A DNA stretch of 64,000 nucleotides from positions 17,380,155 through 17,444,154 of the forward strand of contig OW028573.1 in NCBI GenBank assembly GCA_932294295.1, given 5' to 3'. Made by a program: the position numbers and the translations under genes. Under the pieces are notes generated by a model that worked only from the letters and a program-made list of their open reading frames with translations, made no database searches and had not been told where the DNA came from. Shown piece by piece: positions 1-64,000 of the stretch (the first letter of the stretch is position 1; every line of letters starts with the position of its first letter). This DNA is from Alitta virens (lineage: Eukaryota; Annelida; Polychaeta; Phyllodocida; Nereididae).

Positions 1-2171
1 AGGGTCTCCAAATTGTAGGGCCTTCGGGACTGCCAGTGCCCTCTGGCTTTGCCCCCACACGGTCCCATGTGTCTCTTGCAAACAAATGAAGCCCATGGTG
101 CTTCTAGGCCACTTGGTCTTTTAGAATCTTCTTTTCAGACTCTTAGTGCTGGATATGCAAGAAAGTACCCAATGCAATGTCATCTGGCTCGGACTACATA
201 CAGTGTATATATATGAGAACACCACAGGAATCTGACAATTGAGGGCTTTTGGCAAGAAAAGCCTTATTTCGAACTAGCAATATAAGTGCGTTATTTTTTC
301 ATGTACAAAAATAATTTTTGGATGTTGGTGTGGAGAAATAGGTTTTGCTTCATATGATGTCAAGTAGGATACTATATCCGAGTTGACTGTCTGTCCAGCT
401 GTCTGTGTTGGTATTTTTAATGACATTAGTGTTTGGTAGCTTTAGTGGATTTAGGCAGAAACGGGTGAAGTAAGACCACTTGAGAATGTACTCAGTCGTC
501 AAATTTAGTTCATTTAGCTGCATCAACACTCTGCCAAACTGACAATGTTTCCCATGGAAATCTTTTTTTAATTTTCACTGGAAATTTTGTTTAATGAGGT
601 GATGGGAACCCTAATAACTCAACCAGTTCTCTAATATTGAATTTATATTAGTTCAGGCTCACTATGCACGATACGATGTAACCTGGCTTGGGTGCAAAAA
701 TAACTTTGGCTAACCAAGAAAGCCAGCTATAGAATAATATCACAACGATCAATGGCGTTCTTGGTAATTGCATCAACAACATTTAACCTCTTCTTCAGGA
801 AGATAACTGCTAATTAATCGTGGAACCTATGACTCTTGTAATTCAAACAATAGAGATAAGTAAATCAATAGCATCAGGTTTTGTCTATTATGCAGAAATG
901 AAAAATTCTCCAAAAATAACTCGAGATGTTCTGGTACTTCTTTTGGCCAGCCAGTATTATCGTCAAGCAGGCAATTCGATTTTGTAGAAGGATCTTTGCC
1001 CTTCATTTGAAAATGTTCTTATCCAAACATCCCCATAAAACTTGATTAAAAAGTTATATAGACTTAATTATAGCTAAGCCTTGATTGCTTTTATGACATA
1101 AAAGCAAAAAAAAAAAAGAAGTTTTATAGGCGATCTTCAATACCTGCTGCAACTTTGCCTTTTTTTGGAAAAATGATCTCGTCATATATTTCTCGATAAA
1201 AGTTGATAAAAGTGTAGTTTTGTCTGAATTCATCATGAGCAATGTCAGATGAAACGATGTCTGCCGTCGAGGTGGTCTGTAAAGATTCTATCAGTCCATT
1301 AATTTTTATGGCTTTCCAATGAAATGGCTCCTGCATAGAAATGTGTTTTGCCAAGTTATATTTTATTGCATCATATACTTAAGAGTCTTTTTGACAAGCA
1401 TCCAAATTCTGTTGGTGCTTGGCAAGTAGTTTGTAGCCCAACCACGGTCCAATTGCAGGTAAATCATGGCTTTACTTTGTAAATTATCTAATTGGCTGAA
1501 CAAGTTCCATATAAGATCAAGGTGCTTCTGATCAATATTTTGTATTATATTATGACTGGAATGTTGTTGGCAGTTAAGTTAGGTGCTGCAGTTATAATTT
1601 CCCAGTTTGTTAAAATGAGCCAAAAGCGTGGTGAGTTCAATCCAATTAAATATAATCAGTGCACTGATTACACCAGGCCTATAATCAACTACAAGGATGA
1701 TTTGAAGATTTCAGTGACGTCTACTGCTATTAGGACAATTTCTGTGACGGTGAGAATCATTTGCCTTGCATTTGACAGTAGTGATCGCAGGTTTTTGGAG
1801 ATTTGTTGGCTGTTTTTGTTAAAAAGCATTTTTGACACGAACATAGCCTATTCGCTATTTGACAGTACCCAGAATGACTGGCCCCGTAGCCATTATTTAC
1901 TAACAAGCCATTAAACTGTATCTGATATGTTAGTCAGCCTACCAGCTTTGTCATTTCACGTAAATTGACACGCTTTTGACTATAACACTCGTAATGACCT
2001 ACATTAGATGCACTAATTAAGGCTGCCTAACATGTCAGATAAAGGTGACAATGTATTTAAGGATTAAGAGCTTTAATCAACAGTGTACGGAGATATTCGG
2101 TTCATTGGCTATTTTTGTCGCCATTCGCCATTCTTTTGTGAATATATTTCTGGATTTTTTTTGTCTGATAT
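1..2171. other. Unannotated AT-rich DNA
   Basis: No recognisable gene, RNA or element. The longest open frame (1492-1914, +) has no domain I recognise and no splice or start context that stands out, so I treat it as chance. AT-rich runs are frequent. Confidence 0.5.
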
Positions 2172-2292
2172 GGGGGGGGGGGGTTGTTTAGAAACCCTGT
2201 AAGATGCGTTTGCTGAGATACATTCTCCAAGAATAATCAGGGGCGCAGAACATGGGGGGGGGGGGATGCTAATGCAAATATCCCCCCCCCCC
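2172..2292. repeat. G-run, G-run, C-run cluster
   Basis: A run of 12 G (2172-2183) is followed by 12 G (2254-2265) and then 11 C (2282-2292). The second G-run and the C-run can pair to form a hairpin of about 11 G:C pairs around a 16-nt loop. The loop contains ATGCAAAT at 2272-2279, identical to the POU octamer motif. Homopolymer lengths may be sequencing-sensitive. Confidence 0.7.
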
Positions 2293-4596
2293 TGGGAATT
2301 TACTGTATGAACGGCATATTTCATCATATTGGCCTGCAGTTCTTACGGACCTCGGTTTTCAATTTTCAGACAAAAATGTTGAATCAGTTAAATGATATGA
2401 TAAATATTGCTGACATAGAGATTAATCAAAATGCTTCAATATTACTAAGAAATAGAAACGATGCAAAATTTGGAAATGGTTTGTCATTGCAAATAAAAAA
2501 ATCATGGTGATAGTGTAGCCATATCCCTGATGGTTCATCTCTGCTTTGCTTTATGAGCATAGGATGAAGGGACCAGTCTATATAATGTCCACAAATAATG
2601 TCCACGCAATTTTGGTCTTATTTTAATGTATAGACTTGAAACAACGCAAAATGGACAGAACAGAAAAATCTTACAGTACTAATTAAATCCATCTTTCCAG
2701 TGATGCTTTTTTGCCATCCCTTCTGTAGCCAGTCATTTTGTTTATGCTATATGTCTGCATAATGTTTGTATATTGGTATATGACAGTGAAAGGTCTAAAA
2801 GTGACCTCAATTTTCAGTGAAATAGATCTTATGGTGACAGGAAAGCAGCAGATATTACAAAGGATAATATAGCTAACTTCGAGTTAATTGTTTCACAGAA
2901 GCCAGACAGTTTTTATTTGAATTGTTGCTATTATACCATTCCTGTCATTTTTGTGCTGCTTCAAGTCATTTATGGAAAGTGTAAATGTTTGACGTAAAAT
3001 CAAGTGAGCATTTATTTGGAATCCTACTATGGCTTCTGTTGTCTGCATGTAGTTTTAGTCGGCCACTTTTACCAAGTTTGTATTGTATGCTAAATGGGAA
3101 AAATATGCTATCCATGTACATATTATTACTTTATTTATTTTTTTTATTATAATTTTTTTTAGTAAATAATTAGAGATGTGTCTTAATTGAATTGTAAGAT
3201 TATAGCAGTTTCTCTCAAAGCTGGACATTTTGTATATGTATAAAAGTCTCTTCATTATTTGGTCCTGACAGATTTCACCCCCCCCCCCCCTCCCCCTCTT
3301 CTACAAAATGAAAAATCAAGATAGGCTGCTATGCCGGAGACAGGATTCCGGGAACTCGCAGCTTGTCATTCCATTCTTTTTTATAATTATTTAACTCATT
3401 CTCATTTTGAGTTGGAATTACCTGGCCAATCTCAGATGATTGCAAAACAACACTGGTTTTGATAAAAAAGACATTTTACGTAAGACTACGTAATTATTTG
3501 CAACTGCCTATTTCAAGACCCAGTGAAATTGGACGCTCTGTGGGATAGGTCTTGTCATGTAAATCATAAATATACCTATATTTAGAGGATATTGAATCAC
3601 ATTTAATGATCCTAAATATTTGATATTCACTTAAACCTCGCTGTTGAGGTAGCCTTGCAGCAGTCCGTGGTATTTTGCAACAGGTTGAATAAATATTGTC
3701 TGAACAGTACACAAGGATCAGTGCCAACTATCATCAGTTCATATCATTGAAAATGAGTAATTAGGTTTTTATCAGGGATGACTTATTCATTCAGCGATAA
3801 CATTAACAATTTTTAAGAAGCAGAAGTTGCCGATTGATTCACTGCTAGAAAATGATGATTGTGGAAAAATAACAGCATGTCAAGATTAGTAATAGTGTGT
3901 GCGCACATTATATTTCAGTATAGAATAGATTCAGATAGGTATGAAGGCTCTAAAACAGCGTGCACATCACATATAATCCCACGAAAGATTAGGAGATTAG
4001 GGGGAGAGCTCATTCTGCGAACTCGGACGCCAATGAAGTTGATTATGTTCGTTAACAAGGTACTCTCGACTTGCGCATATATTTCTATAGTTACAACACC
4101 TTTAGCAAATTCAGTGCAGGTAAATGTATTGCACACCACGGTAATATTCATTCTACTGCACATTGTCAAAAGAGGCCCCACTGTGTCAGAATAAACTGAG
4201 GTTTCACTGTTTATAACAAGAGTTGACTATAATATTTACACGCCCCGTCTATTGTTACAATGCTTACAAGTTCAGTGAGTGATACAATAACTTGTTCAAG
4301 TGGGTGAAGCACCCGAACACAAGCCAAATGCGATGTTAAATTCAACAATTGCTTGGCCTCTAGACCAATCTTTAATCCACACTACTGTTGCATAGCTTTG
4401 TTGTCTTACTACCAATTGAATGCAAGATCTAAGGAATAATTAAATGAGAGAAAGAACTATCGATCTACTTGGACACCCTGTTTTGTGAGCATTTTCGCAC
4501 TGACAGCAACAAAAGCATACCTGAGTCGTATTCAAAACACAAAGTGACACCAAGTTTTATAATGCTGTAATGGTATAGTAATGCAAAACTGCTTAC
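2293..4596. other. Unannotated DNA with a poly-C run
   Basis: No supported gene. A run of 13 C lies at 3278-3290. Short AT-rich tracts occur near 3130-3165. Open frames here are short, overlap on opposite strands and have no recognisable domains. Confidence 0.5.
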
Positions 4597-4867
4597 CTTT
4601 TTGCAAAGTGATGGACCTGGTAAGAATGTCCAGGTGGTTAGCAGATGAAACCAAGTTGATGGTTGGGATGCTTATGAGCGTGACAGACTGGTCTTTTCCA
4701 AGGAACCGTTGCTGGCCAACGAGACAGCGGCCACGCCTCTTGCAATACAGCAAATTGCGCCGCCAGCTCTCAATGCTCCATGCTGTGGCCCCCACAATAT
4801 TGCCAGTTATGGTATTGGCACATGCTGGACACAGATTAGCTGGATTGGTAGTAGCGCTAGAGTTGTC
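4597..4867 (-). CDS. Candidate internal coding exon, unknown protein
   Basis: On the minus strand an open frame is bounded by a cag|GAC acceptor (exon starting at 4867) and a strong AAG|GTAAGC donor (exon ending at 4597). The implied exon is 271 nt, entering in phase 0 and leaving in phase 1. Its roughly 90 residues contain a CPAC pair near the start, a Trp/Arg patch (SWRRNLLYC) and a further Cys pair (YCKRRGRC), followed by a hydrophobic, Ser/Thr/Leu-rich stretch. Base composition is clearly less AT-rich than the flanks, and no repeat copy of it is visible elsewhere in the window. I do not recognise the family; the paired Cys suggest an extracellular or small metal-binding module, but that is a guess. 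The polypyrimidine tract before the acceptor is weak. The opposite strand is also open, so strand choice rests on the splice sites. Confidence 0.38.
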
Positions 4868-5089
4868 CTGGTGTATACATGTCATCTGTTTGATAGAATG
4901 TTTGACTACTGTTAATGCGCTTTACTATATGTACATTTTAACATATTTCATGCTTTTATATAAATGCCTTTATCATAAGAATATTATCTAATTTAAGTAA
5001 TTCATTTACTTTCTTAAGTATTTGTATATTTAACAAATACTAATGTTGTACTTCAACAAAAATTGTTACATACTGCATTGCAATAGATT

Positions 5090-5090
<1 letters not shown>

Positions 5091-5171
<81 letters not shown>

Positions 5172-5321
5172 GCTACTACTACTGCTACTGCTGCTGCTAC
5201 TGCTGCTGCTACTGCTGCTGCTACTGCTGCTGCTGCTACTGCTGCTGCTACTGCTGCTGCTACTGCTGCTGCTACTGCTGCTGCTACTGCTGCTGCTACT
5301 GCTGCTGCTACTGCTGCTGCT
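5091..5321. repeat. Compound ACT/GCT trinucleotide microsatellite
   Basis: An uninterrupted ACT array (about 5091-5170) grades into ACT/GCT mixtures and then a regular 12-bp higher-order unit (one ACT followed by three GCT). The open frame across it would read polythreonine then alanine-rich protein, a by-product of the repeat. The two-zone structure suggests point mutation ACT to GCT followed by spread of a 12-bp unit by slippage. Confidence 0.95.
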
Positions 5322-6521
5322 CGATCACTCCTTTCCGCAGGAGAGGGTCTTGGAATTTAGGGGAGCAAGAGTCCTGGAGGGGAAGTAAGGAATTTGACTG
5401 TATACATAACTTTATATTAATCATTAGAATACAAATCGAAATCCCCAGTATTTAATAAAAAGGTGCAACCTAGTACGGGACGAATTTTAAAGAACTTTTT
5501 TGTTCGCCACTTAGTTAAATTTAACGTAGTGATTGACCTACTTTCGTCGCGTATTTCGCCACTACTACTAATACTACAAATTCACTGTATATAAGTTGTC
5601 ACAAACATTGACTCAACTGTCTATAACAGCTTATATGAGACGCGTTTGAAATGATCAAAACTGAGATACAGGTTTTGATATTAAAGGAATGGATTGACTC
5701 GCTGTTACATGATAAGCGGTTATTAAATTCACATGACGTCCTATGAAAGTAATAAGATATTGTCAGAAATAGTGTTGTTTGAAATTAAACTATCTACAAC
5801 TATCTACAAACACGCAATTTCAACACTGATTATATTGGTAATAAGTGATGGTCGCCTGTTAATCTGTGATCATCAAATGAGTTCAGCATCGAGTCCATCA
5901 ACTGGAAGTTGTTGGCATGAGACGTTAAACTGGTGGTGCCTTAAACTCGGCGTCTACGCTGGGACAAGTAAAATACCCTACCCGTGGAGTTATAATGTGT
6001 AACGTGGCCAGGACACCAAGCCTTATCATCTCATCATTACGTCTTCGTCTGGCAGCTGGCCCGATAATCTGATTAATCTTTAGATCAGTGGCATTTTAAT
6101 AATACAGAATCATGCACATTTAGTGCTTATATAAGTTATATCATCTGTTTGCTTGTGCATATCAACTTTTGCTAAGTATTTTATCTTTGTCTTTTCCACA
6201 TAATAATGCATTTAATATTCCTAAAAAGCTTCCTAATAAGCTATACGTACTGTTCAATTAGAAAGTAAGCTTCAGCTAAGTTATAGACTATACAATGTAA
6301 TGATTTATGTTTCCAAATGACAGTTGCTGTCTTGTTAGTTATTGATCGGATGACTTAATTGCATTGCGAAAATGAATGAGTGTTAAATATGAATTTGAAG
6401 TTGGTGTCTTCCCTTTGGCATATTTCACCAAAAAGAAAATACAGACGTGGGCTGATATGAGGACTAAGTAACAAGTTTGGCATGTTCGTAAAATTTCACA
6501 CTTAACAGTGCAGCAATGCAT

Positions 6522-6524
<3 letters not shown>
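5322..6524. other. Unannotated DNA
   Basis: No supported gene or element seen. Open frames are short and unrecognised. Confidence 0.5.

Positions 6525-6585
<61 letters not shown>
6525..6585. repeat. (AT)n microsatellite
   Basis: About 61 bases of alternating T and A. The short open frame crossing it on the minus strand (alternating Ile/Tyr) is an artefact of the repeat. Confidence 0.95.
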
Positions 6586-6590
<5 letters not shown>

Positions 6591-7754
6591 ACATCAAAGA
6601 GACATTTGCACAGCTGTAGGATTGGATTCCAACAGCAATTTCAACAGAAGTAAAATATGAAACATTGAAGTGCTGCTGTTGAAGTGCTGCTGTACATTTT
6701 ACTTGTTTGATATGCACACCATACCTTATTTAATGGCCAGTGCTTTCATGCATAATTTGACAAAGAAAAAGAAGGAAATGCAGAGAAAAAAAAATATTAT
6801 TATATTATCAAGCAGATGCAAATGAAGCCAATTACTTTTGATATTTATTTTTTGGCAGATCTTTTTTAAAATTTTCAACATATAGCTGCATGCAATCTGT
6901 TACTGACTGTTAACGTTATGCACTCTCATTGAACAGTTCTGTTTTCAAGGAATTAGATTCAGGAAGGATTTGTCGTTATTGCTTTTCCTCCTTATGTAAT
7001 TGCTTTCTTTTGAGGTTTGAAAATAATGTAATTTCATCGTATTAACGTCATAGGGATGCTGTTGACACATTATTTTTCCTTCAATGTGAGAGACCGCTTT
7101 GTCCTTCTCTTTTTATTTGTTTTTCGTTGCTGATCCTTGGAATTTGCTGATCTTCTCCGAGTTCTTTATTGAATTGTGATGAGCGTATTAAATAACATTA
7201 TAAATCAGTTATGCAACATGGAAAAGATGTGGCCCACTCTCCTTGGATGTAATGAAGGGATTGGATTTAGTTGAAGGCAAAATCATTTGCAGGAGAGCCA
7301 CAGGACATCCATCATTCACTGGAAAGGGAGATCAAAATGACTTTTAGTGTAACCATTCACCATATACAGACTCCGCAAAACTAACCATCCGTGTGTGCCT
7401 ATCCTTGGTCACTTAACTGGTTCATCGTTTACAGTCCATTTTCACGGAAGCTTCGATGAACGACTGCCTGTGTCATTTGTTGTCGGTCATCACACAGCAC
7501 TCATTCTAAGGTAATCACGAATAAATAAATAAAATAATAAAAAAACCATGGAAAATTATTCAAAACAACAGAGTTAAAAACATTTTGCTAGAATAGTTCG
7601 TAGAGGTTTGACCAGCCAGTGTATTATTCTTTTCAAGATGATTCATTGGTTTTCCAGTGGATCAAGTTGACCAACTTATGGTATAACGAAAGATATCAGT
7701 ATGATGTATGAAAGCCACGTAATAAGCGATTATAATCTCTACTTTAAGTACTTA
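6586..7754. other. Unannotated DNA
   Basis: No supported gene. A short AAAT-rich tract lies at about 7519-7545. Confidence 0.5.
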
Positions 7755-8012
7755 AACTCTTACTTACTTACTTACTTGCTTACTTGTCTTCTTGCTTACT
7801 TCCTTACTTGCTTTCTTACTTACTTGCTTACGTGCTTATTTATTTGCTTATTTACTAACTTACTACTTGCTTTCTTACTTACTTGCTTATTTACTCACTT
7901 ACTAACTTGCTTACACTTACCTACTTACTTGCTTATTTACTAACCTACTAACTTGCTTATTTACTTGCATACTTACTTACGTATTTAACTTACTTGTTTA
8001 CTAACTTATTGA
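7755..8012. repeat. Degenerate TTAC/TTGC tetranucleotide array
   Basis: About 250 bp of imperfect CTTA-type tetramers (cttacttacttgcttact and variants with TTAT and TTGC). The Leu/Thr/Tyr-rich open frame over it (7701-7943, +) mimics a membrane protein but is explained by the repeat. Confidence 0.9.
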
Positions 8013-9880
8013 TTGTTGTTGTTAGTTGATGGATCTTGTTGTGAAAACAAATCGCCAAAATGTACAGTAATTTCGGAGGTAAATGGTGAAACTTTGACCA
8101 TTAGACTCGATTGGTCATGATTGATCATGGAGCTGTGCCATGAATCAACTTCGGTCATAACCTTTTGCCAAAGGGAGATTCTCAGTCCATAGGTCAATAA
8201 AAACAGACGAGACCCAATTCAATTTCATCATTTCCTGGCATTGATAAAGTAATGAGTTGGTGAAGGAAAAATGGTGATAGATATTTTGTCTATTTGTAAT
8301 ATGGATCTATTGCTTGCCGAATTGTATTAACTATATCAAGGCGTCGACAAGAATACTTGCTGCATGCAGCTATATCTGTGTAAGAATGTCGAAAATTATT
8401 TAAAATGAAAAGGTTTGGCGCTCGATCCCCGAGAATTTCTTATATGCTACAGGGATTATCTAAATCTCTAGTGAGGGGAAAAAGGTTGGTGGTAAATTTG
8501 GGGTTTTTTACAACTTATCGCCACAGAACAGCCATAGGGGGCTCTTTAGTCTAGCCCCTGGTGAAAAAACTCTGGCCTCTGATTTGTTGGTTTCTGAAGA
8601 GCAATAAAGAGGGATTATTACACTTCCCCAAACAAATGCAATAATGCCTCACTGCGAGACCCTGATAATGCACCAACTGTAGGGATTTTCAATCAATCCA
8701 GGGCCCACATTGACAACTGGGCCATGGCTAATGTGAAGAGGTTTTTTCTCTATCTCTCTTTTTTTTTTTAATTTTTTTCAAATCAATAGTCTATTACCTC
8801 GAGCTCTGCAATGTCATATTCAACTTTTTTTTTTATGTAGTGAGTGTTTTGAAAGAAAGTGAATTTTGTAATATGATCTCAACCCATATGTTCTACCACA
8901 GAGACATTGATGCCGTTTTGCTAAATATCTGTAAATGTATACGAGAAGTCCGTTAGACTTAAGTCTTTTAAACATATTTTCTTTACTCACTTGGCAGTGG
9001 TCCACTTCTAATGTGTCAGTCATCTCCACACAGGGACATTTGCATGCCTCGTTGAATAGAGCCTATTTCTCTGTATTTCGTAAACTGTTCTCTTGCACTG
9101 CTGCTAAATCAATTCGAGCACTTAAATCTATAAAATGTGAAAGTAATGATAGTTCTGAGACTGGTTCTGTGGTCTTTTGAAAGTAATCCACAATACAAGG
9201 TAGTATTTATCTATCATTGCTACCCTATGCAATGACGTCTACAGTCAGCGCAAGTCAATGTCATGCACAGTATACAGGCCAAAATGATGTATAAAATCCA
9301 GAATTGGTGAGCAAAAATCAGCCACACCATTTCCTTTTCAGACCTGTGGATTCCCTGCATGGCATGTGGTTAATAATGATGGGTAATAGCTGCTGTCAAA
9401 AGCCTATCACTTTACAGTATTATATTGACTAAAATGCTGATTAACCCAATACACAAACATGGCCATGTGAAGGTTGGTATTCTCAGACAGTCAAAATAGC
9501 AAACATTGTAGACAAAAATCAGTATATTCATTGGCATAAGACATATTTGGTAATACTTTATATATAATAAGCAGCATTTTGAAAAGGTTGACTAACTTAC
9601 TCATAATTAGCCTTCGAAATATGCAACCCAACTCCAATTAACCCACCCATTAAGAGATTGGTAGGAGAGGAATTTGCGAACTTCATGCAACTCATTGCGG
9701 ATGGTAATGATTAAGTATCTCCTCCAAATGGTTCTTAGTATGTTACAGCATCATGGTTTGCAAGGAAAAATGGCTTTAAGCTGGGATGAAGTTATCAGTA
9801 TCTAACTTTAGTTCAGCTCACCATGGAGTCTAGAATGTAAACTAACAGACAATGAACTCGTATAATAAAACCTCGGGATA
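8013..9880. other. Unannotated DNA
   Basis: No supported gene. T-runs lie near 8758-8780 and 8824-8835. Open frames at 8820-9180 overlap on opposite strands and have no recognisable domain. Confidence 0.5.
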
Positions 9881-9882
9881 TA

Positions 9883-10094
9883 CAGTGCCTTGCAAAAGTA
9901 TTGGCACCCCTTCGAAATGAAGACATTTTAGTTTGTTTTAAACAAAAAATATTGACTAAATGTAAATCAAAAGCAAATATCAGGAAATAACACAAGTAAC
10001 ATTGCAAAATTGTAATTATCAAAAAAAATCAACAGTAACAGTAGCCAACAATGCAAAAAGCAAAAAATGTCCATTGCAAAAGTAATGGCCCTCC
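9883..10094 (+). repeat. Tc1 left IR/DR
   Basis: The outer direct repeat occupies about 9883-9911 and the inner about 10075-10094. The shared core is GCAAAAGTA(A/T)TGGC. These are the expected transposase binding sites. Confidence 0.8.
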
Positions 10095-10148
10095 ATGCGT
10101 TAATTCCATGTACAGTCAGTTAATATTTCGTTGCTGCACCTTGAGCAT

Positions 10149-11138
10149 CTAAGACAGCCTTGAGTCATTTTGGTAGCCATCAATGAGCTTTTTGCAAATG
10201 GAAGGGGTAATTTTTTTCCATTCTTGTTGGCAAAAATTGACCAACTCCTCCAGGTTATGTGGGGACCTCTTGTGAACGGCCCTTTTCAAGTGATGCCACA
10301 GATTTTCAATTGGGTTGAGGTCTCGGGACTGGCTGGGCCACTCCAGGACTTTGATCTTATTCTTCTTGAACCATTCAGTGGTCACTTTGGCCATGTGTTT
10401 CGGGTCATTGTCCTGCTGGAACCTAAAATGTCTACCAAGCTTAAGATGCCGGACACTGCTGAGTAGATTGTCCTCAAGAATCAGGCGGTACTTGTCTCCA
10501 TTCATGATTCCTTCAATCTTTGCGAGTTTTCCTGTGCCTGCAGCCGCAAAGCACCCCCATAGCATGACACTGCCACCGCCATGTTTCACAGTTGGCATCG
10601 TTTTTGAAGGATCAAATTCTTCGCCTGTCTTTCTGCATACATACTTCTTCTGATTAACACCAAAAAGTTATATTTTGGTCTCATCTGACCATAAAATCTT
10701 TGACCATTGTTCTGGAGTATCATCAATGTGGGCCTTAGCAAATTTCAGACGGTTTCTTTTGTGGGTTTCCTTCAAAAAAGGCTTTTTTCGAGCGACACGT
10801 CCATACAAGCCTTTTTTGTGCAAATTCCGAGATATGGTGGACTCATGAACAGAAACACCTGACTCAGATGCAGACTCCCGCAGTTCTTTCAAAGTCACTG
10901 ATGGATTCTTGATGACCTCCCTCACAAGTTTTTAGCTCATTCTTGTGGACAGTTTTTTGGGACGGCCAGATCTTGGTGCCACTTTTACTGATCTTCTTGT
11001 TTTCCAGATATTAATGATATTCCTCACAGTACCACATGGCACAGAACGAAGTTTGCTGATTTTCTTATAACCAAGTCCACTTCTGTGTTTCTGAATAATA
11101 AGTTTTTTCAGCTGTTCTGAATGCTCCTTGGTTTTCAT
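10149..11138 (-). pseudogene. Tc1 transposase with two in-frame stop codons
   Basis: The gene would encode a cut-and-paste transposase of about 329 residues, normal length for Tc1. The N-terminal part (from the ATG at 11138) has the paired-like helix-turn-helix region, including a GLGYKKISK stretch, followed by a GRPKK hook. The middle contains WSDETKI, holding the first catalytic Asp. The C-terminal part holds the second Asp in FQQDNDPKH and the Glu in NPIENLW, giving the DD34E triad. The reading frame is continuous through all three parts, broken only by TAA at 10932-10934 and TAA at 10668-10670. The natural stop lies at 10149. No frameshift is needed, so decay is recent or slow. It cannot make full-length enzyme. 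Confidence 0.95.
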
Positions 11139-11321
11139 GTTGAAAATTCAGCATACAACATAAATGTAGGTTGTTAAGGGAACATCATTTAATGAGGTCG
11201 TCAGACAGATTTAAATTTGACTAAAGCTGATTGTTATTCAGTCTAACAATGCTAAACAACCATAAACAATTAAAAAGCAGTGATCAAAGTAAGTGGAAAA
11301 CATAAACAAACTGTCTGCAAT

Positions 11322-11537
11322 TATGGGTGCCATTACTTTTGCAAGCACAATTTTACACACATATGGATTTTATCTCTGTCAAAATCAACACTGACTAATG
11401 ATTCCATAAAGAAATTATTTATTATTTGGTCCTGTTCCTTTCCTGAAATGTTCATAAACCCCAGGTTATTCTGTCATTAGAAAAATATCAATTTATTGCC
11501 TTTCCATGAGGGGTGCCAATACTTTTGCAAGGCACTG
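11322..11537 (-). repeat. Tc1 right IR/DR
   Basis: Mirror of the left end. The inner repeat is at about 11322-11346 and the outer exact inverted repeat at 11509-11537, ending in GGCACTG before the TA duplication. Confidence 0.8.
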
Positions 11538-11539
11538 TA

Positions 11540-14464
11540 ACATAAATCAGTCCTGCTGCAAAATATTATAAGGTTTGTCTATATCGTACATTGGAAAGGT
11601 AACCCACATTTAAAGAACACCGTTTAAGAAACATTTTATTTGTTCCCTATACATGCTATACCTTGTATTAAATCCTCACTTCAAAATGCCTCACTCTTAT
11701 GACCTCCTTGCAATTGAAACTGCCTATTCGAGTGTAATTGATATCGTATTTTACTTTTACGATCATCTCGTCACTTAGACCAATATGGTTTTACCATGAT
11801 GGTCATTTTGGTGAGGTATCACTATTTCTTATTGATCTTCCCAGTTGATTTGGTAAAGCTTTTGGCAAAGGCCTCATAACGACATTCTACAAGCTTCTCC
11901 TTATGTCTGCATGACCTGGTCTGCACTTTTCTTAGTTTGCCCACCCGTTTGTTTTTTCCTTTACTCGAAAATCAATACCTGTCACCACCAGATTGATCTT
12001 GTAATACCCATTACCATATTTTATTTTAATTCTCTATCAATCTTTAGAATCTTTTCTTACCACTAAATGTAAATCAATAATAACTTCAGTAAATGTGGGT
12101 AATTATTGTAAATATAGTCGTAATCCTGATTCGTTCGTCGATTATATTTAGCCTCAAAATTGATTGATTATCGTTTTATCACAATTTGTATGGTTTGAGC
12201 AAAGCCAAATGTATGTTGGTAATTGTGTTCATCTGGATGCACTTGAAGGCACAAAGTTCAAATGTAATGCACCATTTGGTGAGGTCAGAATAAGGAAAAG
12301 AGAGAAAATCGAAAGAAATAGGTGTGTTATTAGTAATTCGAGTGATTCATCTTCAAAATTGTTTTCCTTAACTGAAGCAAGTCATTCTCAATACAATGAA
12401 TTATTTATCATTGTTTATTATTTTGCATGCGTTTTAGGATGACATCTCGTTCCAGCCAAACTGGCTTTGCTGCATGTGAATATGGAATGATGTCGAACAT
12501 TTTGTTGGGTATCATAATTTACAGAATTGACAAATCACTGCCAGTGGCTGTAATACCATCATGATATCACAGATGAAGAAGGGTATTTTAAAAGGCTATT
12601 CTTCATAATTATTGTAATTTTTGTATGTTAATTTGTGACGAAATGGCGAAATTTACACAGATCAATTGAACACTTCCTCTATTACTTTACTATTCTGATT
12701 TATTCTGTAAAGACCCACGTTACTGCTTTATTTCAGCTTCTGTCGACAAGTTCCTTCATGGGCTTTTCATCAGATGGAAGTGGAGCTTTTATCGATTTGA
12801 TTCACTTTTATGGCTTTTCCGGCGTGTCTAGCATACAGACGCACATGTGATACTTTGAAGTCAAATCTGATTAATCAGCTGTGGAACCCATTGTGTATTT
12901 GCAGATTTTTGTTATTGCGCTGGGATCTGTGTAGAACGCTGTATGGCGCTTGAAGTAGATAGAATCCTTACCATGTGCCCCCCTTGTTTTATTTGTTTCT
13001 GTTTTTTTTTTACTTTTATTTGTCTGGTTCTGTGGGACTGTTTTTGTTCAGGCCAATTGCTGTAATGTTTCATCTGTTGCATGTTGGAATCAGATCAAAG
13101 GCATCATTGCCATAATCAATTCATACTAATAGCCCTATAATTCTTGGTAATAACATTTCATTGCAAGAAAGTTACAGTGGGCGACAGCGATTTCGACAGC
13201 ACCTAAGCTGTTGATGTTAAATGTCGTTGGTGGCATTTGACTTGCCCAGTAATGCTCTTACACCTAATACTCGGTGATGTAGGCCTAATCAGGGGTCAGA
13301 GAGGTCTTTTAGTTGTGTTGCTGAAAGCTCCATCCTACCTGGAGGTGCACCTATTAGCCCAGTGGTCAAGGTGACCTTGAAATTCTGCTGATGCGAATTT
13401 CGTAACATCGGAGACTGAGCAGCTCTGGAGCCTATTCTGTAATTAGTGGCACTTGTATGCTTTGACATGATGACCATGTAGCCTGAACACTGCTAATGCA
13501 GGCTGGTTGTCGGGCTAATGGACATGAAGCGTATTAGTGGACGTTCCAATCAAATGTTGTGCATGGATGAACTTTAGTAGGTTAAAAGTGTGTTGTGAAA
13601 ATGATAGATCATTGAGGACTGTATCTTGACAAAACACATAATGCCTGGTATAGTCTCGAAACAGTATAAAAATAACATGGTTGATGCAGAAGGTGAAATT
13701 TCCCAGTTGACATAGACTTAAGACAGTGTTCCTGAATGAAATGACATAGCATCACCTTTCCTGGATGGACATTTTTTGTTTTACAATATTTTATTGCTTT
13801 AATTACTTATTTTTGTCCCTTGAGTAATTTGCCTGTGTTGTTAAAACTGATATTCACAGTAAAGCATCACTGATTTTTGTAGAAAAAGAATTATGAGGAC
13901 TTACACAGTGAATCTGCATTTCAATACATCATGGTAGCAATAAAGCTGAGGAAATACAGCTTTATGTTGTGGAAGGAATTCATATGATCCTCCCAAAATG
14001 AATTTACCGTGGCATTCAGATAGTAGCAAAGGCACCCATTTTATGGGTGACCATTAATGTCAGGACTAATGCAAGGATATCTCCTAGGTCGGTCAATATT
14101 TCATAGTGTCTTTCTTCTAGTTTCTAATGATGGGAAGACTGGCTTTTTGGTTGCTGCTGATGTCATAAATTTTTCGGTAAAGTTTTGTCGGTAAACACAT
14201 TTTGACTTTATTTGCAAAATATGGTTTGTACAAATGATTTGAATGATGAATTTTCACCTGCAGTTGGTGGGCCAGTATGGTGTGACAGATGTTTAGCATT
14301 TATTTCTAATGTTTTGTCTGGTTTGCCATTAGAAATAAAATTCAATAGAAAATCAGTTTTACTGGTTTGTTGAATTAATGAGGTTATCGGACAAAAATTA
14401 AAGATTAGTTAACCGAAAGCATGAAAATAAAATGAAGTGGTTAGCAAAAAGAAGTAACGTAACT
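11540..14464. other. Unannotated DNA
   Basis: No supported gene, RNA or repeat with a second copy in the window. Open frames are short and unrecognised. Confidence 0.5.
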
Positions 14465-14865
14465 GATGTACATATTATGAAACAACCTGTCAAATTAAAC
14501 CTAGACAAAGCTAGACAAGTATTATATAATGCTTACTGCCACTAAACAGAACTGTCTGACTATAGCTGGCTACTCAAAGCTGCATGTAAAAGTACATATA
14601 GCGCCATCTGGGGCAGAAGTTGAGAGTTGTATATATTTCTTGTTTGTTGAAAAAGATGCATGTCTATTGCACATACATATTTATGATATATATTAAATAA
14701 ATTTCACACATTTACCAAGGTTTTTTTTTACCTGTGGTGGTAGGTGTAAGCCGACTATAGGCTAGGAGTGGACAGAAGCGGTTGGCTTTAGCCAGTTACA
14801 AATACAGCCAGGAATTGGTTGCTACAGTGTCTAGAGTCAACCATATTTTATGATACTAACTATAG
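14465..14865 (+). repeat. Dispersed repeat family R1, copy 1
   Basis: Blocks such as gtcaaattaaacctagacaaagct, tagctggctactcaaa, tttaccaaggtt and gtgtaagccgacta recur in the same order and orientation at 60,370-60,600. Copy 1 is longer, with extra sequence between blocks. No coding capacity is seen. It is probably an old non-autonomous transposon or its remnant. Confidence 0.75.
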
Positions 14866-15871
14866 GTTAAATTAGCATCCTGCTTGCCATGTAAGATGTC
14901 ATATCAATGGGGTTTGCCACTTAGCATCTCCTAGGCACTTTGAATTAGCTTCATTGGAATAATGCCATCTGTATTTGTTTTGTATCCGTGGCCCCATTCT
15001 TCACATCAGGCTCTTAACCCCATGAAATGTTCTAATAAGGTCCCTTGGTTTATGGCGAATACAGCACCTCGGTCATTTGGTTCTCAGAACACGAAGGGGC
15101 TGCAAAAAAGCCCAAACATAAGTTTTTGTTTAGGATGTCGTGAATCAATAGTCTTTTCACTGAGCGGCCCTGAAGTCAACACGACTCAAGTCTTTCCTCT
15201 TGTTACTCATTTTGCTTTCAGACATAGTAGGTAATAAGTAACTGATTCTATAAATATACTTTTCTCAGGGAAATGTCAAATGTACATTAAAATAAACTAA
15301 AAATACTGCTGCTAGGATGCACTTCACTTCAGCCAATCAGAGTCAAGGGCGGGAACTTTTTCAGCCAATAGAATTGCAGTATTCCGTCGTAGCCACCTGG
15401 TGGAAATACCGAGAAACTTCTGTGAAAATCCACTATTGATTGATCAATGAAGAACAATTTAAAGCTTGCCAAAATATTTGAAATATGAAGTGTGTCAAAT
15501 GCAGTGTAGGGAGGGGGGGGGGACCCATCACCTGGTAGGCTGGGCTGATTAACCCAAAAGTTAAAACCAAGCATCTGCATGTTGCACATGCTTCTATAAT
15601 CTATTGTTCCATGCATAGCTTCGTGGCTCATTTTCATTCTCAGAGTGTATTCCCAATTATGTTCCCAGAATGATTTTGCATCCAATGACTTAGGAAATGT
15701 ATTGTTGTAAAGTTCACGTTTCCAATAGACTTAAATCTGCTTAAAATTCAGAGAGAGAAGGTGCTTCAAGCGACTTCTAAAATTTGGACGCATGTAATTT
15801 GTGTGAATATTGAGTTGAAGCAGAAGTAAGAAATTGTCATGTTCGCTTCCCATTTAAGTCAAAATGAGATC
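14866..15871. other. Unannotated DNA
   Basis: No supported gene. A short G-run lies near 15512-15521. The minus-strand open frame at 15329-15685 is unrecognised. Confidence 0.5.
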
Positions 15872-15874
15872 TTA

Positions 15875-16512
15875 AGGCCCTTTCACACATAGCCGGATCA
15901 GACGCCGGAGCGTCCCGGAGTAACATTTTATTACCTCCGGGGGGTTCCGGGATCAAAGAGCTGTTAAATGTCAACAAAAAATAAATGTTTGGCGATGTGT
16001 ACACTAAGTCAATACGGTCTCAACAAGGAGCTAACACGACTGTCCCGTTTAGAGTGCGGAGTGAACCGGATTTTCACGGTGCCTTCGCGGATATCACCGG
16101 TCTTTACACCGTGTTCATTCGCGTGGAACTGTGTTGCTCCTTGTACTCTCCGGCATTAATGGCAGCGAAATATTCATGCCCGGATGTAGCCGGAGATATG
16201 CCGGAGTCAATACGGAGATTCCCGGAGATCGGCGGAGTATATTGGGAGTCTATACGGATCTACACGGATCTACACAGATCTACACGGATTAAATTACTCC
16301 GGGAACTCCGGCATGAAAAATTAAACATGTTTAATTTTTTCCCCCGGAGTCCCAAGGTGGTCCAGGAGCGCCCCGGACAATGACGGACAATGCCGGACAA
16401 TCCCGGACATGAACACGATGTCTACACGGCTTTCCCCGGAGTATGCGGGAGTATTCCGGAGTTGTCCTCGGGGACGCTCCGGCGTCTGATCCGGCTATGT
16501 GTGAAAGGGCCT
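15875..16512. mobile_element. MITE, CpG-rich, TTA target duplication
   Basis: The ends are exact inverted repeats of about 42 bp starting AGGCCCTTTCACACATAGCC. A TTA duplication flanks them (15872-15874 and 16513-16515). The 638-bp interior has no coding capacity and is much richer in C, G and CpG than the host DNA. It is built from short variants of CCGGA, GGAG and tacacggatc. A 3-bp TTA duplication is the PIF/Harbinger hallmark, so mobilisation by a Harbinger-like transposase is the likeliest reading, though the end sequence alone does not prove it. Confidence 0.9.
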
Positions 16513-16720
16513 TTAGCTTCCTAACGTCGGTTGTAATTGCATTCCACCCTTCTCTTGCGGTCGAGTCGTTTGCTGCTGTAATTATTTGGGGACTCATCCT
16601 GAGATTTTTTTTTTTGGCGCAAGTTTCTGTCTCGTTGCCAGAGGCAATACTTTTAAATATGTTCCGTTGCCAGAAATAACCCTGGCAAAAATATATGGGG
16701 TTTTTCTGTGAAGTAATTGG

Positions 16721-16920
16721 GTGGGGGCCTAGCTCAGTGGTAGCACGCTGGACTTCCAACCACTGGGTCCTGGGTTTGATTTCCGGTTGCGCCTAAGTTA
16801 GTATTTCAAAACAGTACATAGGATTGTGACATTAACAAATAATACATACAAAATGGTAATATAATTAGCCCAACAGGTGCAGACATACAGGACGTAAAAG
16901 CCTGATCCACCACCATCACC
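16721..16920 (+). mobile_element. tRNA-Gly-like SINE (family S1), copy 1
   Basis: The 5' head folds like a tRNA: box A region TAGCTCAGTGGTAGCACGC, a loop with CTTCCAA resembling the tRNA-Gly(TCC) anticodon loop, and a box B region GGGTTTGATTTCC. The unrelated tail ends with aattagcccaacaggtgc, acaggacgtaaa and a CCACCACC-like terminus. Imperfect 15-16-bp target duplications flank it (16705-16720 and 16921-16935). It is older than the copies at 22.15 and 54.67 kb, since box B is mutated and extra sequence sits in the middle. Confidence 0.88.
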
Positions 16921-17085
16921 TCTGTGAAAGATTGGATTTTTGTTGGATTAATTGACAGACTGACAAAACATTGGAAGAGTACAAAGATGGCATGCCGGCA
17001 AAGCTATTGATAAAATGTATTTAAACAATGATATATCTGGGCGGAAGACGAAACATTAATTAAGAAAAAGAAGAAGATAGATTAA

Positions 17086-17298
17086 GCCTAGTGACCCTGT
17101 GGGTAGAGCCCCTGCCATGGCATGGAGGAACTGAATAGATCCTCTGTAAGAACTCTTTGCAGGCTGCACACGGTGTATGCGCCCCAGGGAGCTGAGAAAG
17201 GCTCGGGTTTGATCAGGCCTGCCATGCCAAGAGTGTAATTGTGAGGTCGGCAGAATATATCCATACTTTATACTCCAGAAACATTTACTTTATTTTGG
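17086..17298 (+). mobile_element. SINE-like repeat family S2, copy 1
   Basis: The head resembles a tRNA (TGACCCTGTGGGTAGAGC, compare the usual TGGCTCAGTGGGTAGAGC box A context), with a degenerate box B (GGTTTGATC) after about 120 bp. The tail gggagctgagaaaggctc, gtaattgtgaggtcggcaga and aacatttacttta recurs at 56.6 kb. The Polinton-like element begins just downstream. Confidence 0.6.
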
Positions 17299-17331
17299 GT
17301 GAACCAATACGTACATTGTTACAACGGGCTC

Positions 17332-17337
17332 CACATC
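17332..17337. repeat. Left target-site duplication CACATC
   Basis: Identical to 33189-33194 at the other end of the element. Six bases is the length made by Polinton integrase. Confidence 0.85.
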
Positions 17338-17559
17338 AGTAGTATAAGATGGTGCTCTACAGACGTCAAAGGAATCCACTTGACTTTTTGGTGAAACGGA
17401 GGTGCTGGGGTGCTCGGGTGCTTCACGCTTCATTGATTTTCTTTTGTCCAGGATCAAAAGCCATCAATGCGTCATCGATTTTCTATTGTCCTAGATCAAA
17501 GCCATTCATTGATTTTCTATAGAACAGGACTGGAGCACCTGTGGTGGGGTAATTAATTG

Positions 17560-18840
17560 GACACCCTGTCAACTCCAGGAAACCCCCCTATTCTAAAAAT
17601 AGAATTGCGAAGTCACGGTGCAGTGAATCAGACCCCCCTTGGCCCCCCCTCCATTGTAATCCATTGCAGCCTGTTGTAGCGTGCTGTAGTCTATGGTGCA
17701 ATACTTGGAAACCCCCTATTCTAAAAATAGAAATGACTTTTTACCCCTCCAGAAGCAGCCCCTGGGGTGACTCTTTTACCCCATTCTTTAAACAATTAAT
17801 GTTCACTTAAATGATATTTATTACAACTGATTGGAAATTGAACTTAAGATAGCTTGAAGGGTGTATTCCTGCTATTAAGTGTGATATTAAGATCTTTAGA
17901 TTTACAATATTTCAAAACTGTGAATAAAAAGTAAAAAATATCCTAGAATAACTATGTTATTATCATAAGATATGCGCATCTTGTCCAAGTGTGCTATCAT
18001 TTGTTAGTTAATATAGTAGTGCGCATATATATCAATTATGAGGTTTACTAAAAGGTTTGACCAAATTTCTCTCATTTACTGTTAATTTAGTATCAAAGGA
18101 GCAAAACCCCTTCTTGATACCATGTGACATAGCCCCCCCTAGGAAGGAAGGGTGAAGATCTCTAGATAGTTGAGGGATTTACAAAGAAACCTTTCATTTA
18201 AGAATATCCAATATTAAAATCCCCTCAATATTAAGACCCCTTTGCAAAACTATAAACATACTAAATATCCCAGAATTAAGACCTCCATGATAATAAGTCC
18301 ACTTCAATCCATTTCAGTGATTACCTAGAGTGAAAACATAACTGGGGTTCCACTCAGTGGTTCCACTGTAGTTAAAATATGTGTCAGCTGCAGTGACCTG
18401 CATTCTTATTAGACTGTGTGTGTGTTTCCATCAGTGCAGGTAGTTGTGTACATCAAACATAAAGGATATCATATTAGGAATTTTGAGATTTAATGCTAGT
18501 TTGAGAGTTCATGTACTGGAAGGTAAGTTTATTTGTCTCATTTATGCTATTTTCATGTTAAAGACAAAGCTAAACGGTTTGCAATACACACTGATACATG
18601 AAAGATTAAGGAAGTTTTCTGTTACAGTATAGACTATCCAAGATTTGAAAAACTAAAAACCCACTGTTTAGTTCTGTGCATATAATGACAAGAATCAAGA
18701 ACTACAGAGCTCTCTAGTTCCTGATTGATATTTTGAGAGGTGTGCAGTATTTACCCCATTCTCTTGAAAAATTAATATTAAAATAATTCGGGTAGCATAT
18801 ATATTATAATTGATCAGAAGTTTAGCCTAGCAAAACAGAC
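17560..18840. other. Outer non-coding part of left arm
   Basis: No gene seen. The block ccctattctaaaaatagaa occurs twice (about 17587 and 17709). A degenerate ~80-bp segment beginning TTTACCCCATTCT is repeated near 17768 and 18750. Integrase, ATPase or capsid reading frames were looked for and not found. Confidence 0.5.
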
Positions 18841-18847
18841 TTCAACA

Positions 18848-20280
18848 GTTACAAACACATCTTCATTGTGGAAAATGTTTCAGACAATTCAATGACAGAA
18901 ATTCTCAAGAATTATGTCAAAGCAATTGTCAAGGTAATGTTGCATATCCAACTCAAACAACCACTCAATCGTGTGTTCCAACTCTTCAAATCAGTCAACC
19001 GGTGCATCGCAAATGCTATATTTGTAATGTTTGTGGTAAATCTTTCACCACTAGCTTTAAGAAGAATACCCATCAAAAGAAATGTACAGGAATCAAAGAA
19101 TGCGTACTTTGTCATACACAATTTTAAAATGTTTTTGGTGAACCCCTAGCAAAGAAATAACCTTTTTTGAGGTTAAAAATTCTTTTAAATTCCACCAAGT
19201 AAAAAAAATCAGCAAAATAGCTGATCAAAATTGTGGTGTCACAAGCTTGCATATGCGCAATGACATTGCTAAAACAGGTTACACATTTGTGTAACTTGTG
19301 AACTGAAAGCTTCAAACTGGCAATTCTAAACTATAAAAGCAACACTTTCACTCCATTTCTACAAATAAAATTCCCACCACCACTATCTATCTATCTATCT
19401 ATCTATGTTTTCATTCCATTCATGGTCAAATAAAGTTTTCATCACCATCATTTCAGTAGTGTTTGTAGAATATGCTGATTAGATGAGAATAGTTAGTAAT
19501 CAACGAGCTAAAATCTGATATACTTCAGTATCAAAAGAAATGTTCAGGCATCAAAGAATGCGTATATTGCCATATGCAATTTATTTCAGTTATTTATTTG
19601 AAAAAAGATAGAGAATAATCAGTAGAAAACACAATAATGTCAGAAGAAAATAAGTGTTTGTATGTGTAGTAATGTGCCAGACTTTAAAGAAGCCTATTGT
19701 GTAGCTGAACAAGATCGAGAGAAGCTTTTTAAATAAATGCTTACATACATGACAAGAATTCAAACAACTGCACAAGCACTCATCCAAGAGAAACTTGGTT
19801 ATGTAACAAAAGAATTAGAAATACAATTGAACACCTGGAATACTGATATTGATGAATATGATCTACACATTAGAACATTACTTCGCTCAGATCCAAGTTT
19901 TAGGATTTGATTCATCTAAATATGATATAAATTTAAAGAAAAAAGAAATAGCAAGCTGTTTAGAGTTGCACAGTGCAGAACACCAGTTTATAGTAAAGAG
20001 AAACAGTTCATACTCCTGCCTCTCACATGAAAAGTTTTAAATTCTTAGATGTGATAAATTACTTGGCACCTGAGCCAAGCTTCTTAAAAGCTTTTAAAAT
20101 TGCAGAACAGAAGGGCTACTTTCCCTATGAGTTTTTTGGTTACCCATCTACGCTTGATTATCCAGAATTACCCCCATATGAAGCTTTTTATTCTCTAAAA
20201 TAATGTAATGTTCTGGAGTCATAAGAAAATTACGAATGGTTGAAACAGTTTGGCTTATATTTGTGTTCTTGCTCATATAT
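18848..20280 (+). pseudogene. Polinton-type DNA polymerase B remnant, left arm
   Basis: Remains of a protein-primed family-B DNA polymerase, which in a live Polinton would copy the element. The first part (18848-19131) reads through two zinc-binding modules with Cys pairs such as CGKCF and CNVCGKSF, then KKCTGIKECVLCH. A second copy of that last module lies near 19530-19580. A segment from 19749 is followed, in another frame, by GFDSSKYDINL, which matches the exonuclease II region. In the third frame, 20027-20203 reads LDVINYLAPE and KGYFPYEFF, typical of the exonuclease domain, and NYEWLKQF follows near 20226. At least two frameshifts and several stops separate these pieces. The palm motifs of the polymerase domain were not found. 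It is dead and truncated. The gene points inward, as expected for the polB end of a Polinton. Confidence 0.82.
19384..19406. repeat. (CTAT)n tract in left arm
   Basis: A short tetranucleotide tract, mirrored in the right arm at about 31120-31142. Confidence 0.9.
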
Positions 20281-21176
20281 TTGGCAAGTTGACCAATGTT
20301 AAAGTTTCAACAACAACAAGCCTTGTCCAACAAAAGAGTAAAGCAGATTTCAGTTTAAAGGTTTATTCCAACAAAAAATATGACTGATATCCAACACATC
20401 AAAGCGAACTGCAAAACTGGCCAGAGTCAAGTGGAAATACCTGGTGCTTGGTGTACATTTTCCTGATTATGGTATTGGAGATAAAAATAAGATGAACAAA
20501 CTGTGTTTGGTGATGCGTTGTCTTGAGATTTACAGCTGCTGAGGTTTTTTAATATCCACTTACATAGACTAACCAGAGTTCATTTTTCCACAACCAGAAC
20601 CAACCTACATTGCATTGGAAAATGTATCCTAGTCCTGGTCCTCTAGTGGTAAATAGTTGTGTGACTAAGTAGGTCTTGTAGCTATTTTTGTCATAACTTC
20701 GGGCCTAATTGACATAGGGTGGCAAATGATAGATTAAAATATACATATATGAGGATAGAGAAATGAGTGAACTATGCTAGAATGATGACAAATGCTGCAA
20801 TGCATAATTTCTGAGGTTCAGTCTTCAATTTTATAATTTTATTTTTTGGAATAAAAAATTACAGAAAAAAAGACTTCCTAATGACTAAGCTTGTTTGATA
20901 ATCCGAAATCATAAAGACCAATTCACTCCAACTTTTAATTTCAAATATGAAGTATTTGATTTGAATGACCTTAAAAAGTAACTTGTGTGCAAATGGACAC
21001 AACTATTTAGGAAATGAAAAAATTTAGTTGGTTGAAATCTGCTTTTAGTTGTCCATTTCATCATCAGATCAGATTCACTGGCTTAGCTTCAGGGCTGTGA
21101 ATAGGAAGAAAATTGTTTTTCTGTTGTTCTGTTTACTGGAAAATGTCTGGTGCTCTCAGAAACCATTAGAAGTTCA
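20281..21176. other. Non-coding part of left arm
   Basis: No recognisable gene. It includes the site of the 5-base length difference between arms (extra ggtaa-like bases near 20,650). The polymerase palm region might have been expected here, but no such motif was found in any frame. Confidence 0.5.
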
Positions 21177-21823
21177 TTGGGCCATACCAAATTTCGACAA
21201 AGTTGCCTGATCTGAGTCAAAAAATAACTTAAAAAACCTGAAGCCTTACACCTCAACTATGTACTGAAAGCAAATAGGAAAGTTGGCATTCTGCACATTT
21301 TGAACCTACTGCCATAGCACTATGATTAATAGGCATTTTTAGCAGAATATCCACTGATGGCAATGCTGCAAATAAAGAACCCCTCGGAGGTGAGTGTTCC
21401 CATTGGAATTTTCAGCTGAAATTTTGTTTTCACATGCTTATGGACCTAAACCTCCTAAGATATGACATAGACATCATATTCTGGGAAAGTTGAGGCCAAC
21501 TGATGCACCCTAATGTACCAAAACGAGCAGGTATCTTAAAAAATATTCACCCTGGAGGTCTAAAGTATATTGTACATACCAAATATGGCCCTTCCGCACT
21601 TTGAGTGGTGTTATAACCTTCTAGATTAAACGGTTCTCAAGATACAGCCAAATTAGTTCCGAATTACCTGTATGAAAGGTTGAAATCATATACTGGGGCT
21701 GAACCAGCGTAAGGAGTAGTTCAGTTGCTCTGATTTTTCAGTGTTTGTTTTGGTCCCCATCCACAACGTTTGGGAAGCTTTGGCTCAGATGAGACAACTT
21801 TGTCGAAATTTGGTAGGGCCTAA
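21177..21823. mobile_element. Nested 647-bp MITE in left arm
   Basis: The ends are inverted repeats of about 40 bp with the shared core TACCAAATTTCGACAAAGTTG. AGTTCA lies directly outside both ends (21171-21176 and 21824-21829), a plausible 6-bp target duplication; an imperfect 8-bp one is also possible. The interior has no coding capacity. The identical element sits at the mirror position in the right arm, so it was there before the arms were duplicated or last homogenised. Confidence 0.8.
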
Positions 21824-22150
21824 AGTTCATGCCATGATATTCTTATGAGTATCAAGGTTGGTTGTTTCAAGGATATCAAAGCCTTTTAATTGTGACCTCT
21901 AAAGAGGTGCTTTGGTTACCCATGGTCACATGAATCAATCATTCAATCCATCTTGATGAACTGGGAACTTCTTACAGCTTCAGTAGTGAATACACGCATC
22001 TAGACATATTGCACTAATAGAGATAAAGATAGAACTGTGAAACTTTAACTTTTCTTGTCCTGACTGAACAACCACACAAAATAGCACGGAAGAGGAGCAT
22101 ACTTTTGAAATGAGAAATGGTGTTCAGGAGTTTCCTTCAACCCTTCAGCT

Positions 22151-22337
22151 GGGCGGGGGCCTAGCTCAGAGGTAGCGCTCTGGGCTTCCAACCGCTGGGT
22201 CCCGGGTTCGATTCCCGGTCGAGCCTAAGTTGGATGGCTGTTTCATCCTTCGTCTCATTGCCATGGTCTCTGCCTGTCCTAATTAGCCCAACTGGTGCAG
22301 AAATACAGGACGTAAAGCCCTAATCACCCACCCACCC
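22151..22337 (+). mobile_element. tRNA-Gly-like SINE S1, copy in left arm
   Basis: A near-consensus copy: head GGGGGCCTAGCTCAG, TTCCAA loop, intact box B GGGTTCGATTCCCGG, and a tail with taattagcccaactggtgc and acaggacgtaaag ending in CCCACCC. A perfect 14-bp duplication, TCAACCCTTCAGCT, flanks it (22137-22150 and 22338-22351), showing target-primed reverse transcription. A LINE in the genome must have supplied the enzyme. It is mirrored in the right arm with the same duplication. Confidence 0.93.
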
Positions 22338-22351
22338 TCAACCCTTCAGCT

Positions 22352-23557
22352 ACGTTCCAGGATATATCACAGCTTGTAAAGATTTCCAGATTGGACTTAA
22401 TTCTGATTTTCTATGAAAGGTATGCATTCTCCAGAGACAATTCTGCTTTGCGCATAAATCCAATTTCTCCAACCACCTATTGGATTATTCATTGGTCAGC
22501 AGTTTTCGTGTTTTGCATGTATTTTTTCCCTGTTAGGTGTGTAGCACAGATGATGATAGAAGAACACATTCTAAACTAAAACCAACAAAGGCATGTTTTC
22601 TGTTTTCTGATGGAAAATCAAAGAATGCAGATATACTACACATAGGGAGGAATTTGAAAGGATGAAGAGAAATCACCATATCAAAAGGGTAATTGCAAAT
22701 GTAGAAGTGGTTAACTAGAAATACAAAAGATGGTTGATCAAATTATCTGACTTATCCGTAGTAGGGGTAAAGATGCCTGCAACTCAGAGGTTAGGCTGCA
22801 ACTAAGATCTGCCAAAATGTTCAGGTCACAATGCATCATCAACTTTGCCAAGGTACTCAAATGTAGCATAACCAAAGAAGAATGACAAGTTCTGGGTGCA
22901 TTAAGACGAGACGAGTAAATTATTATACTTCAAACAATATAAGGGTAGGGCAAGTTGTCATGGATAAACAGTCTTCAGGTGGTATTAAATACAGCCTTTG
23001 TTACCATTCAGCTGTTAGAATTTTGAAGAGTCTAAAAATTTGGAGACCTGATTCCACTGGGAAACAATGGAAAGGGGTGCTAAATATGTATTCATATTGA
23101 CGGAAATGCATATCTTTCCTTTGCATGCAGTATAAACTTGACATTTTTTTCCCTTCATTGTTTTTTGATATCTTAAAACCAATTTATCAGCAAAAAGAGA
23201 GACAACTATGAGCTCCCAAGGGAGTCCAATGTTGTAATTTCCAACAGAATGCTTTCAGAAGATTTTACTGTCCTCCTTGTTACTGGGGTAAGTATGTTGA
23301 TGACACCTGGGAAGTCAGCCAACAATCACTTGAACATGAATTCACTGCCACCTAAACAATCAACATCCAACCAGTTAAAAAGTTAGATTAGGACAGGGTG
23401 AAACCACAGGCCCAACATGTGTGAGGTCATTAACCAACATATAATTAAAGTGGTCATCTGGCCCTGTTGCAATCTAGGAGAAACAGCATTGCACAGATTC
23501 ATGGGCTTGTGGGTTAAACATGTGCCAAATAAGGGTAAACTGAGGCTCCTAATGTCG
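22352..23557. other. Non-coding part of left arm
   Basis: Small open frames (62, 72 and 101 codons) are duplicated in the right arm only because the arms are copies. None shows a recognisable domain, and the 101-codon frame runs into the tandem repeat. Confidence 0.5.
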
Positions 23558-24200
23558 ATTTTTGGTAGCTGGGTAGTTAGCTATCCAGTAGGCACCAATA
23601 TTTGGTACAATTATTTAGCCAATAGATTAGGCTATCTAGTGAATACACCACCAAATTTCTGTTACCATTCTAAATACCCAGCTCCCAGATTTTTATGTAT
23701 CATTTTTCACACAAAAATTTAAATTTATTCAACAAATTTTTGGTAGCTGGGTAGTTAGCTGTCCTGTAAGCACCAATATTTGGTACCATTAAATAGCCAA
23801 TGATTAAAGCTACCTAATAAATACACTACCAAATTTCTCCTACCATTCTAAATACCCAGCTCCCAGACTTGTATGTGTAATTTTCAACCAAAAAGGTTAA
23901 CTTTCTTCAACAAATTTCTGGTATCTGGGTAGTTAGCTGTCCTGTAAGCACCAATATTTGGTACCATTAAATAGCCAATAGATTAGGCTATCTAGTGAAT
24001 ACACCACCAAATTTCTGTTACCATTCTAAATACCCAGCTCCCAGATTTTTATGTATCATTTTTCACAATTTCTTCTACCATTCTAAATACCCAGTTCCCA
24101 GACTTTTATGTGTCATTTTCAACCAAAAAAGTTATCTTTCTTCAACACATTTCTGCTACCTGGGTAGTTAGCTGTCCTGCAAGCACCTATATTTGGTACC
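23558..24200 (+). repeat. ~178-bp tandem repeats in left arm
   Basis: Units begin TTTTGGTAGCTGGGTAGTTAGC at about 23560, 23738, 23915 and 24149. Each contains caccaatatttggtacc, ccaccaaatttct and accattctaaatacccagct. Within a unit, GGTAGCTGGGTA and TACCCAGCT are inverted, as are accaaatttc and ggtacc-type motifs, so each unit can fold. One unit has a deletion and a partial duplication near 24,060-24,140. Confidence 0.9.
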
Positions 24201-24340
24201 TGGAAACCTTTCAGACTCTAACTATTTGATTCAACACCAATCCCTAGAAAGTATTATGAGGCAGACATAATGATGAGATAAGACTTGGGAGTCTAAGGGT
24301 GAGGTCTTTTACTTGCCTCAGCAATGACACTGAGCACTGC

Positions 24341-24350
24341 GCACTTCCCA

Positions 24351-24385
<35 letters not shown>

Positions 24386-26190
24386 ATTTCTTATTTAAAT
24401 CACAAAACTAAAGACAAAATCATATTTTACAAATTATTTAAAAATGTTTACCCAAAGTTACAATCTATTATGTTACTTACACTAGAAAAATAAGAGATTT
24501 GTTGACTTATTTAAGATATTTGACTAATAAAACCAAAAAAATAAAAATAATAAAATAAGACTAAGATCTGAAATCTCCCTTTAACTAAGCATAAACATAT
24601 ATATATATATATATATAAGTACTTATTACCCAAAGTGAAACTTCAACACAAAACTAGAAAATAGTCAAAGTTAACAAAATTATCTTAGAACTCCTTTTTA
24701 AATTGTCATAGGTAACCTACTTTTACTGATAATTATTTCACACTAACCCTAATTATGTAACTTCCATCTATCTACAGTCATCTTGTAATGTTAACCATCA
24801 TGTTCTTCTAGGTTAATCCCTAATTATTGGTCTGAAAATGTTCAAGTCTGTTCATACAGTGACAGGTATCCCTATTGCATGCGGATGTTTTTCAGGAACA
24901 ACATGATCAAAGTAATGAATTACCAGACATTTTTTGTTAATGCATCAAAATTGTTTAATGCATTTCAATATAAGAGACTTCAGTTTCATGGAAGATAGTC
25001 ACAATTTAAGTTTGTTACAAACATCTTGTCACATTATTTGCTTTAGCAGAAAGCATATGATCATGTGACTTGAACAAAACAAGAATAAAGTATAGTTTAG
25101 CTTTTTATTTTCCTATGTTGACTTATACCATGTCTCCATTCTTATACTAATTGGTAAAATACTGATAGCACCACTGTAAAATCACTCCAAGACATTGACA
25201 AAACACAAACTACTAGATAAATTCATATTACTTCTAGAAAATACATGTTTAATTATATAATTAGGACGTGATTAATGGATATTTAAAAGCTTATAGTCAT
25301 AAAACTGCTGCAAGAAATCACACTTATGCAATGGCTCCAACATATGAATATCTTAAATTATACACTATTTGGATAATTGATTACAAGAATAAGGGATTAT
25401 CCTTAATAGGAGTCAGTTTGTTTTTAATACTTTGCTAGTTTTGAACTTCTTGATGTAGCAAAATCACAAGTATGCTGTCAGCTTTAACCCAATTAAGTAT
25501 GTTTAGCTCATAATGTGAAGTACATCTTTCTGTTATTTATTGTTTGTCACATCATAACTTTGTTTCCTAATGTTACAAAAAGTATGAGTATCACAATTAA
25601 GTGCAACATTTGTAGAGAAAGCATCCTCAATGATACTTTGTTTCACATTCACTGCATAATGCAAACTAGTTTAAGAAATATTCTCTGTTATAGATCTAAA
25701 GTGTTCTTCATATAAATGAGTTAGCTTTTGTTAATAATCTTGTGTAGTAACAAAATATACATCTTTAATTGGAGGATTCAAAGTGAAACTTTACAACCCA
25801 ACTTAAAATCAAAAGCTTCTAATAAATTAATTCGCATCAACTTAATGATACTTTTCTGAAACTTAGCTAATATGTTAATGTGATTGTATGACTTAGTAGC
25901 TTGTTAATCCAACTTGTTAAACATTTTAAGAGTTTGTTTCATATAAGAACAGTGCTGAACACTTCAAATAACAAAGCAACAAAGGGGAGCATGTAAACAA
26001 CTCACATAAATATGGTAAGTTAGGATGTTTTAAACAATAACATATACAAAATGTATGTTACATATTTATTTCATTAGACATAGCTATTAACTTTAGACAG
26101 AAGTGTTACACATTATGATTCCATAATACTTTTTCTACATTGCTATACCATATTCATTAGAAATGTGAAATTAGAGGTACCTCACACTCA
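24341..26190. other. Central spacer between the arms
   Basis: A 1,850-bp single-copy core, strongly AT-rich. It begins with a (TATC)n tract at about 24352-24382 and has (AT)n at about 24598-24617. No gene recognised; the 66-codon frame at 25515-25715 starts with a hydrophobic run but has no other support. Homology ends sharply at 24340 and 26191. Confidence 0.8.
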
Positions 26191-26330
26191 GCAGTGCTCA
26201 GTGTCATTGCTGAGGCAAGTAAAAGACCTCACCCTTAGACTCCCAAGTCTTATCTCATCATTATGTCTGCCTCATAATACTTTCTAGGGATTGGTGTTGA
26301 ATCAAATAGTTAGAGTCTGAAAGGTTTCCA

Positions 26331-26975
26331 GGTACCAAATATAGGTGCTTGCAGGACAGCTAACTACCCAGGTAGCAGAAATGTGTTGAGCAGAGTTAAC
26401 TTTTTTGGTTGAAAATGACACATAAAAGTCTGGGAACTGGGTATTTAGAATGGTAGAAGAAATTGTGAAAAATGATACATAAAAATCTGGGAGCTGGGTA
26501 TTTAGAATGGTAACAGAAATTTGGTGGTGTATTCACTAGATAGCCTAATCTATTGGCTATTTAATGGTACCAAATATTGGTGCTTACAGGACAGCTAACT
26601 ACCCAGATACCAGAAATTTGTTGAAGAAAGTTAACCTTTTTGGTTGAAAATTACACATACAAGTCTGGGAGCTGGGTATTTAGAATGGTAGGAGAAATTT
26701 GGTAGTGTATTTATTAGGTAGCTTTAATCATTGGCTATTTAATGGTACCAAATATTGGTGCTTACAGGACAGCTAACTACCCAGCTACCAAAAATTTGTT
26801 GAATAAATTTAAATTTTTGTGTGAAAAATGATACATAAAAATCTGGGAGCTGGGTATTTAGAATGGTAACAGAAATTTGGTGGTGTATTCACTAGATAGC
26901 CTAATCTATTGGCTAAATAATTGTACCAAATATTGGTGCCTACTGGATAGCTAACTACCCAGCTACCAAAAATCG
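26331..26975 (-). repeat. ~178-bp tandem repeats in right arm
   Basis: Mirror image of the block at 23558-24200, with the same unit order and the same internal deletion. Confidence 0.9.
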
Positions 26976-28193
26976 ACATTAGGAGCCTCAGTTTACCCTT
27001 ATTTGGCACATGTTTAACCCACAAGCCCATGAATCTGTGCAATGCTGTTTCTCCTAGATTGCAACAGGGCCAGATGACCACTTTAATTATATGTTGGTTA
27101 ATGACCTCACACATGTTGGGCCTGTGGTTTCACCCTGTCCTAATCTAACTTTTTAACTGGTTGGATGTTGATTGTTTAGGTGGCAGTGAATTCATGTTCA
27201 AGTGATTGTTGGCTGACTTCCCAGGTGTCATCAACATACTTACCCCAGTAACAAGGAGGACAGTAAAATCTTCTGAAAGCATTCTGTTGGAAATTACAAC
27301 ATTGGACTCCCTTGGGAGCTCATAGTTGTCTCTCTTTTTGCTGATAAATTGGTTTTAAGATATCAAAAAACAATGAAGGGAAAAAAATGTCAAGTTTATA
27401 CTGCATGCAAAGGAAAGATATGCATTTCCGTCAATATGAATACATATTTAGCACCCCTTTCCATTGTTTCCCAGTGGAATCAGGTCTCCAAATTTTTAGA
27501 CTCTTCAAAATTCTAACAGCTGAATGGTAACAAAGGCTGTATTTAATACCACCTGAAGACTGTTTATCCATGACAACTTGCCCTACCCTTATATTGTTTG
27601 AAGTATAATAATTTACTCGTCTCGTCTTAATGCACCCAGAACTTGTCATTCTTCTTTGGTTATGCTACATTTGAGTACCTTGGCAAAGTTGATGATGCAT
27701 TGTGACCTGAACATTTTGGCAGATCTTAGTTGCAGCCTAACCTCTGAGTTGCAGGCATCTTTACCCCTACTACGGATAAGTCAGATAATTTGATCAACCA
27801 TCTTTTGTATTTCTAGTTAACCACTTCTACATTTGCAATTACCCTTTTGATATGGTGATTTCTCTTCATCCTTTCAAATTCCTCCCTATGTGTAGTATAT
27901 CTGCATTCTTTGATTTTCCATCAGAAAACAGAAAACATGCCTTTGTTGGTTTTAGTTTAGAATGTGTTCTTCTATCATCATCTGTGCTACACACCTAACA
28001 GGGAAAAAATACATGCAAAACACGAAAACTGCTGACCAATGAATAATCCAATAGGTGGTTGGAGAAATTGGATTTATGCGCAAAGCAGAATTGTCTCTGG
28101 AGAATGCATACCTTTCATAGAAAATCAGAATTAAGTCCAATCTGGAAATCTTTACAAGCTGTGATATATCCTGGAACGTAGCTGAAGGGTTGA

Positions 28194-28380
28194 GGGTGGG
28201 TGGGTGATTAGGGCTTTACATCCTGTATTTCTGCACCAGTTGGGCTAATTAGGACAGGCAGAGACCATGGCAATGAGACGAAGGATGAAACAGCCATCCA
28301 ACTTAGGCTCGACCGGGAATCGAACCCGGGACCCAGCGGTTGGAAGCCCAGAGCGCTACCTCTGAGCTAGGCCCCCGCCC
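28194..28380 (-). mobile_element. tRNA-Gly-like SINE S1, copy in right arm
   Basis: Mirror of the copy at 22151-22337, flanked by the same 14-bp duplication. One C-to-T type change at a CpG (acaggaTgtaaa instead of acaggaCgtaaa) separates the two, consistent with methyl-CpG decay after the arms last became identical. Confidence 0.93.
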
Positions 28381-28707
28381 AGCTGAAGGGTTGAAGGAAA
28401 CTCCTGAACACCATTTCTCATTTCAAAAGTATGCTCCTCTTCCGTGCTATTTTGTGTGGTTGTTCAGTCAGGACAAGAAAAGTTAAAGTTTCACAGTTCT
28501 ATCTTTATCTCTATTAGTGCAATATGTCTAGATGCGTGTATTCACTACTGAAGCTGTAAGAAGTTCCCAGTTCATCAAGATGGATTGAATGATTGATTCA
28601 TGTGACCATGGGTAACCAAAGCACCTCTTTAGAGGTCACAATTAAAAGGCTTTGATATCCTTGAAACAACCAACCTTGATACTCATAAGAATATCATGGC
28701 ATGAACT

Positions 28708-29354
28708 TTAGGCCCTACCAAATTTCGACAAAGTTGTCTCATCTGAGCCAAAGCTTCCCAAACGTTGTGGATGGGGACCAAAACAAACACTGAAAAATCA
28801 GAGCAACTGAACTACTCCTTACGCTGGTTCAGCCCCAGTATATGATTTCAACCTTTCATACAGGTAATTCGGAACTAATTTGGCTGTATCTTGAGAACCG
28901 TTTAATCTAGAAGGTTATAACACCACTCAAAGTGCGGAAGGGCCATATTTGGTATGTACAATATACTTTAGACCTCCAGGGTGAATATTTTTTAAGATAC
29001 CTGCTCGTTTTGGTACATTAGGGTGCATCAGTTGGCCTCAACTTTCCCAGAATATGATGTCTATGTCATATCTTAGGAGGTTTAGGTCCATAAGCATGTG
29101 AAAACAAAATTTCAGCTGAAAATTCCAATGGGAACACTCACCTCCGAGGGGTTCTTTATTTGCAGCATTGCCATCAATGGATATTCTGCTAAAAATGCCT
29201 ATTAATCATAGTGCTATGGCAGTAGGTTCAAAATGTGCAGAATGCCAACTTTCCTATTTGCTTTCAGTACATAGTTGAGGTGTAAGGCTTCAGGTTTTTT
29301 AAGTTATTTTTTGACTCAGATCAGGCAACTTTGTCGAAATTTGGTATGGCCCAA
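28708..29354. mobile_element. Nested 647-bp MITE in right arm
   Basis: Mirror of 21177-21823, with the same ends and flanking AGTTCA. At least one base differs (ccatcaatgg against the left-arm equivalent). Confidence 0.8.
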
Positions 29355-30245
29355 TGAACTTCTAATGGTTTCTGAGAGCACCAGACATTTTCCAGTAAAC
29401 AGAACAACAGAAAAACAATTTTCTTCCTATTCACAGCCCTGAAGCTAAGCCAGTGAATCTGATCTGATGATGAAATGGACAACTAAAAGCAGATTTCAAC
29501 CAACTAAATTTTTTCATTTCCTAAATAGTTGTGTCCATTTGCACACAAGTTACTTTTTAAGGTCATTCAAATCAAATACTTCATATTTGAAATTAAAAGT
29601 TGGAGTGAATTGGTCTTTATGATTTCGGATTATCAAACAAGCTTAGTCATTAGGAAGTCTTTTTTTCTGTAATTTTTTATTCCAAAAAATAAAATTATAA
29701 AATTGAAGACTGAACCTCAGAAATTATGCATTGCAGCATTTGTCATCATTCTAGCATAGTTCACTCATTTCTCTATCCTCATATATGTATATTTTAATCT
29801 ATCATTTGCCACCCTATGTCAATTAGGCCCGAAGTTATGACAAAAATAGCTACAAGACCTACTTAGTCACACAACTATACTAGAGGACCAGGACTAGGAT
29901 ACATTTTCCAATGCAATGTAGGTTGGTTCTGGTTGTGGCAAAATGATCTCTGGTTAGTCTATGTAAGTGGATATTAAAAAACCTCAGCAGCTGTAAATCT
30001 CAAGACAACGCATCACCAAACACAGTTTGTTCATCTTATTTTTATCTCCAATACCATAATCAGGAAAATGTACACCAAGCACCAGGTATTTCCACTTGAC
30101 TCTGGCCAGTTTTGCAGTTCGCTTTGATGTGTTGGATATCAGTCATATTTTTTGTTGGAATAAACCTTTAAACTGAAATCTGCTTTACTCTTTTGTTGGA
30201 CAAGGCTTGTTGTTGTTGAAACTTTAACATTGGTCAACTTGCCAA

Positions 30246-31678
30246 ATATATGAGCAAGAACACAAATATAAGCCAAACTGTTTCAACCATTCGTAATTTT
30301 CTTATGACTCCAGAACATTACATTATTTTAGAGAATAAAAAGCTTCATATGGGGGTAATTCTGGATAATCAAGCGTAGATGGGTAACCAAAAAACTCATA
30401 GGGAAAGTAGCCCTTCTGTTCTGCAATTTTAAAAGCTTTTAAGAAGCTTGGCTCAGGTGCCAAGTAATTTATCACATCTAAGAATTTAAAACTTTTCATG
30501 TGAGAGGCAGGAGTATGAACTGTTTCTCTTTACTATAAACTGGTGTTCTGCACTGTGCAACTCTAAACAGCTTGCTATTTCTTTTTTCTTTAAATTTATA
30601 TCATATTTAGATGAATCAAATCCTAAAACTTGGATCTGAGCGAAGTAATGTTCTAATGTGTAGATCATATTCATCAATATCAGTATTCCAGGTGTTCAAT
30701 TGTATTTCTAATTCTTTTGTTACATAACCAAGTTTCTCTTGGATGAGTGCTTGTGCAGTTGTTTGAATTCTTGTCATGTATGTAAGCATTTATTTAAAAA
30801 GCTTCTCTCGATCTTGTTCAGCTACACAATAGGCTTCTTTAAAGTCTGGCACATTACTACACATACAAACACTTATTTTCTTCTGACATTATTGTGTTTT
30901 CTACTGATTATTCTCTATCTTTTTTCAAATAAATAACTGAAATAAATTGCATATGGCAATATACGCATTCTTTGATGCCTGAACATTTCTTTTGATACTG
31001 AAGTATATCAGATTTTAGCTCGTTGATTACTAACTATTCTCATCTAATCAGCATATTCTACAAACACTACTGAAATGATGGTGATGAAAACTTTATTTGA
31101 CCATGAATGGAATGAAAACATAGATAGATAGATAGATAGATAGTGGTGGTGGGAATTTTATTTGTAGAAATGGAGTGAAAGTGTTGCTTTTATAGTTTAG
31201 AATTGCCAGTTTGAAGCTTTCAGTTCACAAGTTACACAAATGTGTAACCTGTTTTAGCAATGTCATTGCGCATATGCAAGCTTGTGACACCACAATTTTG
31301 ATCAGCTATTTTGCTGATTTTTTTTACTTGGTGGAATTTAAAAGAATTTTTAACCTCAAAAAAGGTTATTTCTTTGCTAGGGGTTCACCAAAAACATTTT
31401 AAAATTGTGTATGACAAAGTACGCATTCTTTGATTCCTGTACATTTCTTTTGATGGGTATTCTTCTTAAAGCTAGTGGTGAAAGATTTACCACAAACATT
31501 ACAAATATAGCATTTGCGATGCACCGGTTGACTGATTTGAAGAGTTGGAACACACGATTGAGTGGTTGTTTGAGTTGGATATGCAACATTACCTTGACAA
31601 TTGCTTTGACATAATTCTTGAGAATTTCTGTCATTGAATTGTCTGAAACATTTTCCACAATGAAGATGTGTTTGTAAC
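30246..31678 (-). pseudogene. Polinton-type DNA polymerase B remnant, right arm
   Basis: Mirror of the left-arm remnant, with the same zinc-binding modules, exonuclease-like pieces, stops and frameshifts. Sharing every lesion shows the gene was already dead before the two arms were last copied from one another. Confidence 0.8.
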
Positions 31679-33188
31679 TGTTGAAGTCTGTTTTGCTAGG
31701 CTAAACTTCTGATCAATTATAATATATATGCTACCCGAATTATTTTAATATTAATTTTTCAAGAGAATGGGGTAAATACTGCACACCTCTCAAAATATCA
31801 ATCAGGAACTAGAGAGCTCTGTAGTTCTTGATTCTTGTCATTATATGCACAGAACTAAACAGTGGGTTTTTAGTTTTTCAAATCTTGGATAGTCTATACT
31901 GTAACAGAAAACTTCCTTAATCTTTCATGTATCAGTGTGTATTGCAAACCGTTTAGCTTTGTCTTTAACATGAAAATAGCATAAATGAGACAAATAAACT
32001 TACCTTCCAGTACATGAACTCTCAAACTAGCATTAAATCTCAAAATTCCTAATATGATATCCTTTATGTTTGATGTACACAACTACCTGCACTGATGGAA
32101 ACACACACACAGTCTAATAAGAATGCAGGTCACTGCAGCTGACACATATTTTAACTACAGTGGAACCACTGAGTGGAACCCCAGTTATGTTTTCACTCTA
32201 GGTAATCACTGAAATGGATTGAAGTGGACTTATTATCATGGAGGTCTTAATTCTGGGATATTTAGTATGTTTATAGTTTTGCAAAGGGGTCTTAATATTG
32301 AGGGGATTTTAATATTGGATATTCTTAAATGAAAGGTTTCTTTGTAAATCCCTCAACTATCTAGAGATCTTCACCCTTCCTTCCTAGGGGGGGCTATGTC
32401 ACATGGTATCAAGAAGGGGTTTTGCTCCTTTGATACTAAATTAACAGTAAATGAGAGAAATTTGGTCAAACCTTTTAGTAAACCTCATAATTGATATATA
32501 TGCGCACTACTATATTAACTAACAAATGATAGCACACTTGGACAAGATGCGCATATCTTATGATAATAACATAGTTATTCTAGGATATTTTTTACTTTTT
32601 ATTCACAGTTTTGAAATATTGTAAATCTAAAGATCTTAATATCACACTTAATAGCAGGAATACACCCTTCAAGCTATCTTAAGTTCAATTTCCAATCAGT
32701 TGTAATAAATATCATTTAAGTGAACATTAATTGTTTAAAGAATGGGGTAAAAGAGTCACCCCAGGGGCTGCTTCTGGAGGGGTAAAAAGTCATTTCTATT
32801 TTTAGAATAGGGGGTTTCCAAGTATTGCACCATAGACTACAGCACGCTACAACAGGCTGCAATGGATTACAATGGAGGGGGGGCCAAGGGGGGTCTGATT
32901 CACTGCACCGTGACTTCGCAATTCTATTTTTAGAATAGGGGGGTTTCCTGGAGTTGACAGGGTGTCCAATTAATTACCCCACCACAGGTGCTCCAGTCCT
33001 GTTCTATAGAAAATCAATGAATGGCTTTGATCTAGGACAATAGAAAATCGATGACGCATTGATGGCTTTTGATCCTGGACAAAAGAAAATCAATGAAGCG
33101 TGAAGCACCCGAGCACCCCAGCACCTCCGTTTCACCAAAAAGTCAAGTGGATTCCTTTGACGTCTGTAGAGCACCATCTTATACTACT

Positions 33189-33194
33189 CACATC
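33189..33194. repeat. Right target-site duplication CACATC
   Basis: Exact match to 17332-17337. Confidence 0.85.
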
Positions 33195-35924
33195 AAACTT
33201 GCAAGAAGGGTTTTCTGGGTTTTTTTTAAAGATTACTGAGGAATGTCAGTCACGTAGAGCTAAAAATTACTTAACAAGAGCACCTGCTTGTCCGGGAGTG
33301 CAAATGGCCTCAAGTAATATTTTTTTTAGTCTCTCAAGCAGTTATTATCCTTCTCACAAATTATACAGTGAAAGTGTGACTGCAGGCTGACTAATGCAAA
33401 CTGTGAGATAAAGTTAGATATCATATGCATTGCAAATACCCCCAATAACTGGCCATTGTAAATAGGATATTGTTCTGCTTTTTTTGCTTTCTTGTGTCTT
33501 TGCTATTTCCTTCAGATGAATCCAAATTAATTCAGAGTAAATTAAGAATTGGAAAAGGTCACTAGGCAATGATTGCGATTATATCGCAAACTGAGAAATA
33601 TCATAGTATTAGGATTATAGCATTTTTAACTAAAACATACGACACTATTTCATCACATTACTGGAGTGTAGGCAAACTTTTGACCCATCGAATTTTTGAT
33701 ATTTGAAAAAAGATCCTGCATTTTGTCAAAAGTATTGAATGAATCTGACTGAAACCAAATGTTTTCAATAAATTAGGTTTTTAGTGATATATCTGACACT
33801 TTAGTACCTTGTGAGAGAAACATGAACCTTTGCCAACAAATTACATCCCCGATCTCATTTCAAAGCAATGAGCTCACAGGAAAACCTGATTTCAGACATC
33901 CAGCGGAATATCGTGATGTCATACCACAGAATATTGGCTGCCCAGGGTGTTTAATTGCTTGACTCCACTGGCTGGAATGTTCCGCTTCAGCAACTATCTT
34001 TCCATATGTTTTTGCATCATTAAAATTTTTCTGCCTCTCCTAGTTGCTCATTTAATTTTCTTCTCTATTTCTTTTCCTTAAGGGCAGATCAATTCTTAGA
34101 AGGAACAGCTGTTCGCTATGCCTAAAATTGCACGAATCAGGGATTAAGTATTTTCTTCTAAGTTTATAATAAATTGAGCTCACCGGATTGTCCAATTTTC
34201 ATTTATCTCTATTTCACAACGTATATGTCTGGTGTGTTATGCTATACTTCAATTGATTATGCATATGTCTTAGCATTGTCTATTATCATCTAATTACTTT
34301 GTGTAGGTGTTTGTAATTTTCTAATCACCAAAAATAAAAATAAAAGTAGTATCATATTTACTGATTTTAGCAGATATCATGTTTTGTTGATTGCTTGTCA
34401 GCATTTAAAAAAAAAAAGGTTGGGTATCCTCATAGGCTAAACTGGACCAGTGTTTATTCTAGCCCCGGCCTCTAAACGAAACCAACAGACCCACCTTGTA
34501 AACGAGTAAAGGGTATACACTATACAGTGTGTTTTGAGTTCATTATACATAAATAATTTCTTTGCAAATGTCGAAATATTAGCTGCTCCCTCTTTCTATT
34601 AGTTAAGCAAGTGCAGCAAGGTTAAGTAGCTGCATTTTTTAAGAGATTATAGAAACTACACAAGTTCACCTTAGTCCAGAGCAGATAACAAGAATCGGAA
34701 ATTAAACAAGCAGATTGAGCCAGGCCTGTCAAGTCTAGAATAAAAGGATTTAAGACCGTACATTTCCAGTTCAACAAACCAAAAAATCTGCATACAGAAC
34801 TCTGTTAGATAGACGCCTATGCTGCACTGAATGTCTGTGACTTCTAAATTCAAGTTACCACCCAGAGATTAAAGGTCCTTTTTATTTATAGATTACAAAA
34901 CTTCTAAGGTCTCTCAATGGAAAATCAATGAAATCCAGTCGAGACTCAATTAAGTCTCTGGTTGCAGTTTTTTCTGGTATCCAACAAAAAAGCTGACTGC
35001 ATTATTGTACAAAAATTGAGTTAGGTTACTTTCGTGAGTATTTTTACCCCTCAGCAAACGAAGTTCGAAAAGGGTTTTTGTTATCATCAATGTCCTTCCG
35101 ATGGGTGGGCGGGCGTAAGAACATATTTGCAACTGTAGAAACTTCAACTTTCCTAATGATGTCCCCTGCTGCTGTACATATCATGAATATTAATAAATGC
35201 AGTGATGGAAACCATTTAAACGACATCCACATATTGACATGTCACGAGCGTACCATAGTCCAGAGTGACAATCAGATTTGGCAAATCTGCTGGTAATTGT
35301 TCTTGTTCGGTACGTTTCTGATATGTAAGGTAAGTTGAGTTTCTTGTGTAATTGAGTTCAGGTGGTACAGCATTATATTTTTATAAGAATTGAAAGCTGA
35401 CGTCAATGAGTTTTGCCACACCTACTTTCTATGATGGACTTGTTATTACTAACCTGAAGAGTTCTTTAATGGACTTCCAATATGCTAGTAGGTTTAAGTG
35501 ATAGTTACTGCCTCGCGGGAGGCTGATTCAGGATTTATCACACGAGAGTGGTAAGAGGAGACAACTTAAAACAAATTCAAACCGAAACTTAATCCCTCTT
35601 AGAATTGATTGTTGTTTGTTGTTGGTCATCAGGTGGTTGATTTTTAACAGAATAGGCAATAGTACTCCACTGCACATGGATCTTATTTTTCACAATGATA
35701 TTGGATGGTCAGGTATTTTGATTTTTATTTTGTTTTCAAAATCATAGAAATAATGATCTAATTATAATTATCAAATTCTTGCTGGTATGGAAATTTGAAC
35801 TGATGTGAAACCTGCCCATTTAATTCAAATTTGATTGGTCTTAATGAAAGAATTAATAGTCATTTCAGTACAATGGTCAAGTTTTTCCAAATTGAGTGGC
35901 TAAATAATCAGGTGCTTTTAATAG
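33195..35924. other. Unannotated DNA
   Basis: No supported gene. Open frames near 34,671-35,296 overlap on both strands and are unrecognised. Confidence 0.5.
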
Positions 35925-36272
35925 TGATGTGGTTTTAACAGGTGGTCTTCATAATGAAGTGGTTTTAAAAATGAGGTGGTCTTATTCGTGAGGTGGGCTT
36001 AATCATTAGCTAGTCTAAATGATGAGTTGTCTTTATTGTGATATTGTCGTATACTGCGGTGTTCTTATATTTTGATACTAAAGTGGTTTTATTATTGAGG
36101 TGTCTCACTAGTGAAGTGGTATAGATAGTGAAATTGTCTAAATTGTGAGATGACCTTATATTGAGGTGGTCTTAATTGTGAAATGGTCTTATATCGAGGT
36201 GTTCTTATGGCAGAGATGTGGTTTTAATAGTGGGGTGGTCTTATATATTGAGGTTTTCTTATAGTAGTGTTG
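35925..36272 (+). repeat. Degenerate ~20-bp minisatellite
   Basis: Loose repeats of the pattern gaGGTGGTCTTAaTagTGA (for example tgaggtggtcttat, gtgaaatggtcttatat, tggggtggtcttat) run for about 350 bp. Units vary in length and sequence, so the array is old. It directly precedes the composite repeat. Confidence 0.75.
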
Positions 36273-36359
36273 TTTAATTATAGCTTGCTCGTGCTGATAG
36301 TGCTGATAACTGATTTGTCACCAGCGAATACTGCTTTCTGATTGGCTGAGAAGGGTCTC

Positions 36360-36560
36360 GAATGATATTAGCACTAATTTAGCAGTGAAAGACCATTGAA
36401 TACCACCAGCCAACCTTAACAGTCTATAAAATACAGTAATCAACATTTTAGGGTAATCCCTGTGTTGGTCAGAACTCTGGACTGGTTGAGCAAATTGAAT
36501 AGCTTTTGGACAGTTGACAAATCAAAGTTTGAAACAAAGCAATGATCTACGTCAAATGAG
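36360..36560 (+). repeat. Repeat family R2, direct copy a
   Basis: The segment attagcactaatttag ... acagtaatcaacattttagg ... gaactctggactggttgagc ... acagttgacaaatcaa recurs in direct orientation at 37365-37510 with high identity in the middle. A diverged inverted copy lies at 57.2 kb. Confidence 0.85.
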
Positions 36561-36599
36561 CACTTAATTTAGATATTTTTATGGTTGCCCAACTCACTG

Positions 36600-36685
36600 T
36601 CAAAGTCTGTGTGACCACCAATATGTGACCACCAATATGCTAGGCAATTACGTCATTGCATGTACGTCATTGCATTCTTCATTTG
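36600..36685. repeat. Two short tandem pairs
   Basis: The motif gtgaccaccaatat occurs twice in tandem near 36611-36640, and tacgtcattgca occurs twice at about 36650-36676. The first is also found inverted at 37510-37535. Confidence 0.8.
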
Positions 36686-36956
36686 AGTTGGCGTCATAGG
36701 ATGTTAGGATTTTCAGATTTTAGGCCAAACTGAATAGAAAGCATGCCTGCGTATGGAACTGCACACAAAATTACACCACAGAATTCCGCCTTATAATGAC
36801 TGTTTATTTTTGCCCTGTGGTTTCTGCTGTTTCTTTAGAAGGCAATTTCATGCTGAATGAGACTGATATCCAGGGAAATTGTGGTTCCATTACTTAAGTG
36901 ACTTTACAATTCCACCTGAACAAGAAGATGCACTCTAATCCAATAGTCAACAATGC

Positions 36957-37075
36957 AAAATGACCTAGTGGAGGTTGTCAAATGACCTAGTAGAGGTTGG
37001 CAAATGACTTAGAAGGGGTTGTCAAATGACTTAGTAGAGGTTGTCCAATGACTTAGTAGAGGTTGTCAAACAAGG
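36957..37075 (+). repeat. ~24-bp minisatellite, five units
   Basis: Five copies of caaatgacttagtagaggttgt-like units. The last unit and its downstream flank (caaggcactctaaagtgacc) are present inverted at 37537-37575. Confidence 0.9.
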
Positions 37076-37135
37076 CACTCTAAAGTGACCAATACGTTAG
37101 TATTTCTTAGGGTATTCTCCATTTGGAACCAACAG

Positions 37136-37165
37136 TGACGTCAATGTGACGTCAGGCTTACGTCA
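37136..37165. promoter_or_regulatory. Cluster of CRE-like sites
   Basis: TGACGTCA occurs at 37136-37143 and again at 37147-37154, followed by TACGTCA at 37159-37165. TGACGTCA is the consensus site of CREB/ATF factors. Binding and function are not shown; the cluster lies inside repetitive DNA. Confidence 0.4.
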
Positions 37166-37364
37166 GATCCGGGAGCAGCTATCAACCAATCAGATCACAT
37201 AAGCTATCACGTTCTGTTGTGACAAGTCTGTCCACAGTGAAGTATCGTCATTGTGACTAAAAGGGTTCATATAGTGCTACCAAACCCCAATTGTCTTTTT
37301 TGGAGGGGTACACGGACCGGTTGATCGGTCTAACTGCGCTCACATTTTGTAAAAGGGGGATATT

Positions 37365-37575
37365 GAATGGTATTAGCACTAATTTAGACCATTGAATATC
37401 ACCATACAGTAATCAACATTTTAGGGTAATCCCTGTGTTGGTCAGAACTCTGGACTGGTTGAGCAAATTGAATAGCTTTTGGACAGTTGACAAATCAATT
37501 GGTAGTCAAATCAATTGGTGGTCACATATTGGTGGTCACTTTAGAATGCCATGTTTGACAACTTCTACTAAGTCA
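37365..37575 (+). repeat. Repeat family R2, direct copy b
   Basis: Second direct copy of the 36360-36510 block, followed by inverted versions of gtgaccaccaatatgtgacc and of the 24-bp minisatellite flank. The whole 36.36-37.58-kb block is therefore a composite of direct and inverted pieces, as in foldback-like elements. Confidence 0.8.
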
Positions 37576-40119
37576 TTTGACACAGAGATCTATGAATTGA
37601 TATAAATTGTATTGAAATTGACATTGAATGAAGGAATCAGTTTATTGTTGAGTCACTTAATCTGGGGAAAGGGTATTTTTTGCGTTATTTTCCTCCCTTT
37701 ATATTAATTTTATATTTTATCACAATGATATATCTATTCATCACTTACATTTCCATTTTGCATCATCTTGAAGACACAATATCTCACAATGCTTGGAAGT
37801 ATACATTACACCAACTACAGCGAGGTCTGATTTTCAGGCACTGTCTCGACAGTGTAATGCAGTGTCATTGCTGGTTAGGCTACGTAATGCTTGTACTCAT
37901 ATGTAATATTTACCAAAGGAAGATGTACCACCTGAGGCTTCTTCCCTTCTGTAAAAGATCCACGTGATGTCATGGCATGTCAACGATGACGCTATGTTGC
38001 CATGGTTACCGAAGTTAAGGTGGTTACAGACAGCTGTGGCTGTGCGTTAGGATGAAAAAGGTTATGATTAACCAACATCCCAGCTTAAAAGATTACAGTT
38101 CTTAATTTCTGAGATTCTTAACTTTAATCTCCTTTATCTAAGACTTCAAAGTGGTGAAATAAGTTGCTCTTATGTAATGTGTCAGCACGCGAGTATTGAT
38201 AAGGGTGGGCACTTTATTGGTAGTTTTCGTGGAAATAGTAAAGAAAGTTGAAGTGGACCCTTATGCTCTCTTTCATGTTACTAGGTACTAGTTGCTAGTT
38301 ACGAACTACTAGTAGTTCTTTGGAAACTCTCATACACCTGCCTTGGTCAGGTATGGTGTTGCAGATTAAAAGATTACAGGTGGTGTCTGAGTCATAAGGC
38401 CCATAATATGCAACTGTACCTTGTATGAAAGACTGGTATTCAGGCAACTGTGGTCAATAGGGCCATGCATGTAGCTAAATAGCCTTTCCCTGTTCTTTTT
38501 CCTTCCTCCGGCATTAGTCCTGGTTCCAGAACCAAGTCGTACAACAGCCCCTGGCTTGGGTTACCCAGGATTCTCAGTAATGGTGCTCATTTGTAAATAT
38601 ACATATATATATATATATTTTTTTTTTTTTTTATCAGAGGTCATATGACTCATTATTAGGTCATTAATGGCCAATGAACTGCCCGGGCTCTCAAGTTTTG
38701 CAGTTAATATATCAAAGGGTTAGGAAATGGCATACATGATATGGGTATCCTTTTTTCTTTTTTGCTTTTTGAAGTAAAAATCTGCAATGTGGTTTCTTGA
38801 AATCCCCTTTGTTTGTGGTCATGCAAAGGAGCAAGTGATGTCCTCACGCAGAACCCAGGTTATTGGTCTCTTGGGATGGTCTTGTTTTTTGGTGAACAGT
38901 GTTTACCGAGATCATTAGTGGACAGAATGGAACAGCAAGGTCAGCCCATCATAAAATGCTCTGCAATGAGGTTGATGTCAAGGTCCTTACTTCTCTTAAA
39001 TTCGTAAGTTCATTTATATTACAAGAAGATCCAGATAGGCTGAACGAGTGGTGCGGACAAGTGTAGTAAAATGTAAAGTGAAAAGGAGCGTGATTGAATA
39101 AAATGGAAATATATCAGGTGAACTAATTCAGTTACATATACTTGAAAGACAGGTTTGCTGCTGGGCGTAGGCAGATAATGACGCTGGAGAGACAATTGTG
39201 ATATGTATTCAATTGGATCGAATCACTAAATCGCATGTACGTTGGTGAATATTTATGACCACTCCAAAGTATTGTTTTGTTCGGGACCCCCTCCCCCTCT
39301 TTAACAGAAGGACTGATGAATTAATTGCTGTCATAGTTTGATTTATGGAGAAGCAGGCATTCCTTGCACTCCTGCTGTGAGGATTGACATGGGCTTGTGT
39401 TGCAGGTAGTTGCAGTTCTGCACTATTTTCCAGTATCACAATTAAGATTAATAAGTGGACAAAAGCAGCTCACTTTAGACGTTTTATGTCCTTAATCATG
39501 TAAAGAGATATTTCCAAAAAACGAGATTCCTTACTTGATATTGACTGAGACTGACTACAAAGAATGGCTATGGCAGATGACTACAAAGAATGGCTATGGC
39601 AGAGCTGTCATGTCAAATAACTAAGATCCTAGTCCAAAGGATGTTCAGCCTGAGCAGGGAAAGTACAGACCAGATTGAGTCACTTGGAATTGTGTATTCA
39701 TGTCATATATTCATTTGTGTTGAATGAGAAACAAGGAAAGGGCGGGCAGGGCACCTCTCAGAATCCAAATAAGCCATCTCAACAAGCTGCTCGCAGCACC
39801 TCCACTCCTCCGTTATTGTGTGCACCCAGACTTGCACCCCCCCCCCCCCCCCCCCTGTCAGCAAGTTGCCATATCAACTGTCATCCATTTAATCGTGGCA
39901 TTTCCACCAAAATGCCAGCGAGGTTTCTAGGTAACTGATCGTAAAATAATTCTGGCAGAAAAAGGAAAGTGTCACCTGGTGCAAATGCACCAGTTTGCGG
40001 ATGACTGGGGTAGAGCCATCAAAGGTCTATTGTTATGAACTAAAAATAGACACACTCAGCTTCCATTGTAGAACCAGTTACCCTATTCTATGGAAACCCA
40101 TTAATGAGAAACTATGCAT
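37576..40119. other. Unannotated DNA
   Basis: No supported gene. It contains a near-match to the RFX X-box (GTTGCCATGGTTAC, about 38003-38016), an (AT)n/T tract near 38600-38632, a tandem duplication of 26 bp (gactacaaagaatggctatg...) at about 39551-39602, and a C-run of about 18 at 39837-39855. Confidence 0.55.
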
Positions 40120-40330
40120 ACCTTTGGTTGGATTGGTTATAATGCTGACCCAGTAGTTAACAACACAACAAAAGACCAATCTGGAGTTTGTGGGTTCAAG
40201 TCCCTTCGGGGGATGGTGACCTAACAAGATTCACCATGATCTCCGTGAGTTTGTAGCCTGAAACTGAATTAGGGCTGTGGTGAATCTTAATTCAACTGGT
40301 AGAATGTAATGTGCTAAAAAAAGATACTCC
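40120..40330 (+). mobile_element. Possible tRNA-derived SINE, third family
   Basis: Box B-like GGGTTCAAGTCCC at 40192-40204 follows a box A-like TGCTGACCCAGTAGTT by about 50 bp, the right spacing for a tRNA head. The tail is rich in gtgaatctt/gtagaatgtaatg. No second copy is clear in the window and no target duplication was resolved. Confidence 0.45.
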
Positions 40331-42215
40331 CAGACCCACGTGGAACCATTCTTTCGGCTGAATTGGTTAAGTTGCTAGGTATTAGTTGCAAATCTTTGCT
40401 ATTTTACTAATGTGTTTGTTAGTCACGAAAAAACTCAAATGAGTAGTGAATGATGTAATATTTATTACACAGAAAAATTGTGGTCATTAATTAGACGCTC
40501 CAAGATTAATGGACGGTTTATGGAAATTACTCATTGTAAGGGGTCCCCTGAGTCAATTTATATGTACTGTGCAACTGACACTGTGACAGAGTATGCTTAA
40601 AAGTGCGAAAGTACACCTCCAACAAATAGGAAAATGTCTCCAAGGGCTCAAGTGACATAAGTGGATTTTCCTGCATAGGTCATACAGCACCTTTTTGAAA
40701 TGTCAGTTGCAGGTGAACATACCATCTATTGTACATCAAAGAACTTCTTCACATTTGTCATTGTAGTAGTTAGCCCTACATAACCCCGTTGAAATGAATC
40801 ACTTGGCTCATTTTATTATCTATTTGGGTTAGTGTTTCCTTTTCTTTGTCGACAATTGTTTTCGTGTTGCTGACAATAGGCTTTGTAGCTGACAAATGAA
40901 AAATGGAACTCAGTGTATATCCTCGGGGAAAAAGAAGCTGCCTTTTAAAAGCAACAAATTCAAGGCGCTGAACTGCAGTTACTTGAGAGATATAAAGTAG
41001 TGAACAGCAGTATACCTTAATGGGGATAGTTACTGGAGGGATCGGAGAATTGGTGAATTTCGCCAGTCAGCAAATTCCAGTGCATGGACTTCTGGAATCA
41101 GCACCTTAGGATGGTGTGAGCCAAGGATCTGTTGTGAAACTTATGTATGTACTTTACTAGAGATATCGTAAGATATATACAAGTACTTGCTAATCCTAGT
41201 AGTACTTGGCTTTGTTTACTCTGTATTTTTTTATACTCTGTGTATTTTAGTGGTACTCTTCGGCTAAACATTGCCAATTTAGGTCTTTTACCAAGTTTCT
41301 TTACCTCCACAGACTTCCAGATGACCAGTTTAGGCCAGTCTTCATTTTTTTTTACCTCAGAAAATACCAATATTTTACTAAGCAATACACGGACACAGTC
41401 GCACTGATATTAAAGAATATGACAACGCAGTAAGCTTTAAATTTATCTAACTTTAAATAGAATCATGATCTGGACAAAGTAATAATTATAATTATGAAAC
41501 AATATTACTGGATGGAATGTCTTTTCTCCTTGAGTTTTTTCTTCTAACCTGGTAATGGGCCTCTCGTCAGGGCCTTATTGCCCCGGGTAACACAGTTTAA
41601 ATTGTTTTCCAGATCTGGGCTCATTTCTCCTCTACCTTCTGACAGCAGATGGTTGAATTCCCCAGTGCTGATGCATAAAATGCAAACTCCACTGAGGAGA
41701 AACAACTGATGCCCAAGCGAGCAAAAACCCGCCGTTCTAGTAGGAAATAAAATAATAATAATAACTAACAATGTTCATTAAATTAGTATCTAATTACCAG
41801 TACATAAGAACCAGTTTTAATATGAGGTTTGCCAGAGCAGAATATACTATCAGTCTGTTTTAATTATATTGTTTAAATAGAACTTTGCAAAAATCTAGAC
41901 TTTTACCATTTGGTGTAATGATGCACCCACAGATATAGGCGCAGTTGGTCAGGAGTCTTTTCAGGGAGGTCTTATCTCTCTGGCCCTGAAGATTTCAAGC
42001 TATTGTATTTCCACACAGTATAGTTCAGTACAGTTAGGACTGTAGTACATGACATAAACAATAAAAGACATAAGTATACTGTGGGGGGTGTGCACCAGCT
42101 TACTAAAAAGCTGTGAAATTGCACCCGCCCCTTACCTTATAAATGAAAAGAAAAAGAGAACTGACTTGGAATACAGACATTGCATCTTGATGCATTCTGC
42201 ACATCTTGCATTCTT
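40331..42215. other. Unannotated DNA
   Basis: No supported gene or repeated element. Short open frames on both strands at 41.1-41.4 kb are mirror shadows with no domain. Confidence 0.5.
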
Positions 42216-42363
42216 CTAACCGCTGGGTCCCGGGTTCGATTTCCGGTTGAGCCTAAGTTGGATGGCTGTTTCATCCCTCATTTCATTGCCATTGTCCCTG
42301 CCTGTCCTAATTAGCCCATCAGGTACAGAAATACAGGACGTAAAGCCCCAATCACCCACCCCA
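42216..42363 (+). mobile_element. SINE S1, 5'-truncated copy
   Basis: It starts in the anticodon-loop region (taaccgctgggtcc), keeps box B (GGGTTCGATTTCCGG) and has the complete tail to CACCCACCCC. Box A is missing, as expected from incomplete reverse transcription. The mid-part matches the copy at 22.2 kb closely. Confidence 0.9.
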
Positions 42364-43380
42364 TCCCTTGGTCTGAGAGTAAGCCATGTACTTTGTCCCA
42401 TCTACAGTCAGTACTGGATCAGGTCATGGTTTCTGTTTGTTGTCTGAGCAGCAACTGGTATCATCACATTTTCTCACCTAAAAGATATTGAACTCGAGGT
42501 TGTCAAAATTCAGGTTGCATGTAAATGTCTGACAAAATTAAAGGCTTAAAGCTCAGAGTCATTGCATTAGGCATGCATTCTACAGTATGTTTCTATTTGG
42601 GACAGACTGAGTAAGCATGCTAGAGTAACATCTGGGGTTTGTTATACTAAGCATCTATATAAGGACTACTAAAAATGGTAGAATACCTGGAATTCATAGG
42701 TCATTTCCCTACGCTGCTTCTGTTTACATTGCAGATAACTGTCTCTTCTGTTCATGTTGTTTCTGAAGTTTTCCTGCCTCTAGGTTGAACATATGTAGGG
42801 TTTCCTGAATGGCATTTTGGTCCCTACCTGTCCTGTTTAGCCCATCAGGTAAATACAGGACGTAAATCCCCCCGAAATGGGGAACTTGGTTCAAATGCTG
42901 AACCCTTAAGCCATAGGACTACCTGGCCACGATAGAACGACTCACTGATATTTTCCGGACAATATATCAAGTAGAACACTTGGTGTTATGGAGGCCTTTT
43001 GCAGAACATTTTGGTCAAGTGTAGCCAGGTTAAATCTGCAGGAATCGTTTTCCTTGAACTACTGACGATATGGCCAACCGAGGCTCACCCACAGCGGAAC
43101 AGCTGTTCTGTGGAGCAACTGCCAGGTTGACTGTAGATTCACAAGGAATTTGGAGTGTCATTTTGACTAACTTTGTTTTGCACGCAAAAACACCCCCAAC
43201 TTTTGATTTTGTAGAAAAAGTAACTTCTGATTGATATGAAGTAATGGCTGATTTTAACATTTTCAAAATTTCTGAAATTAATTTCATGTTGACATTTCAA
43301 TATTCTCTATAGTATGACTTTTATCTGCTCCGTTTTTGATTAGAATAGTAGCGAAGGACTTTAATTTTGGAAATCAAGTG
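42364..43380. other. Unannotated DNA with a SINE-tail fragment
   Basis: Only the tail core of S1 is found, at 42818-42876 (cctgtcctgtttagcccatc ... acaggacgtaaat), without a tRNA head. The rest shows no gene. Confidence 0.6.
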
Positions 43381-43388
43381 AGAAATCT

Positions 43389-43745
43389 GTGGGAATTTTT
43401 GTTTTTAGAAAAATACTACAAACCATAGATAATTCTCTTATTTTACCTTATGTGAACTATTGCATTCTGTTCGTGGGTGCCAAATCAAAGAAAAACTTAA
43501 CCATCCAAAAGAAGGCAATACTGATAAAAACAAGCAGCAAATACAATGAACATACTAGTGGACTATTTAAAAACTTAAAAATTCTAAAATATAATGATCT
43601 CTAAACACTCTATCTTTATCAGTTTGTTATAAATATATCAACAAAATGATTCCTTCCCATCTAACTGAATTATTGTACAACCCTATTACTCCTGATTTTC
43701 CTTACGAAACAAGAAGGTAGAGGCAATATCATGTTCCAAGGGTAT
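43389..43745 (+). pseudogene. Non-LTR retrotransposon reverse transcriptase scrap
   Basis: The first frame reads PYVNYCILFVGAKSK, IQKKAILI and LFKNLKILKYNDL, the layout of the region after the reverse-transcriptase palm in Jockey/CR1/RTE-type LINEs (usual LY.HLnYc...W, LQkkaiR.i, pLf..L.il...dl). After a frameshift near 43,610 a second frame continues with YKYINKMIPSHLTEL and PYETRR. It is a 3' piece only, with at least one frameshift and later stops. It may be a relative of the LINE that moved the SINEs, but this is not shown. Confidence 0.72.
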
Positions 43746-44683
43746 CGCATGAATTTGCAAAAGCAAGCTTAGGCTACATGCTTCCAAGTACTTAAAACAA
43801 TATGGTGGACAGAATAAAAAGAAAAACCCTTCACTCATAGTCTCTTTGGCTTTAAAAACTGTTTTAAGAAATATAGGATTTAGACTTACTCTGAGGAATG
43901 CACAATTCCAAATTGTTATATTTGTCATCGCAGATAAGTTTTTGAATGACAACGTAACCATTTCTTATCTACTTATCTGCATGATCACTTATTCATTTAT
44001 ACATGTGTATGTATACACACATGTTATTTGCATGTGAAAACTTTCATATTGATAAGTTGTGTCAATTTTATCAAATTAATGAACGGCTTTTAACGCATGT
44101 GGGTGTCATCAAAAAATGTAATCTCGTTTGCTGGCTTGACGATATGAGACAAATTGACTCCGTTTCAATCGGATAGAAAGGTATTTTTACGTTACTCCCT
44201 TTTGAAAATGTTGATAATCATAAATGTGCACGAAAGTGCTATTAATAGCATGTGACTCAGGAAAATATAAGTTATTACTCATCTGTATTCTCAATTGTGA
44301 CAACAGCAAAACTTGTTATTGGGTATATCTACATCTATCGTGCTGTCTCCGTTTTGCAAAAACGATACTTATAAATAATGGTAAATATCACTTTATAAAA
44401 TATGAATTAAGTACATATTAATCTATTATTAACTAATGCTCCCAATCAGATCACTTCTGTCTGTATGTATTGCTGTTTTGATATTGGTTGATTCTGTGTG
44501 CTTGCAAAAAACTATCATACGTGAAATATTAATCAATTAACGTTTTAAAGTGAGTCTGGATTTTGGTAATTGTTGGTTAAAAACGGAGTTTTTTTTTACA
44601 CCTGAAACCGGCATTTACCATGCAGACTTTAATTGTATTTGTATAAAAAAAAAACTGTCGGCAAAACGAATTTGAAACCACAT
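43746..44683. other. Unannotated DNA
   Basis: Further decayed LINE sequence may extend to about 44,000, but no motif is certain. The rest is AT-rich with no gene. Confidence 0.45.
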
Positions 44684-44821
44684 ACATGGCCAAATGTGCC
44701 ACATCGTTTTCCATGAGTTTGGATAAACGCATGGTTTTGCCTCATTATAATTAACTAAAAACCATGCGTTTTCATTGCGTTTATCCTTCTCATGGAAAAC
44801 GCACGTGGCACATTTGGCCTT
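44684..44821. repeat. 138-bp foldback hairpin
   Basis: Arms of about 60 bp pair as aggccaaatgtgccac, gttttccatgag and ggataaacgc on either side of an AT-rich loop (cattataattaactaaa). It has no coding capacity and may be a very short MITE. Pairing is interrupted by small mismatches. Confidence 0.85.
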
Positions 44822-45652
44822 GTAAAGTATACAATATTTGCTATAACATATTCCAATTTCATAAGCGTAGGACTAATGAGAGTGATATTCTATCAAACGT
44901 ATTGCATAGTTTTAAGCACTCAACTTTCACTCCACTGCCAACGTCTTCCCATTGGTTTATAATGGAGAAGCGTGTTCACTCCGATTTGTTTTTTATTCCT
45001 CTGTAGTACAAATTCCCACATATTGGAATACATGTAATAAAAATAGAATTGTTCTGGGGGTATATCTGTATAAATTTCATAAAATACAAAGTGACACTAC
45101 TTAAGCTACCCAACTTAGTCTATTTTCCCATTGACTTCAATGCTATTTGCCTGAATAAGACAGATGAGAGCACATTTTTTAAACACCTCTAACTTTGCTA
45201 AAAAAACTTGGCAAAATAAAATCACACAACAATTGTGGTAAGTTTCAGTAAATTCTGAGATGGTCATCCAAACCATTGCCCTAATTTTGCATGTTGACCA
45301 AAGTCAGAACAAAATTGTCTTGTGCTAGACTTGCCCTTTACATTTATAGTGTTTGCTACAAATATCGGACATAATTAATGGCAACAAAACGAAAGTAATT
45401 ACACTAGTATATGGTAGTTCTAGTGGATATTTATTAAGGTCAATTTCCTCTAAGAAGCACTAGTCTTACAAATGAGATAAAGGAAATGCGGTAAAAAGAT
45501 TAAGAAGAGTCAAGTGGCCTGCTTATGATTTACATCACTATATTGCGTGACTGCAATTTGCAAATGCTGGACGCAATTCTGTGACCCGAGTTCGTTCTAT
45601 TTGAAAAATTAACTCTTGAGTTTATGATTGCTGGTTGACCCCACAGCCGCTA
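44822..45652. other. Unannotated DNA
   Basis: No supported gene or repeat. Confidence 0.5.
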
Positions 45653-45655
45653 ATA

Positions 45656-46300
45656 AAGGGGCGTTCACACTGTCACGTATAAGACCTACGTATGACCGCG
45701 GATGACAAAATATTTATACTCTTGCTCATCCTTGGCCATACGTGGTTCACTCGGCGAGCGTTTCAAAATGAAAGTAATTAAGTAATCAAGGATACTCTTG
45801 CTAATAAACCGTAGGTTGCTCCGGGTTGAGCTAAATCATCCGTGACCATATATGGAGAGGGCAAACAATTTTAAACATGTTTAAAACTTTGGCAGACGTT
45901 CTACGAATGAATTGTTGATATTAGTTACGGAACTTGCTCGGGAGTCAGTCGTACGTTCTACGTACATTGTACGTAGCCATATGTAGCCATATGTAGCCAT
46001 ATGTAGCCACTGTCCATCCATATATACTCGTCATTCACTCGCAGGGGCGATATATGAGCGATAATATACGAGCGATCTACCAGTGCCTCACGGATGCCTC
46101 ATGGATGCCTCATGAATGCTTTGCGACGGACGTTTGGCGAGCGTTTGACGGACATCCGGTGAGCGATCTACGACTGCCTCACATACGCTCGTTGAAAGAA
46201 TTTATACGTGATTAACAGAGCCACAAGTGACCACGTATAGCTCATTTTTGACATCCGTCGTCATACGTAGGTCTGATCCGTGACAGTGTGAAGGCCCCTT
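45656..46300. mobile_element. CpG-rich MITE, family M2, full copy
   Basis: It starts AAGGGGCGTTCACACTGTCACG and ends with the inverted equivalent, with imperfect inverted repeats extending about 55 bp. ATA flanks both ends (45653-45655 and 46301-46303). The 645-bp interior is unusually rich in CpG-containing motifs (acgtac, cgagcg, gcgagcgttt). It includes four tandem atgtagccat units at about 45976-46008 and three ggatgcctcat-type units at about 46091-46118. Non-coding. Confidence 0.87.
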
Positions 46301-47649
46301 ATAGAGCCAATGAGAGGACCCATCTAGGGTCAGAAATTTCCCATTTCAAACTGTGTTGCACCTGTTATAATTTCACTGATTATCTGAACGTTGACCCGTT
46401 ACATTTGAGATATCTCTTGTGTTCATAAAGTAGATAGCCAGTGTAAGTGCTTTTTATTGTAGACACCTATATGCATCACTTCCTGAGTTGCAGCTGTCAT
46501 GCATTGTATGGCGAAGTGCAATCACCCTTTGGGTCACCTTATACCAGTATCTGTCTTGACATATATTAATTGCATGAGATGAATATGCACATGACAACAA
46601 GAAATATTCAATGGAGAGAGAGGTCAATAATCTTATTGTCAGAAGATGAGGAAATGTTGGTGTTGCTACTGCCGGTGTCCAAAATGTCTTTTATCATATG
46701 AAAGATGGGAAGTGTTGTATCAGATGATTGGTGAAGCTTTTATGACAGGAGGGAGTTTCCATCCGGCACTGGTTTGAAATACCTATGCCCCCCCCCCCCC
46801 CTTGATGTAATGGGCACTTAGTTGTGTATAGAACGGAACCAACAGTTAGAACCACCGAAGGGAATCAGTCAGGGTCTGCAGTTCCCACTGCATGCATTTC
46901 CTCTTATTTGCTAGTGGACGGTCCGGGTCCATCAGCCTTAATCGTGTAACAGTCAGTATCGATATTTCGAATAGAACTAGGTCAAGTCAGATCATTTGAG
47001 GTTCTTCGAATTGTCAATAACCTCTGTAGTTTTCGAGTGTTATATAATTAGATAAGGTACAATCGGAATTTTTTTCGTAACTAATGTATATTTAGTCAAA
47101 ATGTCGAAAGCTGGTAAAAGTTTCTATAAAAAAAGTGAAAATGCCTGAAAGTATATTTGCCTTAATTAATGTTTTATGCAGTGTTAGAACTTTCAGAAGG
47201 TAGCCTCCACTTTGTTTTCAGTACTGCTGTGACCCTCCGATGACCTGCTAAGTTCTCTGATCGTACGTAGGTCGGCTTCTAGATCTAATAAGTGTGTGAA
47301 AGGGGCTTCAATCATCATTGAATTAAGTTGTGTGCATTTTATATATCATACTAACAAACTGGTTATGACTAAGGGCATGCGTGTCGTTGAGTATATGAAT
47401 AAAGTGCCTAACTTTTTAGATAATTCAGGTGTGCACTATGCATTGCAATCACTCTAGAAAGTTAGATAGTTTTGCCAACATTCTGGCTGTGAAAAAGGCA
47501 AGAATGGCAGTATTGTAGACTGACGTCTGGATGACATCCGTAGTACAATATACACCCGTTAACGTGTGCAAAGAAAACCGAATAATGGTGGGATTTCCGT
47601 ATCAGTTTTCTTTGTAAGTGGAAAATTATCCTTACCTAATCAGATTGGC
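46301..47649. other. Unannotated DNA with a solitary MITE end
   Basis: A C-run of about 15 lies at 46788-46802. At about 47255-47311 a lone end of an M2-like element appears (gatcgtacgtaggtcggctt then gtgtgtgaaaggggctt). No opposite end was found. No gene. Confidence 0.6.
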
Positions 47650-47653
47650 TTAA

Positions 47654-48607
47654 AGGGGAACTAATGGAAGTTTGTATGTTAATTTCAAAAGTTCAATTAG
47701 ATGTTAAATAATATATTGGTGTGAAAGGAAATGTCTTAAAGGCTGGTTTGATATCGTTTCAAGCCAATTAAAATGCAATTTGCACCAACCGCCGACATGA
47801 TGCGGGCCGCCATTATTGCACACGGCACACAAGACAGTGACGTCACTTATGTACACTGCTAGGCCATATATGCATTCAGCCATATGAATCAATTCATAAT
47901 CCTGTTGATTACAAGCCATTACATTGTTCATTGCAATTATAACAAGAACATACAGCACAACATGAAGGGTGTTAATTGCAATTTTTTGGGAATACAGCAT
48001 AATTATTGCATTGATTGCAATGAGCTTATTTCAAATGTATGTTGCATTGCTAGAAACATTTAATATAGGCCTACTAGTTTAAAATAAAAAATAATATAAA
48101 AAACTCATTTTCAACAAACAATCACAATTAAGAACTGATCCCTGTTGTAAACTTTTTATTAAATTTGCAATTTTTCTGCCATACTTCAATTTTCATCCCA
48201 TCATTATTTCTTAGATTTAGATCTTGTTATTTTTATATAAATGTCTTTTTTCTTTTTTTTTTCATTAAATAATATATATTTCTTTCTCTGTCTAATTGCT
48301 TTGTCTCAAGTTCAATGGCAATTACTTGACACTCAGTAAGAACTGCTCTGAAAGTGCAATTAACTGTATCTAAACTGTTACTGACAGTTTCCCACCTGGT
48401 GAATAGTACAACAGTGACGTATTTCCGGTCAGTGCAAAACACCAGGAATTTTAAAAATGGCGGCCTCCGTAGTTCACAACACGGAGCTAATAAATGCAGG
48501 ATATTTCATTACCAGGGCACATATACCATTTATGAATAGCATGGAATTGTTTCTATGGACCCAAGCTAAAACCTGAGAGGTAAAGTGCAAAAGGGGTTAG
48601 TTCCCCT
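47654..48607. mobile_element. 954-bp TTAA-flanked MITE
   Basis: The ends are short inverted repeats, AGGGGAACTAA at the left and its complement at the right, flanked by TTAA (47650-47653 and 48608-48611). A TTAA duplication is characteristic of piggyBac and Kolobok elements. The interior has only short open frames. It contains TGACGTCA at about 47838 and AAAATGGCGGCC near 48454, resembling a YY1 site. Family assignment rests on the duplication alone. Confidence 0.8.
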
Positions 48608-48611
48608 TTAA

Positions 48612-49235
48612 ATTTCAGGAAGCTGCCGATATAGGTTTCTTGCCATTTTAATATGAGTATGTCTGGTTCAGGCAGGTCTTAAAATGTCATTTACCAACAA
48701 ACAATGAATTATGAACGCACCAGACGAATTACTTTTTTCTAAAAATTTTCTGAAGTATGTTATAGAAAACGCCAATATAAATTGATAATTCAAATGAACA
48801 TAGAATTGAATAAAGGGATAACTGCATGTTAAAATCTTAACATAGGTTCTTGTGTATGTCTGCTATGGCACTCAGAATTGTCATATGTAGTATTAATGAA
48901 GGAAAGTGGTTTTTGACAAAGCTAATTTACGATATCGACTATATAGAACTATCCGTCAGACCGAGTGACCTTTCAGTTTGATAAATTACCTATAAGTTGT
49001 GGAATAATTTGACTTTATAAATTGATGATATCTGAATAGGCCAGTTTAATGGGTCTAATTTGCTGTAAGTGTATAAAGACCCTTATTTGGGAGAAGCGAA
49101 GCACAACTCTTGGGAAATTCTGTCGATTTGAGCAAATTACACTCAAAATCAGTGGAGAAAATTTCTCATTCGAAGCTGAACGCTTACCTGTATAACATAG
49201 CGTATAAAATGGCTCACATTTTTAAAAAAATCCTT
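48612..49235. other. Unannotated DNA
   Basis: No supported gene or element. Confidence 0.5.
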
Positions 49236-49457
49236 AAGGGGCGTTCACACTGTCACGTTCAAAACCTACGAGTGACCACGTACGTCAAAAATTGGCTATA
49301 CGTATCTATACGTGCTCACTCGTGGGTCTGTTAATCACATATAAATGCTTTCCACGAACGTACGTGAGGCATTCATAGATCGCTCGCCGGACATCCGTAA
49401 AACGTTCGCCGAACGTCCGTCAAAGGCTCGCTGAATGTCCGTCATCAGGCATCCGTG
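49236..49457. mobile_element. MITE M2, truncated copy
   Basis: It begins AAGGGGCGTTCACACTGTCACG. Its 222 bp match the reverse complement of the right half of the 45656-46300 element (ctgttaatcac, gatcgctcgccgga, acgttcgccgaacgtccg and others). It stops at gcatccgtg, where the next element begins. Confidence 0.85.
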
Positions 49458-49835
49458 AAAAGCCCCTGTCACACGGGCCGGTTTTGCCGTAGTGAACCCG
49501 TAGTATTACGTAATAGTTATGTAACAGCTCTTTACGCCGGTTTTGCGACAGGTTCTGGCAGCAAAAAGGGGTGGGGCAGCACCCGCCGGGTTACCCGCTG
49601 GGTGCTACGGGTAGCCCGCCGGGATACCCGCCTGCTGCCACGGGTTACCCGCTGGCTTTCACGGGTGCCTCGGCGGGTTCTACGGGTGCCTCGGCGGGTT
49701 CTACGGGTGCCTCGGCGGGTTCTAAGGGTTACTCGGCGGGTTCTATGGGTTACTCGGCGGGTTCTACGGGTTACTCGGCGGGTTGTAGGAGTAAGCCGGC
49801 GAGTAGTAGGAGTAACTCGCAGCTTCCAGGAGTAT
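49458..49835. mobile_element. Third CpG-rich MITE, right end missing
   Basis: It starts AAAAGCCCCTGTCACACGGG, resembling the ends of the 15.9- and 45.7-kb elements in layout. The interior is dominated by cgggttacccgctgg-like short inverted and tandem repeats. No inverted partner of the end was found downstream. Confidence 0.65.
49657..49790. repeat. 21-bp GC-rich minisatellite
   Basis: About six units of the type acgggtgcctcggcgggttct, the later ones with ttactcggcggg. It is read in frame as Ala/Gly/Ser-rich on one strand and Arg/Thr-rich on the other, producing false open frames at 49455-50104. Confidence 0.92.
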
Positions 49836-49836
49836 A

Positions 49837-50350
49837 CTTTAAAAGGCTGCTGCTCCCCTAATATTAGTCCGATTTTCGTTAAATAAGAACTAAAATTGTA
49901 GTATAGTTTATACTGATTCCATACCTGTTTTCGGATCGAAAATATACCAAATATTAAGCGAGTTATTCGTCTGAGAAGGTAGTAGCCTAGGTTGGCGGAG
50001 GCAAACAGTGGTGCTCTCGCAGACGTCCGCGCCGGGACTGTATCAATGCTGAGCGCTTCTTTAAAAGGCTGCTGCTCCCCTAATATTAGTCCGATATTCG
50101 TCAAATAAAGACTGGATTGTAGTATAATTCATATTGACTCCATAGGTGTTTTCGGATTGAAAATAGACCAAATATTAAGCGAGATATTCGTCTGAGAAGG
50201 CGGTTGTCTGGTGGCGGCTGCTGCTCCATTAATATTAATCCGATTTGCGTCAAATAAATATTGAATTATAGAAGAGTTCATACTTATTCCACACAGAATT
50301 TCAGATGGAAAATAGACCAAATATTAAGTGTGATATTCGTCTGAGAAGGC
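49837..50350 (+). repeat. Three tandem copies of a ~140-bp unit
   Basis: Copies begin near 49841, 50063 and 50214 with ggctgctgctccc(c)taatatta and end with aaatattaagcgagttattcgtctgagaagg. Identity falls from copy 2 to copy 3. Unrelated 75-bp DNA sits between copies 1 and 2. Confidence 0.88.
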
Positions 50351-51430
50351 AGCAAGGTGCTCTGTGTATGTTCATGACTTGAATGGTGTGGTCAATATTT
50401 TTTACCATTATATATACATTGTTTGGATGAGCTTTATTGCAATTAATTTCTACTCATTCTGCCAACTGGCCAATGGGAAGGACTTTTCCTTTGGTTTTGT
50501 AAAGTCAATTAACCTATATATGTAATAGCAATCTGCCTTGACTGTTATGTCAATTGCTATTAGCATTTTGAATAATACAAAGAATGGGGTAAGTCATGCT
50601 TTTTCATCATTGATCACAAGCATTAATTGAAGTTCTGAATTTCAACTGATTCCTGTTTAATATGCATATTAAAGAGGGAGATTGTTTTGATCATGGATGG
50701 AACATGCAATATCAATATTAATTTCTGTTGGATTATTTTCAGAAACAACAACGAAATATTGATAATTTATATAAACTAGAGTATATCTATCTATAGATAG
50801 TTGTCATAGCTCCATAGACATCTTTATCAAGTCGGAATTTTATTGGCAACAAGCAAACAAACATTGTTTTATTTTCGTTTTTTATTGATTACGAATTAAT
50901 GAATTATTGATAGTAACATATTATTAGGTGAAGATCTTATAACTATCTGTCTATCTACATATCTATATTCTATGAGGTATTACTAACTTTATTAACAAGA
51001 ATATTCTTGTTTGTGCCTAGTATACTCCGTTAATTTTCCCCACCTTAACTATTATATAAATTCTACACATTTCCCTGAATAATTCAGTCTTTATTTGACG
51101 AAAATCGAATATGTAGATAGACAGATAGTTTAGAGAGACAGATAGATTTATATGCTTATTATATAATATAGAATATCTAGCTTAATATTTGGTCCATATA
51201 AGTACATAAAAGATAGCAAATAAAATCACAGATCAAATCACAAATACTAATTACAATATCAATATTACATTTAAATTTTACAAAAATATACACAAAAAGA
51301 TAAGAATGTTCACATGTATAAAAAAAAACCAATATACAAATATAATCATTGCCTGGTAATTACAATACAATACATTGTTTTTAATTAATGAAAGCAATTA
51401 CATCTTTTTTCCCCTTAAGGAACTAGGACC
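50351..51430. other. Unannotated AT-rich DNA
   Basis: No gene. A short GATA/TATC inverted tract lies at about 50784-50803, with scattered tatc motifs near 50945-50970 and 51112-51145. Confidence 0.5.
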
Positions 51431-52900
51431 CATTGAGTCTACCTTGGCAGGCTGACTATGCCAATCTTTTATGTATTTAACATGAGCCCATTGTTTACTG
51501 GCTTTGCCCTTTGCTGCCACTTTGCTCTTTATATGTCTGACCACGTAAATGTCATTCCCAGGATCTCAATCACCCTTATCACCCATATCTTCCTTTATTA
51601 ATACTCTTGGGTTCATTCTGACAATAAAAATATTGCTTTTATAGTAGTTATGAAAATTAGATCATGATTCTGGAGGTTATATCTGAAAGTGACACAATTA
51701 CCAGTGACCGAATCGCCAACTGATCAATTTGATATATTTTATTTTATTCAGAAAAAGACCTAGCTCTGTTAGGAAATATTTGGTGGATGAAAATGAATGA
51801 CAAACACTGTCAATGGACACCCATTGGGTGAAAACTGAATCAGCTCTAACTAGGCATTCTTTGTGTTTTTTTATGTTGATGTTGACAGAAAGGATTTTGA
51901 ATGCTTGCTAAATATGTATATTCATATTTGTGGTAACATAAACTCCCCGAGGACAAGACATTACTTTTATTTGTGTAGAAGATTATTATTTTCATAAACT
52001 GCAAGACAGCAACCATTTTCAAGAGATTTTTAATGGTTTTACAAAGAGATGTCAATTTATTTTGATTACACTTTGCTTGGCCTGTCTGCCAGTTCGCATT
52101 CACGTGCAATTGCATGTCGTTCAACAGGCCAGCCACCACATTCACCTGATTTGAATAAATTGGCTGAGAACAGGATGTACCCAAAAATATATTTTCTGTT
52201 CCAGAGGAATCGGGATGAACTGTCTTTGTACTTCCGTTGGATTTTCCTTTTCCAGTGTGAAGGCAAAGGTCAGTGTTCCTGGGGTCAAGAAACTGACTGT
52301 GAAACAATAATTGTTGCCTGCAATAATTTTGTGTGCTCAAGATGCTCTTCACCATGTGACAAATTACTTCCTTGGAAACGTTTTGTCATGTTGCATAAGA
52401 GTATGTTAACGTTTTTGCTAGGTGTGGAAAATGTAGCAGGGAAGTGGTTGCGAAGGATGTGACTGATACATCTGAAAATCCTGGGTTCGATTCTTGGTAT
52501 GGACACTCTTTATATATAAATAAATATATGGATCTTAACATCCGTTGGAAGTTTTCATTCTGTGATGTTAAATCTGCAGATGCTGGGGCCAGACCCCACT
52601 CTTTCGGTAAATGTTTTCCTCCGCTTGTCACATAAGCTGACTAAGCTACAGGCATCGAAAGAGATGATACAATATGATTTGGAAAGAAGGTTTTAGTGCA
52701 GTATCCATATTACACAGTCCTTGTGTGTGTAACATGCTGCTGCTGCCACTTGACCTCTCAGGCTCTGAGTTTGCCTTGAGTCACATTATTTACTGGATTG
52801 GGGAAGCAAATTGTTTTCCCAGGTCCCATTCTTAACCATTCTGGAACCTTCTCGTGAAATACGTTGCGTGCATTAACTCTTGGGTGATCTCATTTGCAAT
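51431..52900 (+). repeat. Diverged segmental duplication, copy A
   Basis: This block and 53731-55505 share a long colinear series of matches: tgagtctaccttggcaggctg, ctcaatcaccc...catatcttcctttt, gaatgacaaacactgtc, ggcattctttgtgttt, gccagccaccacattcacct, gacaaattactt, ctgggttcga and tggaac/tggcc...ttctcgtg. Copy A lacks the SINE present in copy B. Open frames on both strands within it are not convincing as a gene. A tRNA-like box B (GGGTTCGATTC) near 52483 suggests that an older SINE is part of the unit. Confidence 0.85.
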
Positions 52901-53730
52901 GATTATGAGATTATAAGTTCAACAAGATTCTTGCGTATCTAGATAGCTATACTGAATGCAACCTGAAAGATTCCCCCTTGTAGTGGTTTTCTTGCTGTTC
53001 CAATTCGAAATATAGTCAGTTGAAATCATTTGAATTTTAGGCCGGTATTTATAGACATTTCCATTTCTCATATAAACGTCCAAGAGTTGCCAAATTGTGT
53101 TTGTCCATTCCACAGATGAATAACATCAGAATTAATCTGACAGTGTTGTGTCACTTTTGTCAGATTTACAACACAATGTTTACTGCCATTAGTACATTGT
53201 TACTTTGGCTGTCAACAGAAAAGTGATTCTCTTTTACTTCACTGGACATGATTAGATGTCTGGTTCCAGTTCTGTGAGCTACTTAATGTTGATCATCCTA
53301 TCAAACAGCCATGCACATACGCAAATTGACCTATCTGAGTGAACTTTAGTAAGAAATATCTGTGTGCGTGGTTAGTAAAATTGCAAAATGAAAGCAAGAA
53401 CTCCACTTGTTGTCTACTGGCAAAATTCCAGTGTTTAAGGATGTAAAATATGTCCGATTGAAGAACTGCAATTGAGGCAGTCATTCTAAGAACTGCAATT
53501 GATCCAGTCAACTGAGAGGTTTTTTTTACCTGTGTTCAGTCAACCATGGAGTCACTATACTGACTCCATGAGTAAATACATTACATTCTAGTTACTCTCA
53601 AGAAGAGTGCAGTGTAAGTGATGCATTGTTTGACCCTCCTATAGGATAATACACTAAAGGAGTGAGCCTCTTGGGATGATCACTTTCTATAAGATGCATC
53701 GATCTTGTCAGGCAAGAATTATTATTCTTA
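52901..53730. other. Unannotated DNA between duplication copies
   Basis: No gene. A perfect 10-bp stem (catggagtca/tgactccatg) with a 6-base loop lies at 53545-53570. Confidence 0.5.
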
Positions 53731-55505
53731 TTTCCATTGAGTCTCCCTTGCCAGGCTGAAGATGTCAATCTTTAATGTATAATACTACCATGGGCCCATT
53801 GTGTAATTGGCTTCGTCCTTTGTTGCCAACTTGCTGTTTATATTTCTGACCCCATAATGTCATTCCCGGGATCTCAATCACCCAAATCACCCATATCACC
53901 CATATCTTCCTTTGTTGACGCTCATTGTTAATTTCGATAATAAAACGATAACTACTGGTGACAGAATCACCAACTTTCAAGTTAATGCAGAAAAAGACCT
54001 TGCTCTGTTTGGAAATGGAAATAAATTTGGTGGGTGAAAATGAATGACAAACACTGTCCTTGGACACGATTGGGTGGAAACTGAACCAGGTGCAATGGAA
54101 GCTCTAACCAGGCATTCTTTGTGTTTTGTCATTTGACATTGATAAAAAAGCTCTTGAGCATTTCCTAAATGTGTTCATCCGTATGTTTGGTAACTTACAG
54201 AAGACAAGGCAATAATTTTATTTGTATGGGAGCTCAATGTTATTGTCGTAAACTGCAGAAACAGCAACTGTTTTTAATCAATTTTATAATGGCTTTACAA
54301 GAAGATGTCAATGTATGTTGATTTGACATTGAACCTGGCATTGCTTGTCTGCCAGTTTAATTGGCTAATACCTGCCAGTAGGTATTTATGTGTAATTGCA
54401 TGTTGTTCAACAATGGTGGCCCCTGGCCAGCCACCACATTCACCTATTTTAATTAAATTGGCAAGCTTACCAATCACAGATGTGACAACAGGATATGCCC
54501 TAAAACGGATTGCCAAACACCTACGCTATCTCAGAGGAATTGGGACGAACTGTCATTGTACTTGCATTAGTGTAGCTGGGGTCAAGAAACTGACCGGATA
54601 CAATGGTGCTTTAATTATTCAGTGTGTGTGAAATCTTCTGTTGTCTGTTGGAAGGATGATGGCCTTCACCCTGTGGGATGGGGGCCTAGCTCAGTGGTAG
54701 CGCGCTGGGCTTCCAACCACTGGGTCCCGGGTTCAATTCCCGGTCGAGCCTATGTTGCTGTTTCATCCTTCGTCTCATTGCCATGGTTCCTACCTGTCCT
54801 AATTAGCCCATCAGGTGCAGAAATACAGGACGTAAAGCCCTAATCCACCACCACCACATGACAAATTACTTGGATACCTATTGTCAGGTTGCATGAGGGT
54901 ATATTTTAAAACGTTTTCCTTATGTGCTGTAAATGTAGCAGGTGGGTGGTTTTGAAGGGTGTGACAATAATTTTTCTGAAGGTCCTGGGTTCGAGTCTTT
55001 GTAAGGGCCCTCTGTATGGAGCTGAACATTTGTTGGAAGTCATTCGTATGAGATGTAAACTTGGGGATGCTACATGTCTATCTTGTGGCAAGTGAAAGAA
55101 TAGACTCTTCGGGTAAATGTAACATTGTTTGGCTGCTAAACCTTGTAATCTCTTTATTATGTCTTCCTCTGGCAATTTTAATTACCGAACCACATAAAAA
55201 CACAGAGTACATAGTATTTGTATTCTGCTTAGTTCAATGATTAAAATTGCTGGCTGATGCTATGAGCTGACCTGACTTCAAGCATTGTGGCAGTACAATA
55301 TGATATGATAAGAACGTTTGTGTGTGTAACAAGCTGATTCATTCATTTCACCTCTTATTTTGCACGGCGTTTACCTTGGGACCCACTATTCACTGGATAA
55401 GGACAGCAAATTGTTTGCCCAGGTCTAATTTGTTACCATTCCTTGGCCTTCTCATGGGATAAGCTGTACTTGTGCATACTGTTGGATTGTCTCTGTTGCA
55501 GTGTA
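53731..55505 (+). repeat. Diverged segmental duplication, copy B
   Basis: Colinear with copy A about 2.3 kb upstream and in the same orientation. It differs by many substitutions, small indels and one S1 SINE insertion at about 54669-54860. Confidence 0.85.
54669..54860 (+). mobile_element. SINE S1, full copy in duplication B
   Basis: The head GGGGGCCTAGCTCAGTGGTAG, the CTTCCAA loop and box B GGGTTCAATTCCCGG are all intact. The tail ends in a CCACCACCACCAC run. Copy A of the duplication shows the empty site (ttcaccatgtgacaaattac), so the SINE arrived after the duplication. Confidence 0.93.
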
Positions 55506-56560
55506 TTCAACATAATTCCTCTGTTGTCCGTTATTATATGACAAATAACTTTATACAGTTTCGCGTTTGTTGTAACCTTCATGTAGTCTATAATATTTCA
55601 AATTATGTGTACTGGTATCACTGTCCGATAAAATAATTTGAATTTGAGGGCCATGTCACTAGAAGTATCTAATGGACTAATTGACTGACTGACTGACTGA
55701 CTGATTGATTTATTGATTGATTAATTAAGCGATCAAGCGATCGATTGATTGGTTCGACGGATTCAAAATATTCCTTTTGAATAAGGTTTCCAGACTTCAG
55801 GGCATAAAACAGCATTATACAGATGTGTATCATACTATGCATATATGCTTATATATCTTGCTTTCAAATTGCTTGCATGAGTTACATGAATTGTAGAGTT
55901 ACATGTTGTATTGAGTATGATTGTCCGAAGAAATATCTAGGAGATGTTAATTTTTTTTTTTGAGTCCTTTGAAGCAACCACTGCTCTGTGTATTTGAATG
56001 CTCTAAAAACTTGCATTACTACATCTTTAGCAACCTTTATTTTGGCTGCTGCCTTCTTTTTGCGGTAATAGATATGTTCTAAATTGGTACATTGCCTATC
56101 CTGTTTTTCTTGTTGGAAATATCAAACTAAATAAGGAGAATAATAAACGGGTTGGTCACAGAAATGTCGAAAATAAATTGAGGATATCTGATATCTTTGC
56201 AATTTGGGATAATGCGAAGGTTCAGACTTGCACCTGCAACCCAACATCCCATCAGGGGAAATCCTGACCTGTTATGTAACACTGTCAGGCCAACACCTTA
56301 GATATAGGGTGACACCAGTTTACACTCAAGCAGACCCTGTGCTTCCATGTATGATATGCTGAAGTCACAGGAGATGGTTCAACGTAATTACACTATATAT
56401 CCCGCTATTTTAGTATGGTGTTCACATGAAGCTGTCCAGAGCTACAGACAACTGCCTGATGTTACAAGAAGCAAAGCAAACCAAAGACACCAATGAATCA
56501 TAATGATCAACCCAACTCTTTGCTCCACTCTACCCGGGTGTAAATTGTACTTCACTACAG
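55506..56560. other. Unannotated DNA with a TGAC/TTGA tract
   Basis: A tetranucleotide-like tract (gactgactgactgattgatt) lies at about 55681-55750. No gene. Confidence 0.55.
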
Positions 56561-56599
56561 GCAGAGATGGCAATCGTGGAGTGCTTGACCTAAGAAGCG

Positions 56600-56746
56600 C
56601 TTAACAGTATACTCCCCCGGGAGCTGAGAAAGGCTCAAGTTCCATCCGGGCTGCCAATGGTGTAAATGTGAAGTCGGCAGAGTAAGTTCCAAATATGTAA
56701 CGTATTTAAAGACTCTAAACCCCAGACACATTTACTTTTACTTTCA
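56600..56746 (+). mobile_element. SINE-like repeat family S2, copy 2
   Basis: It shares gggagctgagaaaggctc, ggtgtaaatgtgaagtcggc and the terminal acacatttactttta with 17.1-17.3 kb in the same order. The tRNA-like head is not recognisable in this copy. Confidence 0.65.
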
Positions 56747-57179
56747 TGTTTAACGTCTGAATTATGCTCAAAACCTAGTGGTTGCCATTCACCCTATAGA
56801 CAATGACAACACGAAACTTCCTTCAGTGCATCTCGAGAACAGATATTGCCTCATTTATTCAATTTGTCCTTGCTTGATTTGATGTTTATTGGATGTGTCA
56901 TGCAGTCTGGGGCTATAGGTCAGAGAGGCCGAGTTCGTTTGGTTGCTCTTATTCATGAGGGCACTGACATGGATGTGGTTTTATCCAAAAGAGGATGTCT
57001 TGCAGTTTTGCAAAGCAGATCTGTAAATCTGTCTGGTGTATTTTGAATTCCTCTTGCCCCTTTTGCATTTCAACATAGGTTACTGGGGTAAAGAAACTGC
57101 TCAAACCTCATCCCGTCAGACCAGACTCTTTCAATGTTTTTAAAAACTTTTTTTACAAGGGAGTTTGACTATTATTAGT

Positions 57180-57375
57180 GGTTACACAGTCAGTTGGGCA
57201 AGCACTGAAAATAACTAAATGAAGTGCTCGTATATTCAATTAACTCAACAAATCAAGACATTTGACTAACACAGGGATTATCCTGAAATGTTGATTACTA
57301 TAGATTATACGGTCAAGATTGGCTGGAGGTATCCGATGGTCTTTCACTGCTTAAGGATACTAACAATAACAACCT
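57180..57375 (-). repeat. Repeat family R2, diverged inverted copy
   Basis: It matches the reverse complement of 36360-36550 (cacagggattatcctgaaat, tgttgattactat, ggctggaggtatccgatggt, ctttcactgct). It is more diverged than the two direct copies at 36-37 kb. Confidence 0.78.
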
Positions 57376-57830
57376 ATGTGACGTGCAGAAGCACTTTGAA
57401 AGACTGAAAAGTTTGTATTGTTTGTCAGTGTAACCACTTTTCTACTAGGCACTATAATGAGTTAGATAACCAGCTAATCTAACAAGATAGTCAGTTTCAG
57501 TCAGTAATAGTTATATCCCGAATAGGAGGGAGTTAACTAGCATTTTTTTTGGTAATATGAAAGACAGTACCATTGGGTATATCCCTCCGCCGAAGTGTTT
57601 ATGTGAGCCAATCCCGAAGTTTGTTTTTTGCCCAAATAATTGTTGATTCCAGGGAGGGCCTTAAACTTGGCTGTAGACCCGAGGTATTGCATCAAATCTT
57701 ATTCATATCAATTTAAAAACCTAACACCTTCATCAGAAACATGCCATTAGGAAATTAAATAATGCATAGAGCTTATGGTAGTAAAACAAAAATTACAAAA
57801 ATTGCCATTGGAGTCTGTCAGTCCCGAACC

Positions 57831-58776
57831 GTATATATGACTTCGTGGAGACAGAGAAAAAGCTATGAACAAAATACTTCAAAATGAATCATTCAACTTC
57901 AGCGCAAGCAATTCAGAAAGCATTTGCAGCAAATTCGTCCCCAGGGCAAATGGAAATCATAAAGTCAAAACGACATAACCAATTTTAAAATGTTCATCTG
58001 TGATTGATTTCGTCTCTTACAACTTAACTATAAATGAAGTTTTCTTTCTTGCTCAAAATGTTCGGAAGGAAGTACAGCTGTACATTATATGTAGGTGGTT
58101 TACTTTTGTGCTGAGGATGTCGTTTGCCTGCGATGCTAATTTACCAAGTGATTTAGTGAACTTAAGTGGCATCATTTCTTGTTTTGCTAGACTATTTGTA
58201 ACCAGACAGTGGTTCACAGTGGTTTAGTGAGCAGTGAGCAGTGGACCTGGCTGCCCCCGCAACAAGCCAATGATGAAAGATGCATCCTCGGTAGAACGCT
58301 TGCAAGATGGCCAAAACGGTACAATCCGCAGTGCGTTTCATGTTGAAATTGGCTCTAACAACACACCATAATCCTCCTGTTTTTTTTTGTTTTTTTTCTG
58401 TGTGAGACATTTATGATAAAGACCACCTTAATAATGCAACTAAGTGGTGGAGAGAAATAGCTTGCAGAAAGAAGACAAAAGACAAAGGAAACCACAAAGA
58501 GATGGATTTTGAGCTGTTGTTATGGATCTTTTCAATTTACCACTGCCTAGGGGGGAGGCTAAGACGTCCCTGAATTAACGGTAGATTCAATTTGATCTTG
58601 GAGCAAATCACTTGAAATTAGCTGCCTTCTCGCTTGTCACATCTTTATGATTTCCATTTGCCCTGGGGACGAATTTGCTGCAAATGCTTTCTGAATTGCT
58701 TGCGCTGAAGTTGAATGATTCATTTTGAAGTATTTTGTTCATAGCTTTTTCTCTGTCTCCACGAAGTCATATATAC
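57831..58776. mobile_element. Foldback/MITE with exact 134-bp inverted arms
   Basis: 57831-57964 and 58643-58776 are inverted copies with no difference seen by eye (paired coordinates sum to 116607). The arms start GTATATATGACTTCGTGG. The 678-bp middle is non-coding as far as I can see. No clear target duplication was found. The identity of the arms suggests recent activity or conversion. Confidence 0.88.
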
Positions 58777-59814
58777 GACTGCGTTCACCCGGCTCCGGGA
58801 AATCAGGAAAATCTGCTGAATAAGTTGTATATTTTTGCAGTTGGGAATCTTTAAGAAGACACCAGACGATTTGAATGTTTGACGCTTGAGCTTCTTATGC
58901 TGCCGACTTAAACAAAAGTCTTAAATATCTAGAGCCCCTTGGTTATTATTATCCATCAGGACATTGTCGGAGAAGAGAAATTCAGAAAAGCTGATTTCGT
59001 TCAAAAATTTCTCAAATGATATAACTTATCAGGGATTGAGCTCAGCTGTACACAGTAGAGCTCAGGAGACCTTTAGATCAATTGTGCAAAAAAATTTGGC
59101 TCGAGTTGTCAACAGAGATGAGATAATTGCCAAAAATAAGCTAAAAAAATCGGCTCTGATGAGCTTTTGCAGACAGCTTTTCATTTTGGCACAAGAGATA
59201 TAGAAACTGAGAAAGTAAACAACAGGTCCGCACAAATTGCAAATTCGCGGTAACTTTCACTTTTGCTCTTTCTCTATGTTTTAAAGTCTGTAGTATTCAT
59301 GAAATGATCTTAATAATCGGTATTTTATTAACTTATATCACTTCATTATCGTACAAATGAGCATTATTCGCCTACCACGTTGTTTGCCTTGGCAAGCTTA
59401 CATATATGCGGTTCTTTCCCCAACATGCAGCCAGCCGGCAAAAGTGGCGGGAAATGCCGCTATTTGGATCCCAGTGGTCCATCTCTCACTTGCTCCACAG
59501 AATGATGCAGTGGTCACTATCCAGAATTAGTAATTCATCAGTAACACTACCTTCTGGATTCAGTGCCGATAGGCTCTAGTATTGTCTTATCTTATTATTT
59601 TTTTTTAAATTAGTATGGCCACATGACCTTATTGAAACTGAACGTTTTAACACAATGTGTAGTTTACTATATTTAGGAGCCTATACCAATTAATTGGTAT
59701 ACAGCAGCTCCCCTGGCCTCAAACTTAGCTCCCTTAGGAGTATAAGGCCATACACATGCCTTATTGGCACCATGGCTTGGAACATTCTGAAGCTGTCTTA
59801 TATCTGTAAAGTAT
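58777..59814. other. Unannotated DNA
   Basis: A 79-codon open frame at 58964-59203 (+) is Lys/Arg/Ser-rich and unrecognised. Nothing else supports it as a gene. Confidence 0.45.
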
Positions 59815-60353
59815 GAAGCTATAAAAAGGACATCGCGCTGCGTGTTCGACGTATAAATGCCAATTTGTGTGAACTTTGCGCTAATTTCTAGTGATGAACT
59901 GCACGCTGACATCCACTAGTTTACAATTACTTTCAATGCTTCTAACTTCCAGTCGGTAGCTCAGCTGTGGATTGGATTGCCCCCCCCCCCCCCCCCCCAC
60001 CCACAGCCCCTTCCCTCTTGGTAACATTTTTCCTTCGGAGCTTTACTCGGTTAATACTTGACATATAGGTATGAAATCGCGTTGCGTGTTCAGGCTAATT
60101 TCAAGTGAACTGAGAGCTAATTTTGGGTGATTTTAGCCCTATTTCAAGTGACCTTAGCACTTATTCTGAGTGAACTGAGTGCTTAGTTCGAGTGAATTTG
60201 CACAAATTTTGAGTGAACTGAGCATTAACTTCGAGTGAACTTAGTGCTTCTTTCAAGTGAACTTCCACTGGCCCATGATACCATTGTCACTGTCCATTGA
60301 TACACACAAAATTCACCTCATAAAACGCAACGCGATGTTCCTTTTACAGCTTT
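59815..60353. mobile_element. Possible MITE with imperfect ends
   Basis: gaagctataaaaaggacatcgcg at the left pairs with cgcgatgttccttttacagcttt at the right, about 27 bp with a few mismatches. The interior includes a C-run of about 20 (59980-59999) and a minisatellite. A third partial copy of the end motif (gaaatcgcgttgcgtgttc) lies at about 60073. No clear target duplication. Confidence 0.6.
60095..60262. repeat. Degenerate minisatellite, gagtgaactgag type
   Basis: About seven loose units of (t)ttcgagtgaacttagtgctta, 24-30 bp each, diverged. Confidence 0.8.
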
Positions 60354-60364
60354 ATTAGTTAGTT

Positions 60365-60605
60365 TCATTAAAAACGGCCCGTCAAATTGAAACTAGACAA
60401 AGCTGTCATAGCTGGCTACTCAAAACCGGATCTAAAAGTACATATTTATGATATATTAGATTAATCTCTTACATTTACCAAGGTTTATATTTATCTGGTG
60501 ATAGATGTAAGCCGATTATTAGCTACATAATGTTTAGACCACAGCCAGGTACAGGTTGCTACGACAGCTAGAGTCGACCGTATTTTATGAAAATAACTGT
60601 GGTAA
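60365..60605 (+). repeat. Dispersed repeat family R1, copy 2
   Basis: Shorter relative of 14465-14865 with the same block order (gtcaaattgaaactagacaaagct, tagctggctactcaaa, tttaccaaggtt, gtaagccgatta, agagtcgaccgtattttatga). Confidence 0.75.
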
Positions 60606-62732
60606 AACCAGGTCCCTACTCTCTGCTGGGTGGACAGTGGCAAAGAGCACTAAGTGCCTAGCTGAAGACCACAAAAAAGTCAGTTAAGTGGGTGAGGCTC
60701 AAACCTGGTCCCTTGGGGTTGGGAGTCGAGCACTAGAGTTGAGCACTAGACTTCCTGCTTACATTATCTTTTCTTATCTTATCTTATATTTTCTTATTTT
60801 TTCTTTTCTTGTCTTATCCTTATTTTATCTTTTCCTATAATCTTATCTCATCTTATATTCCCCAACTGCAGCCATATCACGTGAAATATCGGGTGATAGG
60901 AGCCGGGTGATCTGGATTTCATACCAAACAGAATGACGTTCATGCATGCCCAAATATAAGGATGCTCAAGACGTTATGTCCAAATATGGACGAAAAGCAC
61001 CTGTTCAAAAATACGCCCGGCGACTACATGTTGCCTAATACATTGATAACAACGTTAAATTATGTAAATCCGACAATTTACTGAGTTATGCATGAAATGA
61101 ATTGCGAAATTGAAGACGTTCATGGCGCTACTGAGATTGCATTCAGTCTTGTTCCCATTCGAACATGGACTAGCTTTGTGATATATTTTATTATTCAATA
61201 ACTTCGTCAATTTTCATCCCATTTCCGAAATTTATAGTTTGTAAGGACTGAAATTAATTGGGTAATGAACGGAAAACCGCAAATAGTCCCTGATCTGTCA
61301 AACAGATCAGGGACTCTAGTGGGATTTTCCTATAATCTTATCTTATCATTTTAACTTGCATACGTATGTGCAACAGACTCGGAGGCAGACATCTGAAGAT
61401 GTTTAAGCCAAACATAAACCTAAATTTATAATACTTCTTGGGATTTTCTGGACTTTCTCAGTGTAATCTTCAAGAAATTCGTTTTTGTTTTTGCATTCAA
61501 GATATGACCGTGTAAAGTTCGTGTATCGATCTGTATTTGTGTACATTTACCTGGAGGACACATTAACTTCTGCTGCAATGGTGCTTGTGGGCCTAAAGCT
61601 ACAGCTACAAATGTATGGTGTAAAATATGTGCCTTGATGTGGAGCTTGACTGAGTTGTGTGAGGGGTGACCTCGGAAACTGTTTTGAGATCCGAAGTTAA
61701 AGTTATGGTGTATGGCTAAGATGAATTATGCTGTCAGTATTGCGAGCACGGAAGTCTACAGAGACTGATAGACATCTCAAAGGGATTTTGTACTGGTAGA
61801 CCCAACATACTGCTAACATTTGACCTTGTCCTGTTATGGCTTACAGTCACTAACATGATGTTGGCTTGACTAAGGTTCGGGCCAAAAAGTGGTTAATTTT
61901 TTGTGTGGTATTGGTATTTCAATAGCTCCAATTTCGTGCATTGAGAGCTATTCAGATCTATCCATGCAGATGTTTCTGTGACAGAAAGCTTCGAAGAATT
62001 TGCCCTGGGGTGATCAGTGAACGTCTCTTAGTCAGCTTGAGGTTTTAGAAAACGAGTGACAATGGCAGTGTTGTGATGGATGAGGGATAGAGGCAGATCC
62101 CTTTGGTATGGTGGAACTGAATAGAATAGAAAAATCTTTATTTAAGTCGACATAAGACAACAATAAAATTAGCTCAAAGAGCTATTGATCAACTGTATAT
62201 GTGCAAAAATAAAATTGTGCAGGTAAATGTACATATGATGTAAGACCCCCAGCAATGCAAATTGAGACTATCCCATTTCTAACACAGACGCTGCCATCGA
62301 GGCGATGTGAGGCCTTGGGGGGGGGGGGGGGGAGCCAATGACCAGTGGCTAATCCCTGTGGACACATAACGGGACCTTGTGGAAGTCATATTCTTGAGCG
62401 ACTGTCACCTTGGGCGTGATCGCCTTCTATGGGTTAATGCCACAATTATTGGGAAAACTCACACGTGACATGCAACCTCATAGCATGATCTTTACTGCAG
62501 TTTACAAGGTGTATGGTACCAATCTCACTAACAAAATTCGGGTCATTTTACTGGGTATTTAATGTGTGTTGCCTGTTAATCTTCGCCTGGCTTATTTGCT
62601 TTAAGCACCATGTCTTTGAAGTTGCTGGCCATGCGTTTGTGAAGGCCCAATACAATCATATTGATATTCCTCTGCAGATGTACAATAGATGCGAGTGATA
62701 ATAATTTCTAATTATAATTAGTGACTAAAACC
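60606..62732. other. Unannotated DNA with simple repeats and one hairpin
   Basis: TCTTA-type repeats lie at about 60765-60855. A perfect 14-bp stem with a 3-nt loop (agtccctgatctgt / acagatcagggact) lies at 61285-61315. A run of 16 G lies at 62317-62332. No gene seen. Confidence 0.55.
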
Positions 62733-62920
62733 AAGTTTCCACTTTGCCGAATTGCTTGCCGAACTCCCACGAACTAGGAGTTCGGCACTAAGTTCGTCAG
62801 ATATCGTAGGTGTTCGTAAGTGTTCGTCATAGTTCGTCGCAGGTCGTCACAGTTCATCACAGTTTCTGGAAGGCTACAACAATCCTTCGTAGCAGTTCGT
62901 GTAGGTGAGAACGGGGCTTA
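62733..62920. mobile_element. Short CpG-rich MITE-like element
   Basis: The left end aagtttccactttgccg and the right end (read inverted) aagccccgttctcacctac are similar in layout to the ends of the 15.9- and 45.7-kb MITEs. The interior is built of ttcgtc/agttcgtc repeats. No clear duplication. Confidence 0.5.
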
Positions 62921-63727
62921 AATGATAAAAAGAAGTCTAAAAAAATATTATTGCAAAGGTCAGAATGGATGAAATTGACATTTACAGATTCACTTTGTTT
63001 TTTCCAGGTAGTTGTATTTTGCAAGTATTTTGGAGAGTGCTTCGGTATTTTCTTAAATGTTGTACACTCTGTATATTTTGTTAAATTAACTTAAATTAAC
63101 ATTGAGGTTTTTAATCCGTTACACTTGGCCTAGCTGTTCTTTGTACTTGCGCAGTAAAGGGAGTTGCAGCAATGCTGACAGAATTTCTTTTTTTAAAGAA
63201 GAAGAAAAAAGAAGGCGTGCTCGAGCTGTGATCCTAAAATTGGGTATCTATCAATTTTTTTAATGTATCTCCACATTTAGTAATTAGAACATTTTCTGCA
63301 GTTTATAATGTTAGTTGGAATCCTAAATACGCGTGATTTTGATGAAACAAATTTTCCATGTTTTAATCCGAACTTTTCATTTAATGAAGTAATGTAGCCT
63401 TATTACCACGTTGCTTAAGTCGTGTAGTCTTATAAGGGCTATGCGCCATCATGCTGCCCAATTAATAAGTACTTCCTGACAGTGCTCTTGGCTTGATGCT
63501 AATTAAAAAGTTTCGGAGTCTCGTATTAAGCGTTTATGGAAGTTGGGTGTCTGTCACATAATGAGTTGGCAAGTTTCTTTCCAGTATGCATTACATCTAT
63601 GTTAAATTATGATCTCTCCGTATGCCACTGATATGATTATACTATTTGCCTCTTCACTGCATCTTTAACTGCAGCTAAGTTCATAGCCATTTAAGCCTTA
63701 TAGGTCACCTTTGATACTATTTACTTG
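62921..63727. other. Unannotated DNA
   Basis: No supported gene or repeat. Confidence 0.5.
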
Positions 63728-63940
63728 CAAACAGCAGTGTGGTCGAGTGGTTGAGGCTTTGGCTGTAGTTGACACATTATTTAGCTTTGCTAATGGATTC
63801 CGGGTTCAATTCCTGGCCCGGACATTCATCTATATCCTAGGGTCTTGTACTGTACTGGTTGGTGTCTATGTTAGGGCAAGTCAAAGACCCCATACATGTA
63901 GATATGTAGTTTCCTCTGGTACCCTTGTGAATAGCAAGTA
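63724..63940 (+). mobile_element. tRNA-derived SINE, fourth family
   Basis: Box A TGGTCGAGTGG (in gtgtggtcgagtggttgagg) and box B GGGTTCAATTCC are both good matches, with spacing and layout like a Leu/Ser-type tRNA whose variable arm has decayed. An unrelated tail follows. The 76-codon frame over it is not a gene. No target duplication was resolved. Confidence 0.65.
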
Positions 63941-64000
63941 ATTCATATGAAAGTGGTGAATTTGAACTCTATTATGACAAATGTACAAGAGAGTGCATGC

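What the first reader, a model, noticed from the sequence alone, without database searches (positions are those of the whole stretch)
17338..33188. A 15.85-kb Polinton-derived element that is almost all palindrome
Two ~7.0-kb inverted arms around a 1.85-kb spacer form one unit with AG/CT ends, a polB remnant in each arm and a 6-bp duplication outside. Known Polintons have terminal repeats of about 0.1-1 kb and a single polB. I infer a non-autonomous Polinton with giant terminal repeats, formed from the polB end of an ordinary element by snap-back synthesis or inverted fusion. Protein-primed replicons such as adenoviruses are known to give inverted-duplication molecules, which makes this route plausible. 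I know of no described Polinton class of this form.
Basis: partly seen in the sequence, partly recalled or inferred. Interest (0 to 1): 0.92.

Follow-up and report, generated by a model that had tools for sequence, protein, structure and literature searches.

The report
Mirror-image Polintons made by snap-back copying
This 15.85-kb stretch is one of at least 14 mirror-image relatives, in one genome, of Polintons (virus-like jumping DNA); it has kept only broken pieces of Polinton genes, likely arose when a replicating DNA strand folded back and copied itself, and is predicted to spread with enzymes from intact relatives, much as "snap-back" defective genomes live off whole viruses.

Summary
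Arms of 7003 and 6998 bp, identical except for one 5-bp indel, flank an 1850-bp spacer, start AGTAGT, and lie inside a CACATC duplication. Not an assembly artefact: the same arm/spacer junction occurs at 10 places, and 10 of 10 have matching 6-bp duplications, all different. Four more palindromes were read, and six further loci show an inverted pair of the polB-remnant segment: 14 read, 20 likely. A 19.4-kb Polinton with open PolB, integrase, protease and ATPase frames, ~340-bp TIRs and 99%-matching ends lies in the same genome. Two other centres are hairpins at short inverted repeats that unfolded relatives also hold (6 bp, 22-nt loop; 12/13 bp, 99-nt loop), with one-sided deletions beside them. 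One palindrome is 99.2% identical to one end of a non-palindromic relative. Arms agree within elements more than between them, with exceptions. Best reading: satellite Polintons born by snap-back synthesis and kept symmetric while replicating; synthesis and helper are inferred. My paper searches listed no such Polintons.

The parts
17332..17337 (+). Left target-site duplication CACATC
17338..24340 (+). Left arm, 7003 bp (called arm 1-7003)
   Evidence: identical to the right arm except a 5-bp indel
17338..17603 (+). Left terminus (arm 1-266), 99.2% identical to the TIR of the Polinton C9:27082868; the three sister copies compared share only about arm 1-74 (or less) and 240-300 with it
18783..19139 (+). 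Remnant of the zinc-finger ORF that overlaps the start of polB in the relative (residues 113-232)
   Evidence: tblastn
19650..20256 (+). PolB remnant, residues about 521-740, broken by stops and frameshifts
20648..20652 (+). 5 bp present in the left arm only, the single difference between the arms; also present in the left arm of copy C14:21645021 (L045)
   Evidence: L045 sequence printed
23558..24200 (+). 178-bp tandem array in the left arm; its three units hold an inner inverted repeat 99 nt apart (e.g. 23563-23575 and 23675-23687; 12/13 bp in two units, 11/13 in the third), the kind of site at which group B palindromes fold
24341..26190 (+). Spacer, 1850 bp; matching sequence lies, interrupted, inside the non-polB end of C3:5664 and C5:915; the nine sister copies have a longer distance between arm ends (3.6-3.8 kb start to start against 2.0 kb)
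24335..24346 (+). Left arm/spacer junction CACTGC|GCACTT, shared by 10 loci; the corresponding place in C3:5664 and C5:915 reads GGGCTGCACTT
26331..26973 (-). 178-bp tandem array in the right arm
26191..33188 (-). Right arm, 6998 bp; its junction with the spacer is also present in C3:5664 and C5:915
30270..30876 (-). PolB remnant in the right arm (mirror of 19650-20256)
31387..31743 (-). Zinc-finger ORF remnant in the right arm (mirror of 18783-19139)
33189..33194 (+). Right target-site duplication CACATC

Best explanation
The window element is one of at least 14 palindromic Polinton derivatives in this genome, with two 7.0-kb arms identical except for a 5-bp indel inside its own 6-bp duplication; it likely arose by snap-back (self-primed) copying of a replicating strand and is predicted to move with PolB and integrase supplied by intact relatives. 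Shown: ten loci share its arm/spacer junction, each with a matching and different 6-bp duplication, which implies that the palindrome itself was the unit that integrated. Shown: at least three different junctions or centres exist, two of them hairpins at short inverted repeats that are also present in unfolded sequence. Shown: left and right arms of one element mostly agree more than arms of different elements. Inferred: during protein-primed strand displacement a truncated strand keeps one Polinton end, its 3' end pairs with a nearby inverted repeat, and it is extended back to its 5' end. The hairpin then opens into a linear palindrome with two identical ends, each able to serve as origin and integrase site. 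Inferred: one-sided deletions next to the centre leave the spacer, and later rounds through a hairpin or panhandle recopy one arm from the other.
For: Ten of 10 junction-A copies have both ends read and a perfect 6-bp duplication, all different. Inverted pairs of the polB-remnant segment occur at 17 loci, with 7 single hits and no other layout within 20 kb (41 of the 77 rows). Centre C (C12:128): 11-bp stem and 22-nt loop; the relative C5:915 has TATACA-loop-TGTATA at the same place, and the arms are 99.2% identical to it over 6984 bp. Centre B (C2:4857, C14:451, C6:2505): one 99-nt loop with stems of 26, 13 and 40 bp; the unfolded array in the window arm holds the same inverted repeat 99 nt apart, 12/13 bp in two units and 11/13 in the third. 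Random breakpoint pairs with loops of 0-150 nt show a 6/6 repeat in 0.0007-0.0011 and a 12/13 repeat in 0.000013 (whole arm) to 0.00011 (inside the array) of draws. One-sided deletions abut these centres (155 bp in C; different lengths in C2/C14 and C6). Arm concordance: the window has 0 of 6998 between arms but 36 of 6324 to the left arm of copy C14:2165 beyond arm 500. Of 9 junction-A copies with both arms scored, 6 have equal arm scores and 2 differ by 5 bits; the sum of differences is 38 against a shuffle mean of 346 (66 of 200,000 shuffles as low). C6:2505 arms differ by 2 of ~742 but by 6-9 from C2/C14, which share its centre. Both window termini carry the same TIR of the C9 type. A potential helper with open PolB, rve+chromo integrase, protease and ATPase frames is present.
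Against: Nothing here shows replication or movement today. The fold-back evidence is cleanest for centres B and C. The window's own junction A shows only a 4-bp CTGC overlap with its relatives plus two extra bases (or a TGC|GCA self-complementary point), and its fold-back is inferred by analogy. Arm homogenisation could also come from gene conversion in the chromosome, and it is not complete: C5 scores 1725/1697, C12:2420 has unlike ends and lacks the scored segment in its left arm, and C2/C14 arms group weakly left with left and right with right in one of two regions (support 0.77-0.79). Part of the 36 differences to C14:2165 are that copy's own later mutations. C14:451 lacks its last 14 bp on one side and shows no 6-bp duplication. 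Six of the 20 loci are known only from inverted hits; neither their ends nor their centres were read.
Confidence: 0.78

Rival explanations
1. Assembly artefact: a single Polinton end with its inverted copy produced by chimeric palindromic reads or a mis-join.
For: The window arms are identical over 6998 bp apart from one indel, which a palindromic read could give.
Against: A perfect duplication abuts both outer ends and the flanks beyond it are unrelated (0.33-0.43 identity, five elements tested). Nine further loci share the junction with other duplications, spacer lengths and arm variants. A read chimera would invert the flanks too.
Confidence: 0.02
2. The palindromes formed by host replication template switching or break repair (as in yeast ODIRA), not by the Polinton polymerase, and were later captured by Polinton integrase.
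For: Yeast inversion junctions fall at pre-existing 2-14 bp inverted repeats, and 3 of 92 likely had secondary deletion of one arm (PMC10766183 section 20), very like centres B and C.
Against: In 13 of 14 palindromes read the outer ends are exactly Polinton termini with 6-bp duplications, so the molecule was linear and ended at the TIRs. A chromosomal event would be expected to carry flanking host DNA into the arms; in the five elements tested the two flanks are unrelated beyond the duplication.
Confidence: 0.12
3. The arms were lengthened and kept identical by gene conversion or recombination between terminal inverted repeats inside the chromosome, without any snap-back replication.
For: Long chromosomal palindromes are known to convert arm to arm (recalled); arm identity here is high.
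Against: The 22- and 99-nt hairpin loops at short repeats are not expected from conversion. The pair C5:915/C12:128 shows replacement of one whole end rather than a patch. Ten copies with own duplications show that the palindrome existed before integration.
Confidence: 0.12
4. Two Polinton fragments inserted next to each other in opposite orientation, or a nested insertion.
For: Polinton ends are common in this genome (200 first-look candidates for the terminal 300 bp).
Against: One pair of duplications surrounds the palindromes, and the same inner junction recurs at ten loci.
Confidence: 0.01

Closest known systems
Polintons/Mavericks (self-synthesising DNA transposons, polintoviruses)
   Same: AGTAGT ends, 6-bp duplication, TIR 99.2% identical over 266 bp to a 19.4-kb copy with PolB, integrase, protease and ATPase frames in the same genome. 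Vertebrate Mavericks have (AG)3//(CT)3 and (AGT)2//(ACT)2 end motifs and 6-bp duplications (PMC8097293, passages).
   Different: Arms of 7.0 kb against 46-1,447 bp (mean 402) in intact vertebrate Mavericks (PMC8097293, passage) and 343-365 bp in three ordinary copies here; only gene remnants; nearly the whole element is palindrome.
Snap-back defective genomes of adeno-associated virus
   Same: Partial genome with one original end, folded on itself, in symmetric and asymmetric (looped) forms (PMC8235507, passages).
   Different: AAV is a parvovirus with its own ITRs; here the products were integrated with 6-bp duplications and form a multicopy lineage.
Symmetric recombinant or inverted-duplication DNAs of adenovirus and hairpin derivatives of yeast linear plasmids
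   Same: Protein-primed replicons yielding palindromes from one genome end (recalled; no title listed is about them).
   Different: Those are laboratory or episomal forms (recalled); here they are integrated element families.
ODIRA inverted amplicons in yeast
   Same: Inversion at short pre-existing inverted repeats, some with likely secondary one-arm deletions (PMC10766183, abstract and section 20).
   Different: Host chromosome fragments; here the ends are Polinton TIRs.
Polinton-like viruses with long TIR (PgVV and kin)
   Same: Linear genome of about 20 kb with long terminal inverted repeats (PMC4642659, passages; lengths not seen).
   Different: They encode capsid proteins; here the middle is a 1.85-kb spacer in which tblastn with ten Polinton frames found nothing.

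Membership tests
Polinton/Maverick | 6-bp target-site duplication | tested here: met
   Window CACATC and 9 of 9 other junction-A copies; 3 of 4 other palindromes read; 6 of 6 non-palindromic relatives checked
Polinton/Maverick | Terminal inverted repeats starting with AG | tested here: met
   AGTAGT at both ends; (AGT)2 end motif printed for vertebrate Mavericks
Polinton/Maverick | TIR of about 0.05-1.5 kb | tested here: not met
   Arms 7003/6998 bp; published vertebrate range 46-1,447 bp (PMC8097293). It therefore counts as a derivative, not a standard Polinton
Polinton/Maverick | Protein-primed PolB and rve integrase genes | tested here: not met
   Only PolB residues ~521-740 and a zinc-finger piece match in the arm, no integrase match; both are open frames in the relative C9:27082868
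Polinton/Maverick | Shared ends with an autonomous-looking member in the same genome | tested here: met
   Terminal 266 bp 99.2% identical to C9 and 98.5-99.2% to the ends of C1:48325312
Polinton/Maverick | Protein-primed replication | not testable with these tools
   Inferred from PolB of relatives
Snap-back defective genome | Palindrome made from one genome end | tested here: met
   C12:128 arms 99.2% over 6984 bp to one end of C5:915. For the window copy inconclusive, because its arm is composite
Snap-back defective genome | Fold-back point at a short inverted repeat | tested here: inconclusive
   Met for centres B and C; for the window's own junction A only a 4-bp overlap or a 6-bp self-complementary point
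Snap-back defective genome | Depends on, and interferes with, a helper | not testable with these tools
   A helper candidate exists; no activity data
Teratorn (piggyBac/herpesvirus composite) | 18-bp TIRs and a transposase-type composite element (PMC6431247 passages) | tested here: not met
   7-kb arms with PolB remnants inside a 6-bp duplication

The most novel reading that the evidence does not exclude
These are satellite Polintons with a hairpin life cycle: born repeatedly by snap-back of truncated Polinton strands, they regenerate their second half by copying the first at each round, so that mutations, and even a TIR taken from the autonomous helper, appear on both ends at once. The genome thus holds an integrated, datable record of defective-genome formation by a protein-primed replicon, and of a parasite of a virus-like parasite.
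Probability: 0.5. Interest if true: 0.92.

Novelty: new variant of a known kind. Interest (0 to 1): 0.86.

Why it matters
Polintons are thought to replicate by protein-primed synthesis, mainly because they carry PolB; direct traces of how they replicate are rare (recalled). Palindromes with snap-back centres at short repeats, integrated with 6-bp duplications, would be a footprint of linear, end-primed replication outside the chromosome. They would also show that Polintons, like viruses, throw off defective genomes that become successful parasites in their own right. The arm concordance makes the replication route testable by sequence alone in any genome with such elements. It is also a warning for annotation: 7-kb near-perfect inverted repeats here are biology, not assembly error.

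Tried and rejected
Rejected: assembly artefact, two neighbouring insertions, and a chance inverted repeat (see rivals). Rejected: the idea that the arm is simply the polB end (the outer 1.49 kb matches non-polB-end sequence). Considered and left open: whether the window's spacer is a one-step loop or what one arm kept after a one-sided deletion; I favour the second because B and C show it.

Led nowhere: PolB fragments in Pfam, PDB and viral contigs; the whole PolB frame in Pfam and PDB (zinc-finger matches almost only); Rfam on the window (0 matches); TIR lengths in PMC6035795 (none found). Literature on Polinton palindromes: searches showed listings with abstract starts only, 2 of 2, 25 of 26, 20 of 44, 8 of 8, 3 of 3 and 15 of 151 papers. 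None of the listed titles or abstract starts describes palindromic or snap-back Polintons; the 8 do not mention Polintons at all. Subscription papers and preprints are mostly not held. I did not learn how many loci share centres B and C, because those searches did not complete.

Rows dropped before counts: one search used 41 of the 77 rows (left out: 34 short rows at query 193-245, one 89-bp row, one 37-bp row). In one search, region 2, six of 14 rows were skipped (five without a match, one partial). One search counts differences beyond arm 500 only; the first 500 columns hold 52 more in 451 compared, where the terminus differs, and there are 13 gap runs. Only 40 candidates were scored per genome search (of 200, 211, 205 and 430), so all copy numbers are lower bounds.
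Full report
What is there. The window holds two arms, 17338-24340 and 26191-33188, that are exact inverted copies except for 5 bp (20648-20652) found only on the left, with 1850 bp between them. Both outer ends read AGTAGTATAAGATGG and are flanked by CACATC. The arm holds a zinc-finger ORF remnant, a PolB remnant (residues about 521-740), a SINE-like stretch (my reading of the sequence) and a 178-bp tandem array. Only gene remnants were found: the stop-to-stop frames listed from the left end to the end of the spacer are short, the longest 107 aa, and tblastn with ten frames of a relative found only the two remnants in the left arm and nothing in the spacer.

The family. The window lies on contig C1 of a 671-Mb genome in 23 contigs (host not named). 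The terminal 300 bp gave 41 matches (40 of 200 candidates scored), most of them paired ends of elements. Ordinary relatives exist. C9:27082868-27102286 is 19.4 kb, has ~343-bp TIRs and the duplication GCGGAC, and has long open frames for PolB (1455 aa), integrase with chromodomain, a C5/C48-type protease and a weakly A32-like ATPase. PolB identity rests on residues 450-1450 having 1179 related proteins; of the 120 listed, 19 carry PF03175 and three are named DNA-directed DNA polymerase. Pfam did not call the frame itself. C1:11023850 and C3:60527326 have 365-bp TIRs and matches to the same frames; the PolB of the latter is in several pieces. C5:915 and C3:5664 keep PolB over residues 12-1455 and the zinc-finger frame, but no match to the integrase, protease, ATPase or 444-aa frame. 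Their other end is made of sequence found in the window: arm up to 1493, then an unshared stretch, then the spacer, interrupted, then arm 7003 to 6864 reversed.

The palindromic copies. The window's left junction (arm 7003|spacer 1) is spanned at 10 places, each with an inverted partner arm end, 3.6-3.8 kb away (start to start) in nine and 2.0 kb in the window (40 of 211 candidates scored). All ten have both ends read, and in all ten the six flanking bases match: CACATC (window), GAGAAG, TGTATC, TCTATC, CCTATA, TTGATG, CTCATC, TCTATA, AATGAA, CAGGGT. All differ. One, TCTATC, lies at a TCTA microsatellite and is weaker evidence. Four more palindromes were read: C2:4857 (GATATT), C6:2505 (TGCCTC), C12:128 (CCCGTA) and C14:451, which lacks 14 terminal bases on one side and has no duplication. 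So 13 of 14 have a checked 6-bp duplication. With a 1-kb polB-remnant query, 41 of 77 rows (short rows dropped) give 17 converging inverted pairs within 20 kb, seven single hits (two of them in C6:2505 and C12:2420) and no other layout. Six of the 17 pairs are new loci, not read further; with them 20 palindromic loci are likely.

The centres. C12:128 (1287838-1302108, 14,271 bp) is nearly all palindrome: its left and right halves are 99.6% identical over 6713 bp. Its centre is an 11-bp stem around a 22-nt loop. Its arms are 99.2% identical over 6984 bp to the non-polB end of C5:915. There the same 22 nt sit between TATACA and TGTATA, and the next bases outward do not pair. The product stem continues beyond these 6 bp as copying would make it. 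Beside the centre one arm lacks 155 bp. C2:4857, C14:451 and C6:2505 share another centre: a 99-nt loop with stems of 26, 13 and 40 bp. The unfolded array in the window arm holds the same inverted repeat 99 nt apart in three units (arm 6226/6338 and 6404/6516, 12 of 13; 6582/6694, 11 of 13). In these three elements one arm is deleted up to the stem: from arm 2914 in C2 and C14, and from about 4985 in C6. Random breakpoint pairs show a 6/6 repeat in 0.0007-0.0011 of draws, and a 12/13 repeat in 0.000013 (whole arm) to 0.00011 (inside the array). For the window's own group the right junction is native, because it is present in C3:5664 and C5:915. The left one is new, with CTGC shared and GC extra. 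By analogy I read the spacer as what remains of one arm after a one-sided deletion next to the original centre; this is inferred.

The arms evolve together. The ten junction-A copies share one junction, so the palindrome most simply formed before they spread; without recopying, left and right arms should then differ at least as much as copies do. They do not. The window has 0 of 6998 between arms but 36 of 6324 beyond arm 500 against the left arm of C14:2165, part of them that copy's own later changes. Arm scores are equal in six of nine copies with both arms scored, 5 bits apart in two and 28 in one; the sum of left/right differences is 38 against a shuffle mean of 346 (66 of 200,000 shuffles as low). 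C6:2505 arms differ by 2 of ~742 while they differ by 6-9 from C2/C14, which share their centre. C7 has a 10-bp longer match at both termini. The window carries the C9-type TIR (99.2% over 266 bp) at both ends, which the three sister copies compared do not. Against this: C5 is discordant, C12:2420 has unlike ends, and C2/C14 arms group weakly by side in one region. Homogenisation is therefore frequent but not obligatory, and chromosomal gene conversion is not excluded.

Mechanism. The best-supported route: protein-primed strand displacement on a linear Polinton (inferred from family knowledge) leaves a truncated single strand with one end. Its 3' end pairs with a near inverted repeat and is extended to the 5' terminus. 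The hairpin is opened by a new round from its single end into a palindrome with two identical Polinton ends. Integrase acting in trans inserts it with a 6-bp duplication. The outer ends and duplications are shown, as are the centres B and C and their repeats; synthesis, helper and hairpin cycle are inferred. Host template switching is the main rival for the first step.

Compared with what is known. Intact vertebrate Mavericks have TIRs of 46-1,447 bp (PMC8097293, passage). Polinton-like viruses with long TIRs are known and encode capsid proteins (PMC4642659, passages). Snap-back defective genomes, symmetric or looped, are known in AAV (PMC8235507, passages). Yeast ODIRA junctions use 2-14 bp inverted repeats, and a few likely lost part of one arm afterwards (PMC10766183, section 20). 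Adenovirus symmetric recombinants and yeast linear-plasmid hairpins are recalled, not read. No title or abstract start listed describes palindromic Polintons; these lists are partial and cover open-licence papers only. The element works like a snap-back satellite. It is a Polinton by ends and duplication, but not by TIR length or gene content.

Noticed in passing
G000 C5:9135004-9151160 (L042/L039) and C3:56631684-56645642 (L041/L038): Polinton derivatives that keep a PolB match over residues 12-1455 and the zinc-finger frame but no integrase, protease, ATPase or 444-aa frame match, with duplications CATGAG and TTTGTG: a polB-only class.
   Followed up: partly
window 17338-17603 and 32923-33188: Both termini of the window copy carry a TIR of the C9 type, unlike the three sister palindromes compared: an end swap present on both sides.
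   Followed up: partly
window about 22150-22330: SINE-like repeat inside each arm with a tRNA-like head (read by eye); matches to arm 4806-5001 also occur in other loci (L040, L042).
   Followed up: no
window 10149-10667 (-): DDE_3 transposase fragment of 172 aa, by look Tc1/mariner type.
   Followed up: no
window 49581-49834: GC-rich minisatellite with 21-bp units in an otherwise ~37% GC region, open in frames on both strands.
   Followed up: no
G000 C7:758848-765891 and C7:6032009-6037904: Arms of the window type that appear without an inverted partner in the hits listed: possibly half elements or unfolded progenitors.
   Followed up: no
G000 C6:23915933-23916968: PolB-remnant segments in directly abutting inverted order (gap -1): possibly a palindrome centre lying inside the polB remnant.
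   Followed up: no
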